Made by a program: the position numbers and the translations under genes. Shown here in pieces: positions 1 through 64,000 of a DNA stretch of 64,000 nt; positions within the stretch are counted from its first letter, which is position 1; every line of letters begins with the position of its first letter. Source of the stretch: Scolanthus callimorphus (taxonomy: Eukaryota; Cnidaria; Anthozoa; Actiniaria; Edwardsiidae); contig CM066913.1 of NCBI GenBank assembly GCA_033964015.1, positions 12,084,953-12,148,952 on the forward strand. Direction: 5' to 3'. Below the pieces are notes generated by a model. That model ran no database searches. It saw only the letters and a program-made list of their open reading frames with translations, and was not told the origin of the DNA.

Positions 1-12
1 TCTCACTAGTAC

Positions 13-94
13 AGGCTGGTTTCCATATAGTCGTATCAGTCGTATCAGTCGACCGTGCACTGTCGACTGATACGACTATATTGAAACCAGGCTT
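13..94. mobile_element. Short palindromic MITE, family A
   Basis: Near-perfect hairpin: GGCTGGTTTCCATATAGTC at the left, GACTATATTGAAACCAGGC at the right. A second copy lies at 16614-16736. Non-coding. Confidence 0.8.
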
Positions 95-1004
95 TAGTTA
101 AGCATACTTCAAAATGTGTCTCGTCCATTTGCACAGCCGGTGAAACATAAGTGCAGTGAGTTGTTTGCATCTACTGTGGTGACATCTGTACAAATTGCAC
201 CTGTGGTTTAAAGTTATTGAGTTCTGAATATTTAATGAAATGAAAAGGTAACTGTTTTGACAAACCTTCGAACTCTCTTTCACTTCTTGTAAGAGTAGAT
301 TAGACTAGTTCGTGTAAATAAATTGGATACCCGGGCAAGTCCCTGAACATATTTACTGGACATGCGTGGCTAAAGGCTAGCTAGGAGTGGCGATGTTCTG
401 AAATATTTGATGAACGCAGTAGACCTTAATACAGTAAAAACCCGCATAAAAGAACAAGTGGTTTAAAACACTCAGGCTGAAAATTGGCCAAAAGGTACCT
501 TACATAAGAACACATGCAGCCTGAAAAATGAAAATTGTTCTTGTATAAAACAATTGCTGCCAGTTAGATTCGAGTACAGTAACCCACTGTGTGGTAGAGT
601 ACCGAGTAGATCAATATAATGTGCTAGACCATGCACACACAGTTCTACAGTAGGAATTCCAGGGTACATTTAGACTAATTATGCCAACTCCCTTCCCAAT
701 CAAGCATTGGCAAAGCATATCTGCTGCGCATCCTGGGCTCTGTTTACTAGTCCAGTCATTGTGTGAAATGAGCTACAACTAATTGCAACAGAAAGTTTCT
801 CAACGGTTTTAGGGCCATAAAGTCAGCCTAACAAACATACTAAAAGTCCTAAAAAATCCATGTAGGGGAACATCTCAAATTCAAGTTTGAAAAAAACGCC
901 ACAATTTTCTTTTGTTGGCAGCCATCTTGCCCTTTGTGTGTGTGTTGGAAAAATGCATTATTTGAACATCCAGTGAACACAATTAAACTCTTTTTTAAAT
1001 ACAG
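95..1004. other. Non-coding stretch upstream of the first recognised exon
   Basis: AT-rich sequence, read as intron of the flavoprotein gene because the exon at 1005 is preceded by a pyrimidine-rich tract and ACAG. I found no ACAD N-terminal domain exon here on either strand. Confidence 0.4.
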
Positions 1005-4000
1005 TGATGCATTTGAGTAGCTTAGCAACGATGCTATACCGTCACCATGGCAACAAGACCATCCAAAATCTGCTGAGTCGTCTTGACAAAGACAAACTTG
1101 TTGGCACGTTGGTGTTCAGCGATCCCGCAGCAGGTGAGATTGTTTGGACAATTAGAAAGGACTTAAAAATGTCTTAAAGGAGCCCACGATGCCCTGCTGG
1201 CAGTTTTGCTGGCAGAGACAGATATAAATTGGCAATTTACACTCATATGGCATGATCCGACAGTAGGCGGTCCCACACAAAATAGAATTGCACAGAGACA
1301 GGGGAAACTTAAAAGACGATACCTATTGGTATGATTGGTTAATTTGCTTCTTTTCTTGTGATTAGGCGGTCACTTTTGGATTCCTCTGTGTTCTAAAGCC
1401 GAACGACTCGATAACGGCCGTTTGCACGTGCTGCGGTACGGCTCTTGGGCGACTAGTGCTGGCCACGCTGATTTTTACGTCATCGGAGGAGTAGGGCCTT
1501 CGTTTGGAGGAGATCTTATTAACACGTCCTGCTACCTATTTATGAAGGTGCGTATGGAAGGCACTTACCTCGTACTAGCACCTTGTCATCCCAGTTTCGT
1601 GTATCGATGTATCCAACGACAAGCAGCTGCTTACCCAGTTATTAATCTTCAGGAAGAGGTTCGTGGGAGTGCCGATGACTGGTCAGCGCTCGGTTTACAT
1701 GGCAACCACTCGGGACCAATCGTATGCGAGGCCGACCTTACTCCCGAGAGGGTGGTGGGGAAGCTTGGTAGGTAACCAGAGCTGAAAAATAGTACAAGAG
1801 AAGCTGCTGCCTTTGCGTAACATAACGGGCCCCTGTTGCACGATTTTAACGTCCCACAGAAAGCGTATACATAGAGGTCAGCCTCGTACCCAGGCTACTC
1901 GGCGGGCCTGTCACGCTTTGCCTGGCTATGACGTCACTGGCTTGTGCAAAAAGCAGCCGCCATATTGAAAGCACAAAGCGGATGAACCGAGAGCAATGGG
2001 TGGCCTGGGGACCAGGATACATAGAGGTGATCTTTTGGGCACGTTCTGCATACTAAGATGCAACAGGTAAAAAAGTCTAAAATGGCGTTCAATACACACC
2101 CAGGAACACAACGAGCCCTTCCCTCCTCGTTATGGGTTACAAAATGTCCCGTATTTAGTAATTTCTAGCAACGATACGTATCTTTTATACGCCTCTTATG
2201 TCATTCATTCATTTCTATGCATTGCTGTACCTTTTGCCAGGCGAGGAAGATTTCCACGCCGTGATCATTTTTCCCTCAAAAGCGCAAGATGCCCCCTAGA
2301 GTCTGAGGTGTGTCGTGAGGTCTGTTTTTTGTACCCGTGCACTATAGTCAGAGCCGAAAGGTTACAGGAAAAACCCGCGTAAAACAGCCTTATTTTATGA
2401 ACCTGTTAGGCTAAGATTGTCAATATAAATCCATGTTTCCTTGTATTTTTGAAACGAATAAGGAAGTCGTTTAGGCTAAAATTCTAGGTTTTTATACTGT
2501 GGGTTTTACTATGATAACAATTGTACCAAAATACATATATGTTATTTACCGACTGGGAGGTCCGTATAGGGAAAAACTGTGACCGAGGGCTGGAAAATGT
2601 TGACCGAGGCCGGACTTATTTAATTTTTCCAACTCCAAAATTTGAATTATTCGATGAAAACAAGCGCGCGCATATGGTTACCCCGACCTACAATTGTAGG
2701 TCAGAGATAGGAAAATGTTGCCCCCGCGCGCGCGTTCTAAGAATCAATCAGAATGCAGAATTCGTTACCGTGTCCTCTAGGAAAAAAATAAATGCCATTA
2801 TATATCCTTCAAATTCGAGTCATTCACTCACTTCAAAGAGATCCGACAACAGTGGACGGCCGCACACTTTGTTGTTTCTTTTGTAGGCGAGTTCCCGCTC
2901 ATAGCCGGCGAATCCATCAATACGTACTTTTTACTCTTCTCCGCTTGCTGTTGGAATGGTGTCGCTATGGGGTGCGTGGACGTCACCAAAAAACACGTGA
3001 CCGCCAAGCAGCACGCGGATACCGCCAAGTACATCGCGGATTACCCTATCATACAGGTAATGTGGATTATTATTCAGCACATCGATGCACTGCCCAAATA
3101 TGGTCATTGGAACGCCAATAGCTGTCTTCTGTACATGACAGCTATCCTGCGATATCCGTCTCTGAGGAAAATGTGATGTTTTGAGCTCGTAAATAATACA
3201 CAAAAGTCACTTTTTTCGTTTTTTTTTTGTGCTATCGATGTGCTGAATAATAAAACCATTATCCTGCTCGATTTTGCAGAATATCGTCTGATTTTAGCCA
3301 CTCGGGACTTCGTCCCTCGTCGGCTAAGTATCAGACGATATTCTGCGCAATCTCGCAGGATAATGGTTAACTACCCTATCATACAGGTAATGTGGACTAC
3401 CCTATCATACAGGTAATGCGAACTACCCTATCATACAGGTAATGCAGACTAGCCTATCATACAGGTAATGCAGACTACCCTATCATAAAGGTAATACGGA
3501 CTACCCTATCATACAGGTAATGCGGACTACCCCATCATACAGGTAATGCGGACTACCCTATCATAAAGGTAATGCGAACTACCCTATCATACAGGTAATA
3601 CGGACTACCCTATCATACAGGTAATGCAAACTACCCTATCATACAGGTAATGCGGCCTACCCTATCATACAGGTAATACGGACTACCCTATCATACAGGT
3701 AATGCGAACTACCCTATCATATAGGTAATGCAGACTACCCTATCATATAGGTAATGCAGACTACCCTGTCATATAGGTAATGCGACTACCCTATCATACA
3801 GTAATGCGGACTACCCTATCATCCAGGTAATGCGGACTAACCTTTCATACAGGTAATGCGGACTACCCTATCATACAGGTAATGCGGACTACCCTATCAT
3901 ACAGGTAATGCGAACTACCCCATCATACAGGTAATGCGGACTACCCTATCATACAGGTAATGCAGACTACCCTGTCATACAGGTTATGCGGACTACCTTA

Positions 4001-7000
4001 TCATACAGGTAATGCTGACTACCCTATCATTTAGATAATGCGGACTACTCTATCATACAGGTAATGCGGACAACCCCATCATACAGGTAATGCGAACTAC
4101 CCTATCATACAGGTAATGCAGACTACCCTGTCATAAAGGTAATGCGGACTATCTTATCATACAGGTATACTGACTACCCTATCAATTAGGTAATGCGGAC
4201 TACCCTATCATACAGGTAATGCGGACTACCCTATCATAAAGGTAATGCGGACTACCCTATCATACAGGTAATGCGGACTACCCTATCATACAGGTAATGT
4301 GGCCTACCCTATCATACAGGTAATACGGACTACCCTATCATACAGGTAATGCGAACTACCTTATCATACAGGTAATGCGGACTACCCTATCATACAGGTA
4401 ATGCAGACTACCCTATCATACAGGTAATGCAGACTACCCCATCATACAGGTAATGCGGACTACCCCATCATACAGGTAATGCGAACTACCCTATCATACA
4501 GGTAATGCGAACTCCCCATCATACAGGTAATGCGGACTACCCTATCATACAGGTAATGCAGACTACCCTGTCATACAGGTAATGCGGACTACCCTATCAT
4601 ACAGGCAATGCAACTACCCTATCATACAGGTAATGCGGACTACCCTATCATACAGGTAATGCAAACTACCCTATCATACAGGTAATGCGGCCTACCCTAT
4701 CATACAGGTAATACGGACTACCCTATCATACAGGTAATGCGAACTACCCTATCATACAGGTAATGCGGACTACCCTATCATATAGGTAATGCAGACTACC
4801 CTGCCATATAGGTAATGCAGACTACCCTATCATACAGGTAATGCGGACTACCCTATCATCCAGGTAATGCAGACTAACCTTTCATACAGGTAATGCGGAC
4901 TACCCTATCATACAGGTAATGCGGACTACCCTATCATACAGGTAATGCGGACTACCCTATCATACAGGTAATGCGGACTACCCTATCATACAGGTAATGC
5001 AGACTACCCTGTCATACAGGTTATGCGGACTACCTTATCACACAGGTAATGCTGACTACCCTATCATTTAGATAATGTGGACTACCCTATCATACAGGTA
5101 ATGCGGACTACCCTATCATACAGGTATGCAGACTACCCTGTCATATAGGTAATGCAGACTACCCTACCATACAGGTAATGCGGACTACACTATCATCCAG
5201 GTAATGCGGCCTACCCTATCATCCAGGTAATGCGGACCTAGCCTATCATACAGGTAATGCGGACTACCCTATCATCCAGGTAATGGGACTACCCTATCAT
5301 CCAGGTAATGCGGACTACCATATCATACAGGTAATGCAGACTTCCCAATAATACAGGTAATGCGGACTACCCTATAATACAGGTAATGCGGACCACCCTG
5401 ACATTACAGATTATTATCTACTATATCAATCCAATTAACAATTGTTCCTCGAGCCCGAATGGGCTCTGAGTCAATAGCTATTGACTTAGACTTAGAGGCC
5501 ATGAGGGCGAGGAATATTGTTTTAGTCAAATCACACTAGTAGGTCAATTTGTATAGCTAAAAACGTTTTCTGGTCTGGTCATTTGCCTTTTTTGGCTTTC
5601 AAATCCGACACTTTTCGCTACTAGTAGGCTATAACTTATAGCCTACTAGTAGCTCGACCAATCAGAACGCAGCATTGACAATAGACCACTAGTGTGATTT
5701 GACTAATGAGTAATAGAGTTGTTTGCATGTGACCGGCAACAGGCGCCTGCTTCAAACAGACATGAGAAGTTTTCACTGCAGTTTAGACAAAGTTTCGGGC
5801 ATTTGGTAATGAAAGCCACAATATTTAAGTGGGGTGGGAGGGTGGAATGAATGAAGGTCCACCTCAAACTTCTCTGTATTTTCAGCCATCTTCTCTCTTC
5901 TCATTCCTGATAAACCTAATAGTTGTCCGATCGGAAGAGATTAGTGGATGACTTTCTTCCAACAAGAGAACAATCGCCGTGTATCTCGACCCAACTTCTC
6001 CACAAACATGGTTTGCGTGTAATTTGTGTTTCTTTTCTTAGGACTACGTCGGAGAGTCCGTGATAGAGACCAACTCGTCGCGTGCGATGGTTTTCAGCAT
6101 CGCAAACAGACTAGACATGTTATCTAATGGCAATAGCTGGGAGACAGAGAGCAAGGAATACCTCGAGTAAGTGCATGACACTAGATGCCATTCACCAAAC
6201 TTGGAAGTTTATAAAAAAACATCTGGCCTTGTGCACGGTGTTGGTGCCCAATTGCGTTGCACTTTCAAATCGTCATCATTTCACCGTTACCTTTTAGCAA
6301 CGCGTTCCCTTTCACACCGTTCCGTTTTGGCAACGCGTTAACTTTTAGCGATCACTTTTTGCCTTCCCTTTTCTCCGTTCCCTTTTGGCAACGCGTTAAC
6401 TTTTACCGTTCCCTTTTATCGTTCCCTTTTCGCCGTTCCCTTTTGGCAACGCGTTAACTTTTACCGTTACCTTTCGGCGTTCCCTTTTTAACGTTCCCTT
6501 TTGGCAATGCGTTAACTTTTAGCGTTACCTTTTCAACTAGTTCTTGAATATAATCTACTTTCCAAGCCTAGTATTTATAACTACAGTATGTTTGAATTTT
6601 CGGAAGATTTGCTTGCAGTACTCGACGAGCTGCGCTTCGTGGAACGTACATACGTCTGGTAACCTGCTAGAAAAGTTGCGTTGCTTTTTTACTCTTCTCG
6701 CGCTACTCAAGCAAGATGGCGGCAGTGATGAGCAAGCAACCGATCACTTTCGCTTCAAATTTTCGAATAAAAACATGCTAAGGCCTGGGGGTCGTTTCTC
6801 GAAATCACCCGATATTTTCGGGCCCGATAAACTTTTCGGGTGGTTTTTCGGGTGAGATTTAGGAGTCCCGAAAAGTGTTTCTCGAAACTCCCAACCCCCC
6901 CCCCCCCCCCCCCCCCACCCGATAATTTATCGGGAACTCGAAATCAAAATTATAATTTCCTAACTTTGCGAATACTGCATAAATACAATGAAAACATAGG

Positions 7001-10000
7001 AAAGTTATCGATTCGTCGCTGTCAGGGGACAAAGTATATCGCCATGTTGGTATTTCCATCGATAAATGCCAAGAAATTAAATAAAATGTGCGAAAATACA
7101 AGCATTTTGCACCGAATTCTTGTAGATGCATTGGTACTTTGTTTACAACATGTTAAAAAAGCTTGACAGCCCCTCGTCAAAATTGACAGGTGAGCTTTCA
7201 AGAGAATGCATTTCATTGGTCAAGAAGCGAGATGCTTGCACCTGATTGGTGTATTTTATATCGGGATGGCGGTAAAAGCAACTCGGGAGAGTTTTACCGG
7301 GAAACCATTTCGCGACAAAGAAAAAATCTTGGAAACAAAGCAGACACCTTCGTAAATGGCTGTTTTACGAGAAGAACCATGCACTTTCCGGGTAATTCAA
7401 CTTCACAGGTACTAGACGGATAAATAAAGTCGCAGAGGAGTGAAAAATCTTAGTTAATTGTGTTCTTTTTCTTCCTTATTCTGAGGATATTCGGAACCCT
7501 AGCCTGTATTCGCTTGCTTGAAATTTCGACTTTCTTTTTGTCGTAGTACTTTTTGGAACGCTCTCTCTCCTTCTTTCCTTCTTAGCTTCTCTCGAGATTC
7601 TATTAAACGTTGTGCTCCAGTTTCAAGCATATCGAATAGAAACTGCACACTAAATCAATGCTGACTAAATCAATGCTGAAGGTAAAAGTTAACGCGCTGC
7701 CAAAGGGAACGGTAGGAACGCAAAAGGGAACGGTAAAAGTTAACGCGTCGTTAAAAGGGAACGGTCAAAAGTTAACGCTCAAAGGGAACGGTAAAAAGAA
7801 ACGCGTTGCTAAAAGGAAACGGTAAAAGGAAAATGTAACGCTAAAACGGAACGCAACTCTACAATAATAGGACAATAACATGACTTTTGGAGGGCAATAG
7901 TCTATTTGGGGCCCGAGTAGCATCATTTGCGCCCGAGCGCAGCGAGGGTGCAAATGATGCTACGAGGGACACAAATAAACTATATGCCAGACAAAAGTCA
8001 TGTTATTATCATTATTATCACTACACAAGGCCAAATAATACAAGTATGATAGTGTTCGTCCAACCGAATTGAATACTGTAAACTTAGATAAGGCAAAAAA
8101 ATCGTATCGTTCACAATTAAGTTATTTCGCCCGTTGAGATTACAAACTTAGGTTAATAATACATGAAACAAAAAGAATCACAACTTTTAAAAGCACATAA
8201 AAGTCTACTCTGCTAGCAGGGTAATAAGAAAAGGCAATACAAATGAAAACATGGCAAATGTTTTTTGACTGTTTTTTGTAGGCTTACTTCTAGTCAGCTC
8301 TCGCTAACCCTCCCGTCCTCGACCCGCGAAACGAAAGCACACCAAAAACCAGATAAATTCAACCAATATCTCCGGAGCCCTCCATTTTTCGTCGGTGTTC
8401 TGTCCGTGGCTGTCGAATTAAGTACTGTTTCCCAGACTGAATGGCAAGTTTTGTTCGCCTTCGCTTCGAACATGAGACTAAGCTTGTTGTTGTTGAGGTT
8501 TCGGCTCACCGGTGTGATTTATGAATCGCTGCTTAATTCCTGTCAGAGTACTCGGCGTCAAGGCTTCCCTTTCTCTGTTTTAACTTCGGCGTAGAATTTC
8601 CGTAGAATTTCACTTATATGACTTGTCTTGTTTTACGATGGTAAAATCGACAACGTTTCGCTTGTGCCTTGTGGCACCATTTCTCAACTTCCTTATTCCC
8701 CACTCGGTCGCTTTCTTTGTGTTTTTTGCTTGTTCATTTAGCTAACTGATCAACGTTCAAGTCTGAGTTTTGGCTACTGAGAGTGAAATACGGGGTTTCT
8801 TCCAATTCCATGGCGATAAAGAAACGAGAGAAAGTTAGAAAAACTCGCCGAAAATTTTCACCGAGTGAATGGGGAGTTTGCAGGTGTTGCGTGACATTTT
8901 GAATTTTGATCCTAGCAAAATAAAAATACCATATTTGAAAAGAGCTTACCGAAATGTGTGAAATCCTCAAATTTGAGGTGATTTCGACAAATAGCACAGA
9001 AGTTATGAGCGTCGGAAGTTTGTCGTTTTCCTATAGGTTTTATGTTGTGGTGGGCAACAGTTGCCCACCAAGACATTAAACGTATAGAGAAACAGCCTAC
9101 TTCGGGCGCCAATAACTTTGCTAATATTTACCCGAATCAACTCAAATTTTCGGCTTTTTCTAATTTCGGCAAGCTCTTTTCAAATATGGTATTTTCATTT
9201 TGTTAGGATCAAGATTCAAAATGTCACGCAACACCTGCAAACTCCCCATTCCCGCCACAAACTCGCACTAAAATGGTATCCGCGTGATCTGATTGGTCTA
9301 GCGTGGCAGCAGAGCGCCACCACGGCCAATCAGAATGAGGGCGGTAAATGTATTTGCGGCCCGCTGTTTGCAAAAAATAGAGCGTTTTAGAGAGGGCGGT
9401 TTACAATTTGGCCGCGCGTAGTGATAATAATGGAAGATCATGGTGGAAAATCCGGTCTCACGCTGAATTTGTTTCTGCCGTTTGAATAAGGAAGTTTACT
9501 TCGGTTTTATTTTATTCGCATACCAAACTACAGCTAATGTGCATCTAATATACCTTGGACGAGCCGCTTTGAACTTAATTTAAGTATTTTAATCGCAGTT
9601 TCATTTTTTGTGTACATTTTACGAAAGCACAAAGGGGACATTGGTCTCACGCCGCAATTTACAAATTTTCTCATACTTACAAAAACAAACAAAGAATAAT
9701 TCCTCCACTATTACAAACTGCAGTTCATGTGCATTTCATTTGTCAGGCGCTTTTCTTGTATGACTAACGATTGGTTTGAAATTCTTCTGAAAAATATTTT
9801 AATACAGGAAAATGCTACGCCCATTTTCTCATTTTATTGACTTAAATTGCCTTTACCTCTCATAATCGAGAACTGTCTGCAATGTTCTTGCTACTAATAC
9901 ATAAAACAGCTCAATTACCAGCCACATGCCAAAGATAAAACTGCAATCTTTTTGCGATGTCTATATTTTCAACAAAATGTTGTGTTTTTCTTGTTGTTTT

Positions 10001-13000
10001 GAATTGGACACCAACACCGTGCACAAGGCCATCTGATCTTAGTCCAAACTCAGCTGCCCAACGGCCGCTTACGATGGCCACCAATGGCCTTGAACAGGGT
10101 AGAGGTCCAACATGACCTCGAACTTAAAATGAGGATTATCATCAATTGTTAAATGGCCTTGAAAGGAGGATTATCATCATTTGGGGACATGACTATATTA
10201 CTATTATTCGTTCTATTAAAAACATCATAGAACGAAGCAATGTATATAAATGAACATCATCCAAAATAGTCCGAACCAAAAAAAACAAAAACAAAAAAAC
10301 AGCCCCTGACCCCCACTCTTAACAGCGCTCCCTACTACAAGTGTACTACTTCAACCTACATCCATGTGGGACACTTGCGCGTGTCAAATAACCATGTCAC
10401 CAGAATGATGATAATCCTCATTTCAAGACCATTTAACAATTGATGATAATCCTCATTTTAAGTTTCGAGAACAAGTTGAGAGGTCACACCAAATTTAGTC
10501 ATTTTGGTCCATTAATTTGCCAGCGCCGTAGCTACTTGAAAATACTTTGTGGCCCATATTTTGACAAGAAATCAATCATGGGTTACTAGTGCAGCCCTAC
10601 CTTACTTTGTGTTACTCGACTCATACGACAGGAGGGGACAGGCGCTCCACTGGTGTTTCCAGGTCAAGGTCAAGGCCGCTGGGACGAGCGCAATGGTGAG
10701 CGAAAAGATGCTGCGAGCCTGTGGAGGAGCGGGATATAAAACCGATCTCGGTAAGAATTGAACTATCTTTCTACCGTGTCTGCCTTTGATTCCGTGTATC
10801 TGCCGTGACTTAGTTTTAGGGAGCACAGGTGGTGCAGCGTTACGGCGCTTTGTCTCTGGGTTCAAGACCTTGTCTCTGGGTTCAAGACCTTGTTTCGGGC
10901 CAGGCTTGGGCCAGGTCTCGCGTATAACGAGAGGCGTATAGGAGGATCCTTTGTTTACATTTTTAGCTCATTAGCATAAGCAATGTTCAGAATCAGACCG
11001 TTCGAGGGAGCTATAAAATGATGAGTTCTGAATATCAATAGAGGACTGTAAATGAAACATAATTGAAAAATTTCAAGCTGATATCTCGAATTCTAAGCGC
11101 GTGGTGCAACGTTCAATTTAGAGGAAACATGTGAGCAAATTAGCGTTTTGCCCCAATGATTTTCACACAATTTTGAAAAGCTTCAACTAGCCTGAAAAAT
11201 GACACAGAAAGAAAGGAAACAGGTCAGGACTTTTTAAGAATGAAAAATAAACTTGTTTTGAGCTTTTCGTTGCATTTTCAAAGCTAAAAACGGCGTTTCA
11301 AAATTTCGAGAATGTAAACAATGACGTCAGCAAGGATCCTCCTATATAACTGTAAAGTTGCCTTATTATATGGCAACGATAGTACGCGCGCTCTGATTGG
11401 CTGTTACGAGGTCAGTAAATCCCGGCATGACCTCTCAGAAATCCCGTAATGACCTCGCAGTTCACGACTCGCAAAAATTCGAATCTCCTTCCAATAAAAA
11501 TTCAAAAAAAAGATTTTCAGCGAAATTCACACAAAGAATACTTGACACAGTATTTGTCTCTTGTAATACAAATCTTAAACATGTGACAAGAGGAAAATAA
11601 AGCCTGAATATCAGAAATGACCTGTTTACAAAAGGCAAAGCAGAGTCAAAAAGTTACTCTATAAGCTATGAATTCGGGTCTCTATCCGGAGAAAATGAAA
11701 ACTAGAGGGAGCCAAATAGCAGCAAAGGTAAAAGCTACATATAAAGTCAAAATTTATTAGGAATTCAAGAAACTTGGAAGCTAAAAATAATAACAGAAAG
11801 CGAGTTCAAAACTTTGTGCTTACCGATAACTGATGTCGTTGATTTCTTTCTCCATCTCGTTGAGTAGAATTCATTTTTACTTGACATCCGCTTTTGCACA
11901 AAACCCATTCCTCAATATACAGTCGGCTAAATAACCATTGTAATTTTCTGTTATTATCAATGCTGTTGAATCCAGTTCTGGCTCCCTGTAGCTCCCTGTT
12001 TAGTGTAGATCTGAAAATGCGTTTCGAAGAACACGTTTTGCAGCTTTCCAGCTTTTGCGAAACTAAGGTGTTTTTCTTGAAAGCGTTACAAGCTCAAATT
12101 TAAGTTTAAAATTGTTCAAGTGAAGCATGTTCGCGAAAATATCTGTAAAAGAATCGATTCCGAAGTATTTTGACATCCATACCAGTAGAGATTGATCACT
12201 TTTGAGCAAATATGGCATGGTTTTCAAACACGGGTTTCTTGTCGAGCGAGTCGACGCGGGCGCGTGTTTTTTTGAGTTACTTCGGCGGGAAAATGTACGA
12301 GGCGACTTCCGGTTCGTAAAAAGTTTGGAGAAAAGTGCCATATAATAAACAACTTACTAACCCTGCCGTTCGGTCATTACGGAAAATATCAAAGCTTCGG
12401 TTTGATATTTCCCGTAATGACCTCACCATCGGTTAGTAGTAGTAATTATTGAATCTCATTAAATAACAAAAGTACAATTAAAAAACAAAAATCTGGAAAA
12501 TAGGGCCGTGGGACACTTTTTGAGCTGTTAACATCTAAACCATTTTCTAGATATCTAAGGATTCAAAAAAGTATGTCTCGTTACCATTTCCGGGGGGTGC
12601 ACGTGAACCCCCTCTACCGACTAGACTATAACCTGTTCATTGGGGACGTTGAACGTACTGCACAACTTACTTCACTTAAATATAATCCCACTCACGACTG
12701 TAAACAGCAGTATGAAATTGCAGATTAGACATCTCACAACTGTAAAGCGCATTTGATGATATACATATGTTGCATTTCATTTCAAAGTTGTTCTGTCCCT
12801 CTGAGCGTCTTGTCTAGTTGTTGTTATGTTTCCTACCAACACCAATTATTATTTTGTGGTCGCCAGGACTGGAGAGACTCTACAGGGATAGCAAGGCAGG
12901 CTGGGTAATGGGACCCAGTAATGAGTATATACGTCAAAGCGTTGGCAAACAGGTCATGTTTGGACTGGCGTCATTTGATTGCTGGTAAGATATAGAGCTC

Positions 13001-15209
13001 TCCTAAACTGCCAGGGCTTTACGCCCCACATGCAATACGTATGGTAAATCACTTCTCGATATTGCTAAAAGTCATTTATCCTCCTCAAAATGCACTCTCC
13101 GCCATGGCTCAGTTGTCAGTTCACTAGCTCGTAGTATCGAGCGAGGCAAATTGGACGACAGTAAATATATCCTAGAGGCGTAGACGCACGTCCCGGGCGA
13201 ATATGCTGGACATGACCTGGAAAACAGGGCATTATAAGCTATGTTGTTGGAATGATTCTCTTTTATTATTGCATACATCATCATCATATGTTGAGTTTCA
13301 CTTGTCTCTCTTTACACATGTATACACGTAATATTTCTGTTTATACATGTATACACGTAATGTTTCTCGGACTCTTTATTATACATGTATACATCCGATG
13401 TTTTTCTCATGTAGACGCATGTTTCTCTTTAAGCATGTAGACGCATGTTTCTCTTTAAGCATGTAGACGCATGTGGGGGGTACTCGGATATAAAATGACG
13501 GGGGAGTCCGACGTATTTTTTTCGGTATGAAATTTGTACTAAAAGTTTTTTTGGGGGTTGAAAATTCTACCAGGTACTTTTTGGGTGTTGAATCCGCGGG
13601 TATTTTCTTGGGTTGGGACTTCTGACAGGCTAAAAAAGTGGGTACTTTTGGGTATCAAATTTTGGGAGCAGGTATTTTTTTTGGGGGAAAATTTATGGCT
13701 CAGGTATTTTTTTGGGGTATGAAATTTGGAGCTCCGTCGGACCCCCGTCATTTTTACATCCGAGTACCCCCCCCCCCGGGACTTAAACGCATGTTTCTCT
13801 TTATGCATGTAGACCCATGTTTCTCTTTATATGCAGGGAAAGAAACACAGACAAGAAGACGGTCAGCCATGAGCTCAGAAAGCTAACTACTCAAGAAAAG
13901 AAAGAGTTTTGCTCTGCGGCTCTTCAGGAAATAGAAGTAGAAGAGAAAACCGGCAAACGACCACCAACTTACCAGGACACCGAGTTCGACAACCCGTTCA
14001 ACACCGCTCCTGCACTCGTGAAGGGCCCAGTGGAAGAGCACAAACCCGCCCTGAACCCAAACACCTACAGCTCCGCGACTCTGGTGTCCATTACCCCATT
14101 GTGGAACAAGGTGTGCGAGTACAAATTCTCCCTACCCCACCCTGCAGATCAGACAGGATGCTTCGCGGGTCAGTACATCAAGGTTAAAGTGCCTAGCAAT
14201 GGACCGGGGGGGTGCGCAGTACGAACGAAGCCTGTCCCCTGTCAGTTCCACCAACCAGTACGGTCACGTGATGATTGTGTTGAAACACGAGTCCCATGGC
14301 CCGTTGTCTGTTATGTTCAAAGCTCTCAAGACAGGTATTTATCACATCATTCAAATCTCAAATGTCGAACGATTCAACTTATTCAGTCTGTCTGCCATGT
14401 TCAACGCATCAACAACAACAACTTTATTTCGCATTCCAAAGTTACATATGTATACACCTATAGGTTGCTTTGGTGCGGTTTCTGGTGTTTGATCTTTCAA
14501 TTATAGCGCGAAACAAAGAAATTATTGCTTCAGTGACCACGAAACAAAGGCGTTCAATGACCAAAGACCAATGACCAAAGCAACCTTTTCTGAATTAGGT
14601 GTATATAGATATATAGTAACTTCTATAACATAAAATACGCCTTGTCACCTTGGACTAATATTTCGCTTGTATTCCAGGTGATGCAGTAGAGTTCAAGGGC
14701 CCCTGCGGTGGCTACGAGTACACCCCGAACACCATCAAACACTTGAGCCTGCTGTCCAGCGGTATAGGATGCACACCTGCCATTCAAATCATCCGGAAAT
14801 CGCAAAGAACCCGGATGACAAACATCGGTCTCAGGGCTCTTCTACGCCGAACGCGAGTCCGAGACTCTGTACAAAGATGAAATGCTTGGCTATCAAATTC
14901 CAAGGTGCAAATCCAATACACCATAAGCGAGATTGAAACGCGGATTGGAAGGGAGGGGAGGGTTATATCAGTAAAGAGATGATAAGTGCTACTCTCCCTC
15001 CCCCTGAAGAGTACAAGTCTTGTCAGGTGTTGATTTGTGGAGGTCCTGCTATGGTATTGTCGTCTATTCAGAGCCTGTACGACTTAGGGGTCCCTAGTGA
15101 GAAGGTGTTTGTGTATGGTCCGTTTGGCGCGGAGCAGATCCGAACGGTGTATGGACGGTGGGCCAAGCTCTCGCCACACAAGATGGAGAGCGGGGACTCG
15201 GAAGAGTGA
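1005..15209 (+). CDS. Acyl-CoA dehydrogenase-like / ferredoxin-reductase-like fusion flavoprotein (5' partial; 3' end frame-disrupted)
   Basis: Exons I can join: 1005-1133, 1366-1547, 1653-1767, 2887-3056, 6042-6166, 10590-10750, 12867-12984, 13837-14334, 14678-15209, all with GT/AG borders and matching phases up to the eighth. The first exon begins in mid-codon, so earlier exons lie outside the window or were missed. Acyl-CoA dehydrogenase (ACAD) signatures: GGHFWIPL followed by GSWATSAGHADFYV (FAD-contact region), GLHGNHSGP, RACGGAGY, ERLYRDSKAGWVMGPSNEYI (C-terminal helical domain). After a linker of about 65 residues comes a reductase module: FAGQYIKVKVPSNGP, RSLSPVSS (the FAD-binding RxYS position, here Leu for Tyr), GPCGGYEYTP, SSGIGCTPAIQIIR (nucleotide-binding GxGxTP) and ICGGPAMVLSSI (CGP motif). 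Expected role: flavin redox chemistry on an acyl thioester, with electrons exchanged with NAD(P)H rather than ETF; this is inference. A 7-G run near 14203-14210 shifts the frame, and at least three more shifts lie between about 14790 and 14980, so it is either a recent pseudogene or locally poor sequence. Confidence 0.8.
2534..2640. mobile_element. Fragment of the MITE family seen complete at 41357-41492
   Basis: The segment with GTTATTTACCGACTGGGAGG and ACTGTGACCGAGG matches (in reverse orientation) the ends of the inverted repeat near 41.4 kb. Intronic, non-coding. Confidence 0.5.
3254..3369. mobile_element. Palindromic MITE abutting the minisatellite
   Basis: AACCATTATCCTGC ... GCAGAATATCGTCTGAT is mirrored by ATCAGACGATATTCTGC ... 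GCAGGATAATGGTT; the loop is CGGGACTTCGTCCC. It ends within a few bases of the first repeat unit of the array. Confidence 0.8.
3370..5398. repeat. Minisatellite of about 78 x 26 bp, each unit containing a copy of the upstream exon's 5' splice site
   Basis: Head-to-tail units with core CCTATCATACAGGTAATG fill this intron of the flavoprotein gene. Period is 26 bp, with substitutions and occasional 1-bp gaps. The same core, including the last 15 or so exon bases and the GT donor, occurs once at the real exon end (about 3040-3066). The array therefore looks like amplification of an exon/intron junction. The unit is not a multiple of three and no unit has an upstream acceptor of its own beyond the CAG in the core. 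Confidence 0.95.
5518..5708. mobile_element. Palindromic MITE
   Basis: TTAGTCAAATCACACTAGT at the left is mirrored by ACTAGTGTGATTTGACTAA at the right, with an inner hairpin around CTACTAGTAGGCTATAAC. Lies in the same intron as the minisatellite. Confidence 0.75.
6249..7860. mobile_element. 1.6-kb foldback element with repeated subterminal motif
   Basis: The left end (6254-6540) carries repeated CGTTCCCTTTTGGCAACGCG / GTTAACTTTTA motifs. The right end (7678-7856) carries their reverse complement. The interior contains a second small hairpin with a long C run (about 6895-6916) and an AT-rich stretch. I see no transposase. Confidence 0.7.
7868..8010. mobile_element. Palindromic MITE
   Basis: AATAACATGACTTTTGG ... 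TAGCATCATTTGC is mirrored by GCAAATGATGCTA ... AAAAGTCATGTTATT, with a GC-rich centre (CCCGAGCGCAGCGAGGG). Confidence 0.8.
8867..9252. mobile_element. Foldback MITE with arms of about 75 bp
   Basis: GAATGGGGAGTTTGCAGG and the following GTTGCGTGACATTTTGAA are mirrored at 9168-9252. The centre holds AAATTTGAGG-type sequence. Intronic, no ORF of note. Confidence 0.75.
10121..10464. mobile_element. Foldback MITE with internal repeats
   Basis: AACTTAAAATGAGGATTATC ... ATTGTTAAATGGCC at the left is mirrored by GGCCATTTAACAATTG-type and GATAATCCTCATTTTAAG sequence at the right. The motif GAGGATTATCATCA occurs twice per arm. Confidence 0.7.
10816..10900 (+). repeat. Possible tRNA-derived SINE fragment
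   Basis: A B-box-like GGGTTCAAGACC occurs twice in tandem (20-bp direct duplication), preceded by an A-box-like GGTGGTGCAGCGTTA. It does not fold into a complete tRNA. Confidence 0.3.
10934..11347. mobile_element. Short-TIR element of about 410 bp
   Basis: ATAGGAGGATCCTT at the left is mirrored by AAGGATCCTCCTAT at the right. AT-rich interior without coding potential. Confidence 0.55.
11380..12440. mobile_element. Possible 1-kb element bounded by inverted GGTCATTACGG-type sequence
   Basis: CCCGTAATGACCTC near 11443 recurs inverted near 12370 and direct near 12411 (with AATATCAAAGCTTCGGTTTGATATT forming a local hairpin, described by position 12385-12412). The interior is AT-rich with no recognisable protein. 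Boundaries are approximate. Confidence 0.35.
13310..13836 (+). repeat. Degenerate 26-bp-type array ending in the functional 3' splice site, interrupted by a foldback element
   Basis: Repeated units built on GCATGTAGACGCATG plus TTTCTCTTTA occur from about 13310 to 13473 and resume at 13779. The pyrimidine tract and AG of the acceptor used at 13836/13837 (TTTCTCTTTATATGCAG) are the last unit. Between the two blocks sits the 13474-13778 inverted repeat. Confidence 0.75.
13474..13778. mobile_element. G/C-run-ended foldback MITE inside the acceptor-proximal array
   Basis: The left end GGGGGGTACTCGGAT, then AAAATGACGGGGG, is mirrored at the right end by CCCCCGTCATTTTT, then ATCCGAGTACCCCC. About 305 bp long, with T-rich/G-run interior and no coding capacity. 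It interrupts a repeat unit, so it postdates the array. Confidence 0.8.
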
Positions 15210-15244
15210 AGTCCTACGAATAACTGACGTCGATGGTGGTAGTT

Positions 15245-15540
15245 ATGGTTTATGATCCCTCTCATGGGCCAATTACTTACATTACATCTACTGAATACAT
15301 CATAATAATAACACATCACCCCCTCATGGGCGGCCAATTACTTACATTACATCTACTGAATACATCATAATAATAACACATCACCCCCTCATGGGCGGCC
15401 AATTACCTACATTACATCTACTGAATACATCATAATAATACACATCACCCCCTCATGGGCGGCCAATTACTTACATCTACTGAATACATCATAATAATAA
15501 CACATCACCTCCTCATGGGCTAATTATTTACATTACATCT
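15245..15540. repeat. 65-bp tandem repeat, about 4.5 copies
   Basis: Units containing CATCTACTGAATACATC and CCCCTCATGGGCGGCCAATT repeat immediately 3' of the flavoprotein stop codon; the final copy is diverged. They could lie in its 3' UTR. Confidence 0.9.
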
Positions 15541-16613
15541 ACTGAACACCTAACAATCAATAATCCCCTTTCAAAATTAACAATTGATTGACACGTGGCA
15601 CCGTCCCTTACCTGTCCTGAGCACGGGTGACTGACTCAGAATAATTGTCTATGATTGTAACGTCAGTTAAGTGTAGCTTCCAGTCTCTTGTACCCATTGT
15701 AATTAAAGTCATTTCAGTTGGAAGCCAAGTTTTACATGATATGTTTTAACTTTGCAAGCCCGGGCTTTTTACTGGCTGTAAACCTACTCCCCTCATTCAT
15801 GTTCATTTAAGACTTGTAACTCCATTGTTGACGGAATAACCTCGAGACTGAGTAGATTATTGCATTTTTTACGGTAGGCTTGTACTGGTTCAATAGGTCA
15901 TGGAAATATTGTACATTAGCAGGAAGCCCCGTGCAAGGAATGACGAGAATTGTGTATGGGAGGCTTGTCTCTGAGGATAACGTAGTCAAATAAAAGAAAT
16001 TACTAAATATCGTGTCGTAAATTTCAGCATATTCTACAAACTCGGCAAGGGATAGCGAATGAACCCTGAATCCAGTCTCTACAAGAGCCTCGGCGTCTCA
16101 GTGATTTATTTGCGTCTCGAATAAACGCGTCTCGCGAACTCGGAATGGTTCGGGATTGGTTCGGGATTTTTATGTGGTTCTTCTTCAGGAGTATTGGCAT
16201 CAACTTATAGTGAGACTAAATATTCGAATGGTGTTTTGTTTAAGCTAAAATATTTCCTGCAACTATAAAGGTGTTCTCAATGGGCGCAGCTTCGTCAGTT
16301 CCCTGCTATATAGTCTTTTCACAGTTCATAGCCTGGAATCGAGTCTACCGTGACCAATATTCTACTTTTTTCCTTTACGCCCATTTCTAAAATATTATGA
16401 ATTTTCGAACCACAAAACAGGTACATCAAGTGTCAGTTTGAATTCTCGTGGTTTCCTTGTTAAACTTTACAGTATAGTTGGTCAGCGGTAGACTCGATTT
16501 CTGGCTAGAATTTGAATTTGAATGCAAGTTTGTCCAAGTAGTCCGTCTCTGAAGATCTCGAAAAAAAAAACAAGGCTCAACGCACCATGCACGGAGGTTG
16601 TGAGCTCTTGTTT
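15541..16613. other. Intergenic, no gene recognised
   Basis: Unique-looking moderately AT-rich sequence between the flavoprotein 3' repeat and MITE family A. Both strands show only short random ORFs. Confidence 0.5.
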
Positions 16614-16736
16614 AGGCCTGGTTTCAATATAGTCTTATCTGCGCATCAGTCGACCGTGAAACAATGGAAATTGAAATTATTCTTTTGTTTCACGATTGAC
16701 TGATACGACAGATAAGACTATATGGAAACCAGGCTT
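16614..16736. mobile_element. Palindromic MITE, family A copy 2
   Basis: GCCTGGTTTCAATATAGTC at the left and GACTATATGGAAACCAGGC at the right, same ends as 13-94. The centre GTTTCACGATTGACTGATAC is mirrored by the left half. Confidence 0.85.
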
Positions 16737-16864
16737 TACTACAGATACATGACGTGTTTCGACCTTTCGAGACTACAGAATGAGTTTTCACGAGCTCTTA
16801 CAGCAAATCACAAATGAGGCATTTCAAATTCAACTGTTCGACACGAGTAGTCATGTTCTCTTAA

Positions 16865-18553
16865 GGTGGATCGACCCAGTAATTTTGTACCCATGCCAAC
16901 CAATTTTGAACCTCTCATATAAAAACAGGTTGATTTCTATCGCGCAGCCAATATAACACATATGCTACCAATAGACTGAAATACATGTCAATACAAAATT
17001 TGGGGAGATCGGAGTTAGTATCACGTGACAATCGGGCTACGCCTATTTCTACTCTCAGCCCAGTTTCAACTGCAACGACATTTTTTTCGAAAAATGCTCT
17101 ACGGTACCCGGAGATGGAGTAGTTGCCTCCGTGTAAACCGAAGTTTGATTAAATTTTACAAGACCGATTTGAAGATATTTTAGGATTTATAAATAATGGC
17201 TATAATTTATGTAAAATTCAGTGAAGTGAATAAATATGTCAGAGTTTGGTACTTCATGGTTATTAATTGCAGGCTTTTATAGCCAAATCTATTTGTAATT
17301 GTTCAGGAAGGTCATGCTTTTGATAAAAATTAATATTATTTTGCGATTTCGAAAAATATAGAAATGTACGTATCAACATAATTCCTCCACGCATCGGCTC
17401 AACGCGAAATTTGGGCCTACTTCCACGAAATTTGGTCTGATTTAAAAAATCGTAGTTTTTTTTCGCTCCAAAATTTTGGACGACTCCAATGGATCAATGT
17501 AAAGTTTGTCTCCAACGTTTCGAAGCAATTGAAATCCTCTAAGGCTGTCAACTGGGGACGCAAAGATCGGTAAATATTGGATTAATTTCTATAGTTTCTC
17601 TTCTGGGATTTGCTTTTGTTCCCCATTCGGCACAAAATCGAATTCCAATGGAGCGCACATGGGCTTGTCCTTGCTTGGCTAGTCTCCAATGTATGATAAT
17701 TTTCTGAGGTTCTTTGGTCTTTTGTTATGCATTTAATTACCATATGTCGGGGACGATTCGGAGAGCAGTCAACCGCGAATATCAACGTGTTCTGCATTGG
17801 AAGAACAAAAGCAAGTCCCTGAGCGGAACTACACGAATCCATCCAATATTTACTGGTCTTTGCGTCCACAGTTGATGCCCATAGAACATTTCAATTGATA
17901 TGAAACGGCGGAGATAAACTTTACTTTGATCGATTGGAGTCGTCCAAAATTTTGGAGCGAAAAAACTACGATTTTTAAATCAGATCAAATTTCGTGAAAG
18001 TAGGCCCAAATTTCGCGCTGAGCCGATTCGTGGAGGAATTATGTTGATACGTACATTTCTATATTTTTCGAAATCGCAAATAATATTAAATTTTAATCAA
18101 AAGCATGACCTTCCTTGAACAATTACAAATAGATTGGGCTATAAAACCTTCAATTTATAACCATGAAGTACCAAACTCTGTCATGTTAATACATAACACT
18201 GGATTTTACATAAATTATAGCCCTGATTTATAAATCCTAAAATATCTTCAGATCTGTCTTGTAGAATTTAGTCAAACTTCGGTTACACCTAGGCAATCAG
18301 TCAATCTCGAGGTACCATAGAGCATTTTTCGAAAAATGTCGTTACAGCCTGAAACTGGTGTGAGAGTGGAAATAGGCGTGGCCCAATTGTCGCGTGATAC
18401 TAACTCCGATCTCCCCAAATTTTGTACTGACATGTATTTCAGTCTATGGGTAGTATGTGTGTTATATTGGCTGCGCGATGGAAATCAACCTGCTTTTGTA
18501 TGAGAGGTTCAAAATTGGTTGGCATGGGTGCAAAATTACTGGGTCGATCCACC
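16865..18553. mobile_element. 1.69-kb foldback element flanked by TTAA
   Basis: The termini GGTGGATCGACCCAGTAATTTT and its reverse complement are preceded and followed by TTAA (16861-16864, 18554-18557). Almost the whole element is two arms of roughly 0.8 kb that fold back with scattered mismatches to a centre near 17.7 kb. No transposase ORF; the ORF-like runs are shadows of the palindrome. A TTAA target is typical of piggyBac-superfamily mobilisation (established knowledge); assignment to that superfamily is inference. Confidence 0.85.
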
Positions 18554-18747
18554 TTAAGTCCTCTTTTGAGGGTAAACTATTGTTCCTTTATCTGTTGTTC
18601 TCGGGAGTAACCTCCTTGGTCTCGGCAAGTGCACTGTGCAACTATTCAACCGAGGCTGAATAATTGAGAATTAACATACTTCAGTCTCACAAGTATCCAA
18701 CAAGAGCCAATAGTTTTCAGGTGATATTTTCCGACTCAAGAAAACAA

Positions 18748-18930
18748 ATGCCAGTAGCTGAGATAATTCTGGGATGCGTAGCGCTGTTCGGAATTGTAAT
18801 GATCAATGGACAGCTATTATACTGCATTATCAAATTTGACAAACTAGCAAATGAAAGAGGGAACGAAGAGTCAAAAGGACAAGTGACAAATATCGTGACG
18901 ATAAAGAGAGCTCTTCTCCGGAGAATGTGA
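18748..18930 (+). CDS. Small single-pass membrane protein, family copy 1 (60 aa)
   Basis: Single-exon ORF starting MPVAEIILGCVALFGIVM, a hydrophobic segment (about residues 4-28) containing GIVxxNxQLLxC, then a charged tail (KFDKLANERGNEESKG). It aligns over the first 33 residues with copies at 20845 and 30686: shared AE, GC/GS-V-L, GI, N, Q, L-C. The topology would be one helix with a basic C-terminal side (inference). The tail may be frame-broken: shifting frame after about residue 43 gives an SSSPE-containing run to a TGA, then FDDIFDI (18960-18980), which resembles the acidic tail motif of copy 4. No known function; not a family I recognise. Confidence 0.55.
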   Translation: MPVAEIILGCVALFGIVMINGQLLYCIIKFDKLANERGNEESKGQVTNIVTIKRALLRRM

Positions 18931-19046
18931 AATCAAGAAAAGTTCAATTCAGCTATTGATTCGATGATATATTTGATATTCCTCTGGCCGAGAAGCGAAC
19001 AGGATGTTTGAGGGGCAGATCAAAACATTTGGTCACATAGCTCTCA

Positions 19047-19456
19047 AATCCGCTATGCCATGCAAATTTGACTGAGCTAGGATACTTATGTGGGGTCACA
19101 GTTAAACCATGGCATGTCTTCTAGTGTGGATCCGCTATGCCATGCACATTTGACTGAGCTAGGATAATTATGTGGGGTCACAGTTAAACCATGGCATGTC
19201 TTCTAGTGTGGATCCGCTATGCCATGCACATTTGACTGAGCTAGGATAATTATGTGGGGTCACAGTTAAACCATGGCATGTCTTCTAGTGTGGATCCGCT
19301 ATGCCATGCAAATTTGACTGAGCTAGGATACTTATGTGGGGTCACAGTTAAACCATGGCATGTCTTCTAGTGTGGATCCGCTATGCCATGCAAATTTGAC
19401 TGAGCTAGGATAATTATGTGGGGTCACAGTTAAACCATGGCATGTCTTCTAGTGTG
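19047..19456. repeat. 82-bp tandem repeat, 5 copies
   Basis: Units starting near GATCCGCTATGCCATGCA and ending CATGTCTTCTAGTGTG repeat at 19047, 19129, 19211, 19293 and 19375 with one or two differences each (A/C variants). They lie between copies 1 and 2 of the small-protein family. Confidence 0.95.
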
Positions 19457-19539
19457 CATGGCGACTCGACGTCCATCAAGCATAGACCTTCTTAGTGCAG
19501 GGAATCCATGTTAATATATTGTAGTGTAATTGTTACGCT

Positions 19540-19885
19540 CTAAATGTTTAGTTCAAGCAAGATCACGACCAAAATATGGAATTCTTTGCCAGCTTCTATC
19601 GCATCCCTTCAAAGAATAAAGATTGCCTGTTTTAAATCGAAATTACTTGAATTTTTGTTATAAGATAGTTTGCTGTAATCTGTGTTTCTTCTGGTTCGTG
19701 CTTGTTTCTGCTTTGTAAGTATTTTGGCTTTTTGCTGTGTGACAAGAGGGGCCTCCTCGCACGAGCCTAGTGTTTTTTGTGGTCCTCTCCCCTCTAAAAT
19801 AGACTATGTATATAACAAAAGGGAAAATGTGTATTCCTCAATGTAATATGTTTGTGTATGTGAAGCAAGTAATTGAATTGAAGAT
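19540..19885 (+). mobile_element. 5'-truncated non-LTR retrotransposon 3' end
   Basis: The reading frame KIWNSLPASIASLQRIK ... FKSKLLEFLL then stop is the usual C-terminus of LINE reverse transcriptase ORFs (CR1/Jockey-like WNSLP motif). It is followed by an untranslated tail ending in AATTGAATTGAA-type microsatellite sequence. Confidence 0.75.
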
Positions 19886-19987
19886 GCGCAAAGCCGGCCC
19901 TCGTCTGGCAAATCTTGGTGATCCAGATTCCTTAGAGGATGTTAGCTTCAGTTAGACTGATAAGTGAAGCGAGACGTCATCTCTATA

Positions 19988-20202
19988 AAGCCCGGTGCAC
20001 ACTAGCGACATAAGGACGTTATGTTGCAACGATAATAGCATGGGAAAATAATTGAAATAATCAATTTTTTCCATGCATCATCATTAGATTACTTCCCCAA
20101 AGCAATCTTCTGTGGACTGCAACGTTTTAAAACTACAAAATTTTGTTCGCGTGATATTGTTCTTATTTCGTTATGTCGCAAGACAGTGTGCACCAGGCAT
20201 AA
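19988..20202. mobile_element. Foldback MITE
   Basis: GCCCGGTGCACACTAGCGAC plus ATAA at the left, TTATGTCGC ... GTGTGCACCAGGC at the right; AT-rich interior. Confidence 0.75.
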
Positions 20203-20844
20203 CCCATCTCCATTTTTATGTATGCTTTGTTAAAGCATAAGAACCAGTGCCTAACACCAACCAGCATTTCTAATTCACTGATAACTAGGACACTAGTTAT
20301 GTTTTATTTCCACCTGTGGCACAACAAGCAATTGATTTCTTGTCACAAACAGGCTTCATTACTCTACGACAAGTGGTGCAGCTTGCGTGCAAACGAACCT
20401 TGTCGCTCCAGGGACTGATTACTGAAGGTCACACGAATGGGATTACGCTACGTATAGAGATTTTTCTCCTGCTTTTGCAAATTGTATAATGAAACTTTAG
20501 TGTGTCCCATATTCAGTGATTTCGTTTTTATGCCACTTTGAGAGTTTATCTTTTAAAGGAGCGTCAACAGAAAGGACATAGATAACAAAACACCTTTTGT
20601 CCGAGGGTAACGAGCAAGACAAAGCATCCTTTTTCCCTAACATCGCATGAGGTTTAGCCTCATTGAGTGGTTGCACGTCATGGTTCCCGAGGGTTGTCCA
20701 TTACACTCCGTCAGACGTGCGTGGCGTTCCTTGCAGACACTTACTCACTGACAGGTCTCTCTGCCGCATGAAGGAATAGAGAAGGGAATAGCATGAAAGA
20801 ATAGAGCAAGGAAGAGCATGAAGGATAGAGAAACAAAGTGAAGA
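20203..20844. other. Intergenic, probable 5' flank of small-protein copy 2
   Basis: No gene seen. Just before the ATG are three imperfect GAAGGAATAGAG / AAGGATAGAG repeats (about 20768-20830). Confidence 0.4.
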
Positions 20845-21024
20845 ATGCCCCTCGCCGAGTTTGTTCTAACATGTGTATCCCTAGCTGGAATTGTTCTCGC
20901 CAACACTCAATTCCTCTGCTGCATCTTGCAACTGGAAAGGCTGGGTTACTTGGTCACCGGAGAAACACAAGGACTAGAAAGAGCGAAACGAGACTCTTTT
21001 AAGGACTACAGTTCGTCTGACTGA
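20845..21024 (+). CDS. Small single-pass membrane protein, family copy 2 (59 aa)
   Basis: Single-exon ORF opening MPLAEFVLTCVSLAGIVL, then NTQFLCCILQLERLG and a charged tail ending KDYSSSD before TGA. The hydrophobic stretch spans about residues 5-30. Position-by-position it matches copy 1 (AE at 4-5, C at 10, V-L, GIV, N, Q, L-C, then a basic residue and Leu), while the DNA around it is unrelated. That pattern suggests protein-level selection. No signal peptide distinct from the helix and no known domain. Confidence rests on the family resemblance, since a 59-aa ORF alone would be unremarkable. Confidence 0.55.
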   Translation: MPLAEFVLTCVSLAGIVLANTQFLCCILQLERLGYLVTGETQGLERAKRDSFKDYSSSD

Positions 21025-21835
21025 AAATATATATCTCATGCTATACAGATAGACAGAAGCATTGTAGTTTGTTGTCTTTTCACTTATATTCATAACTCAT
21101 GCTATGTATACAATATATTTCAAGCTATAAATAAATACGCGCGCACAAGCTTCGACTTCACTACGAGGATTGAGACTCGAATTGAGACATAGCATTCACA
21201 ACCAAGGGGCATGGAATCACTACGGCCCGAATAATCATCTGAACCAACTTTCGGATAGAAAGGGGATTTAACTATCAAAGAACAAAGCATCGAGTAGTTG
21301 ATCTTATTCGGCGGTATCATTGTTATGGGATTTCAGACAAACGTTTGACATTTTCTCTCCATCTCTTCTTTTTTATCGAAACTTTGTAATATTTACAATA
21401 TAGGTTTTAACGTCTGGAAAGTGCAAGAAAAATGTGAACACGCAGAAAATAATTTCGTTATCGATAATAGTTTAAATCACTAACAAATCGATACCCTGGG
21501 CACAAGAGTCTACAGGGAAACAAATCGACGGCTCGCCACGATTTTTTCGGCCCTACAAGGCATTCAACATGATAATACAGGCATCCGCCGACAAAGCATC
21601 CAGCATCCAGCCGCAAGCGGAATCCAGCATCCATTTCGTTTTGTTTATTGTTTGGGCTCCACGCCAAGCAAAAAGGACCCCGACAACATAATTGTACAGC
21701 TTAACTTTATGGCTCAATGCCTGTAATTTCTCAAGAAGGACAATATTTTGACTCGGCATGGAAAAACTGTACGAAAAAAATGAATTATGGAATGTTGTGT
21801 CGCTGAATATTAAAAATTAAATTAAGGCACCGTTC

Positions 21836-22198
21836 ACACTACGCCGGCTAAATTTGAGAACAAATTTTGCGTCCACACTTCGCCGCAATCGGAAAGGGAA
21901 CAAAAGTTTTCCGTCCACGCTACGCCGGCTAAATTTGAAAACGCACAAAAACGTCAGCGCATGCGCCGAAATGAAAAACTAGAGCCCGCGGTCATAAATT
22001 TCTCGCAGTCGTGTGAAATGACGTCATCGTTTTCGAAAAGTTCCGTTTTCGCCGTCCACACTAAAACGTGTAGCCGGCGTTGTCAAATTTAGCCACTTTC
22101 GGCAGCGTTTTCGAAAAAATCCGTTTTCGGTAGGAAATTTAACGGTAGAAATACTAATAAGCCGTTTTCAAATTAGCCGGCGTAGTGTGGACGGGGCC
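21836..22198. mobile_element. 363-bp foldback MITE flanked by TTAA
   Basis: TTAA (21832-21835) then GGCACCGTTCACACTACGCC at the left; GGCGTAGTGTGGACGGGGCC then TTAA (22199-22202) at the right. The interior repeats CCGGC / TTTTCG motifs in inverted order. Same target sequence as the 16.9-kb and 43.2-kb elements but different termini. Confidence 0.85.
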
Positions 22199-22202
22199 TT
22201 AA

Positions 22203-23226
22203 TATGACAGGTATTGCAAGTCGTCCTGGCCATGTGCTTGGCGTCGGAGCAATGCTCTTTTGATCATGTTCATAATTTTTAAAAAGCGCAATATAAGCAT
22301 TAAACATTCCAATTATTACTCACTCACAATTAGCCAACATTGTAAGTATATATCGATCATTTGAATCGGTTTTGCTGGGTACGGCACGGCGCACTCTCGA
22401 AACATTTCTCTATGACAGTTTACTAGACAACTATATACCACCGTGTAGATGGGCACTATTTTTTATGTTGCATTTGCTGGTGTAGACGAGAATGTGACAA
22501 ATATGAAGTAACTTTTTAGCGCATCAATTTATGCGATATATGATATCATGCGCTTGAAAATATCATTAATATTGGCAAACAAAAACTGCCAGACACAATA
22601 AACAATAAATAGTGTGGCTTTCTCATAAATGAGCTTTCCTTTACGTAGACTTTACAGTAGCGTGTAAAAGGTGAATTAATGAGTAGAGCAGTTAGTTTCT
22701 CATGTTCGATCCTGCAGGGCATAGGGGACGATACAATAACTAGTCAATACATATAAAGAAAAAAAAGGTCATATACTTGAAATAAGCTGAATGTAATGGA
22801 GGACACAGTGTCCGAAATCTTACAGGAATATAGAGAAATTGGGCCGGAATAACAAGTCACGCAAGCCATATAAAAATCAATATACACCAGGTCCTTAAAA
22901 GCGAGAACACGAAATTATGTGAATTGTGTGAAATTGACTCCGCGGTTATTGGAAAAGTTAAAGCCGCTCGTTAGGTTCTAATTATAGGCTGCTCAGGCCG
23001 CCAGTGAATGAGCGCAACTGACTTGTGGTTCGTGTGTCGGCAAATCGCGTGCGAACCCTGGAGCAGTTAGAAGACTCCCGTGTGAGTGGCATACGACTTG
23101 TAAAACAAAACGCAACTTGCTTGGTTTTGGGTTTGCGACTATACATTTAGTAGTAAACAAAGCGAGCGTCTTGAATGCACCCAGAAATTTCGACTTGGAG
23201 TGAAAGGGAGTTGAATAAGAGTGAGC
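22203..23226. other. Intergenic, nothing recognised
   Basis: AT-rich; no coding region or repeat stands out on either strand. Confidence 0.4.
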
Positions 23227-23546
23227 ATGATCGTGGGAGAAGTAGTCATTGCTTGTCTAGTCGTGGCCAGCATTGTGGCCCTTGGCGCCAAGCTCTTCTG
23301 CTGTGAAGATGAGAACATCAAACATGTGGCAAGGGACAGAAAGAAGCGTTTCAAACACCAAACACAGGAAACACAAGCACTGAGACTTCGTCGTCCTCTT
23401 TGGGAGGGTTTGGGCATATTGAGATTATGGATGTAGGATGGTCTAGTGATCATGACTCAACACCGATACCAGACGGCACGAGCTCATCTGCGGTCTCGAG
23501 TGGTACAGACGACTCAGGTCACCCTGATGGGACTAGTAGTGAGTGA
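23227..23546 (+). pseudogene. Small single-pass membrane protein, family copy 3 (frame-broken or sequence error)
   Basis: The ATG at 23227 opens MIVGEVVIACLVVASIV, then KLFCCEDENIKHVARDRKKR: one hydrophobic helix (about residues 2-26) followed by a strongly basic segment. The ATG frame runs on to a TAG at 23434-23436 with an unlike-family tail (ALRLRRP...). From 23376 the next frame reads STETSSSSLGG, FGHIEIMDVGWSSDHD and on to a TGA at 23544-23546. That tail matches the ETHQSTSSDE and FHDIEIIDIDSS of copy 4. One missing base near 23370-23376 explains everything; a sequencing error and a real 1-bp deletion fit equally well. This is the most diverged helix of the four. Confidence 0.55.
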
Positions 23547-24325
23547 ATGTCGTGACAGCCGCGTCACACACAAATCACGAGAAAGCGAGAGAAAGACAAG
23601 AGCAATCAAAACTGATCAATTAAAGCGACCCTCAGATACATTAATATGAGTGCAAGCTAATTCAGGGTAAAATTGTTTGATTCGAGCAATTTGAATTTCA
23701 GCAAATATATACGTGATTAAATTATTAGGTTATATAGCGCCTTGAGACTTACAAGGATGATGATGACAGACTGTGCTCAGTGCAGTAGTTCATACTAGTG
23801 AAATAACTACTACTCTTTGGAACACTATTGTGAGTGAAGTTGTTACACATTGATGACAATATCTACTGCTATACTGTAAGTCCTCTTAAGGCGGTACTTC
23901 TTAAAACTTGGTTTAAAATAGGCCACAAAGCATGCATGTTCTACTGCAATTTGGTTTATAACTCACTTGATTCCCAGTACTCAGCATAAATTTGCGTTTC
24001 CCAAATAAATTTCGGTTGTCTTTTGAAACACAGAGCGTTTTCGAGGGGAAGGGGAGGACACTTAATCATATCCGATAAAAGAACGCATAAAAAATAACAA
24101 TGCTGTTTTGTCTCTGCTTGAGTTCGGACGATAAGGTCGTGTTATGTATGTGACCAACGGGTAAATGAGATGAAGCCTTACTATACGTGGGTTCGTATCT
24201 AAAATTATTACATGATTGACACCTTTTCTATTGTTATTCAAGACCCTTTATTTGACTTAAATCCCTATGAATTAATTACATTCTTAAAGAACGGGAGGGT
24301 TTGAAGTTTCAGCAGGGAAGATTGG
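23547..24325. other. Intergenic, nothing recognised
   Basis: AT-rich with no supported ORF. Confidence 0.4.
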
Positions 24326-24457
24326 GGCTATTATTGAATAATTAGTCATAAATGACCCGCATTATAATGCGCGGGTCTTTATGGAACATTGATTCTCATA
24401 AATGACCCGGCGCATTTATAACGAGGAGCAATTATGACTAATTAGACAAATAAAGCC
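24326..24457. mobile_element. Palindromic MITE
   Basis: GGGGCTATTATTG ... AATTAGTCATAAATGACCC is mirrored by CAATTATGACTAATTAG ... AATAAAGCCCC. An inner CCCGCATTATAATGCGGG-like hairpin is centred near 24367. Confidence 0.7.
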
Positions 24458-25045
24458 CCACACTTCCGATGCTGAAACATTTACAGCTAATGATACATAC
24501 TACAAAATTGTTTGCTAGGTTAAATTGAAAATAAATATATGAACAAAAAAGTAATTACTAGCTTTAACTGAATAGTGTGCTCTAAATTGCAAATTGGCGA
24601 TTCTTTCTACTTTTCTACTAAATTTAACTATAATTAATATGGAATAAGTAGATTTTATATGTAACCTTGCTAGCCGTTCCATTTCTGCTTCACGCTCAAC
24701 AAACTGTGAAAGAAATAGAAATAAAATAATTTAGAACATTGAGCTCATACAATACATTTGCACAACACATTTTAAATTTCTTTCGTCAATACATTTTAAC
24801 CAGTTTGTCAATTTAGGATGGACCTCTTACGTCGCAGCATCAACGGCACACAGGTCTAATACGTTCAAGTTAGTCAATGCAATTTAAATTCACCAGACCG
24901 TTCTATTTTCACTGTTATAATAAACGAATTACTATAAATAAGAACTTTAGTTAAACTTACCATGTCGTTCTCATCACCAACTACAGGACACTTTGAAATG
25001 TATTATCTCTTGAACAGCTTAAAACCCACAGTGAGTGCCGAGTTA

Positions 25046-25868
25046 ACAGGTGTTATTGAATTTTTAATGAGGACATTTAGTTGGTGCATGCGCAGATCCA
25101 ACCTTTGAAGAACAAAGAACTCATTACGTATGCAGGGATCACAGCAGAGATGGTCAAGAAACAAATTGGAAGCTCATGACGGTCTGATTTTGGCCGTATT
25201 TTTCCTCATCTAGTGGGAAGTTCAGCTTCATATCCCGAAACCATGTAAGTCGAGTATTCAACTTCACTGTATGAAAGTAATTACAGCGATCAGCATTGTT
25301 TTTTTGCTTCAGTATTTATCGCATCGCGTTCGAATACCTGTTCTGACGAGGTTTGCAGAATTGCGAAATTATTCGTCATACTTTTAGATACCTTGACCAT
25401 ATCTTTGTTCTCGACATTTTCCCGAGAATGTGATTGCCCGCCGCAGTTAGTACATGCCTTTAGCGGCTTAAAAATCAGGTGAGTGTCATTGGCCGCTAGC
25501 TAGATCGCGAGAATTACGTCTTTTCAGTTGAACATTGTTTCGAAAATCGAATGCAATTTTCACATAAATCTGTACGTGACAAGTATGAAAGGATTTAAAA
25601 AAATTAATTCGAGGACGCAGGTTTTGCTTATAATGTCTAGAAAACTGGCAATGGAATACTGAAACCTTACTTTTTGCCAGCATTGGGAGGATGATAATCG
25701 GGTTTTGGATGGGAACAGTTTAAAAACCGGAAAAATATTGGGGGTTGAAAGAAGCATAAGTTGACTGTTATTTTATGTGGTTATGAATGTGAGCTGCTGC
25801 AGCCATCTGTAACCTTGAGATCCTTGATTATGCTGTTCTAGTGTACAGCTGTTTTGACATTGGTTTTT
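25046..25868. repeat. Left arm of an 0.8-kb long inverted repeat
   Basis: From ACAGGTGTTATTGAATTTTT to GTACAGCTGTTTTGACATT, this arm is the near-identical reverse complement of 28388-29210, with scattered substitutions and 1-bp gaps. No convincing protein is encoded. Confidence 0.9.
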
Positions 25869-28387
25869 GAACGTTTCTGATCTGTAGTGCAACCAAAATA
25901 ACCACAGTATGAAATTAGAGTAATCTCAACATTCATATATTTTTAGACTGTAAATCAACGATTTTTAAATCATTATCTATTATTAGTTATTGGTATATAT
26001 TATTATTATTTATATTGTTTTTTAGGCATGGCCCCACAAGCTGTATAGCTTTAATTCAAACCATGGATAATTAAAGTTATTTTAAATTATTATTATTACC
26101 TCAAGGTGCCTGTCATTATTTTTGATCACCTTGTTCTCGATATTATAGATGTCTAAAAGCTTGTATTTTCTTTTCTCATGGCATCTCTCGGCTCCTGTTT
26201 TGCCTGCTTTTTACCTTATTTCCTCGTGGAGCTTACATGCATATGAAGAGTTTGGCTAGTGCTGATCTGTAGACTTCAACTTATTGTGTATCTTCTGAGG
26301 AACAGGACTTCATTTGTTCCTGTAATCCTGCTGCAGCAAACAAGGTGAAACATTCATGGGAGGCCTTAGCAAGGGAGCAAGGCAATTTGCCATCCATGAG
26401 GGCCAGGCACAGATCCAGGGGGGTTCATCGGGTGCAAATGAGCTCCCACTCTCCCAAACGAACCGGTTTTTTTGGGATCGGTTTGCTAAAGACCTTTCAT
26501 TTCAAGAGTGTTTTTTTTCTATTATGTGACCCAGTAATTAAATTCATGTTTAGCAACCACGATTTCGCCTCGTGAGAGGGCCACGGACAACAGAGAAGGA
26601 TAGGTATTATAGAATGTTTCCTCATACGTTGCACTTCATCAGCAAAATGCACCCCCCCCCCCCCCCCCCCCCCCCCTTAAAATCCTGGATCCGCCACTGG
26701 GGGCTTTTTACATAGTGAAATGTCACCAAAATGTGGCAATTATAAAGATGGTAATTTAGCAGGTTCGTGGAAATGGTAAGGGCAATAAGACCAGTGAGCC
26801 GTCCTGCACCCCTCTCATTCATTTATACATTTACCCGTATACACTGCACTTCTTTTGATGGGCTGTGCATATTGTCAATGATGAACTGTATATGGTGATT
26901 ATAAGCACATTTTAGTTAAGGAGACATGCTGAAGCCCCATAGAAGCTGTGTTTTCTTGGTTGTGTTAGGAAGGGCATCAAGCTGTCACACTCTAGGAGAC
27001 GGGTTGTGGGGTTGTGTCCCCCCCCCCTTCGAGAGTTATAGATTTGAAGAACTCTGGTTATGAAAAGGCTTTGAACTCAGTACGGATTATAACCAGTCCA
27101 TATAACCAGTCCAACTTAGTGCTGAAACCCTCCATCTGAAAAAATCCTGGATCGGCCCCTGTACAGTCACACCTTTTAGTTGGACTGAAATGCTAATTTG
27201 TGTGAACAACATGAATACAGTGGCCAATGCTACATGCCTATAGATTGTCTGATAATGTGACAGTTCTGGAACAAATTGAAGAGATCATTTAATTTCCTGG
27301 CCATGTCATAAAAGTCTTTGGTAATAGCAGCAAGGGGGTCTTCTCTACGATGTAGCTAATAACTAGAAATGCTTAAAGTCTTTGGTTTTCTCTAGCTAAC
27401 AAAAATCTTACTTATCTCAAACAGTCTTATCATGTAAAGCATTGGGTGAAGGTCAACTTGGAAACCAACTTTGTTGAAATTACTACTGTGAAACAAAGTT
27501 AAATATTGATTAATTTTTTTATAATACGGTACATCATTCTCTCACCAGAGCTCCCCAGATTGTCACCTCGCAGCGAGGCTCTGGAGACAGCCATTGACGC
27601 ATGCGCAGAGCATTTGATACAAAGCCATAGAGAGAAAGATCCCTCTGTGAATGCACAAACGTTCAAAGCCAGCCAATCAGTGAAAGACGAGGCGGGGAGC
27701 TAAAAAAACACAGGCGGCACTAGCTTTTTAACCCCCCCCCCCCCCCCCCACGGATCCAGAATTTCCGAAATGGCTTACCCCCCATGCATATAGAATTCCT
27801 GAGAGGTTAACATAGCTTCCAGCTTCAACAAACACTACTGTTTTGTCCTTTCTCTCTATTTGTCTTCGATTTTATTGGGACATTGCATCCATTTTAGATC
27901 TAGATCCACCGCTGTTAGTGTTTTCAAAAATATTTCAAGGAAAATGGTCAGAGTAGTAAAAACATTTTCAGTAGTTGTGGTCCCCCTTTCCCAAATGCTG
28001 GCTGTACCACAGTGCTTTTTGCCATGGAACATTGAGTACAAGGTGATCACATAATGACAGCAAGGTACCTTAACGATGGCATTACTCTACTTTCAGAATA
28101 ACTGACTGTAGGTATTTTCAGTGGCGGATCCAGTTTTTTAAAGACAGGGGTTTTACAAAGCTTGGTCAATTTCCAAGCAAGAAATTCTATTGCTTCCGAT
28201 ATCGATAACATTACGCAATAAATCGTCGTTTGAACTTTATTTTGTTACATTAGTTTTTCTTTCTTTCCTACAAAAGGCGTAAAAGGGGGGTGCGGAGGCA
28301 CTCAGAAGCGGATCTAGGGTAAACTCTGACTGTAGTGCGGTAGTGATTTATGACAATAACTGATAAAACAAACATAAGATCTCCCTG
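25869..28387. other. 2.5-kb spacer between the long inverted-repeat arms
   Basis: AT-rich sequence with C runs (26651-26677, 27728-27749) and several copies of a TGGCGGATCCAGGAT-type hAT terminal motif (26684, 27140, 28121, 28304). It also holds a 158-bp foldback copy at 27546-27703. No gene recognised. Confidence 0.6.
27546..27703. mobile_element. Foldback MITE, family B copy 1
   Basis: Starts CAGAGCTCCCC, continues CCTCGCAGCGAGGCTCTGG and GACGCATGCGCAGA, and closes GACGAGGCGGGGAGCT. A related copy lies at 62811-63014. Confidence 0.65.
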
Positions 28388-29210
28388 AAAATGTCAAAAC
28401 AGCTGTACACTAGAACAGCATAATCAAGGGATAGCTCAAGGTTACAGATGGCTGCTGCAGCAGCTCACATTCATAACCAAATAAAATAAAAGTCAACTTT
28501 ATGCTTCTTTCAACCCCCAATATTTTTCGAGTTTTTAAACTGTTCCCGCAAAACCCGATTATCATTACCTCCCAATGCTGGCAAAAAGTAAGGTTTCAGT
28601 ATTTCATTGCCAGTTTTCTAGACATTGTAAGCAAAACCTGCGTCCTCGAATTAATTTTCTAAATCATTTCATACCTGTCACGTACAGATTTATGTGAAAA
28701 TTGCATTCGATTTTCGAAACAATGTTCAACTGAAAACACGTAATTCTCGCGATCTAGCTAGCGGCCAATGACACTCACCTGATTTTTAAGCCGCTAAAGG
28801 CATGTACTAACTGCGGCGGGCAATCACATTCTCGGGAAAATGTCGAGAACAAAGATATGGTCAAGTATATCTAAAAGTATGACGAATAATTTCGCAATTC
28901 TGCAAACCTCGTCAGAACAGGTATTCGAACGCCATGCGATAAATACTGAAGCAAAAACAATGCTGATCGCTGTAATTACTTTCGCACAGTGAAGTTGAAT
29001 ACTCGACTTACATGGTTTCGGGATATGAAGCTGAACTTCCCACTAGATGAGGAAAAATACGGCCAAAATCAGACCGTCATGAGCTTCCAATTTGTTTCTT
29101 GTCCATCTCTGCTGTGATCCCTGCATACGTAATGAGTTCTTTGTTCTTCAAAGGTTGGATCTGCGCATGCACCAACTAAATGTCCTCATTAAAAATTCAA
29201 TAACACCTGT
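28388..29210. repeat. Right arm of the long inverted repeat
   Basis: Reverse complement of 25046-25868, ending ATTCAATAACACCTGT. The two arms plus spacer span 4.2 kb, either a large foldback transposon or an inverted segmental duplication. I could not identify a target-site duplication. Confidence 0.9.
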
Positions 29211-29847
29211 GGAGTTCTTCACGCGCATAATGTACCCTTTTAGTCTTGGGACCTCAAGCGTTGTTTTTTCCTCCGAAACTCGTTCTCAGTCGCCAACTTA
29301 GAACTACTAGCTCAGCACTCAAGCACTGACTCCTACAAAATGACGACCTAAAATCGCGAAAAACAGGTGTTTTGATTTCTTTTGTTGTTTGATACAAAAA
29401 GAAGTACTTCCATTGGTCGTTTAAAAATGAATGCATGGAAGCTAAAGGAACAATAGCCCCACACTTCTGTTTGTAGTCTCCCAACCACTCTAGGGATATA
29501 TTCTTTAATTTAATGAAACGGGGGCTTTAGAATGCAAACAAATCTATTGTGAAAGGCACCTTCTCTGCAGTGAAATTGCCACGCAAAATACACGTTATTA
29601 TGAGAAGTTGAAAAGAAAAAAGACATTCAAGGCATCACAGATTTCCCAGCCAACACTGACGACAATAGCTTTCAAAACAATTTTCATCCTTTTGTTCCGA
29701 TACGACTTAAACCTCAGGGGATATCCCTCTCCTGGAAAAAATAAAGATCCCTGGTTGATTTATATGGATAAAAAACGCTTATTTGACGAAGTATTTTCGC
29801 TTTTTTAATTGAAATGCGCTCCACCCGATAGTAAAATCACCTTAGAT
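29211..29847. other. Intergenic, nothing recognised
   Basis: No coding or repeat structure supported on either strand. Confidence 0.4.
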
Positions 29848-29969
29848 CAGGTAATAAGTCAGTTAAATACCTCGGTCTTCGGCAATATGGCATATAAATA
29901 CCTCGGGCCTACGGCCCTCGGTATTTATATGTCATATTGCCTCAGCCCTCGGTATTTAACTCTTACTTA
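29848..29969. mobile_element. Palindromic MITE
   Basis: TAAGTCAGTTAAATACCTCGG and ATATGGCATATAAATACC are mirrored by GGTATTTATATGTCATAT and CCTCGGTATTTAACTCTTA; the loop is GGGCCTACGGCCC. Confidence 0.8.
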
Positions 29970-30685
29970 GTACCAAAATAGGCCTGGTCCAGCCCTCTCC
30001 TCCTTACAATTATACATACAGCTATTTCGATAACAAACAAACGCGACCACACTGCAGGAGTTGTGGTGTAAATGACTGTGAGATACCAAGAAAAGAATCG
30101 AGAATAAGGTACTGCACGTGTGATTTGAGAAATCTACAAGCTCTTTACCCATATTTGACTATATACCCTAGCTATACCATATATCCTAGCTACCATATAT
30201 ATCATGGGAGCTACCCGTGGCTATTAATAGTCACAACTACTCATGTTACTTTCTTTGAGCTTGGACATTACATGCCCGCGAATCTCCTCTGCATAGGCAC
30301 TTGATGCTCATTCCTAGAACATATAAGGGGGTACGATGTATACGACTTAACATAATAGGTGGCGCAGTGTGATTGTGCACGACCCCCGGATCGACCAACC
30401 GTATCGACTTTTCTCTGTCCCGAGTAGCTTGCTTATAGCTTTGAACCTTTCACCTGGAGCTCTGATAAGAGAAAGGGGGTAAAGTGGTGCACCGTCGACC
30501 TCAGGTTTGTCAGTTGAATTACTGTTACGAGTTAAATAAAGGACTTTACTTTTGCAATGGAAAAGCCTTCGACTGTGAAGATGCTAGACAATAAACTACA
30601 GACATACAAATATCAATCCTTTCTAAACGAGCTGTATTCTATATATGAGTATATCTAGCCGAGACTTGACTCAAGGTCTATAACA

Positions 30686-30928
30686 ATGGCGGAGATCATT
30701 ATAGGAAGCGTTGCCTTGTTCGGTATCATCTTAGTAAACGCACAGCTCTTGTGTTGTGTTGTCAAACTTCAGAGGATGTTGAAAGAAAACCGAGAATACA
30801 AGAAAGCGAGAGAAAGGAGAAGGTGGTATAGCAAAGTACACAGGGAGACACATCAAAGCACATCTTCCGATGAATTTCACGACATTGAAATCATAGACAT
30901 AGACAGTAGTAACACTGAGATAAACTAA
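30686..30928 (+). CDS. Small single-pass membrane protein, family copy 4 (80 aa, fullest copy)
   Basis: The ATG at 30686 opens MAEIIIGSVALFGIILVN, then AQLLCCVVKLQRMLKENREY (hydrophobic about residues 3-28, then a basic amphipathic stretch KKARERRRWYSK). An acidic Ser/Ile/Asp tail follows (STSSDEFHDIEIIDIDSS, end NTEIN, TAA). The helix matches copies 1 and 2; the tail motif F-x-x-IEI-(I/M)-D-(I/V) matches copy 3 in its alternative frame. Plausible topology is a short luminal/extracellular N-terminus and a cytosolic basic-then-acidic tail (positive-inside rule; inference). No intron, no recognised domain. Downstream lies a 12-bp tandem repeat. This copy is the best query for homology searches. 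Confidence 0.65.
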   Translation: MAEIIIGSVALFGIILVNAQLLCCVVKLQRMLKENREYKKARERRRWYSKVHRETHQSTSSDEFHDIEIIDIDSSNTEIN

Positions 30929-30933
30929 CAGTC

Positions 30934-31032
30934 AAGTTAGGATTCGAGTTAGGATTCGAGTTAGGATTCGAGTTAAGATTCGAGTTAAGATTCGAGTTAG
31001 GATTTGAGTTAGGATTCAAGTTAGGATTCCAG
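30934..31032 (+). repeat. 12-bp tandem repeat TTAGGATTCGAG, about 8 copies
   Basis: TTAGGATTCGAG / TTAAGATTCGAG units start 6 bases after the stop of small-protein copy 4. An oppositely oriented array of the same unit lies at about 31673-31755, with a short direct copy at 31566-31590. Confidence 0.9.
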
Positions 31033-31064
31033 CTGTTGGATTGCAGTTACAGTCGCGTTTTTCA

Positions 31065-31129
31065 TAGCCTGTGTACATCCGCTACAAATCCTCTTGTAGG
31101 TTAGTAGCGGCTGTACACAGGCTACGTTT
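31065..31129. repeat. Short perfect hairpin
   Basis: TAGCCTGTGTACATCCGCTAC is mirrored by GTAGCGGCTGTACACAGGCTA (one base off), loop about 20 bp. Confidence 0.6.
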
Positions 31130-31430
31130 TTCAAAGACGGAATAACCTAATTTCATTTCATTACCTCAGTTTGCTTAGTCCCAAGGGTGGCATCTTAATA
31201 AATGGGAAAATTATCGGAAACTGTCGGCTGAAATGACCTTTATATATGATCTTGAACCATATAAAGGGCTCGCCGGAAAAAGCACAATCGAACCAAGTTT
31301 AACCACACCAATTTACCTAATAACAGTTTCCAAAGAGAGGGGAAACGGAAAATGAGGCCATAATAATCGCATTGCCGAACACCGCGCGAGAGCAACCTTT
31401 GAAATAGTTGTATTCGCAAAATATAATATA

Positions 31431-31640
31431 TACAGTGGCGGATCCAGGATTTTTCAAGGGGGGGGGGGTCCGTTTTTTCACTTTTCCCAAGATGCAACAG
31501 TATGATTACGTAGATACCCGCGCACGGTCTGGGTACTGGCATGTTTATTTGAGATAAACTAACAGTCAAGTTAGGATTCGAGTTAGGTTTTGGCTGTGGT
31601 AGGCATATCTTGAACCCTCCTAAAAAAAAAACGGAAAACA
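31431..31640. mobile_element. hAT-like MITE fragment (CAGTGGCGGATCCAGGA end)
   Basis: The terminus CAGTGGCGGATCCAGGATTT followed by a G run is the widespread hAT-family end also seen at 28121 and, reversed, at 26684. The other end is not clear. Confidence 0.45.
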
Positions 31641-31672
31641 AAGAAACTGGCGAGCGGTTACTCAAACTCGAA

Positions 31673-31755
31673 TCCCAGTGGAATCCTAACTCGAATCCCA
31701 ACTCGAATCCTAACTCGAATCCTAACTCGAATCCTAACTCGAATCCCCAACTCGA
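31673..31755 (-). repeat. Inverted array of the 12-bp unit (CTCGAATCCTAA)
   Basis: Reverse-complement copies of TTAGGATTCGAG; with 30934-31032 it forms a 0.8-kb inverted pair of arrays. Confidence 0.85.
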
Positions 31756-31859
31756 AAGATAGGTATCCTCAGTAACACTACGAGTTACACTGACAAGCAA
31801 GGAAAACGAGCATTCTAGAGAGGTCAGAAGGACGCAACTTACGAGGATGAACACAAATA

Positions 31860-34586
31860 TAAAGTTGGTACACGGAGTAAACTAGCAGAATTTAACATCA
31901 TTTATTACTCAATAGGTAAATCTACTTCAAGCTATTTTCGGCTATCAGCTTATTAAATCCAAATACATTGTTAGATTTTGAGATGGACAATCCGAAGGGC
32001 GAGTTTCTCGGCCCCTAATTCTTAGTTTGGCAAAAAAAGACTAACAAATAAAGCTAAATGGCAATTACTAGAACATTCGTAACTAACATACCCAAAATAC
32101 CTCTCACCACGATGACGTAAATTTTATGAAATAAGTGTACATACCCTTGTAAAGCCCTTAAATTTCCCTCCTGGGCCGGCCGTGATCGGCCGGTTAGGAA
32201 AAGTCCCCCGTTTCGGTCAATTTTGTAACGGCTTCCCGATACAAAATATCTTGCAAGGGTTAGGGTTAGCGATGTATTGTAGATTCATTTGGCATAAGCA
32301 GGGTGATAAGTACATCGTTCCCATGATGCACCGCGGGCTATAATACGTGACAGTTGCAACCTTTTCTGAAATACTTGTATATCAGCATGTCGAAAGTACG
32401 ATTGTATTCAGTCAGTCACTTTTGTTAGTCATTCTAGTAATTTCTATGTTAAGAAGTTGAACATTTTTTATTCAAAATACCCCAAGTTTCAGTTTGTATC
32501 AGGCCATTTTGTCTCTGGTCTCATCTCGTTCCCAAATCTCTTCTCTGCTTTCGCGCGCGAGACTCACATTTGTTTAAAATCTGAGTTCGAATCCACCTAT
32601 TCTTCGTATTTTTTCTCGATATTATATTTTAATTTTGAAATTTCACCCCAAAAAATTGTTTCTAAAACTGAAAAGAGCGCCCCTGCAGGAACGTAACGTG
32701 CAGCTTTTAGTGGATTTCGAGTTCGAATACATCTGATTTTAATGAAATCCCACTAGGAATGCGCACTTGAATCATGCGTCAGAACCTGGCACACGGAAAC
32801 ATGACGAGATGTGTCAAACAAGAAGCGCGCGAGGCCATCTGGGAACACGAGATGTGTCAAACAAGAAGCGCGCGAGGCCATCTGGGAACACGAGATGTGT
32901 CAAACAAGAAGCGCGCGAGGCCATCTGGGAACAATATTGACTAGTCATCTTAGATTTTACCCAGAAACCCATGCGCTAGAAATCGAGTGCGCCCTACGAA
33001 TCCAAGTAGCCAATCAGAGCGCGCGCTTAACGATACAATGGAATTACTTAAAACGTTAATATAGTACCGTGAGATTCACAAATGACGCGGTAGGGCTCTA
33101 GTTGGATCTCTTGTAAGAGATGGTGTTGCATGATTCTGCATGCTGGGCATTACCAACCGCTAGAGTCTTAAGGATGCCGAAGGCGTGGCCCGTCTAAAAG
33201 CCGCTTGGAACTCAAACCATTGCGCTTGCAGTTGATAACACTTCTGAGACGCAGCAGAGAGCAAGAGGTTTGGAGAGCGTTGGGAACAAGGTCATTACGA
33301 ACTGGAAATACTGATGACCGGTCTAGAAACTTGTTAAAACCTCATGGTAAAGTGTGGAAATCATATATCAAGCGCCAAGTGACAGGTCTGTGTTGTAGTG
33401 TTCTTACAAAACCTAATCAGGATCATTAACTAAATTCTCAAGGGCGTCCATTGGAAGTCATGAGCATGGCGCCGTTGGCTGATCGGTTGGTGCGCTGAAT
33501 AATACAAAGACCAGACACCCTCGAGACAGCAAGTCTGCGACCGGCAGTTAGGATCCAATGCCATGAATTCCTGGACATTATACTGGGCTAAAACAACAGT
33601 GCTAAACAAAGTGAAAGAAAAGACGTACAGACTGGCGGGCGACGGGGCGGGGGCGTAAAGCACGCCAAACAATAGAGCAGAACAATAGAGGAACAATAGA
33701 GAGATGTTTACAGGGACTGATTACCGTATGCCGTGCCTGGGCTGTGAGCGGTGACTGTGGTGATGGAATAGTGCAAGAAAAGTGTCCAACACGGGCATCC
33801 TGCTGATGATTTGATCCTCTCATGGATAGTCAGCTGAGTATGGCTACAAGCGTCACGGGACTTACACAAGTTGACAGCAAACGCGAAATACCTCGTGCAG
33901 TTTACAACTTATCTACAGTAAAGAACGTCGGTTTATTCGAAGCTAAAATAAAGAGAAAATCATCGACGAAACAACAACCATAGAAGTTATTTTCATTCAG
34001 GTTCAGATTAACAAACCTGCTTTGTTGCATCCTGTATGATTTCCGAAAGTCAAACATACGAACGCTTGTTTCTGTGTTTCCCTACATCTCAAGCATGACA
34101 TGATTTCTTTTTATCACCAAATCAATCACAAAAACTAGTATGCAAAGAAAATTGCTTGATCAACTTTTCTTTAGCATGTTTGATTTGTCCCAACCTAATT
34201 GCGAGGTGTTAGATCTGATGTCGACTCCTCGTCTTGATGGCTCGGTGGCTTCAAAGCTTTTCAACTCCCAAGTGACCTTTCAAATCAACATTACACCGCT
34301 ATTTTAATTTTAGATGAAACTTTTGTTTGTTTCTTTTGACACGACTTAAACGAGCTCAATTGAAGCCCGTCTAAGGCTAATTAACCCTGTTCTGTTGCGT
34401 ACACACTACATCGACTCCATTTTATTCACAATTCACGCGTTCAAGTCAGTGATATGCCGAGCCTGATCGCTGATGCTGGCTAGTTTGCGCTAGACACAGC
34501 CCAGGTGACACTGCAAGAGCCTCTCGGACCACTGGACGCATCTACGAGATCAAGACTTCTTGAACGATCACATCTTCTACAAGCTC
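31860..34586. other. Intergenic and 5' flank of the LamG/EGF gene
   Basis: No gene recognised. Contains the 43-bp tandem repeat at 32808-32936. The last few hundred bases before 34587 probably include the promoter and 5' UTR of the LamG/EGF gene; I see no clear TATA box. Confidence 0.45.
32808..32936. repeat. 43-bp tandem repeat, 3 copies
   Basis: Units with GATGTGTCAAACAAGAAGCG and CGAGGCCATCTGGGAACA repeat exactly three times. A 43-bp period puts each copy in a different reading frame, so the ORF through it is not protein-like. Confidence 0.9.
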
Positions 34587-37500
34587 ATGATGACCAGTCT
34601 TACGATGATGTCATTCTCACTCGTGTTTTTCACAGTTTGGATAATTCTTGTTGCGCCACTTCACGCCACGTCAGGTGAGTTAAACAATTTGGGTTCCCGC
34701 TCTGATGTCTCTCATAAACCACGAGTCGATTGGCAAAAAAATCCTAGAGCCACATATTTATTTCTCCCTGCAATTATCAGAGATATAATAATGTTCATAT
34801 GAGCCATGGGATACCAAGGGACACGTTCAGTAAAAAATGAGGGAACGTAAGAAATAGTGAGGATTTATAGGCAGTCGAGACGAAAACTACCAAATGTTCA
34901 AAAGCAGGCGATCACAATGTACTGCATTGCAAATCACGTTTTTCGCACTTTTATTTCAAACGTGTTGGAGAGCCTTTGGCGGTAACATATTTCCCTTTCC
35001 TCAGTGAAGTTTATTCAACACCCGAGTATTGAATGCGCCGCGTCTTGTCAGCAAATGTCTAGCACTTTGTGACCAGTTAGTGTGTAATTGGTGTGTTTGT
35101 ATTTCTAACAAGCTTATTCATTACACGGTCAATGTTTGTCTAATTCGCACTCTATTTATTAGATTGTTTGTGAAAGTGCTATGATACTGTATTCCCGCTA
35201 TTCACTGTTTGTTCGCCCCGCTCTGTGAGCTCTTTGTCACTTATAGTGGGCGCTGTTTTGAATAGTTTCACAGACCAAACATTTTTCTCGTCGCTTGTGT
35301 CTGCGATTTTTCTAATGTTACATACTTTTATTTACTTTTTAAACGAACTTTAATTAACGTGTTTATACGCGCGAACTCAGCCTTCTGCGAATCTGTCTTA
35401 ACAAACGTATCCTTATCACACTTACCTGTTTCAGAAGTAAAATGTTTAAAATACTTCTTAAGACCTTCTTCGGTCTTCTGTAATCCTATAAATTTTACAA
35501 TTAAATGGCGCCAGGGGCGTACGCAAGATTTTAAAAAGTTTAACTAGGCACCTCGGGCGGGTTTTTTTTCTTCAAAAATACAGGCTCATGAATGCAGTAC
35601 AGTACTAGTACTAGTACATTACTTGGGCGCAGTAAAATGATGGATATTACTAACTATTTTGAAATCAAATTTTGTGTACCCTTCAGCCCCAGCCATGAGG
35701 GTTTCAGGGAGCGGAGAGGAGCGTCTACCCTGTGATGACGAGAACGGAGAATGTGAACTCAACCACCCAACTAAGCCTGCTACAGGGAGAACAAGCAGAG
35801 AAGAACTTGCCGTGCATAACAAAGCCCCGGACAGCCAAACAGGAGCATCGACGGAGACCGAAAACGAAGAACAAGAAGCCGAGGAAGGGCGCGAAGAGGA
35901 GGAAAGTTTCGTCCGCAAGCCTCGTTTCCACGGAGACTCATATATGATGTTGCCAAGGTTACCCTCTACTGCACGTGCGTCACTGGAGCTGTCAATCACC
36001 TTCAAGGCAAGCAGTGGTGATGGGCTACTACTGTACAGCGGTCGTCGTGATGGCAAGGATTTCTTGTCTTTGGCACTCAGAAACAGTCACGTCGAATTCA
36101 GGTAAGGGATGGCGAGTAGTTGTTTACTGCAACTAAATATTTTTTTTCCAACAAAAGTATTCTGTCACAGCCAAAAATACGCCTTCAGAAAATGACACTT
36201 TTTATCAGTCGCATGTTAATGATGTTATTTAAATATTGTTGCAGGTTCAACAATGGCGGAGACACCGCTATCCTGACAACAAAACAGAACATCACCCTAG
36301 ACAAGTGGCACAAGGTAGTAGCGTTTCGTGACCAGCGTGACGGATACTTGATGCTAGATCATGGCGAACTTGTCACGCAATCTACGCAAGGGCCGCAGTA
36401 CCTGATGGACCTGGAGACAGAGCTGTACCTGGGTGGCGTACCACGCATGCGCATCATAACTGCCTCTGTAAAGTATGATCGCGGATTCAGTGGTTGTATA
36501 AAAGACATGGTGATCAATGGACGTAAGATGGTCTTGTCGGAATATGCGGGAGAGGCTCTCCAATCTCATAATATCGGTAAGGACGCGCTGAATTATGCGC
36601 TGGCTCAATTACTATAACAACGCGGAAAGACCTGAACAGGGCAGTTATCTATTCAATACATAATTTCCATTCTTTTTTTCTTCTTCTTTCATTTGCAAAG
36701 GTACATGCGACAGCCGATTACATGCAGCTGCATGTAACTGTCGTCACCAGGCCCCCTGCCAGTACACGGACACAGGAGAGCTGAAATGCGCCTGCCCGCT
36801 GGGTACCTATGGTCTGCGGTGTGAGCACAGTAAGTAACCACATTAGTTCGGCATTATTCGTTTTGAAAATCTTAAATCTACAAATGCAACGGCCTCGTTT
36901 TCTTTGCTTACTTCGTCATTTTCTTGACCAAAGACGCCTGGCAGCTCCGTCCAGTAACCGCAAACATGTTCGTCAATAATTCTCAATCCGGTTCTCAACT
37001 TACATTTGAAATGCGATTGTTTGCAGAACTCAAGCTCCTCATGCCATCATTTGAAGGTCGATCCTACCTGTCCTACCCCTCCTTAGGATTATCAGCAGTC
37101 AAGTCCTTCGTTATTAGCCTCGTTCTGAAGCCGAGGTCCGACACAGGACTTATTCTCTTTAATGGCCAACGCACAGATGGGAAAGGGGACTTCATCTCAT
37201 TGTCATTAAGGGAAGGGAGAGTAGAGTTTATGTTCGACTGTGGCTCTGGTCCGGCGATCATCAGGTAAGAACTTCGCTTTGATTGTACTTCGAAGTTACT
37301 AACACATGTACTAACGGAAAGAAGGATCTAGGAATTTTAACTGTTTTAACGTGAGTGACGGATGTCAATGCGCTCCGTTGGTCAGATATTTTAGATGTCA
37401 CGTAGCGATGTACCTTTCATCGAAAATACGACGGAATGTCAATCTAACATGTCGCCTGTCAAAATAACAAGTTCATTGATTGAAAAGGAAAAAACACCGA

Positions 37501-39735
37501 AGTTGAAAAAAGTGTTGTTTGTTTTACAGAAGCAAGACGACAATTATCATGAACCAATGGCAAACCATCAAAATATCACGTGACGGTAGAACAGCCAGTT
37601 TAATCGTGAATGGTGGGCGTCCTGTGGTCGGTACATCGCCTGGTCGCCTAAATCTCATCAGCCTAAAGGAAGAGCTGCAGTTAGGGGGCATGCGCGACTA
37701 CCGGCACCAACCAGCAGTCGTGGGCATGCGCGTTGGCTTCAAAGGCTGTATACAGCAGGTGAGCCGGCAATCAATAACAGTTGGTTTGCGGATGATAGAT
37801 GCATGATCAACTAGAGTCCCCATTCCATAGCTCAATTTTAATTTTCTTGTGGTTCTTTTTTTTTTCAGGTTTCTATCAATTCGAAAACACTGAGCTTGCC
37901 GTCCGCCCACTCTGGAGTCAACATTGTGAACTGCAATCACCTGTGTGTCACGCATTCGTTATGTTTAAATGGAGGTGCTTGTCACGCCATCATGGACCAC
38001 TACACATGCCGTTGTGCCGTGGGGTACACCGGGATCATGTGCGAGAGAGGTAAGTAAATCTACGCAACATCTACCTGAGAGCACCAGGATCTTCTACCCT
38101 GTCTCTAGTACCGTAGGCTACATCTTAAATGGTTTCCTCTTTATTTTCTTAGCGCGACGAGTTAGCACTCCCTCGTTCACCGGTGATGGGTACTTACAGA
38201 TCACTGACGAGAAGATCTTGAATAGGTAAGAGAGAGAAATATGGAGATGTCTAAGACCTCCAGGCAAGTGTGATAACTAACCACCTCATTTGATCAACAG
38301 CGTGTCTGGTTTCAATACCAAGATCGAGCTTAAGTTTCGCACCTCCGAGAGAAATGGGCTCATCTTACTTGCAAAACAGGTTAGTCCTGCTTATTGAATA
38401 CTGTCGTGCCCTCACAACAAACGCGCAATCACAAGTGCAGCAAGTTCAACTATTTTCGTACGAGTATTACTGACTACCTACTGTTTGTGTCTGATTAGAA
38501 ATACGCCGATAACGGAGACCACATATCAATACGACTAGTACATGGCAAGGTTGAAGCAAGGTAAGCCATCAACATCGCACTCTACACTGCCATGACATGA
38601 CATCATCCTAGTTAATAAAAGCACGGCGAAAGAGCTCGTTTTCGAAAGGTTACCATAATCGCAAATCAGCCAGTAAATTTCAAGTGCAATTGAAGGCATG
38701 GAAAATGGAAATGAAATAGAAATATCTGGGGGGAACACTGTTCAAAAAACTGACGATGTTTATTGTTTGCCGTACAGATATGACCTGGGGACAGGAGTAG
38801 AGACAGTCATCATGTCCAAGACTTCCGTTGATGATGGGCGGTGGCATTCTATCAAATTTGTCAGGTCAGTAAATCCGACAGTATCAAGACTCTTTTTCTC
38901 TGAAACTCTAGACAACAAGCCTAGTCAATGGCGTTCTGCGTGGGCTCCCTGTGGTGTGTAGGTGAGACGTCGCAGGAGACCCAAGCCCAGCCCTCGCGCT
39001 TCCTCACGATTCACCGTTCTGGGTGGGCTCCCTGTGGTGGGTAGGATAGAAAGTGTGACGTCACAGGAGACCCTGGTCCAGTCCTAGTCGCGTTTCATCT
39101 CCTAGCACAGATAACCCTCTCAGAAAGCCAGGGACTTGAGCTGCTAAACAGCGAGGTTCGTCTTCGCATGGAGCCGTGTGCTGGAAACTGATCAACGTCT
39201 TTCTCACGCATTTTAACAAACAATGGGATGATCTAACATTAGAATAAGGCTTTGTTGCAACAGCACTATTCAATAGCAACACCACTAGAAGGAAAGGCAC
39301 AGGCTCATGCTTACATGCTATGTATTTACAATGTTTCATTTCTTTTTTCTTTTTACAGAAAAACGTGGTCCGCTTATCTGAAGGTAGATAAAGAAGTTGA
39401 AGTGAATGCAGCCAAAAATTCGAGATTCCATCAGCTAAACAGTGATATGCTATTCATCGGTGAGTAATGACTCGGTATTTCAGTCGACAATTCAGTTTGA
39501 TAACTCCCAGCCAGTTATTACGTGGTTTAAAAGCCATTCGTAAACTGCATTCAGATACGTCACTAACATGTTTTTCTGTGTCGTAGGTGGGACGCCGATG
39601 ACCGACGTTCGACATCCCTCGACAGGTCTCGACGGTTGTATCAAGGATCTATCTATCAGCGATTACGTTGTAAACTTTGCGTCTGACGTGTCGGCAGGAG
39701 CTAACGTACGACAATGTACTGAATATTATGACTAA
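34587..39735 (+). CDS. Secreted LamG-EGF-LamG-EGF-LamG protein (agrin/perlecan/pikachurin C-terminus type), complete, 720 aa
   Basis: Thirteen exons in perfect phase: 34587-34674, 35687-36101, 36245-36576, 36701-36829, 37027-37264, 37530-37758, 37869-38049, 38153-38225, 38301-38379, 38499-38560, 38778-38864, 39359-39459, 39587-39735. Residues 1-29 are a signal peptide (hydrophobic SLVFFTVWIILV). An acidic Glu-rich linker runs to about residue 105. LamG1 (about 110-275) has LELSITFKASSGDGLLLYSG, LDKWHKV, ELYLGGVP and FSGCIKDM. EGF1 (about 280-320) ends CACPLGTYGLRCEH. LamG2 (about 325-475) has DTGLILFNGQ, MNQWQTIKISRDG and FKGCIQQ. EGF2 (about 495-538) has LNGGACHAI and CRCAVGYTGIMCER. LamG3 (to 715) has RNGLILLAK, DGRWHSIKFV and LDGCIKDLSI. 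Such proteins act in basement membrane and cell-matrix adhesion (dystroglycan, heparan sulphate or integrin binding in the family). No follistatin, laminin-EGF, SEA or immunoglobulin domains precede LamG1, so it is not full agrin or perlecan. Start: two adjacent ATGs (34587, 34590). Confidence 0.88.
38925..39090. repeat. Imperfect direct duplication of about 80 bp
   Basis: TGGGCTCCCTGTGGTG ... GACGTC(A/G)CAGGAGACCC occurs twice within the intron before the twelfth LamG-gene exon. Confidence 0.6.
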
Positions 39736-39844
39736 AATTCACCAAATGCAAAATTGTAATTTTTCCTAAATTTAAAAATTTTGGAGATATATTATAATGT
39801 ACATAAATACATGCAACGAAGCGTAAAAGGACGGAAGTCTCTAA

Positions 39845-39850
39845 AATAAA
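39845..39850 (+). terminator. Possible poly(A) signal AATAAA of the LamG/EGF gene
   Basis: AATAAA lies 110 bp after the stop codon; a second lies near 40118. Choice between them is not determinable from sequence alone. Confidence 0.4.
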
Positions 39851-40317
39851 TTATATTATTCACAATGCTTGCTTTGACTGATAATGTGTCATGCAAAAAA
39901 GGGCCTGACTGATTGGAATAATCTAGTGATATGACTTTGAAATATCGTAATTTCAGCCATGGTTTTTTTAATTCTTTCATGTTATTTGTTGTACTAGGCC
40001 AAATTGGGTTAAACATTAAAAATGTGCGTCACGGAATAACACGTTAGTGCCATGTCATCAAGTCCGTTTTCTTGCGTGACATGATGCACTGCTATTTTAT
40101 AAAAGCAATATTTAAGCAATAAAAAGCGGATTTCCTTAAATATTGGTATTTCAATGATGTAAAAACACTATTCATTATTCCTGCTGGTCATGCTGATTCT
40201 GACTGGACAGTTTGTATTCCTGACATCGTTAATTGACAGACTGGACGGTTCATGATCATGGAACATAAATGTGAAAAGACACTTTCATGACTTCTCCAGG
40301 TGAGGGATATAAAACTC

Positions 40318-40460
40318 AGGGGCGTAGCCAGGATTTTGGCAAGAAGGGGGCTTCAGGGGCCCTTCGTACGACATTTTCTCGTGATAACCCATACTGTAGT
40401 TTTTGTTTGAAAAGGGGTAGCTGGGCCCCCTTCGCCCTCCCACTGCTAACGCCCCTGCAA
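40318..40460. mobile_element. hAT-like MITE
   Basis: The left end CAGGGGCGTAGCCAGGATTT is the common hAT-type terminus; the right end GCTAACGCCCCTG is its imperfect inverse. It sits between the converging LamG/EGF and FGGY genes. Confidence 0.55.
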
Positions 40461-40917
40461 CTTGCGATAATGTTGTGAATACTAGCATCACAGAGAAAGA
40501 AGTGTACGCAAAATCTAACTGCATGCCTAGGCATGTTTATTGTTATTTGGTGGAAACCCACCAGCATGCTATCACAAAATACTACAATCTGATTGGCTCC
40601 CTACTCAATATCATTCTATTACATGATAGATAGTTCCAAAAGTAGTACTCCTGTTCCAAATCGAAAATAGTATGCCACTAAAATAGACAGAATAGTCAAC
40701 AGTCGGCACTATATTGACTCGTAGAAAACGAGACCTTGTAGTCTAGTTATTGTTAAATGTTCATGAGCTCACAGCTGCCCATTTACCTGCTCATTACGGG
40801 TGTTTTAGCTGGACATAATATTCCTGGTGAAACAATAGTACTACTGACTGTGTAGCTGACACATAGAGTAGAGTATGTACTGTACTTTCTGATTTCATCT
40901 GTCTATTCTTATATCAC

Positions 40918-43900
40918 TCACGGATCCTGGGCCATTATCCCTCTGTACTCCTGCTGGTCACTCAACATCTTGAGAAAAACTTCATGCTTGTTACTGTGGA
41001 ACCTGGTGCAAAGTGCAAAAGAATATCAGCTATTTCAATAAAGGATAGATCAGCCTTAGAAGCCACTCAAGCTTAGGCACCCAGACCGAAGATAGCAGTA
41101 CCGGTATGGGTAGAGACACAAATTCCTGTTTTTGGTGATACCTCAGTTGTCTATCTGCTACATTCTACAAAACAGAGCTTCATTTAAAGCAAGTAATGTC
41201 CATTATTTTTTTCAGCGGTCCAGTATCCATCAAATCGTGTGCTCTGATTGGCTCGCGAGCGGTCCGGAATCCTACGATCCGAATGAATCGCGCACGCGCT
41301 AATTTCTGTGAAGTTTTATGCTGTTTCAGTGAAAGCAATAAAATAAATATATTTTTTACCAGCTTGGGGTCAGTCCAGATCGTGAAAAACTGTGACCTTG
41401 GCCTTGAAAATACTGACCTCAACCTCCGGTCTCGGTCAGTATTTTCAAGACCTCGGTCACGGTATTTCACGATCCGGACCTCCCAGCCGGTAAATAACAT
41501 ATATGTAGTTAACTACGGTAGCAAAAGTTGCATATTCAAACTGTGAGCCAAATAGGATAACTACCCAGGTAACTTTGTGGTCTGCATGGGCACATACAAC
41601 TTCAGACAGTGTTTATTGGAGAATAGTTGTATATACAGTACATGGTAATTTGCCTGTAACCGGGTCAACATCTGTATTTTTCAAAAGCAGGGACATGCTA
41701 CATGTGATAATATGCTCTATTAACACCATTTTTTCCAGGAAGTCTTTAGTAATTTTTCAGGAGTTTTCCAGGAGTTTTTATTTGTTAGAAATGCCCCCTC
41801 ACTGAAAAAAACATGATAAGTCTGGAGGATGTCATAATTTGCAGCCCACAATCAGATTTACAAAACTGAGTGATTCAACCACATTTGAGTTGAAACACTT
41901 TTCTAAGATTTTCAAGGACTTTCCAGGAAGGAAATGAAACAAACCCTGTGTCATTTATCCCATTGCCTGTCTACATGGAAACTAATTCACAAAGACAAGC
42001 ACACCATGGGATGGCTTGATTTCTGTCTTTACTGAAAATGAGAATAAATATTAATATCTCTACTGAAAGCATGTACCTCAAAGGCTGCACTGACATAAAA
42101 AATCCATGAAATGAACTTACTTTCTTAAAGTGACATCTGGATAAACAACATCTCCCACTGCAGTCATGGTCTTCATTGCCTCCTTCACATAAAGAATTGA
42201 TATTATGATTATGGTGATGGGTTTGTAGAAAAAAGTATTCAAATGAAGTATTCAAATTCAAGTGTGATATGCAACCTTCTTCCCAAGCTCGAATAGTCTA
42301 GTGCTACTCTAGGTTGCTGCCTGCCTCTCCTTAACCTATCCTTTTCTCCTTATCAAAAATCATGTAAGCTAAAGAAATGTACAAATAAAGATTGTTACAA
42401 GTCTTCTCACCTGCATAGTGTCAAAATCTCCTGCTGCACATGCACCTAGAATGGACGAGCCCACAAGTACCGAGTCTTCCTCTCTTGGCAAAACACAGGG
42501 CATTCCTGCAAGGATTAGGAATTAATTTAGTTTTGACCATTTTCATTAAAGGTGCATTAATATTGGATACAGAAGTGTTATAAATATTGACACATCCATA
42601 CCTGTAACATCGGCATGTGACTTCACATATAGGCTGTTTTTTATCAAACCCCCACACATAAACAATGTGTTGACATGATGACCACTGCTATTCATAGCTT
42701 CTACAATATGCCGAGTACCATGCTACCAAGGGGGAATCAAAAACAAAACTTAGATGGCAAATAAAAGCAGCAACAATACCATTTGCAAAAGTGCTTTTTG
42801 TTTTCATGTCTTAGGCTTCTGCTAAGTACAACCACCCTCAAATGTACTAAAGGTTTTGTCTCAAACTTCAAAAGTAACTTACTGCCAGAGCTTGTAAGGT
42901 TGCAATGTAGAGAACAGTTAGGTCTTCAAGACTGGATGATAATGTTAAACCACAAACCTAAAGATACGGTACAGCACATTTTGAAAGAGCACCAGAAGGA
43001 TCAATGGTTTGCATAGTAAGCAATATCAGACAAAGGTTTCACCAGAAGGATCAAGGGTTTGCAAAGTAAGCAATATCAGACAAAGGTTTCACAGCAACTG
43101 CTCTCAGGTAATGTAGTAGATGTGAATGCTTCTTCGTGAATTTACAGGTAAACAGCAAAAATGTTGTATCAATAATCTACATCTTTCCATTAAAGTGCCA
43201 CTATTATCAAGTTTGAAAATTATTTACTTTATGTCTTATTTGAAAGAGCTGAGGGTCAGAAGAAATATGCTTCTTTCCGTTTTCAAAAATCTTTTTTGGT
43301 TCCGAAGATATTAGAGTTTGAAATTTGGCCGCCATTGCTCCAAAGTGTGACTTGATGACGTCACACTCTCAACAAACAAAGTGGTGAATTATTTGATGGT
43401 CTATATTTTTGTTGGATTTTCATCAAATCCTATCAAATTTGCCACGGTTATTGAACTCACTCTTCCTGATAATTTTGTTTACCTTAATTGATTGCCATGG
43501 CAACAGCCTTTGTTCCAGACCACCCCTATCCAAAATTCTAGATGAGGCTATATCTTTTGAAGAAATCAATTGTAACCTACATTGCCATGCCCACTTATCT
43601 TATTTAGTAGTAGCTCGTTTTTAGTAACAAGCAAATTGGTTAATTCTGAAATCTGGGCGGGTAAAATCGGGAAATCCTAAAATCGTCTGGGGAGCCTGGG
43701 AACCAGGGGGTTGCCATGGCAACCCTGATTGATGAGTCACATCACTCTGTTCAAGTCAAGTATTCATTCTGCCAAGTTTCAGCACTCTAACTTCAAGAGG
43801 TATAGAGATATACCTCTTTTTAGTATTTAGGCATTGATCAAGTTGAGAGTGTGACGTCATCACCCATGCTAATTTGCATATCGTTCTTACCTTCATAACT

Positions 43901-46900
43901 TCTGAACGAAAACAGCTATCAAAAAACGGAAAACGGCATTGTTCTAGTTTTGCAAAGCTGCCTAACATATGGAGAATTGGCAAAGATTGGAGATCCTAAT
44001 TTTTGATAATAGTGGCACTTTAAGAACACTAAACTCACCATTCCTTTGAGAGTTGGATCAGCAACTGGTGACCTGTTGCCATGGAAATCAGGCAAAACAT
44101 GGAGATCCTGTGTGAGCAGAGCTGGATCCCGTAAGTTTCTGCTCGTGGCCAATTGTATGACCCGTGCATTGAGTTCCTCATAGACACTAATGGCCCTAAA
44201 AAACATGCAATATAATCAATAAAAACAGCAGTGGGTAATAATCTATAAATACTAAGTTGAGGCACTGTTTTGTGTGGCAGAATCTTCCCTAATTAAGGTC
44301 ATTAAATATGTAAGAATTGTCCCTTCTTGGGGTTCTTCTATTCAGGAAGGATAAAACTGTGGCAAAAAAAAATTGTTACTCCAAATAAAAAAAGTTGTTG
44401 CTTTGAATCTAGTCTCATTTGAAATGTCTTTATGGTAGTGTTCATGTACTATCGTCCTGGTAAAAATATTTCCAGAGGAAGCTGAGAATTTTTTTTTATA
44501 GTTTTTATAGATAGACATATTTTTCGCACCTAAAATGGTGATGTCAATCAGAACCTAATATAGATTCTATAGAATTATTCCATTTTTGACCGCTTATTTC
44601 TGTGGCAGCACAAACCCAGTCCTCTGTCTTTTGTGATATTTCGAAATGTTGACCGCAAATCTACAAAATTAGGATAGAAATCATTGAGTAACACTATTTT
44701 TGGCCAAACATTGCTTGAAGTTGTAAAATAACCTGTCTTAATAATAAATAATTACTATGTGTTAACTCGAATTTTAGAGTAGCTTGTAACCGCTGATATA
44801 CAGCCATTACAGTTAGTATCTTCGAGTATCACACATATGCAACACATTTAAGAATCCCAACTGGCCGGGAGACAAACCAAGTCGGCTATGTACAAAGAAT
44901 GGTTGAGGAGCCAGAGCGGGGTCTTGAACTCGGGTCATCGAGTCACGAGCACGGTGCTCTGACCACTCGGCCACCCTGCCTCCCTACAAAATCAATATCC
45001 AATATCTTAAGTAATATTTCAAAAACGAGTTCAAGTGTTTCATTGGGTTTGCAAACAACGAGAAAACCATTGAAACACGAGCTGCGTAGCCGCGAGTGTT
45101 TTATTGTTTTCGAGTTGTTTGTAATCCCAATGAAACATGAGAACGAGTTTTTGGAATTACTTCTCACACAAATAAAATACACAGTTTATATCATGTTATG
45201 CAATCACGCTTAGAATGTTAAAGAACAAAAACGTGATTACATAAGCCCAAAGACGCCAAATTAGCTGATTACATCAGCCCTTTTGTTCAGGCAAAGAACA
45301 TGCCATCTAATCAATTGCTAGATTGTACAACCTTGTATATGCTAATTGAATGGCCATTTCACCTTGAACATGGTGCAGTCAAGGTTTCGTCTGCCTAAGA
45401 CTGCGGAAGAAAAAGAAAGGATAGCGGTATCCGCCCAAAACTCTCTACCAAATCGTGTGCGAGATACGTCGGTATGTGCTGGAACGATGGCAACGACAAA
45501 GGTTAGTTTATGTTTATATGTCCACGTTTCTGCTCCAAGCATGCCATTAGCCATGACATTATCAGTGTAATTTGGAGAGCTAGAAAGCAGTGAATTCACT
45601 AGAAGCAACCAAAATATTAGCCTACGTTTGTTAAGTAAGCTATCGACTGATAAATTAAAAGCGCTTTGCAGCATTTTGGTTCAAATTAAAGCGGATGGAA
45701 ATGGATTGCTAGTTTTGATTGCTGAAAATATTTTGGGTCTTTTGGGCAAAACAAGATTCGAGTGCAACAACGAACTGGTGTTTGCATGTTCTGATAACAC
45801 TAGTCTTATTTATAACATTTTTGTTTTGTTAGATTTGCTCACTTCAGACATTTGCTGAATGCAGAAGGGAAGGACGGGACAAGCGGGCAGGATTGGCGCT
45901 AAAGAACAAGAAAGAGAAGAAGCTGCTGATCAAGACAATTAAACATGTTATTGAATTGTGTTTGAGTAGTCTATGAATAGTGTTCACTAGTGATTTTCAA
46001 CTGGTGTTTCATTGGGTTTCCAAAGTCATACACCTGACCAAATGCAAATGAATAATTAATGAATAATTAATATAATGAATTAATATAATTAATATAATGA
46101 ATAATTAATGAGTTTGAGAAATCAATATCTTAAATCAATATCCATGTTATCCCCAGTAATAACAATTCTTTTGCAGGTCTCTACCTCTTTTCAGCTTGAT
46201 TGGTCAGCTCTTTATAAGATGGGTGGCTCTCTATTAGGTGATCAATCTAGGTCACATTGCAAGATAAAATATACATATTATGCTCTGGTGACTAAAAAAT
46301 GGAGTTATTAAAAAAAAGAAAACTATATAAGTGTATTATATTGATATCACAAGTACTAACTAGTTTTCCTGTTGCACTTTGGCCTCCCTCATTTGTCCAC
46401 AAACCTGGTACCATGGAGGAGAAGTAAGGTCCCCATACACCATCCACAAAAATGGCCTCATCACTGACCTAGTGACAAACAAGGAAGCAGTGTTGACCAT
46501 ATATGCTATAACCACATTTTGCAATCTCAGACAAGCAAAGGAACACTGAATGAACAAAATATAGGTAAGAAAATGTGAAACAGACAGACAGACTTAATAT
46601 ATAGACTAAAACAGCTGGTTAGTACTCATTCACATTGACCAAAAGGACATCCTATTGTCTGTGAAACAATAGAACGATGCATAGAGATATTGTGATGTTC
46701 CTCGTTCTATTGTTTCACTGACAATAGGGTGCCTTTTTGGTCAATTTGAACAAGTACTAACCAAAACAGACAGTATAGTACGGGCAGTACAAAGAAACCA
46801 AATAACTTATATACATATTGGCCCTTAGGCAGAGAGGCATGTATGCGTCAGTCTGAAAAATGCTCAACAATCTTTTCCTTAGCTGCACCTCTCAGAAGCT

Positions 46901-49900
46901 TTGAAAAAAAAAACAGTATTATTTTGCAGCTGGAAACTTACAGTCATATGGCAAGTTGAGGTTCCACATATTAAAGCCAAACGCGATGTAATTGGCTGCT
47001 CTTCACAGGGTAGGTCCCACCCACTGATGCTGGCACCAATCACACCTTTTAAAGTAATCCACAAAATACCAATGTTGACTAAGACAATATTCAAATTGTA
47101 TCAAGGAAATTATGGAGGGGTGGAGGGATAGTGCCTAGAAAAACTTCCAGGTGGTATTACATTATATTACCTACACTGGAATTCATGCCCTACACTGTTG
47201 TGAGACTATGAACATTCTCAATTCCAGTGAAGTGTGGGTGTGTCGGGGGGGGGGGGGGGTAGGAGGTCACACAAATAATATTTTATTTCTATAGCACCAT
47301 TTCTACTAAAAAACTAACAGCACTAATGACACACCAATGAAATTTCCATGTTATTGTGCGTGTGTGAAGGTCACAGATGGTGAAGCAAGGGGAGGGGAGC
47401 CACAATTTTCAAAATCTGTTCCGCTGTCCATAAATGTAAGGTTACAAATAAACAATAAAAATAAGAAAGTCATCACACACAACCTGTGACATTTTGTATA
47501 GTGTTAAACATGAAGGGCAAAACATAGTCAGTCAGTCAGTTTATTCACCATTCCATAATTACAATCATTTTTTATAAAAAAAAAATACAAATCTTCTTGT
47601 TGGTAGGAGGACTTGGGAAACCCTACTGGGCTTTTACAAGGAAGTCCCCCTTGAGTACTATTTACAATATATATATTTTGTAAGGTATCCAGGCGGCGGT
47701 ACTAGTCATTTTTCTTTGTAGTTATTAGATTAGTGAAATAATATATATAAAAAAAAACAGGTTGCAGCACTAATAAAAAGACATAGAATGTCTATTGTGT
47801 ACAGTGGTGAGGGACTATTCAATTTTTAAGATGTGTTTCTTGTAGTTTCTTTTGAAAATTAGGAACAAGTTGCATTGTTTTAGGTAATCCGGTATGGAAA
47901 TCCAGGTTAAAGTAAGCTTATTATGCATGGAGAAGTGTTCGTAGTTCGTCCTTATTTTTGGTTGACGTAGTAGATTACGGTTTCTTGTACTGTAGTTGTG
48001 TATGTTATTGTTATAGACTTTGAATTTGTTAAAATATGGTGGAAGGGCACTGTGTATTAGTTTATAAGCGAGGCAGCCTGTTTGAAAATCATTTAGCTCA
48101 TAAATGTTTAAGAGAGATAATGATTTGAAAAGTGGCGCAGAGGGGGCTATATACTTTGAAAATGTCATAATTCGAATCAATTTCTTTTGTAATTTGTAGA
48201 TTTTTTCTAGATGGCTTGGGTAAGTATTGCCCCAAAGAACATTTGTATAGCTAATATAAATGTGGATAAACCTGGCAATGATACACTGATTTCAGTACAG
48301 ATTGGCTGACATAGTGGCGAAGTTTACAGATCACTCCAGCAGTCTTGGAGACTTTAGAATAAACAAGGTTAATATGATTTTTCCAAGTTAAATTTTCATC
48401 AATTATTACCCCTAAAAATTTGGTGTTTTGCACTTTGCTCAGTTCTTGGCTATTCATGAGTATTGTTGTATTGACGTTTATCTTTTTTGATTTTGTTTTG
48501 AATATCATAAAATTTGTTTTCTTTATATTTACTGTTAGTTGGTTTACAGTTAACCATAGTGATATAGCTTTTTTTAGTCCTTACCAAGACCACCAGCATG
48601 GGCATCAATCAGAGAACAACCCACTGGTAATCCTTCCCACAAATGCATTTCCTGTGCTGCTTTTGCAGATAGGCCAACACCTACACGGCTGCCTGGCATA
48701 GCACTTTTATGCCCTAAAAAAATCCAATGTTCAATGAAAAGAAAAACTTTGCAAATAAATTTAACAGTCAACGATAAATAGTAAACACAGGATTAAGTAT
48801 TTATAATCTTCTTTGTGCCTACCAAGTGAAGAATAATTATCATCAATGAAGTCTTCAAGCCCAATTTCTCTCCAATATGAGTCTATCCATCCATTAGTAG
48901 TCTCTGAAGTATGAAAGTCACAACAGATTTGCAATAGTCAAGTTACATGACATGTATTTATTAGCTTGGGGGATGGAGGGAGGGGCAGCTTTGTGCCCTG
49001 GCTTAGCATATTCACTAGGTAGGCAAAAAATGAGCATACTGAAGTAAATCTTACATCTTACCATCAGATCTCTGGGAGGGATGCCCCATGTAGTTGAACT
49101 TAGCAACAAGAGAACAAAGGGACCTTTAATATGGACAGAAAAAAAAATTAGTAGAAGTTAATGTTGTTTCTTTTGCAGTTATACAGGTAAATTGTAGTTT
49201 ATAGAACACTCTTCTCAACGTTTACCTTGTGGCATCCCCAGTAGCTCTGTAAGTAAGATACTCTGGAAGATCCAGAAACAGCGAAGTCTTCTGCCAGCAA
49301 CTTTCATTCAGGTTTTCTTTCAACCAACAAAGTTTGGCTGCTTGCATTTCTGGGGATAACACCCCACCAACATATCTTAACACCTCATGGCTTGACTTAT
49401 TGATAAAATCTGCCTAAACAGAGAAATATACAATCATCAATGAAATTAATATACAGGAAATGTATCACAAATTTGAAAAACATTCAAGGGGAACATATTG
49501 GTGAACATTTTTTAAACTCTTGGTGTCACGTAGTGCCCTCCGTAAATTAATCGTATTATCATAGTGGTTATAATCAGGTTATCATAAGGAATAATACAGT
49601 AATGATAATTAGAAACTCTATTGTTTTTAGAAAGCAATTAAAAATCATAACAATAAGTTAGTAATTTCATCACAGTAGTTTACATCTTTATTGCATTTAG
49701 CACCTTGTAATAGGGCAATCAGACTTATGTAATCTATCTTCTTTTCAATCTCGGAACAATGAATGTCACAAGTTTTGAACGTAAAATTGTATAAATACGC
49801 GCAGAAAAATTGTTGAAGGAGAGTTGAGTTGGAAGCGGCACGTACGGTTCGTAGTTGAAGTGTTTGGCCGAGGGCCGGGAGAGTTCTCAGCTATATTTTG

Positions 49901-51790
49901 CAGATTTGGCACGCTCACAGCTGGGAATCACCAGTTGGGATTCACGATAGTCAGAGGTGGATTAAAGTGTTAATTGGAAACTGCTAGTTGAAGGAGAGGA
50001 GAAGAGAAGTAAACAAAGTATCAAAGTCATGTGGACAAGGGAAAGGAGCTGAACGAAAACAGAAATTTGGCGTGTAAAGTTGGAGTTGGAGTTATTGGAG
50101 TTGGAGTTTTATGGAGAGACACATTTACGGAGATTGGATTGTTTTTTTGTTGCAAGTTACGGGATTGTTTTACGAACGCTTGAATGGGAGGACATATATA
50201 TAGTAAGGTAACAAAGAGAATTTGTATGAACTGAAATATAAAGGAATGTAAATCAACCAATTATGCTAGGACATTGAAAGTTTGCAACGGAACGTTATAT
50301 GAAGTATTTATTAGTATTTATTTAGTTATTAGTCATTGGCCATAAGCCATCATTAGTATTATTAGTAATTATATTATTGCTATTGTAGTATTTAGAATTA
50401 AAATTAAACTAATTGTTATTCTTAGTATCGGGTCTTTACTGGAAGGGGAACACGTCAGTGCGCGGACACAGGGGGCCCACATTTTCCTGTGACACGGAAC
50501 GTCACACTTGGTTTGGCATCCCTGATGATTGCTATGCAAATTTGTGAAGCACTTCTTGTAGACTTGCAAAATGTGGTAAAAAGAATGTTAATTTTCTAAA
50601 TCATAGTCTTAGCCAATCATGGGCTAGAAATGGGTCATTGTGCAAAACAATCAGCTTTGCCTTAACTATCCATTACCATTGCCAAACTACACAATGTTAT
50701 CGCAGACTCCTCTGCTTTGCAGCATGAGTCAACAATATTTGTATCACTACAATGATTATAGTTGGACTGTGGTAAATTACAGACCAAACCTTTTCACATT
50801 CCCCAAATTCCTTCATCACACCAAGGCTAATGTTGGCAAGGCACTAATAAAGACCTTGATTCTCTTGGAATGCAAAATCATTCCATTTATAATGCTAACA
50901 AGTTTCAAGTGCCTTACTGTGCAAGGTAACCTTGTTCAAACAAAGGCTGTTGTGCAACTGTGAAAATTGTTGGGATCTATGTACCTGTTTGACAGCTCTG
51001 TGATCCAACCACATCACAATATCTCGTCTTTTGTCACCAGACAAGCTGACGGTTGTACCTTTACCTTCTTTGCCAACAGCAACCAAGGAACAAGTTGCAT
51101 CAAAGCCAATCCCTCTGATGAGCATCTTGTCTTCAATATCTGATGCAACTTCCTGAAAGCACAAAGAATAATAAAGCTCATTGATAATGTTAATATTACT
51201 ACAGTTTATTATCCTGGGTCACACTCATTTACACAAAAACATCAGTGATAATCCTTACTACAGCCGATTGCATTTGACTGTTTAATCCCAACAGTTTGCA
51301 CGTTATGTTTAAACTTTGGAAAGTTGCGTTTCTAGGATTTTCTAGTACGGATAGTTACAATGGCATTTTAAAATATACAATGAACCGCACTGTTCTACAG
51401 GTTTGCCGTGGGAGAGCTGGGTCTATAAAGCAAGAATATTTTTGAGACCCCTCTTGAATTTTGTCAGGAAATGGGTGGTGAAAACTCAGATAAAAAACAT
51501 GAGATACAAACTATTGCTTTCTGGTTGATCATCAATTCAGATCTGCTTATTCCACCCACAAAATTATGGCAAAACAGTCTACTATGTTGGTGTGTAATGA
51601 TGCTTACCTGGACAACCTGGCAAAGGCTGCACCACACATCTTCACTAGACTGTTCATACATCTCTGTGCCTTGGTCATGCCAGATCTGCAGAGGTTGACT
51701 GGCATGTCTGACCAACCTTCCATCCTTGGACACAAGCGCTGCTCGCACACTCGCAGTTCCAACATCTACACCGATATAATAACACTTCAT
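40918..51790 (-). CDS. FGGY: FGGY-type carbohydrate kinase (D-ribulokinase-like), complete, 559 aa
   Basis: Fifteen exons on the minus strand with consistent phases: 51608-51790, 50985-51152, 49226-49413, 49062-49123, 48823-48903, 48585-48713, 46942-47045, 46361-46468, 46185-46246, 44039-44195, 42883-42957, 42602-42722, 42411-42505, 42121-42182, 40918-41002. It begins [20 protein letters not shown], the ATP-phosphate-binding loop of the FGGY fold. It continues with [64 protein letters not shown], the signature-region [33 protein letters not shown] (adenosine-binding GG) and [15 protein letters not shown]. Last exon: [17 protein letters not shown]. Length agrees with the human FGGY protein (about 550 aa). 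The family phosphorylates ketoses; human FGGY has been described as a D-ribulokinase. Cytosolic; no signal peptide. It is transcribed divergently from the phosphoesterase at 52362. Introns host the LTR, LINE and MITE listed separately, yet the reading frame is clean throughout. Confidence 0.93.
41357..41492. mobile_element. Palindromic MITE in FGGY 3' intron region
   Basis: GTCCAGATCGTGAAAAACTG and GACCTTGGCCTTGAAAATACT are mirrored by AGTATTTTCAAGACCTCGGTC and CGGTATTTCACGATCCGGAC. A relative lies at 2534-2640. Located between the last two FGGY exons. Confidence 0.75.
42991..43090. repeat. 50-bp tandem duplication
   Basis: ACCAGAAGGATCAATGGTTT ... GACAAAGGTTTC occurs twice in tandem with three differences, in an FGGY intron. 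Confidence 0.85.
43194..44019. mobile_element. 826-bp foldback MITE flanked by TTAA, in an FGGY intron
   Basis: TTAA (43190-43193) then AGTGCCACTATTATCA at the left; TGATAATAGTGGCACT then TTAA (44020-44023) at the right. GTGTGACTTGATGACGTCAC and GAGAGTGTGACGTCATCA lie symmetrically inside. The right end is only 19 bases from FGGY exon 10 (44039-44195). Confidence 0.85.
44906..44985 (-). repeat. tRNA-like sequence (SINE head or tRNA pseudogene)
   Basis: The minus strand reads an A-box GTGGCCGAGTGG and a B-box GAGTTCAAGACCC with about 32 bases between, framed by AGGGAGGCAGG and GAGGAGCC. The 5' and 3' acceptor halves do not pair properly, so I do not call a functional tRNA. Confidence 0.5.
45009..45163. 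mobile_element. Palindromic MITE next to the tRNA-like sequence
   Basis: AAGTAATATTTCAAAAACGAG and GTGTTTCATTGGGTTTGCAA are mirrored by TTGTTTGTAATCCCAATGAAAC and CGAGTTTTTGGAATTACTT; centre GCTGCGTAGCCGCGAG. Confidence 0.7.
45370..45976 (+). CDS. Tentative two-exon small ORF antisense to an FGGY intron (unrecognised)
   Basis: Exon-like blocks 45370-45501 and 45848-45976 would join in frame (GT at 45502, CAG at 45845-45847) to an 86-aa product. The first block begins [18 protein letters not shown]; the second is very Lys-rich ([18 protein letters not shown]). A second frame at the end of the first block reads LERWQRQR, hinting at a degraded fragment of a larger multicopy gene. I do not recognise the family, and composition alone does not prove coding. 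Confidence 0.22.
46617..46762. mobile_element. Palindromic MITE
   Basis: GGTTAGTACTCATTCACATT and GACCAAAAGGACATCCTATTG are mirrored by CAATAGGGTGCCTTTTTGGTC and GTACTAACC; centre between two GTTTCACTG/TTCTATTG blocks. FGGY intron. Confidence 0.75.
47521..48570 (-). mobile_element. 5'-truncated LINE (reverse transcriptase C-terminal part) in FGGY intron 6
   Basis: On the minus strand it enters in reverse transcriptase coding sequence ([64 protein letters not shown]). It continues after a frame break with [15 protein letters not shown] and [17 protein letters not shown] to a stop near 47815, then a 3' tail ending in CTGACTGACTGACTA-type repeats. The LGVIID.L.W..HI motif is that of CR1/Jockey-group LINEs. 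The 5' truncation point is about 10 bases inside the intron from the donor of FGGY exon 6 (48585). Confidence 0.85.
49524..50506 (+). mobile_element. Solo LTR with 5-bp target-site duplication, in FGGY intron 2
   Basis: Begins TGTCACGTAGTGCCC and ends GGAACGTCACA, giving TG...CA and short inverted ends. CTTGG flanks both sides (49519-49523 and 50507-50511). TATAAATA at 49790-49797 fits an LTR promoter in plus orientation, so U3 would be about 290 bp. No internal retroelement sequence is present, so this is the product of LTR-LTR recombination. A 5-bp duplication is usual for Ty3/gypsy, Ty1/copia and BEL elements; the superfamily is not assignable. Confidence 0.85.
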
Positions 51791-52361
51791 TATTTGTTGC
51801 CTTTCTATAATTCTAGCGAAACCAGTACAGAAGCAGGAGTGGTTGTTATCGAGATTTAGTAGAAATGATTTCGTTGAGCGTCTAGTAAACGAGTGTGAAG
51901 CATCAGCTTGGAGACTCTGGTACCCAAGGTTGTTTACCCTGGGAAATCTGCTAAATGCATGGAAACCTTCTTCGGGAGTTTTAGAGAAGAAAGCTATACT
52001 TTTACATGTAAAGTACAGTCAAACGCTACTCGTCCAACAAGAAACTGCGCTGTGTTGTGCGGCTAAATTTTGTTGTGGATCACGTGTTGATCACGTGCGT
52101 AAAAGCTACTTTTGTGCGTATTACCACTGACCACAACACAGGAACCCCAAAAACTACCGAACAAAAAAGAAATAAACTAAAACGCTGGAACTTCGAAAAA
52201 CTACATTACAAACATAAATCCTGTCTGAAAAATTGTAGTGCACGATTTATCGGGAAAATGTGACAATTTCGACATTTTTTTAATGAATTTTTTCCTTGAT
52301 CAAGTTGAAGAGTAACAAGATCTCGACTGATGGAAGCGTGATTAGTTTTTACAAGTGAAGA
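51791..52361. promoter_or_regulatory. Divergent intergenic region between FGGY and the phosphoesterase
   Basis: Only 571 bp separate the two start codons, which face away from each other, so the region must hold both promoters and 5' UTRs. No TATA box in either direction is convincing; this is inferred from layout. Confidence 0.5.
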
Positions 52362-54154
52362 ATGATGAGTCACAGGTCGAAAGAGGATAGTATCCCTTTG
52401 TTATCTAGAGATTCGCCAGAGAACCTGGAGACAGAACATGCCACCGTCACCCTTAACCACACAACAAAGGTACAGCTGCCTGCCGGTCCGTTAATATAAC
52501 ACCATTTACTGCAGCGACTGAGCTCTAGGAAGATTAGATTGATTGTAAACTAGTTATTGTACTTTGCAGAGCCATTCACAATTGCATGGGGTGCGGGAAC
52601 AGAGCTCGATTGCGTGATAAAATAATTGGGTTTTTCTTGAGTTTCATAAACATTGAGCAGGTAGAGAGAATGACTGTCATTTGAAAAAGATTTGTTCACC
52701 CTTTTTGTATCTGGGCACAGTACTTCTTTTGGATGGAGGTTGGGGTTCTTTTTGTGTGTTGTGGCAATGTATTACACCCAGGAAAGGGGGGGGGGGGGGA
52801 CTCCCATATTTTTTGGTTGGGGATGATCGTCGGAAATTTTCAGTTCCACCCCTAAAAGATACCGAACATGGCGGGCCATGGCGTGGCTCAAGTAATGTTT
52901 TACCCTAAAAGATGAGGCCTTACGTGCAAAGTAGGCGCAAAGTAGACAGGTAACAGGTAAAAGATACTCATCAAGAAATTTCCGTGTTTGTTTCTAATTT
53001 ATTGTCTTCTCATTGAGTAATCCCTTTCTTGCACGGTTTTTAGAAGCACCATCATGTGACAAAAGAATTTGGACACGTTTTTTGGCCCTGGTACTGTGCT
53101 GATTTTGGCACACTTCCACGGTAAAGGCCTGGGTCTAGGTGCTAACCATAACAAGGTGCAAATGCTAAGCTAAAACTTGAAACATTTTTGCTGCCAGAAT
53201 TGTACCAAAACCATGTGAACAGGTGGTACTGTACCAGAATTGTACTGGTCAGGTTTTGGACCGGCCTCATGTGAATGGGGTCTAAGATCCCCTTCCTCCT
53301 CTTATTTGCCATACAATCACTGGGGTTTATAACTGTGGTTGAATGTCTGAGATAGTAACTTTGCCTAATTTTTCTTCTTTGGGAAATGGGAAAGTTATAC
53401 TTGGCTTTTCCAGGAGTATTTGCTACCTCTACTAATAATGTTAAAATTATTTAATTCTCTTACACTAATGATGTTTCTTGTAACACCTTATAGGTTACAT
53501 TTTCCAAGCATGGAGCTAATAACCCAAATAACAGAGAACCAGCAGCCACAGACTATAATAATCTAACATGTGAGACTATATGTCACATTGCTAAACACTC
53601 TAACTCATCATGGCGTACATACTCTGTAATAGCAGTATTCACTGTAGTATGTACAGCTTTAATTGTTATACTTCTCCTGACCTATGAACTGCAAATCAAC
53701 TGTCCAGAAAGCATGATAGGAAAGACAGCAAGTAAGCGTTCTCTTGAAAGCTCTGTCAAGTTCCTCCTGGCGTCTGATATACATTATGACTTCTATTATG
53801 ATAACACAGTGTCATCTTCAACATTTTGTCGCAAGCTTGGGAATCTTACCCAAGCTGACTATCAGGCATCATATGGCAGAGTTGGATGTGATTCACCTGA
53901 GAAACTGGTGGAAAGTTGCTTCAGGGAAATGGAGAAAATAATTAGCAAGGAAAAGTGGAATTCATTTTATTAACAGGTAATGGTGTGGTTCCAGAAAATA
54001 TCCATCCCCCCTCCCATGGAAGGGTGTTGAAAAGTGACACTCCCATGGCCCACCCCTCTGGAATTTCCAAAGGAAAATACAGTACTTGTATGGCAGAAAT
54101 CATGTAAATTGACCATTAACCCCCCACCCCTCTGGAATTTCCAATCCCTTCCCT

Positions 54155-54189
<35 letters not shown>

Positions 54190-57100
54190 ATATTTTCTGG
54201 AACCACACAATGAATTTTGCCCCTAATGGATATGGTCAGACCAATTTGTAAAAGTTATACTATCCAAAACATGTGAAAATTTGCTTCATTTATTGGCGTC
54301 AAATTATTTCATGTTTTTAGACTGGAAGTATTTCACAGATAAATACAATCTAATATAAATCTGATAAATATTTGGACCAAATTGCCAGAATCTAACTAAG
54401 ATGTAACAACTTTTATCTGGAATATGTGTACATCTGAGATATCCCAGATCCAAAGATGATATCATACAAATTTGCTGGCTTTTTTGGTTACTAAAGACAG
54501 GGATGTCTGTTTCTTTTGTTACATGAACTCAATGCTGATTTTATGGGTATACTTATATGTAATTGTTTATCAATCTTCCTGAAGGTGACTTCTCGGCACA
54601 CAAAACAGATGCACCATACTTCATAAACAGTTCCACTCGAGAACGAGTTTTAACGAATATCAGAATAACTACAGAAAAATTACACAGCATATTCCCAACA
54701 ATTCCAGTATTTCCAATCCTTGGCAATAATGACTTTGCTGCCCACAATACTGTGCCAGATAATGAGGAAGATACCTGGTACAAGGACACATTTGAGTTGC
54801 TTGCTCCACTGATTTTGTGTCACAAATGTCCTGCTGGTCTGGCCAAACCGACAAATGACTCTGCTCTGAGAGGCACCTTCTTAGAGGGTGGCTATTACAA
54901 GGTTCACATAGCAGGTACAATAGAATGATATACCCTGCTCATTTTCTTTCAAAATATTTCAATCTAAAGCAGTCAGCAGATATTATTTAGGCTTACAAGG
55001 CTTGTGTTGCATTTCAAACGTGTAACACTAGTGATACTGTGAGTACTCCAGTCACTGAGCCACGAAAAGCAGTGCTTTGAGAAGCGTGGCAAATAATTTT
55101 GATTGTGTGGCCTCTTATCCGCATGTACCCTGTTAGTAGAGGTTTCTATCTGTCAGTCTGTTATTATCTACCAAGTTGTTCACGTATCTGTGGTTTACAT
55201 TCACATGAATTGAAATACCTGGCACCTATCCTGCTCAACAGGCCCTAGCAGTGGTACCGAGAAAAAACGGAACAAGCCGAGCTTACGTTGTGAAGCGCGC
55301 GCTGGGTCGCGAGCGGATTTCGAGCCTTTTTGACCGAGCGCTATAGAATGGCTTCAGATACGGCTTTCTGAAACGCTTTCCGAGAACCTGTTTCACAGGC
55401 TACCTGGCACCTGAACAACTTTGCTGATGATAAAACAACCACGCGAAATCGGGCGCGAAACATAACACACGCAAGCAACTTTGCTAGATAATAACAGAAC
55501 CACGCGAAATACCAGACACGCGAACAACTAGGTTCATTCATCACGAATCACTTCAGTCCTTAGCAACATAAGCCGGGAATCGATCCCGAGCCCCATTCAT
55601 ATCTCTCAATAAAGATTAATTGGATTTGAATTGCACACATATCAGGGGCACCCAACGATAATTTTCGGTAAAATATCTGTTCGGATGGCGCTACGAGACC
55701 TGAGATTTTCGCTCCAAAATTTCAAGCTTTAACTTTCGTATCTAGAACATAAGGGACTGTTCGTTAATTACGTCGCAGGGGGGGCTGGTGGTTTTTTCTG
55801 CTTGTAGGTTTTCTGAAAACTTACCCCCGTACAAAAAAAAGTAGTTTCAATTTCTACCCCCTTCGAAAAACGGCTATTTGAAATTTTACCCCCCTCCCCC
55901 TGCGCGCTAATCCAAAGCTAGTATCAGTCAGTCTCCTATTTTCCAAATGGCGTCTAAAGTAAGTACGATTGTTGACGAGGATGTACCGGTAGAACAAGCT
56001 CTAAAATGGCAAGAAAAGAGAAGAGAAGTTCAGCAGAAATCATCCGGATTCAATACAGTGTTCTGCGTTTCACGCAATCGCACTCAATCTCAATCCTAGC
56101 CTGTTGAAAATTTGCATGACAAGATGACACTGAAATGCACCCCCCAAAAGTTTCGCGTGTTCTAAAAATTTACCCCCAAATTTTTAGACGTTCTGCAAAA
56201 TTTACCCCCCCTATAAAACCACCAGCCCCCCCTCCGACGTAATTAACGAACAGTCCCTAAGATCCCCTGGATTTTTCGAATTGCACAAAAAGGTTCTATT
56301 TTACAAATTTTTGGGGGATTTTTGCCGTTCAAAAGGTCACCTAAAATTTTCGGATAGAGTTTTTCCCCTAGCATTTTCGGAAGACTTGATTTCAATCCCT
56401 AAAATTTTCGCAACCCAAAACTTTCAGCTAAGAAATCCGAACAGATCTAAAATTTATAGGAATTAAAAATACCCAGTTTACAGTCATTTGTATGCTCAGC
56501 AACGACTTATAATGGCATTCTGAGCTGTTTTACGGTATTGTCTCGTTGGGTGCCCCTGACATATTATTACTAGTAAATAAAATGAATGACAAGTGCGTGT
56601 TGTCTCCTTCAGGTGGGCGACTAGTTTTGCTCGTGCTGAATAGCATGTATTGGTTTAGTCAAGCTAATGTTTACGCCACCTTCGTGAAGAAGAAAGCAAT
56701 GGTTCAGTTAAAGTGGCTCGAGGAGGAGCTAGAAAATGCTAAGCGACAAGGCAAGAGAGTATTGTTGGCAAGTCATGTCCCTCCCGGGTGAGTGGAATGC
56801 TCACTTACACTTACTGCTTACTTACTGCGGTTTTCATGATTCTGAGAACTCTGACGGTCAAACCGTGTTTTAGCTTCCTTCGATCGCATAACTAACACCC
56901 AGAGTTTTTGCAGAAGCTCTAACCAGGCTGGTTAGATGTTTGATTCAAGGAACGCTTTGAAAACTCACAGAGTTCGCAGAAATATGAAAACTGCAGTAAC
57001 ATCAAATGACTAAACACTATGACTTGAAAAGTATTAAACTCACTCTGTTTTGCGTAAATGTTTGTGTTGAACTCGGAGCGTGTTGTCTACGCGGGAAAAT

Positions 57101-60046
57101 TCGAACGCAATTCGCAACCCTTTGAATTTCCCGCCAAAAGATGCCGCGCAAATTTGAATTGTTGATGCGTCCGAACCCCTTTGTCTGTTGTCGGTACTGT
57201 AGCTATGCGATGAATGCTATAGACATGTTGTCAGTACTGTAGCTATGCGATGAATGCTATAGACATGTTGTCAGTACTGTAGCTATGCGATGAATGCTAT
57301 AGACATGTTGTCAGTACTGTAGCTATGCGATGAATGCTATAGACATGTTGTCGGTACTGTAGCTATGCGATGAATGCTATAGATAGCATCGAATGCCATC
57401 TTCGGCTTTCTTCAGAGGGGTTTCGAATGTGGTAGACAAGCCGCCATCGTTACCGCAGTGCGCTTTTGCCGCCAAACAATGGAAGCGCAATCTGAAGCCA
57501 TGACGGCAATCCGTCAAAGCCATGCGCGCTAATTAGCTGCTGGGGTTTATATTCAAATGAAGACGTATAAAAGCGCTTGCACCGGGGGTCTCGCATTCAT
57601 TCGCAACTCTGACATCGTTACAGATATTCATTTGAATACTGACTTTAGTAGACTCACTGAAATGACTGGACGGACCCTTTCCAAGAGCCCTTATGTGAAA
57701 ACCGCATCATGCCGAGAAACGGAGAGAAGCCCAGTAACAACAGACTCCACAGAACAGAGGATACAAGCACAGTCTCCTGTTGATGAAGTTATGGCCCGCG
57801 ACCACGTGCGAAGGCTCTCCTTTGAATCCAGTCCAAGTACAGAAGATAGCAGTTCTTTGTCTGCCTCCAGTAGTTTTGATGACATGCCTCCCACAGCAAC
57901 TCGACACTACATCACATCTACACCTAACAGTAGAGCATATGACACTTCACTTGATAGAGGTAAGATAGTAAGATAATATACCGAATGCCTTCAGAGAGAC
58001 GTTTGCACGCACGGGTTTGATAAGTTAATCGCTAGGACATGCGCACTGAAAATCGCCATTTTTCTCTGTTTGTATCGTATCGGGGATCTGATCAGGGCCC
58101 AAGTTGTTAGGTTTAAAGGGCGTAAGTTGTTTCTTGTCTCCCGTTGTATTATATCTGTAGCTTCTGTAGTTTAATGGTTTACAGAAGAAGTATTTCTTGT
58201 AGCGCGCGATCCCAAAATGATGTGGCTACAAGATACCAGACACGGAAAGCAAACCCTTGAAATTTTTGATTTTCCTGTATCGTGGCGCAAATGGTTGATG
58301 TAATGTTATTAACCCAAACTTTCATTTTATTTGCAGATTCCTCCAGTTCCTTGGAAGCTTCTACGACATCCTATAACCGCTCGTCGTTCTCCCCTTACCA
58401 AGTATCCCGTCTACAGAGAGCTTTTGACCGGACTCAGTACCTTGGCAGCCGAGAACGCCAAGAACTCGCCCTAGAACTGAACATGACTGATAGCCAGGTG
58501 AAAACCTGGTTTCAGAACCGACGCATGAAAATGAAGAGAAAGCGGAATGAGGAGATCCATCATTACACAAAGATGGCGTACATTAACAGTCTCGCTAGTG
58601 CCAGCCTACCACCACTCGGTTATTATGGATACCAGCCTCCTGTCTACGCCACAGGCTACCCACCAGTTTTGCCACCGCCAATGTACCATGGTCGTCCTCT
58701 ACTCACCAGCCTTCCACCACCAGTTTACAGCGCGTACCCTGGACCCGAATTTAACCGTGTTTTTCTTCCCTAACTATGAAGACGTCTTTGGATAATAGAA
58801 CAACCTAATTTTAAGGAATAATTCTCACATAAGAACTGATAGCAAGCTTATAAAATATATTGTATATAATTGTTGTTTGTAAAATTTCTGAGAAGTAAAT
58901 GATAATAAAGAAATTGAAAAAAAAATTCCTTTGTGTATGTTTTTTCTAAGTTTCTTATATATACATCCACTCTTGATATATCGCGACATAGCATGAGATC
59001 ATCAAATGTGATCAATGCTTGCAAGTGAAATCCTCAATATTTCCTTAACTAAAAGTGCTATGAATATGGTCATAGTTGGCTTAGAGGCCATTCTTCTTTT
59101 CGTATGGTTAATGTAAAATCTTAGGATCTTACGTTTAGGTTGCTATAAACTCGACAATGGAAGAGTGTGTTGTTAATTTTCAAGCTAAACATGATTTTGT
59201 ATTACCACAGAGTGGACTCGTATGACGAAGGTATTCTATGGCTGGACAGCTACACCCGCCTCTACACCGAACTCGTGGTCGGTCGATTCAGCGACATTAT
59301 AGCAGGTATCCATGACAACTAGATCCAATGCTCTAAGGCTGCATTAATTATGTATACTACAGGGGGGGCAGAGGATTTTGAGGGGGGATCTCAAAATTTA
59401 GGAACTGGAAAAGGGGGGATGTCAAGTTTTTTTCATAACATGAAGGGGGATGCATATTTTTGTTGAGATATATATTTAAGACAAGGTGCAGTTTGATAGT
59501 AAATGAAGGCTCAATTGTTGAACACCGAGTTTGAACCTCCTGAAGAAATATCACTTGCACTACTATTCTCGTGTATTTACCCTCTTTCAACTGATATGTT
59601 GAAAAAAGCATTCATAAACATGCATAAAGAATGATAAACTTAAAAAAATCATAAAAGGCCTTCTTGTTTTACCACAACTCCTAAGGTGCTCTTCAGTGAC
59701 TTTTGTCTGCCAGACAAAAACGCATTTGGACTTTTGATTAATAGTCTTGTAGCTTCATTGTCAAAATTGCGGCGCGCTTTGCGCGCACAACGGAAAGCAA
59801 ACCAAACAATCAAATACAAAATAAATGATACTCAGTCTATGTAGTGTAAGGTTCCAATCAAGGAGCGCACCAGATCACATGGTAGAAAGTCACTAAACAC
59901 AAAAGAGTACAGCCACCTAGGATTTTTATTTGCATTTTTACGCTTTGTATTTTTTTATCGTTGAGAGCCTTGTTCTGCATCTTTTGAAAAAATGTTATTG
60001 ACGCGACCCTACCTCAACATATATATAAATTGAAAAAATGTCTCGT

Positions 60047-60079
<33 letters not shown>

Positions 60080-62254
60080 TGTTTTTTTCCTTTTGACCAA
60101 GAGGGGGATTCGTAAAAAATATGTTGTGCCTTGGGGGATCTGAAAATTTTGCATTGTCAAAAAAAAAATCCTCTGCCCCCCCCCTGTAGTATACATAATG
60201 AATGCAGCCTTACATGTTTTGCGAGTGTCTGGTACTCGCACCTCATAGATGGCTAGAATGAGTGCTAGTCCCTGGGACTTGTATCCTAATATGTACCGAA
60301 CGTTATGCACCCAAGAGGCCACGACTAGCATAGTCACAAATCAGCAAAGCTAGTGAAAACCCTACCCGCTCTAAATGTAAGTTGCCATATGCCATGAATG
60401 CTATTCGTGGTAATATTTGTGCGTGTTTTGCAGGTCAGTTATACGGTCATCTCCACAAGGATGACTTTAAATTACTGACACAGGAACCCCACGCTGTGTT
60501 GGAAGGAACGTCTGTGGACACGCCCTCTCTAGTGCCGAACACAGACGGCCCCTCGCCTGTCAACAAGTCCTTCATCATTTTAATACCTTCTATTTCTGTC
60601 ATCTACGCCAACAATCCTTCATTCCGATTGGTCTATTTAGACCCAGTCAAGCAAGTTATACTGGATTATGACCAATATTACATGGATATTGTCATGGCAA
60701 CAGGTAAATATTGTATAACCCTTTGGTCACGGCTGCTTTAAAGATAGAGGTGTATACAGTTAGTTGAAAACAGTGTTGTTTGAAAGATTGCAAGTGATGT
60801 GGGTAGAAATAGCAGCAGTATGGGCAGTCAAGCGTGACAACTTCGTGGTAAATTCTTTTTTGTTTTTAATCGTCAAATATAAACCCCTCTGTGTGGAATT
60901 CTTGAAGTTGTTGTATTTTAGGGAAAGTAGCGCCCAGAATATGAAATTACAACTGAGCTATATGGTGAAATTGTAATTTATCATTTTATCTTGCAATTCA
61001 TGCAATTCAGCCATAGGTGGCTGCAATATGAGTTTTTTTTTAATTAAATCTATCTATCTATCGAAATTACTGCATGTTTGGGGGAACTTTGATAAGTGCA
61101 GGGTGCAAAATTGGGAGTTTTAAGGATTGTTTGGGGAAAAACGGGAGGGGGGGGGGGGCCCTAAGAGCGCTACGGCCCTGACTCTATTGCTAGAGCAGAT
61201 TTCGTATGGCTGTGAAAAGTTCCGCGACAAAGTTGTACCGCTCCGCGACCGTGACCGCGCCGCGACTAAGTGATTTCATTCGGTATCTACAGCAGGCCAG
61301 GTTCGGTACCGCCACCGCGACAGTACCGCGCCGTGTCGCGGCACTTTTCACAGTCATACGAAATCTGCTCTATGCCCACAGCGTGCCATATAGCTCAGTT
61401 GACCGTTAGTCTTATTGATGAAGCCGTTTGTCCCGCACATAAACTGGTATGATTTGATGTTTGTCTCCCTATTCTTTGCCCGAATTCCATATTCAAATTT
61501 ATATACATATTACACGTTTTTTTTATTAATAGATGTAGGGATTAGTTATTATTGTATAGCTATAGTTAACAACTATCCCTCGAAGGGGAGGTGAATAGTG
61601 GTGCCGCTATTCACCTCCCCGTCGAGGGATAGTTGTTAATAAGTATATACCAAATCAGTAGAATAAAGTACGGTGATTAAAGATTCAAAACGCAGTATCG
61701 CGCGCAAAACGAGTCGCCGTTTTGAGAGTTTTCTCAAGACAGTAAATAATGTTTGATATCTACTATTTTAGGAACCAATCAGAGCGCGCGAAAATGACTA
61801 TTCACTGATTTGGTATATACTAATAGTATTTATTATTGAGAATTGTAACTACTACTACTATACTACTCTACTGCTATGCCTACAATGTGCCATATAGCTT
61901 TGACCGTTCATCTTATTGATTTAGCCGTTTGTCTCGCACATAAACTGGTATGATGTTGATGTGGTCTCTCTATTCTGTCCCAGATTCCATAGTGCCGACT
62001 GGCAGTTTGACTACCGGTTTAGTACGCGCTACCCATCTCACCGCCCGCTTATTGACGCCCAGAGAATCTACCAGCTCAGCCAGAACATCCTCAACCGGAC
62101 GAACAAGCAGCCGTGGGTGAACTACGCATTCTCTCGTGCTGTCAACTACCAGATAGCGGGATATTCTAGGTTCAGATTATACTGTAGTATGCGGCACATT
62201 TATGAGTCAAACTATAGGGACTGTGTTAAACATTATTATGTTCTGGGTGGATAA
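52362..62254 (+). CDS. Type II membrane metallophosphoesterase, acid sphingomyelinase / SMPDL3-like
   Basis: Exons: 52362-52469, 53494-53976, 54585-54914, 56613-56787, 59211-59305, 60434-60703, 61984-62254. The cytosolic N-terminus contains EDSIPLL, an acidic-dileucine sorting motif. A single membrane helix (about residues 80-102, YSVIAVFTVVCTALIVILLL) follows. The calcineurin-like catalytic domain shows all metal motifs in order: ASDIHYD, TGDFSAH, ILGNNDF, LASHVPPG and YGHLHKDD. After them come the family's C-terminal WQFDYRF region and a Cys near the end. Predicted role: lysosomal/luminal phosphodiesterase on lipid or nucleotide phosphates, as for SMPDL3A/B, or an endopolyphosphatase-like enzyme; substrate is not inferable. 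Two 1-nt discrepancies: the second exon hits TAA just before its donor unless one base is restored near 53955, and the last exon's frame is one off from the previous donor phase. One intron contains the homeobox gene. An earlier Met is excluded by the short leader; tandem ATGs at 52362/52365. Confidence 0.82.
53981..54212. mobile_element. G-run foldback MITE
   Basis: TGTGGTTCCAGAAAATATCC and its mirror ATATTTTCTGGAACCACACA bound a C/G-run-rich interior (G run about 54158-54186; CCACCCCTCTGGAATTTCC occurs twice). Lies just inside the intron after the second phosphoesterase exon. Confidence 0.85.
55130..55535. mobile_element. Diverged remnants of the 62.3-kb foldback family
   Basis: CTGTTAGTAGAGGTTTCTATC and CTGTCAGTCTGTTATTATCTA (55130-55175), then ACCACGCGAAATACCAGACA and CGCGAACAACTA (55500-55531), match the ends and inner arms of 62289-62460. 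Intronic. Confidence 0.5.
55748..56263. mobile_element. 515-bp foldback MITE with G-run ends
   Basis: AGGGACTGTTCGTTAATTAC and GTCGCAGGGGGGGCTGGTGG are mirrored by CCACCAGCCCCCCCTCCGAC and GTAATTAACGAACAGTCCCT. Between them TTACCCCC motifs alternate with AT-rich sequence. In the same intron as 53.98-55.53 kb remnants. Confidence 0.85.
57189..57384. repeat. 40-bp tandem repeat, about 5 copies, upstream of the homeobox gene
   Basis: Units of TGTC(A/G)GTACTGTAGCTATG followed by CGATGAATGCTATAGACATG recur at 57189, 57229, 57269, 57309 and 57349. The array ends about 180 bp before the TATA box. Confidence 0.95.
57557..58773 (+). CDS. Vent/NK-like ANTP-class homeobox transcription factor (two exons), nested in a phosphoesterase intron
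   Basis: Exons 57557-57959 and 58337-58773, intron phase 1, joined frame clean. The first exon is Ser/Thr-rich (SSPSTEDSSSLSASSSFDD). The homeodomain is in exon 2: RSSFSPYQVSRLQRAF, DRTQYLGSRERQELALELN, then helix 3 QVKTWFQNRRMKMKRKR, with Gln at homeodomain position 50. YLGSRER and RRMKMKR are closest, by my recollection of the families, to Vent/BarX/NK-like proteins; I cannot rank them without a tree. The C-terminus is Pro/Tyr/Gly-rich (PPPMYHGRP, PPVYSAYPGPEF). No intron in the homeodomain. A canonical TATA box at 57566-57573 lies downstream of the first in-frame ATG, so translation probably starts at 57662 (MTGRTLSKSPYVK), giving about 244 aa rather than about 279. AATAAA follows at 58904. 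Confidence 0.88.
57566..57573 (+). promoter_or_regulatory. TATA box of the homeobox gene
   Basis: TATAAAAG, about 96 bases before the ATG at 57662. A start site some 25-30 bp downstream would leave a 5' UTR of about 65 bases. It would exclude the ATG at 57557 from the transcript. Confidence 0.6.
58904..58909 (+). terminator. Poly(A) signal of the homeobox gene
   Basis: AATAAA about 130 bases after the stop, followed by an A-rich stretch and TTTGTGTATG/T-rich downstream sequence. Confidence 0.65.
59335..60211. mobile_element. 877-bp foldback MITE with G-run motifs
   Basis: AAGGCTGCATTAATTATGTA and TACTACAGGGGGGGCAGAGG are mirrored by CCTCTGCCCCCCCCCTGTAGTA and TACATAATGAATGCAGCCTT. A long G run lies at 60047-60077. 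Fills most of the intron between the fifth and sixth phosphoesterase exons. Confidence 0.85.
61190..61376. mobile_element. Palindromic MITE
   Basis: AGAGCAGATTTCGTATGGCT and GTGAAAAGTTCCGCGAC are mirrored by GTCGCGGCACTTTTCAC and AGTCATACGAAATCTGCTCT. The interior is rich in ACCGCG/CGCGAC. Confidence 0.8.
61378..61985. repeat. Direct duplication of the last intron's 3' end
   Basis: GTGCCATATAGCT ... TTATTGATGAAGCCGTTTG ... CACATAAACTGGTATGAT ... CCGAATTCCATA (61382-61490) recurs at 61885-61993 just before the last phosphoesterase exon. The upstream copy lacks the CAG acceptor. Between them is a hairpin (ATAACTATCCCTCGA, 61562-61643) inside ATTTGGTATATAC inverted flanks. Confidence 0.7.
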
Positions 62255-62288
62255 GGGACTGCTTTATTTCTCTTTTCTTAACATCTAG

Positions 62289-63103
62289 TGCTACCCTGCT
62301 AGCAGAGGTTTTTTTCTGTCAGTCTTTTATTAGCTAGCATTAAGTTGTTCGCGTGTCTGGTATGTCGCATGGTTGTTTTGATTTGCACCCGGGTGCATGC
62401 AAATCAAAACAACCACGCGACATACCAGACACGCGAACAACTTAATGCTAGCTAATAAAAGACTAGCCTGCGAAAGCCGACACCACTTGGCGCTCGTCGA
62501 AAGAGACTCCCGCAAAGAGGCGTCTGCGCGCTCAAGCCAAACATTCCATACTGATGACGTATTCTGACCCAGATCTGGTCAGAAGAATTACGTGGCCATT
62601 TTAACTTTGTTGCATCTTTTTTCGTCTTATTTGTATACCTTACCATAAAATGCTTTGTATGCTATAAAATTTAAATATCAAACAGTCAAACTGGCTGCGT
62701 AATACTTCTGACCAGATCTGGGTCAAAGTACGTCATCAGTATGGAATGTTTGGCTTGAGCGCGCAGACGCCTCTTTGCGCGTCTCTTTCGACGAGCGCTC
62801 ATTCTCGTGCCCAGAGCTCCCCGGCTCGTCTCCTCGCAGGGGAGGCTCTGGTGACATTCATTTGAGGACCTTTGCTGATTGGCTGGTTTTGAACGTTAGT
62901 GCATGCGCAGAAAGTTATTTCTCTCAACGGCTCTGTATTATTAAATCTCGCACATGCGTCAGTGGCTGTCACCAGAGCCTCCCCCGCGAGAAGACGAGCC
63001 GGGGAGCTCTGGGTAAGACAATGACGAGCGCTAAGTGGCGTCGGCTTTCGCAGGCTAATAAAAGACTGACAGAAAAAACCTCTGCTAGCAGGGTAATCTA
63101 GTG
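62289..63103. mobile_element. Nested foldback element of about 815 bp (three MITEs inside one another)
   Basis: Outer ends: CCTGCTAGCAGAGGTTTTTT and CTGTCAGTCTTTTATTAGC, mirrored by GCTAATAAAAGACTGACAG and AAAAAACCTCTGCTAGCAGG. Inside are (i) a near-perfect hairpin 62335-62460 (AAGTTGTTCGCGTGTCTGG to its mirror). Also (ii) an inverted repeat 62466-63050 with GCCTGCGAAAGCCGACACCA and GACGCCTCTTTGCG / AAACATTCCATACTGATGAC arms. Also (iii) a family B foldback at 62811-63014 splitting the right arm of (ii). No coding sequence. Confidence 0.85.
62811..63014. mobile_element. Foldback MITE, family B copy 2
   Basis: CAGAGCTCCCCGGCTCGTC and GGGGAGGCTCTGGTGACA are mirrored by TGTCACCAGAGCCTCCCCC and GACGAGCCGGGGAGCTCTG. 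Related to 27546-27703. It interrupts the GACGAGCGCT arm of the surrounding element. Confidence 0.85.
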
Positions 63104-64000
63104 GTTGATAGGTACTTTTTGAATGCGGCTTACAAATGTAATTCAGTGTCACTTGTACAGTTTTGCAAATACTTTACTGGATAAAAGACTAGTAGACTTT
63201 CTAACAAAAATACTTTGATGATTTATGAATAACCTTACTTAAAAAAGAAACAAAAAATTTTAAATTTTCGTTTAATGAGGAAGAACGAATTTTAATCGTT
63301 TCTTGTCGAGTCTTTGTCGTTTCAGTTCAGCCTAGGACGTAATATAAAAAAACAAGCCGGTTACACGCATGGGAAGTGTTCGGAACTCACATGGATAGCC
63401 TTGGGAAATCCGAACACTTCCCATTCTTCTACCATCGGAAATTCAGCTTTTCCCATGGAATGGGTTTCTGCAGAAATTCCCTGTGTTACGAGCAAGATTT
63501 GGTACCTGCTTGGCTAAGACTGCCTAGCCCTTAAAATATAGGTCTACTCTGGGACGTTATGGAATTTATCCGCGAGATAGGCGAGAGAAGGTCCCAGACC
63601 AGGCTGAACATTGATGACAGAATCATCAGAACTTTAATGAAAGAAAGAGCACTCGATAGGCTAGGAAGCCGTAAAACAAAACAAAAATTGCCAGTCAAGA
63701 GCGTACCAAACCTACAATGTATCATTTCTCCGACAAAGTGTGAAATTGTGCAACAAAACGCATGCTGGAGCTAGTAATCAAGGTAGTTTTTAGTTCGGGG
63801 TCTTAAAAACACAGGAAAAAATTAAACTGAACAACTTCATGGCAGTGGTTTGAACATGTTCAAAAAAACCCATGCGATGCCCGCATGTAACCCTTAAAAG
63901 GTTTTCTTTTCAGTTGCCAGTTGAACGAGCATCATTCAATATATCTTGTTTTTAAAGTTTGGTTGGCCGAACTAGACCATCTATCCATCGTGCACCTGAT
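63104..64000. other. Unassigned 3' flank
   Basis: Two modest plus-strand ORFs occur (63314-63517; 63559-63774, beginning MEFIREIGERRSQTRL), neither with a recognisable domain nor clear splice sites. TTCGGAACTCACATGG / CCGAACACTTCCCATT forms a short inverted repeat near 63368-63424. Confidence 0.35.

Follow-up and report, generated by a model that had tools for sequence, protein, structure and literature searches.

The window, a 64,000-nucleotide stretch of a Scolanthus callimorphus chromosome, overlaps a small tandem gene cluster composed of copies c0, c1, c2 and c4 and a doubtful c3. The four open reading frames (ORFs) that the original prediction placed at 18748, 20845, 23227 and 30686 are all present there on the plus strand. 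An additional copy, c0, was found in the genome 10 kb upstream of the window, and the cluster therefore extends past it. The genome places found for the copies form one cluster only. With c2 as query, four places were found at E<=1, all within the cluster, and with c3 a single place. The features are as follows.

C3:12074481-12074693, outside the window: c0, duplicate of c1.
13791..19136, plus strand: duplicated block carrying reductase exons and c1/c0; second copy at C3:12069562-12074868, 96.9% identity (blastn).
18748..18930, plus strand: c1, a 60-codon ORF; the first 36 codons are the hydrophobic conserved segment and the remainder is off-frame relative to c0.
18855..18959, plus strand: c1 tail translated in the c0 frame, 34 aa (K/R-rich, followed by SSS) and a stop; c0 itself has this tail in frame.
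20845..21024, plus strand: c2, an open 59-aa ORF with the invariant Glu, uncharged run 6-30, FLCC and a short charged/Ser tail.
23227..23436, plus strand: c3, a 69-aa ORF; probable divergent member, by its hydrophobic segment only.
23379..23546, plus strand: c3 tail with IEIMDV, in a different frame from 23227-23436.
30640..30646, plus strand: TATATAT, 46 nt 5' of the c4 ATG, a pattern match only; the 200 nt preceding each of the other three window copies contain no such match.
30686..30928, plus strand: c4, an open 80-aa ORF and the longest copy, with uncharged run 4-26, LLCC, a K/R/E-rich segment and a STSSDEFHDIEIIDID tail.

As assembled, c1 reads as a frame-broken duplicate of c0. Over 209 coding nucleotides, c1 lacks one base (after codon 36) and carries no substitutions, compared to 14 substitutions in the 1000 nucleotides upstream, although these are few events. 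The tail of c0 is in frame and continues as KRERRVKRTSDKYRDDKESSSPENV... Since c0 has one extra base and reads through, the tail of c1 as read is out of frame. Similar damage is found elsewhere in the 5.3 kb block. When its two copies were compared, one-base gaps numbered 28 in the window copy and 11 in its upstream counterpart, together with 52 mismatches. In the upstream duplicate the reductase FAD-binding domain is unbroken (E 1.9e-11), whereas in the window it is split across two frames (E 0.0046 and 0.00098, both below the curated cut-off). This difference suggests either indels in the assembly or decay into pseudogenes.

These observations, and the off-frame tail motif of c3, argue for a partly decayed or mis-assembled array, in which c4, c0 and probably c2 are genes, and c1 and c3 are pseudogenes or were damaged by assembly indels. 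We consider this rather likely. However, c2 shows no sign of decay, c3 has no second copy to reveal a wrong base, and the membership of c3 is itself doubtful. A partly damaged array is compatible with the best explanation of the locus given below.

The flanking DNA of the copies had been described as unrelated. This holds among the four window loci, where no match better than E 0.005 was found, but the neighborhood of c1 is duplicated whole around c0. Large inverted repeats occur at 16860-18558, immediately upstream of c1, and at 25046-29210, in the interval separating c3 from c4, as might be expected if the ORFs belonged to a mobile element or formed the opening exons of longer genes. We regard this as quite unlikely. 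In-frame stops close c0, c2 and c4, the repeat search found no large inverted repeat beside c2, the copies have no common DNA flanks, and their genome places are confined to the one cluster.

The copies c0, c2 and c4 are open paralogues, and their protein conservation falls mainly within the first ~31 residues. Among 2181 window segments, c1, c2 and c4 match each other at E 2.2e-10 to 7.7e-7 (26.7-37.1 bits). In the first 32 residues, all six pairs of window copies exceed 2000 shuffles each. In a neutral simulation of protein similarity, none of 2000 runs was as similar in five of the six pairs, and two of 2000 were for c2-c3. When each copy was left out, the profile of the other three recovered c0 at E 1.4e-15, c2 at 1.3e-11 and c4 at 2.1e-15; a profile without c0 and c1 recovered c1 at E 3.9e-13. 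The similarity starts at the ATG or two codons downstream. Over 31 codons, c1, c2 and c4 differ at 3-6 second positions and 19-21 third positions. A second-position signal of this kind is partly expected for any hydrophobic segment.

Chance resemblance among hydrophobic ORFs is refuted for c0/c1, c2 and c4 by their mutual scores. Pairs of c1, c2 and c4 score 86-102, whereas no other ORF among the 120 TM-like ones exceeds 39. Only the scores of c3 fall in the range of random sequence: 9.7-11.8 bits with the other copies (E 0.03-0.15 among the 2181 segments), against random best scores of 10.7-11.7 bits in 50 Markov windows. As an account of the whole family, chance is extremely unlikely. For c1/c0, c2 and c4, the pairwise, simulation and profile results support the claim of a family of small proteins under selection, each with one hydrophobic helix. 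The accompanying claim of four intact copies is not supported, nor is that of an acidic motif in frame in two of them.

Two further measures were considered. Codon usage is uninformative as evidence of coding, since the copies do not stand out by it: of the 95 window ATG-ORFs of 55-90 aa, 50, 11, 10 and 26 outscore c1, c2, c3 and c4, respectively. By the NG86 method, five of the six pairs gave no usable dS, and c2-c3 gave dN 0.56 with a saturated dS of 3.03.

Of the proposed four-copy family, c1, c2 and c4 are clear paralogues and c3 is probable only. The pairwise and positional tests favor its membership, and it is probably a divergent, perhaps decaying member. Its uncharged run comprises 16 residues, followed by Lys. 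When the first 50 residues of c3 were searched, an unrelated ORF (E 0.083) outranked c1 (E 0.11). Among 7227 segments, the profile of c0, c2 and c4 gives c3 only 8.2 bits (E 1.1), under two unrelated ORFs and the best random scores (11.8 bits). The surviving set consists of c0, c2, c4 and perhaps c3, with sizes of 59-80 aa.

A distal acidic motif, F-x-x-IEI-(I/M)-D-(I/V), had been reported in two copies. It is in frame only in c4; in c3 it is off the frame of the hydrophobic segment. With c3 in its alternative frame, the c3-c4 tail match is modest and was reached by 80 of 1000 shuffles. It was reached by 12 of 400 random regions, and by 11 of 1500 when the position must also agree. None of the tail alignments was better than shuffles, the remaining two being c4 against c1 in the alternative frame (181 of 1000) and c4 against c2 (645 of 1000).

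The off-frame tails raise the alternative that c3, perhaps also c1, reaches its second frame through a short intron or programmed -1 frameshifting. The alternative tails of c1 and c3 share their relative frame, and c3 contains GT-AG pairs of the right remainder, for example 23348-23406 (59 nt) and 23303-23406 (104 nt). However, the donor contexts in c3 are poor by eye, and a reading of the sequence found no GT between the hydrophobic segment and the tail of c1. The difference between c0 and c1 is exactly the missing base, and neither c4 nor c0 needs such a device, which makes it very unlikely. A GGGTTTG heptamer noticed in c3 on visual inspection was dropped as a candidate canonical slippery site.

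The copies share a common build: an invariant Glu, one hydrophobic helix, an invariant Cys and a charged tail, with N-x-Q in three of four. In all four window copies the uncharged run starts at residue 4-6, and the N-terminal flank (MPVAE, MPLAE, MIVGE, MAE) has a charge of -1. The runs in c1, c2 and c4 are 23, 25 and 23 residues long. The AlphaFold2 model of c4, made from the four-row alignment, contains a single helix at 2-61 (mean pLDDT 74.6, pTM 0.38). The uncharged runs and this model make a single-pass membrane topology plausible. The N-terminal flank carries the invariant Glu and no Lys/Arg, and basic residues lie behind the helix; the conserved segment may therefore be an uncleaved reverse signal-anchor helix, with the N-terminus outside or lumenal and the tail cytosolic. 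The topology argument is weakened by the net-neutral C-terminal flanks of c1 as read and of c2.

A different reading takes the conserved segment as a cleaved signal peptide and the family as fast-diverging secreted peptides. Under the (-3,-1) rule for signal-peptide cleavage, V-N-A/Q, I-N-G/Q, A-N-T/Q and L-G-A/K would mark a site at one column, with a small residue ahead of the Q/K column in all four window copies. The tails also vary much more than the N-terminus and are not alignable above shuffles. On the other hand, the n-region lacks Lys/Arg and carries the invariant Glu, the uncharged run passes the putative site to reach 23-25 residues in three of four copies, and one long predicted helix spans the site in c4. 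We consider cleavage unlikely.

We propose that the locus holds a tandem array of small genes, each apparently with a single exon, whose products are 59-80 aa long. The signal-anchor helix, with its polar E and N-x-Q positions, would bind a larger membrane protein as putative partner. The variable, charged, Ser-containing tail may make or regulate a cytosolic contact. Close to the end of the helix, the invariant Cys is a putative S-acylation site. With a partner-binding helix and a tail contact, the protein would act as an accessory subunit or adaptor. Our best guess is N-out/C-in accessory or adaptor microproteins. We give about an even chance to the whole explanation, namely a tandem gene cluster encoding reverse signal-anchor accessory or adaptor microproteins, with c1 frame-broken and c3 divergent. 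In a bolder and less probable reading, this would be an animal-lineage family, unmatched in the collections searched, whose helix (invariant E, I and C) is constrained while the cytosolic tails diversify fast in tandem, yielding alternative adaptors for one conserved membrane partner. Candidate motifs for SUMO interaction, sorting and 14-3-3 binding were considered in the tails and dropped as too short for testing.

No relatives outside the locus were found in the collections searched, where animals are poorly covered, or in the source genome, the sole animal genome included; the original prediction had counted such an outcome against the family. In the protein collection, among proteins 0.55-1.75 times the query length, c4 gave no candidate sharing three words, and the four-row alignment (including c1 as read) gave 45 candidates, none at E<=1. 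Searches of IMG/VR and GTDB contigs with c4 only gave 22 and 80 pattern matches, none confirmed; these contigs are viral and prokaryotic and have little bearing on animals. Pfam contained no credible match to c1-c4 or c0 (best E 0.066). Searched with c1-c4 and the c3 tail (c0 left out), NCBIfam gave TIGR04443 as best match (c4, E 0.0064, 15.6 bits where the cut-off is 300). The best match in PHROGs was phrog_33640, of unknown function (c4, E 0.0035). Both were judged chance. PDB sequences, and Rfam at gathering thresholds, gave no credible match. In the literature, no paper on the family was recognised among the matches listed.

Several known systems resemble the family. In stannin, cysteines are located near the helix end. 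Hemotin/Stannin are membrane peptides of 88 aa, encoded by smORFs in insects and vertebrates, endosomal and binding 14-3-3zeta (PMC4807881). They are similar in size to the cluster proteins, and one N-terminal membrane helix is their most conserved part, followed by a cytosolic tail (PMC4807881). The cluster shares the build of a most conserved N-terminal helix with a tail behind it, its insertion and topology being putative. No similarity to stannin was found to E 10 in Pfam (four window copies and c0) or PDB sequences, where HMMER filters drop most weak matches. The microproteins of our best guess are built like hemotin/stannin, without detected homology.

FXYD/phospholemman pump regulators are also similar: they cross the membrane once, keep a regulated tail on the inner side and have cysteines just inside the membrane. 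The FXYD motif, which precedes the membrane helix, is absent from the cluster proteins, where only 3-5 residues lie ahead of the hydrophobic run, and no FXYD model was among the Pfam matches of the four window copies and c0. Pump micropeptides of the sarcolipin/phospholamban/DWORF type are likewise short single-helix membrane microproteins. However, their helix is C-terminal and their N-terminus cytosolic, whereas the uncharged run of the cluster proteins begins at residue 4-6. The small cysteine-rich proteins of reef corals are another taxonomically restricted cnidarian family, but are cysteine-rich by name, unlike the cluster family with its one invariant cysteine (PMC2652719).

By sequence comparison the family is unmatched in the collections searched. 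Gene finding is known to overlook small membrane proteins, and a tandem family that lacks known relatives offers a testable set of paralogues at one locus. Frame breaks in duplicated assembly blocks can create false tails and conceal true ones. In this case it was c0, the duplicate beyond the window, that gave the corrected reading of c1, one of the four proteins.

Each of the four ORFs is present on the + strand, at the positions given in the original prediction:

18748-18930, + strand, ORF c1
20845-21024, + strand, ORF c2
23227-23436, + strand, ORF c3
30686-30928, + strand, ORF c4

Compared with the 2181 stop-to-stop segments of the window (each at least 20 aa), c1, c2 and c4 match one another at E values of 2.2e-10 to 7.7e-7. 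Matches of c3 to these three have E values of just 0.03-0.15, and when its first 50 residues are the query an unrelated ORF at 36228 outranks c1. In all six pairs, scores over the first 32 residues exceed those of 2000 shuffles each. Pair scores are 86-102 among c1, c2 and c4 and 49-51 in pairs with c3; the top unrelated score among 120 TM-like ORFs is 39.

We searched the genome (597 Mb, 302 contigs), in which the window spans C3:12084953-12148952, with c4, c2 and c3. At E≤0.001, c4 found three places: its own locus, that of c1, and a further copy upstream of the window, c0. It did not recover c2 and c3 at this threshold, and the genome search is therefore of limited sensitivity. At E≤1, c2 found itself, c0, c1 and c4, and c3 found no place in the genome besides itself. 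A profile scan of C3:12004001-12218000 (214 kb) and six surrounding 10 kb stretches found no additional member. Remote relatives elsewhere in the genome may escape these searches.

The proposed four-copy family holds for c1, c2 and c4, but not securely for c3, whose membership is probable, not established. In favour of c3 are the shuffle test, a neutral simulation and a match between tails read in a different frame. This match, which occurs at a comparable distance from the start, is equalled by 11 of 1500 random regions, or 12 of 400 when the positional condition is dropped. Against c3, a profile of c0, c2 and c4 run on 7227 segments scores it at 8.2 bits (E 1.1); two unrelated ORFs score higher, and the best random score is 11.8 bits. 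Leave-one-out profiles recover c2 at 1.3e-11, c4 at 2.1e-15 and c0 at 1.4e-15. The c3-c4 tail score, attained by 80 of 1000 shuffles, also counts against c3. IEIMDV, assigned to c3 as an acidic tail motif, lies in a different frame from its hydrophobic segment, and c3 has no second genome copy for comparison of the frame break.

In the neutral simulation, pairs drifted to their present DNA distance (2000 runs per pair; 31 codons, 24 in c3 pairs). The observed BLOSUM sum was reached by no run in five pairs and by 2 of 2000 in c2-c3. Protein similarity is above the level expected from such drift. Over 31 codons, c1, c2 and c4 differ at 3-6 second positions and 19-21 third positions; low second-position divergence is partly what any hydrophobic segment gives. 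dS by NG86 is saturated, and codon usage does not distinguish the copies.

The upstream copy c0 (C3:12074481-12074693) encodes 70 aa with no stop, in which KRERRVKRTSDKYRDDKESSSPENVKSRKVQFSY comes after the hydrophobic segment known from c1. Over 209 nt, c1 has no substitutions relative to c0 and is one base shorter, and is therefore out of frame past codon 36. The c1 tail read originally belongs to another frame. Both lie in a duplicated block: blastn aligns 13791-19136 with C3:12069562-12074868 at 96.9% identity (50 mismatches, 54 gap openings), and MAFFT gives 52 mismatches and 46 gaps, including 28 one-base gaps on the window side and 11 on the upstream side. A cytochrome-b5-reductase-like exon of this block has, in the window, its FAD-binding domain divided between two frames (13787-14503, 14055-14489); a PDB search with the second frame alone gave no match. 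In the upstream duplicate (L010:5562-6200) the domain is whole (E 1.9e-11). The window copy may be a duplicate in decay, or the assembly may contain uncorrected one-base errors in this block. A duplicated region of about 20-25 kb (935-20497 versus C3:12056800-12081684) comprises pieces 81-98% identical among the matches listed, with long unmatched gaps between them. It could be a tandem duplication or an uncollapsed haplotype; other matching pieces, at 81-94% identity among the matches listed, differ rather more than two haplotypes would be expected to.

The N-terminal flanks (MPVAE in c1, MPLAE in c2, MIVGE in c3, MAE in c4) each have a net charge of -1. Uncharged runs of 23, 25, 16 and 23 residues, respectively, are followed by 20 residues with charges of 0, 0, +3 and +7. 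Both alignments have E3, I14 and C24 (c4 numbering) as invariant residues, and R44 joins them once c0 replaces c1. The tails have composition in common, not alignable sequence. AlphaFold2, using the four-row alignment with c1 as read, models c4 as a single helix (2-61; mean pLDDT 74.6, pTM 0.38), with the final 19 residues non-helical at low confidence. TATATAT lies 46 nt upstream of the c4 ATG, and AATAAA follows the stop by 106 nt in c2, 269 nt in c4, 568 nt in c3 and 685 nt in c1. The last c4 codons and start of its 3' region (30916-30956) are repeated 634 bp downstream (31550-31590; 97.6% over 41 nt), adjoining 12-bp repeats.

What we infer most strongly is a protein of probable reverse signal-anchor type with a tail predicted to be cytosolic. 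The segment would insert as a reverse signal anchor, leaving the tail in the cytosol. The Cys may be acylated, and the conserved helix may associate with a larger membrane protein. The results for the family go as far as a coding signal and a propensity to form a helix. The main competing view of its function is that the segment is a signal peptide and the product a fast-evolving secreted peptide. Hemotin and stannin are short peptides whose membrane helix is N-terminal; they are found in early endosomes and bind 14-3-3zeta (PMC4807881). They illustrate what a protein of such a build can do; no homology to them was detected for the family. The kind, a membrane microprotein, is known, and the family is without a match in the collections searched.

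Other features of the window are:

36120-38961, laminin-G exons from a gene resembling agrin or perlecan (gene name a guess)
44907-44980, - strand, predicted tRNA-Thr (CGT) gene
51467-52018, - strand, FGGY-family carbohydrate kinase exon (E 2.6e-7)
58270-58773, homeobox exon (homeodomain E 4.9e-21)

Among the named matches of the homeobox ORF in the protein collection, one from Nematostella vectensis ranks first (62% over 92 aa), outscored by two unnamed matches; annotated cnidarian proteins are therefore present in that collection. This match is consistent with the cnidarian origin assumed in the original prediction. By eye, the homeobox exon sits among sphingomyelinase-type phosphodiesterase-like exons (53494-60741), three of which gave no match in Pfam. 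Two large inverted-repeat elements occupy 16860-18558 (arms 83-93% complementary) and 25046-29210 (76-100%), and a near-copy of the first lies at C3:12039295-12040977. A satellite with a 26-bp unit at 3370-5399 (78.3 copies, 89% matches) recurs at C3:12059-12063 kb.
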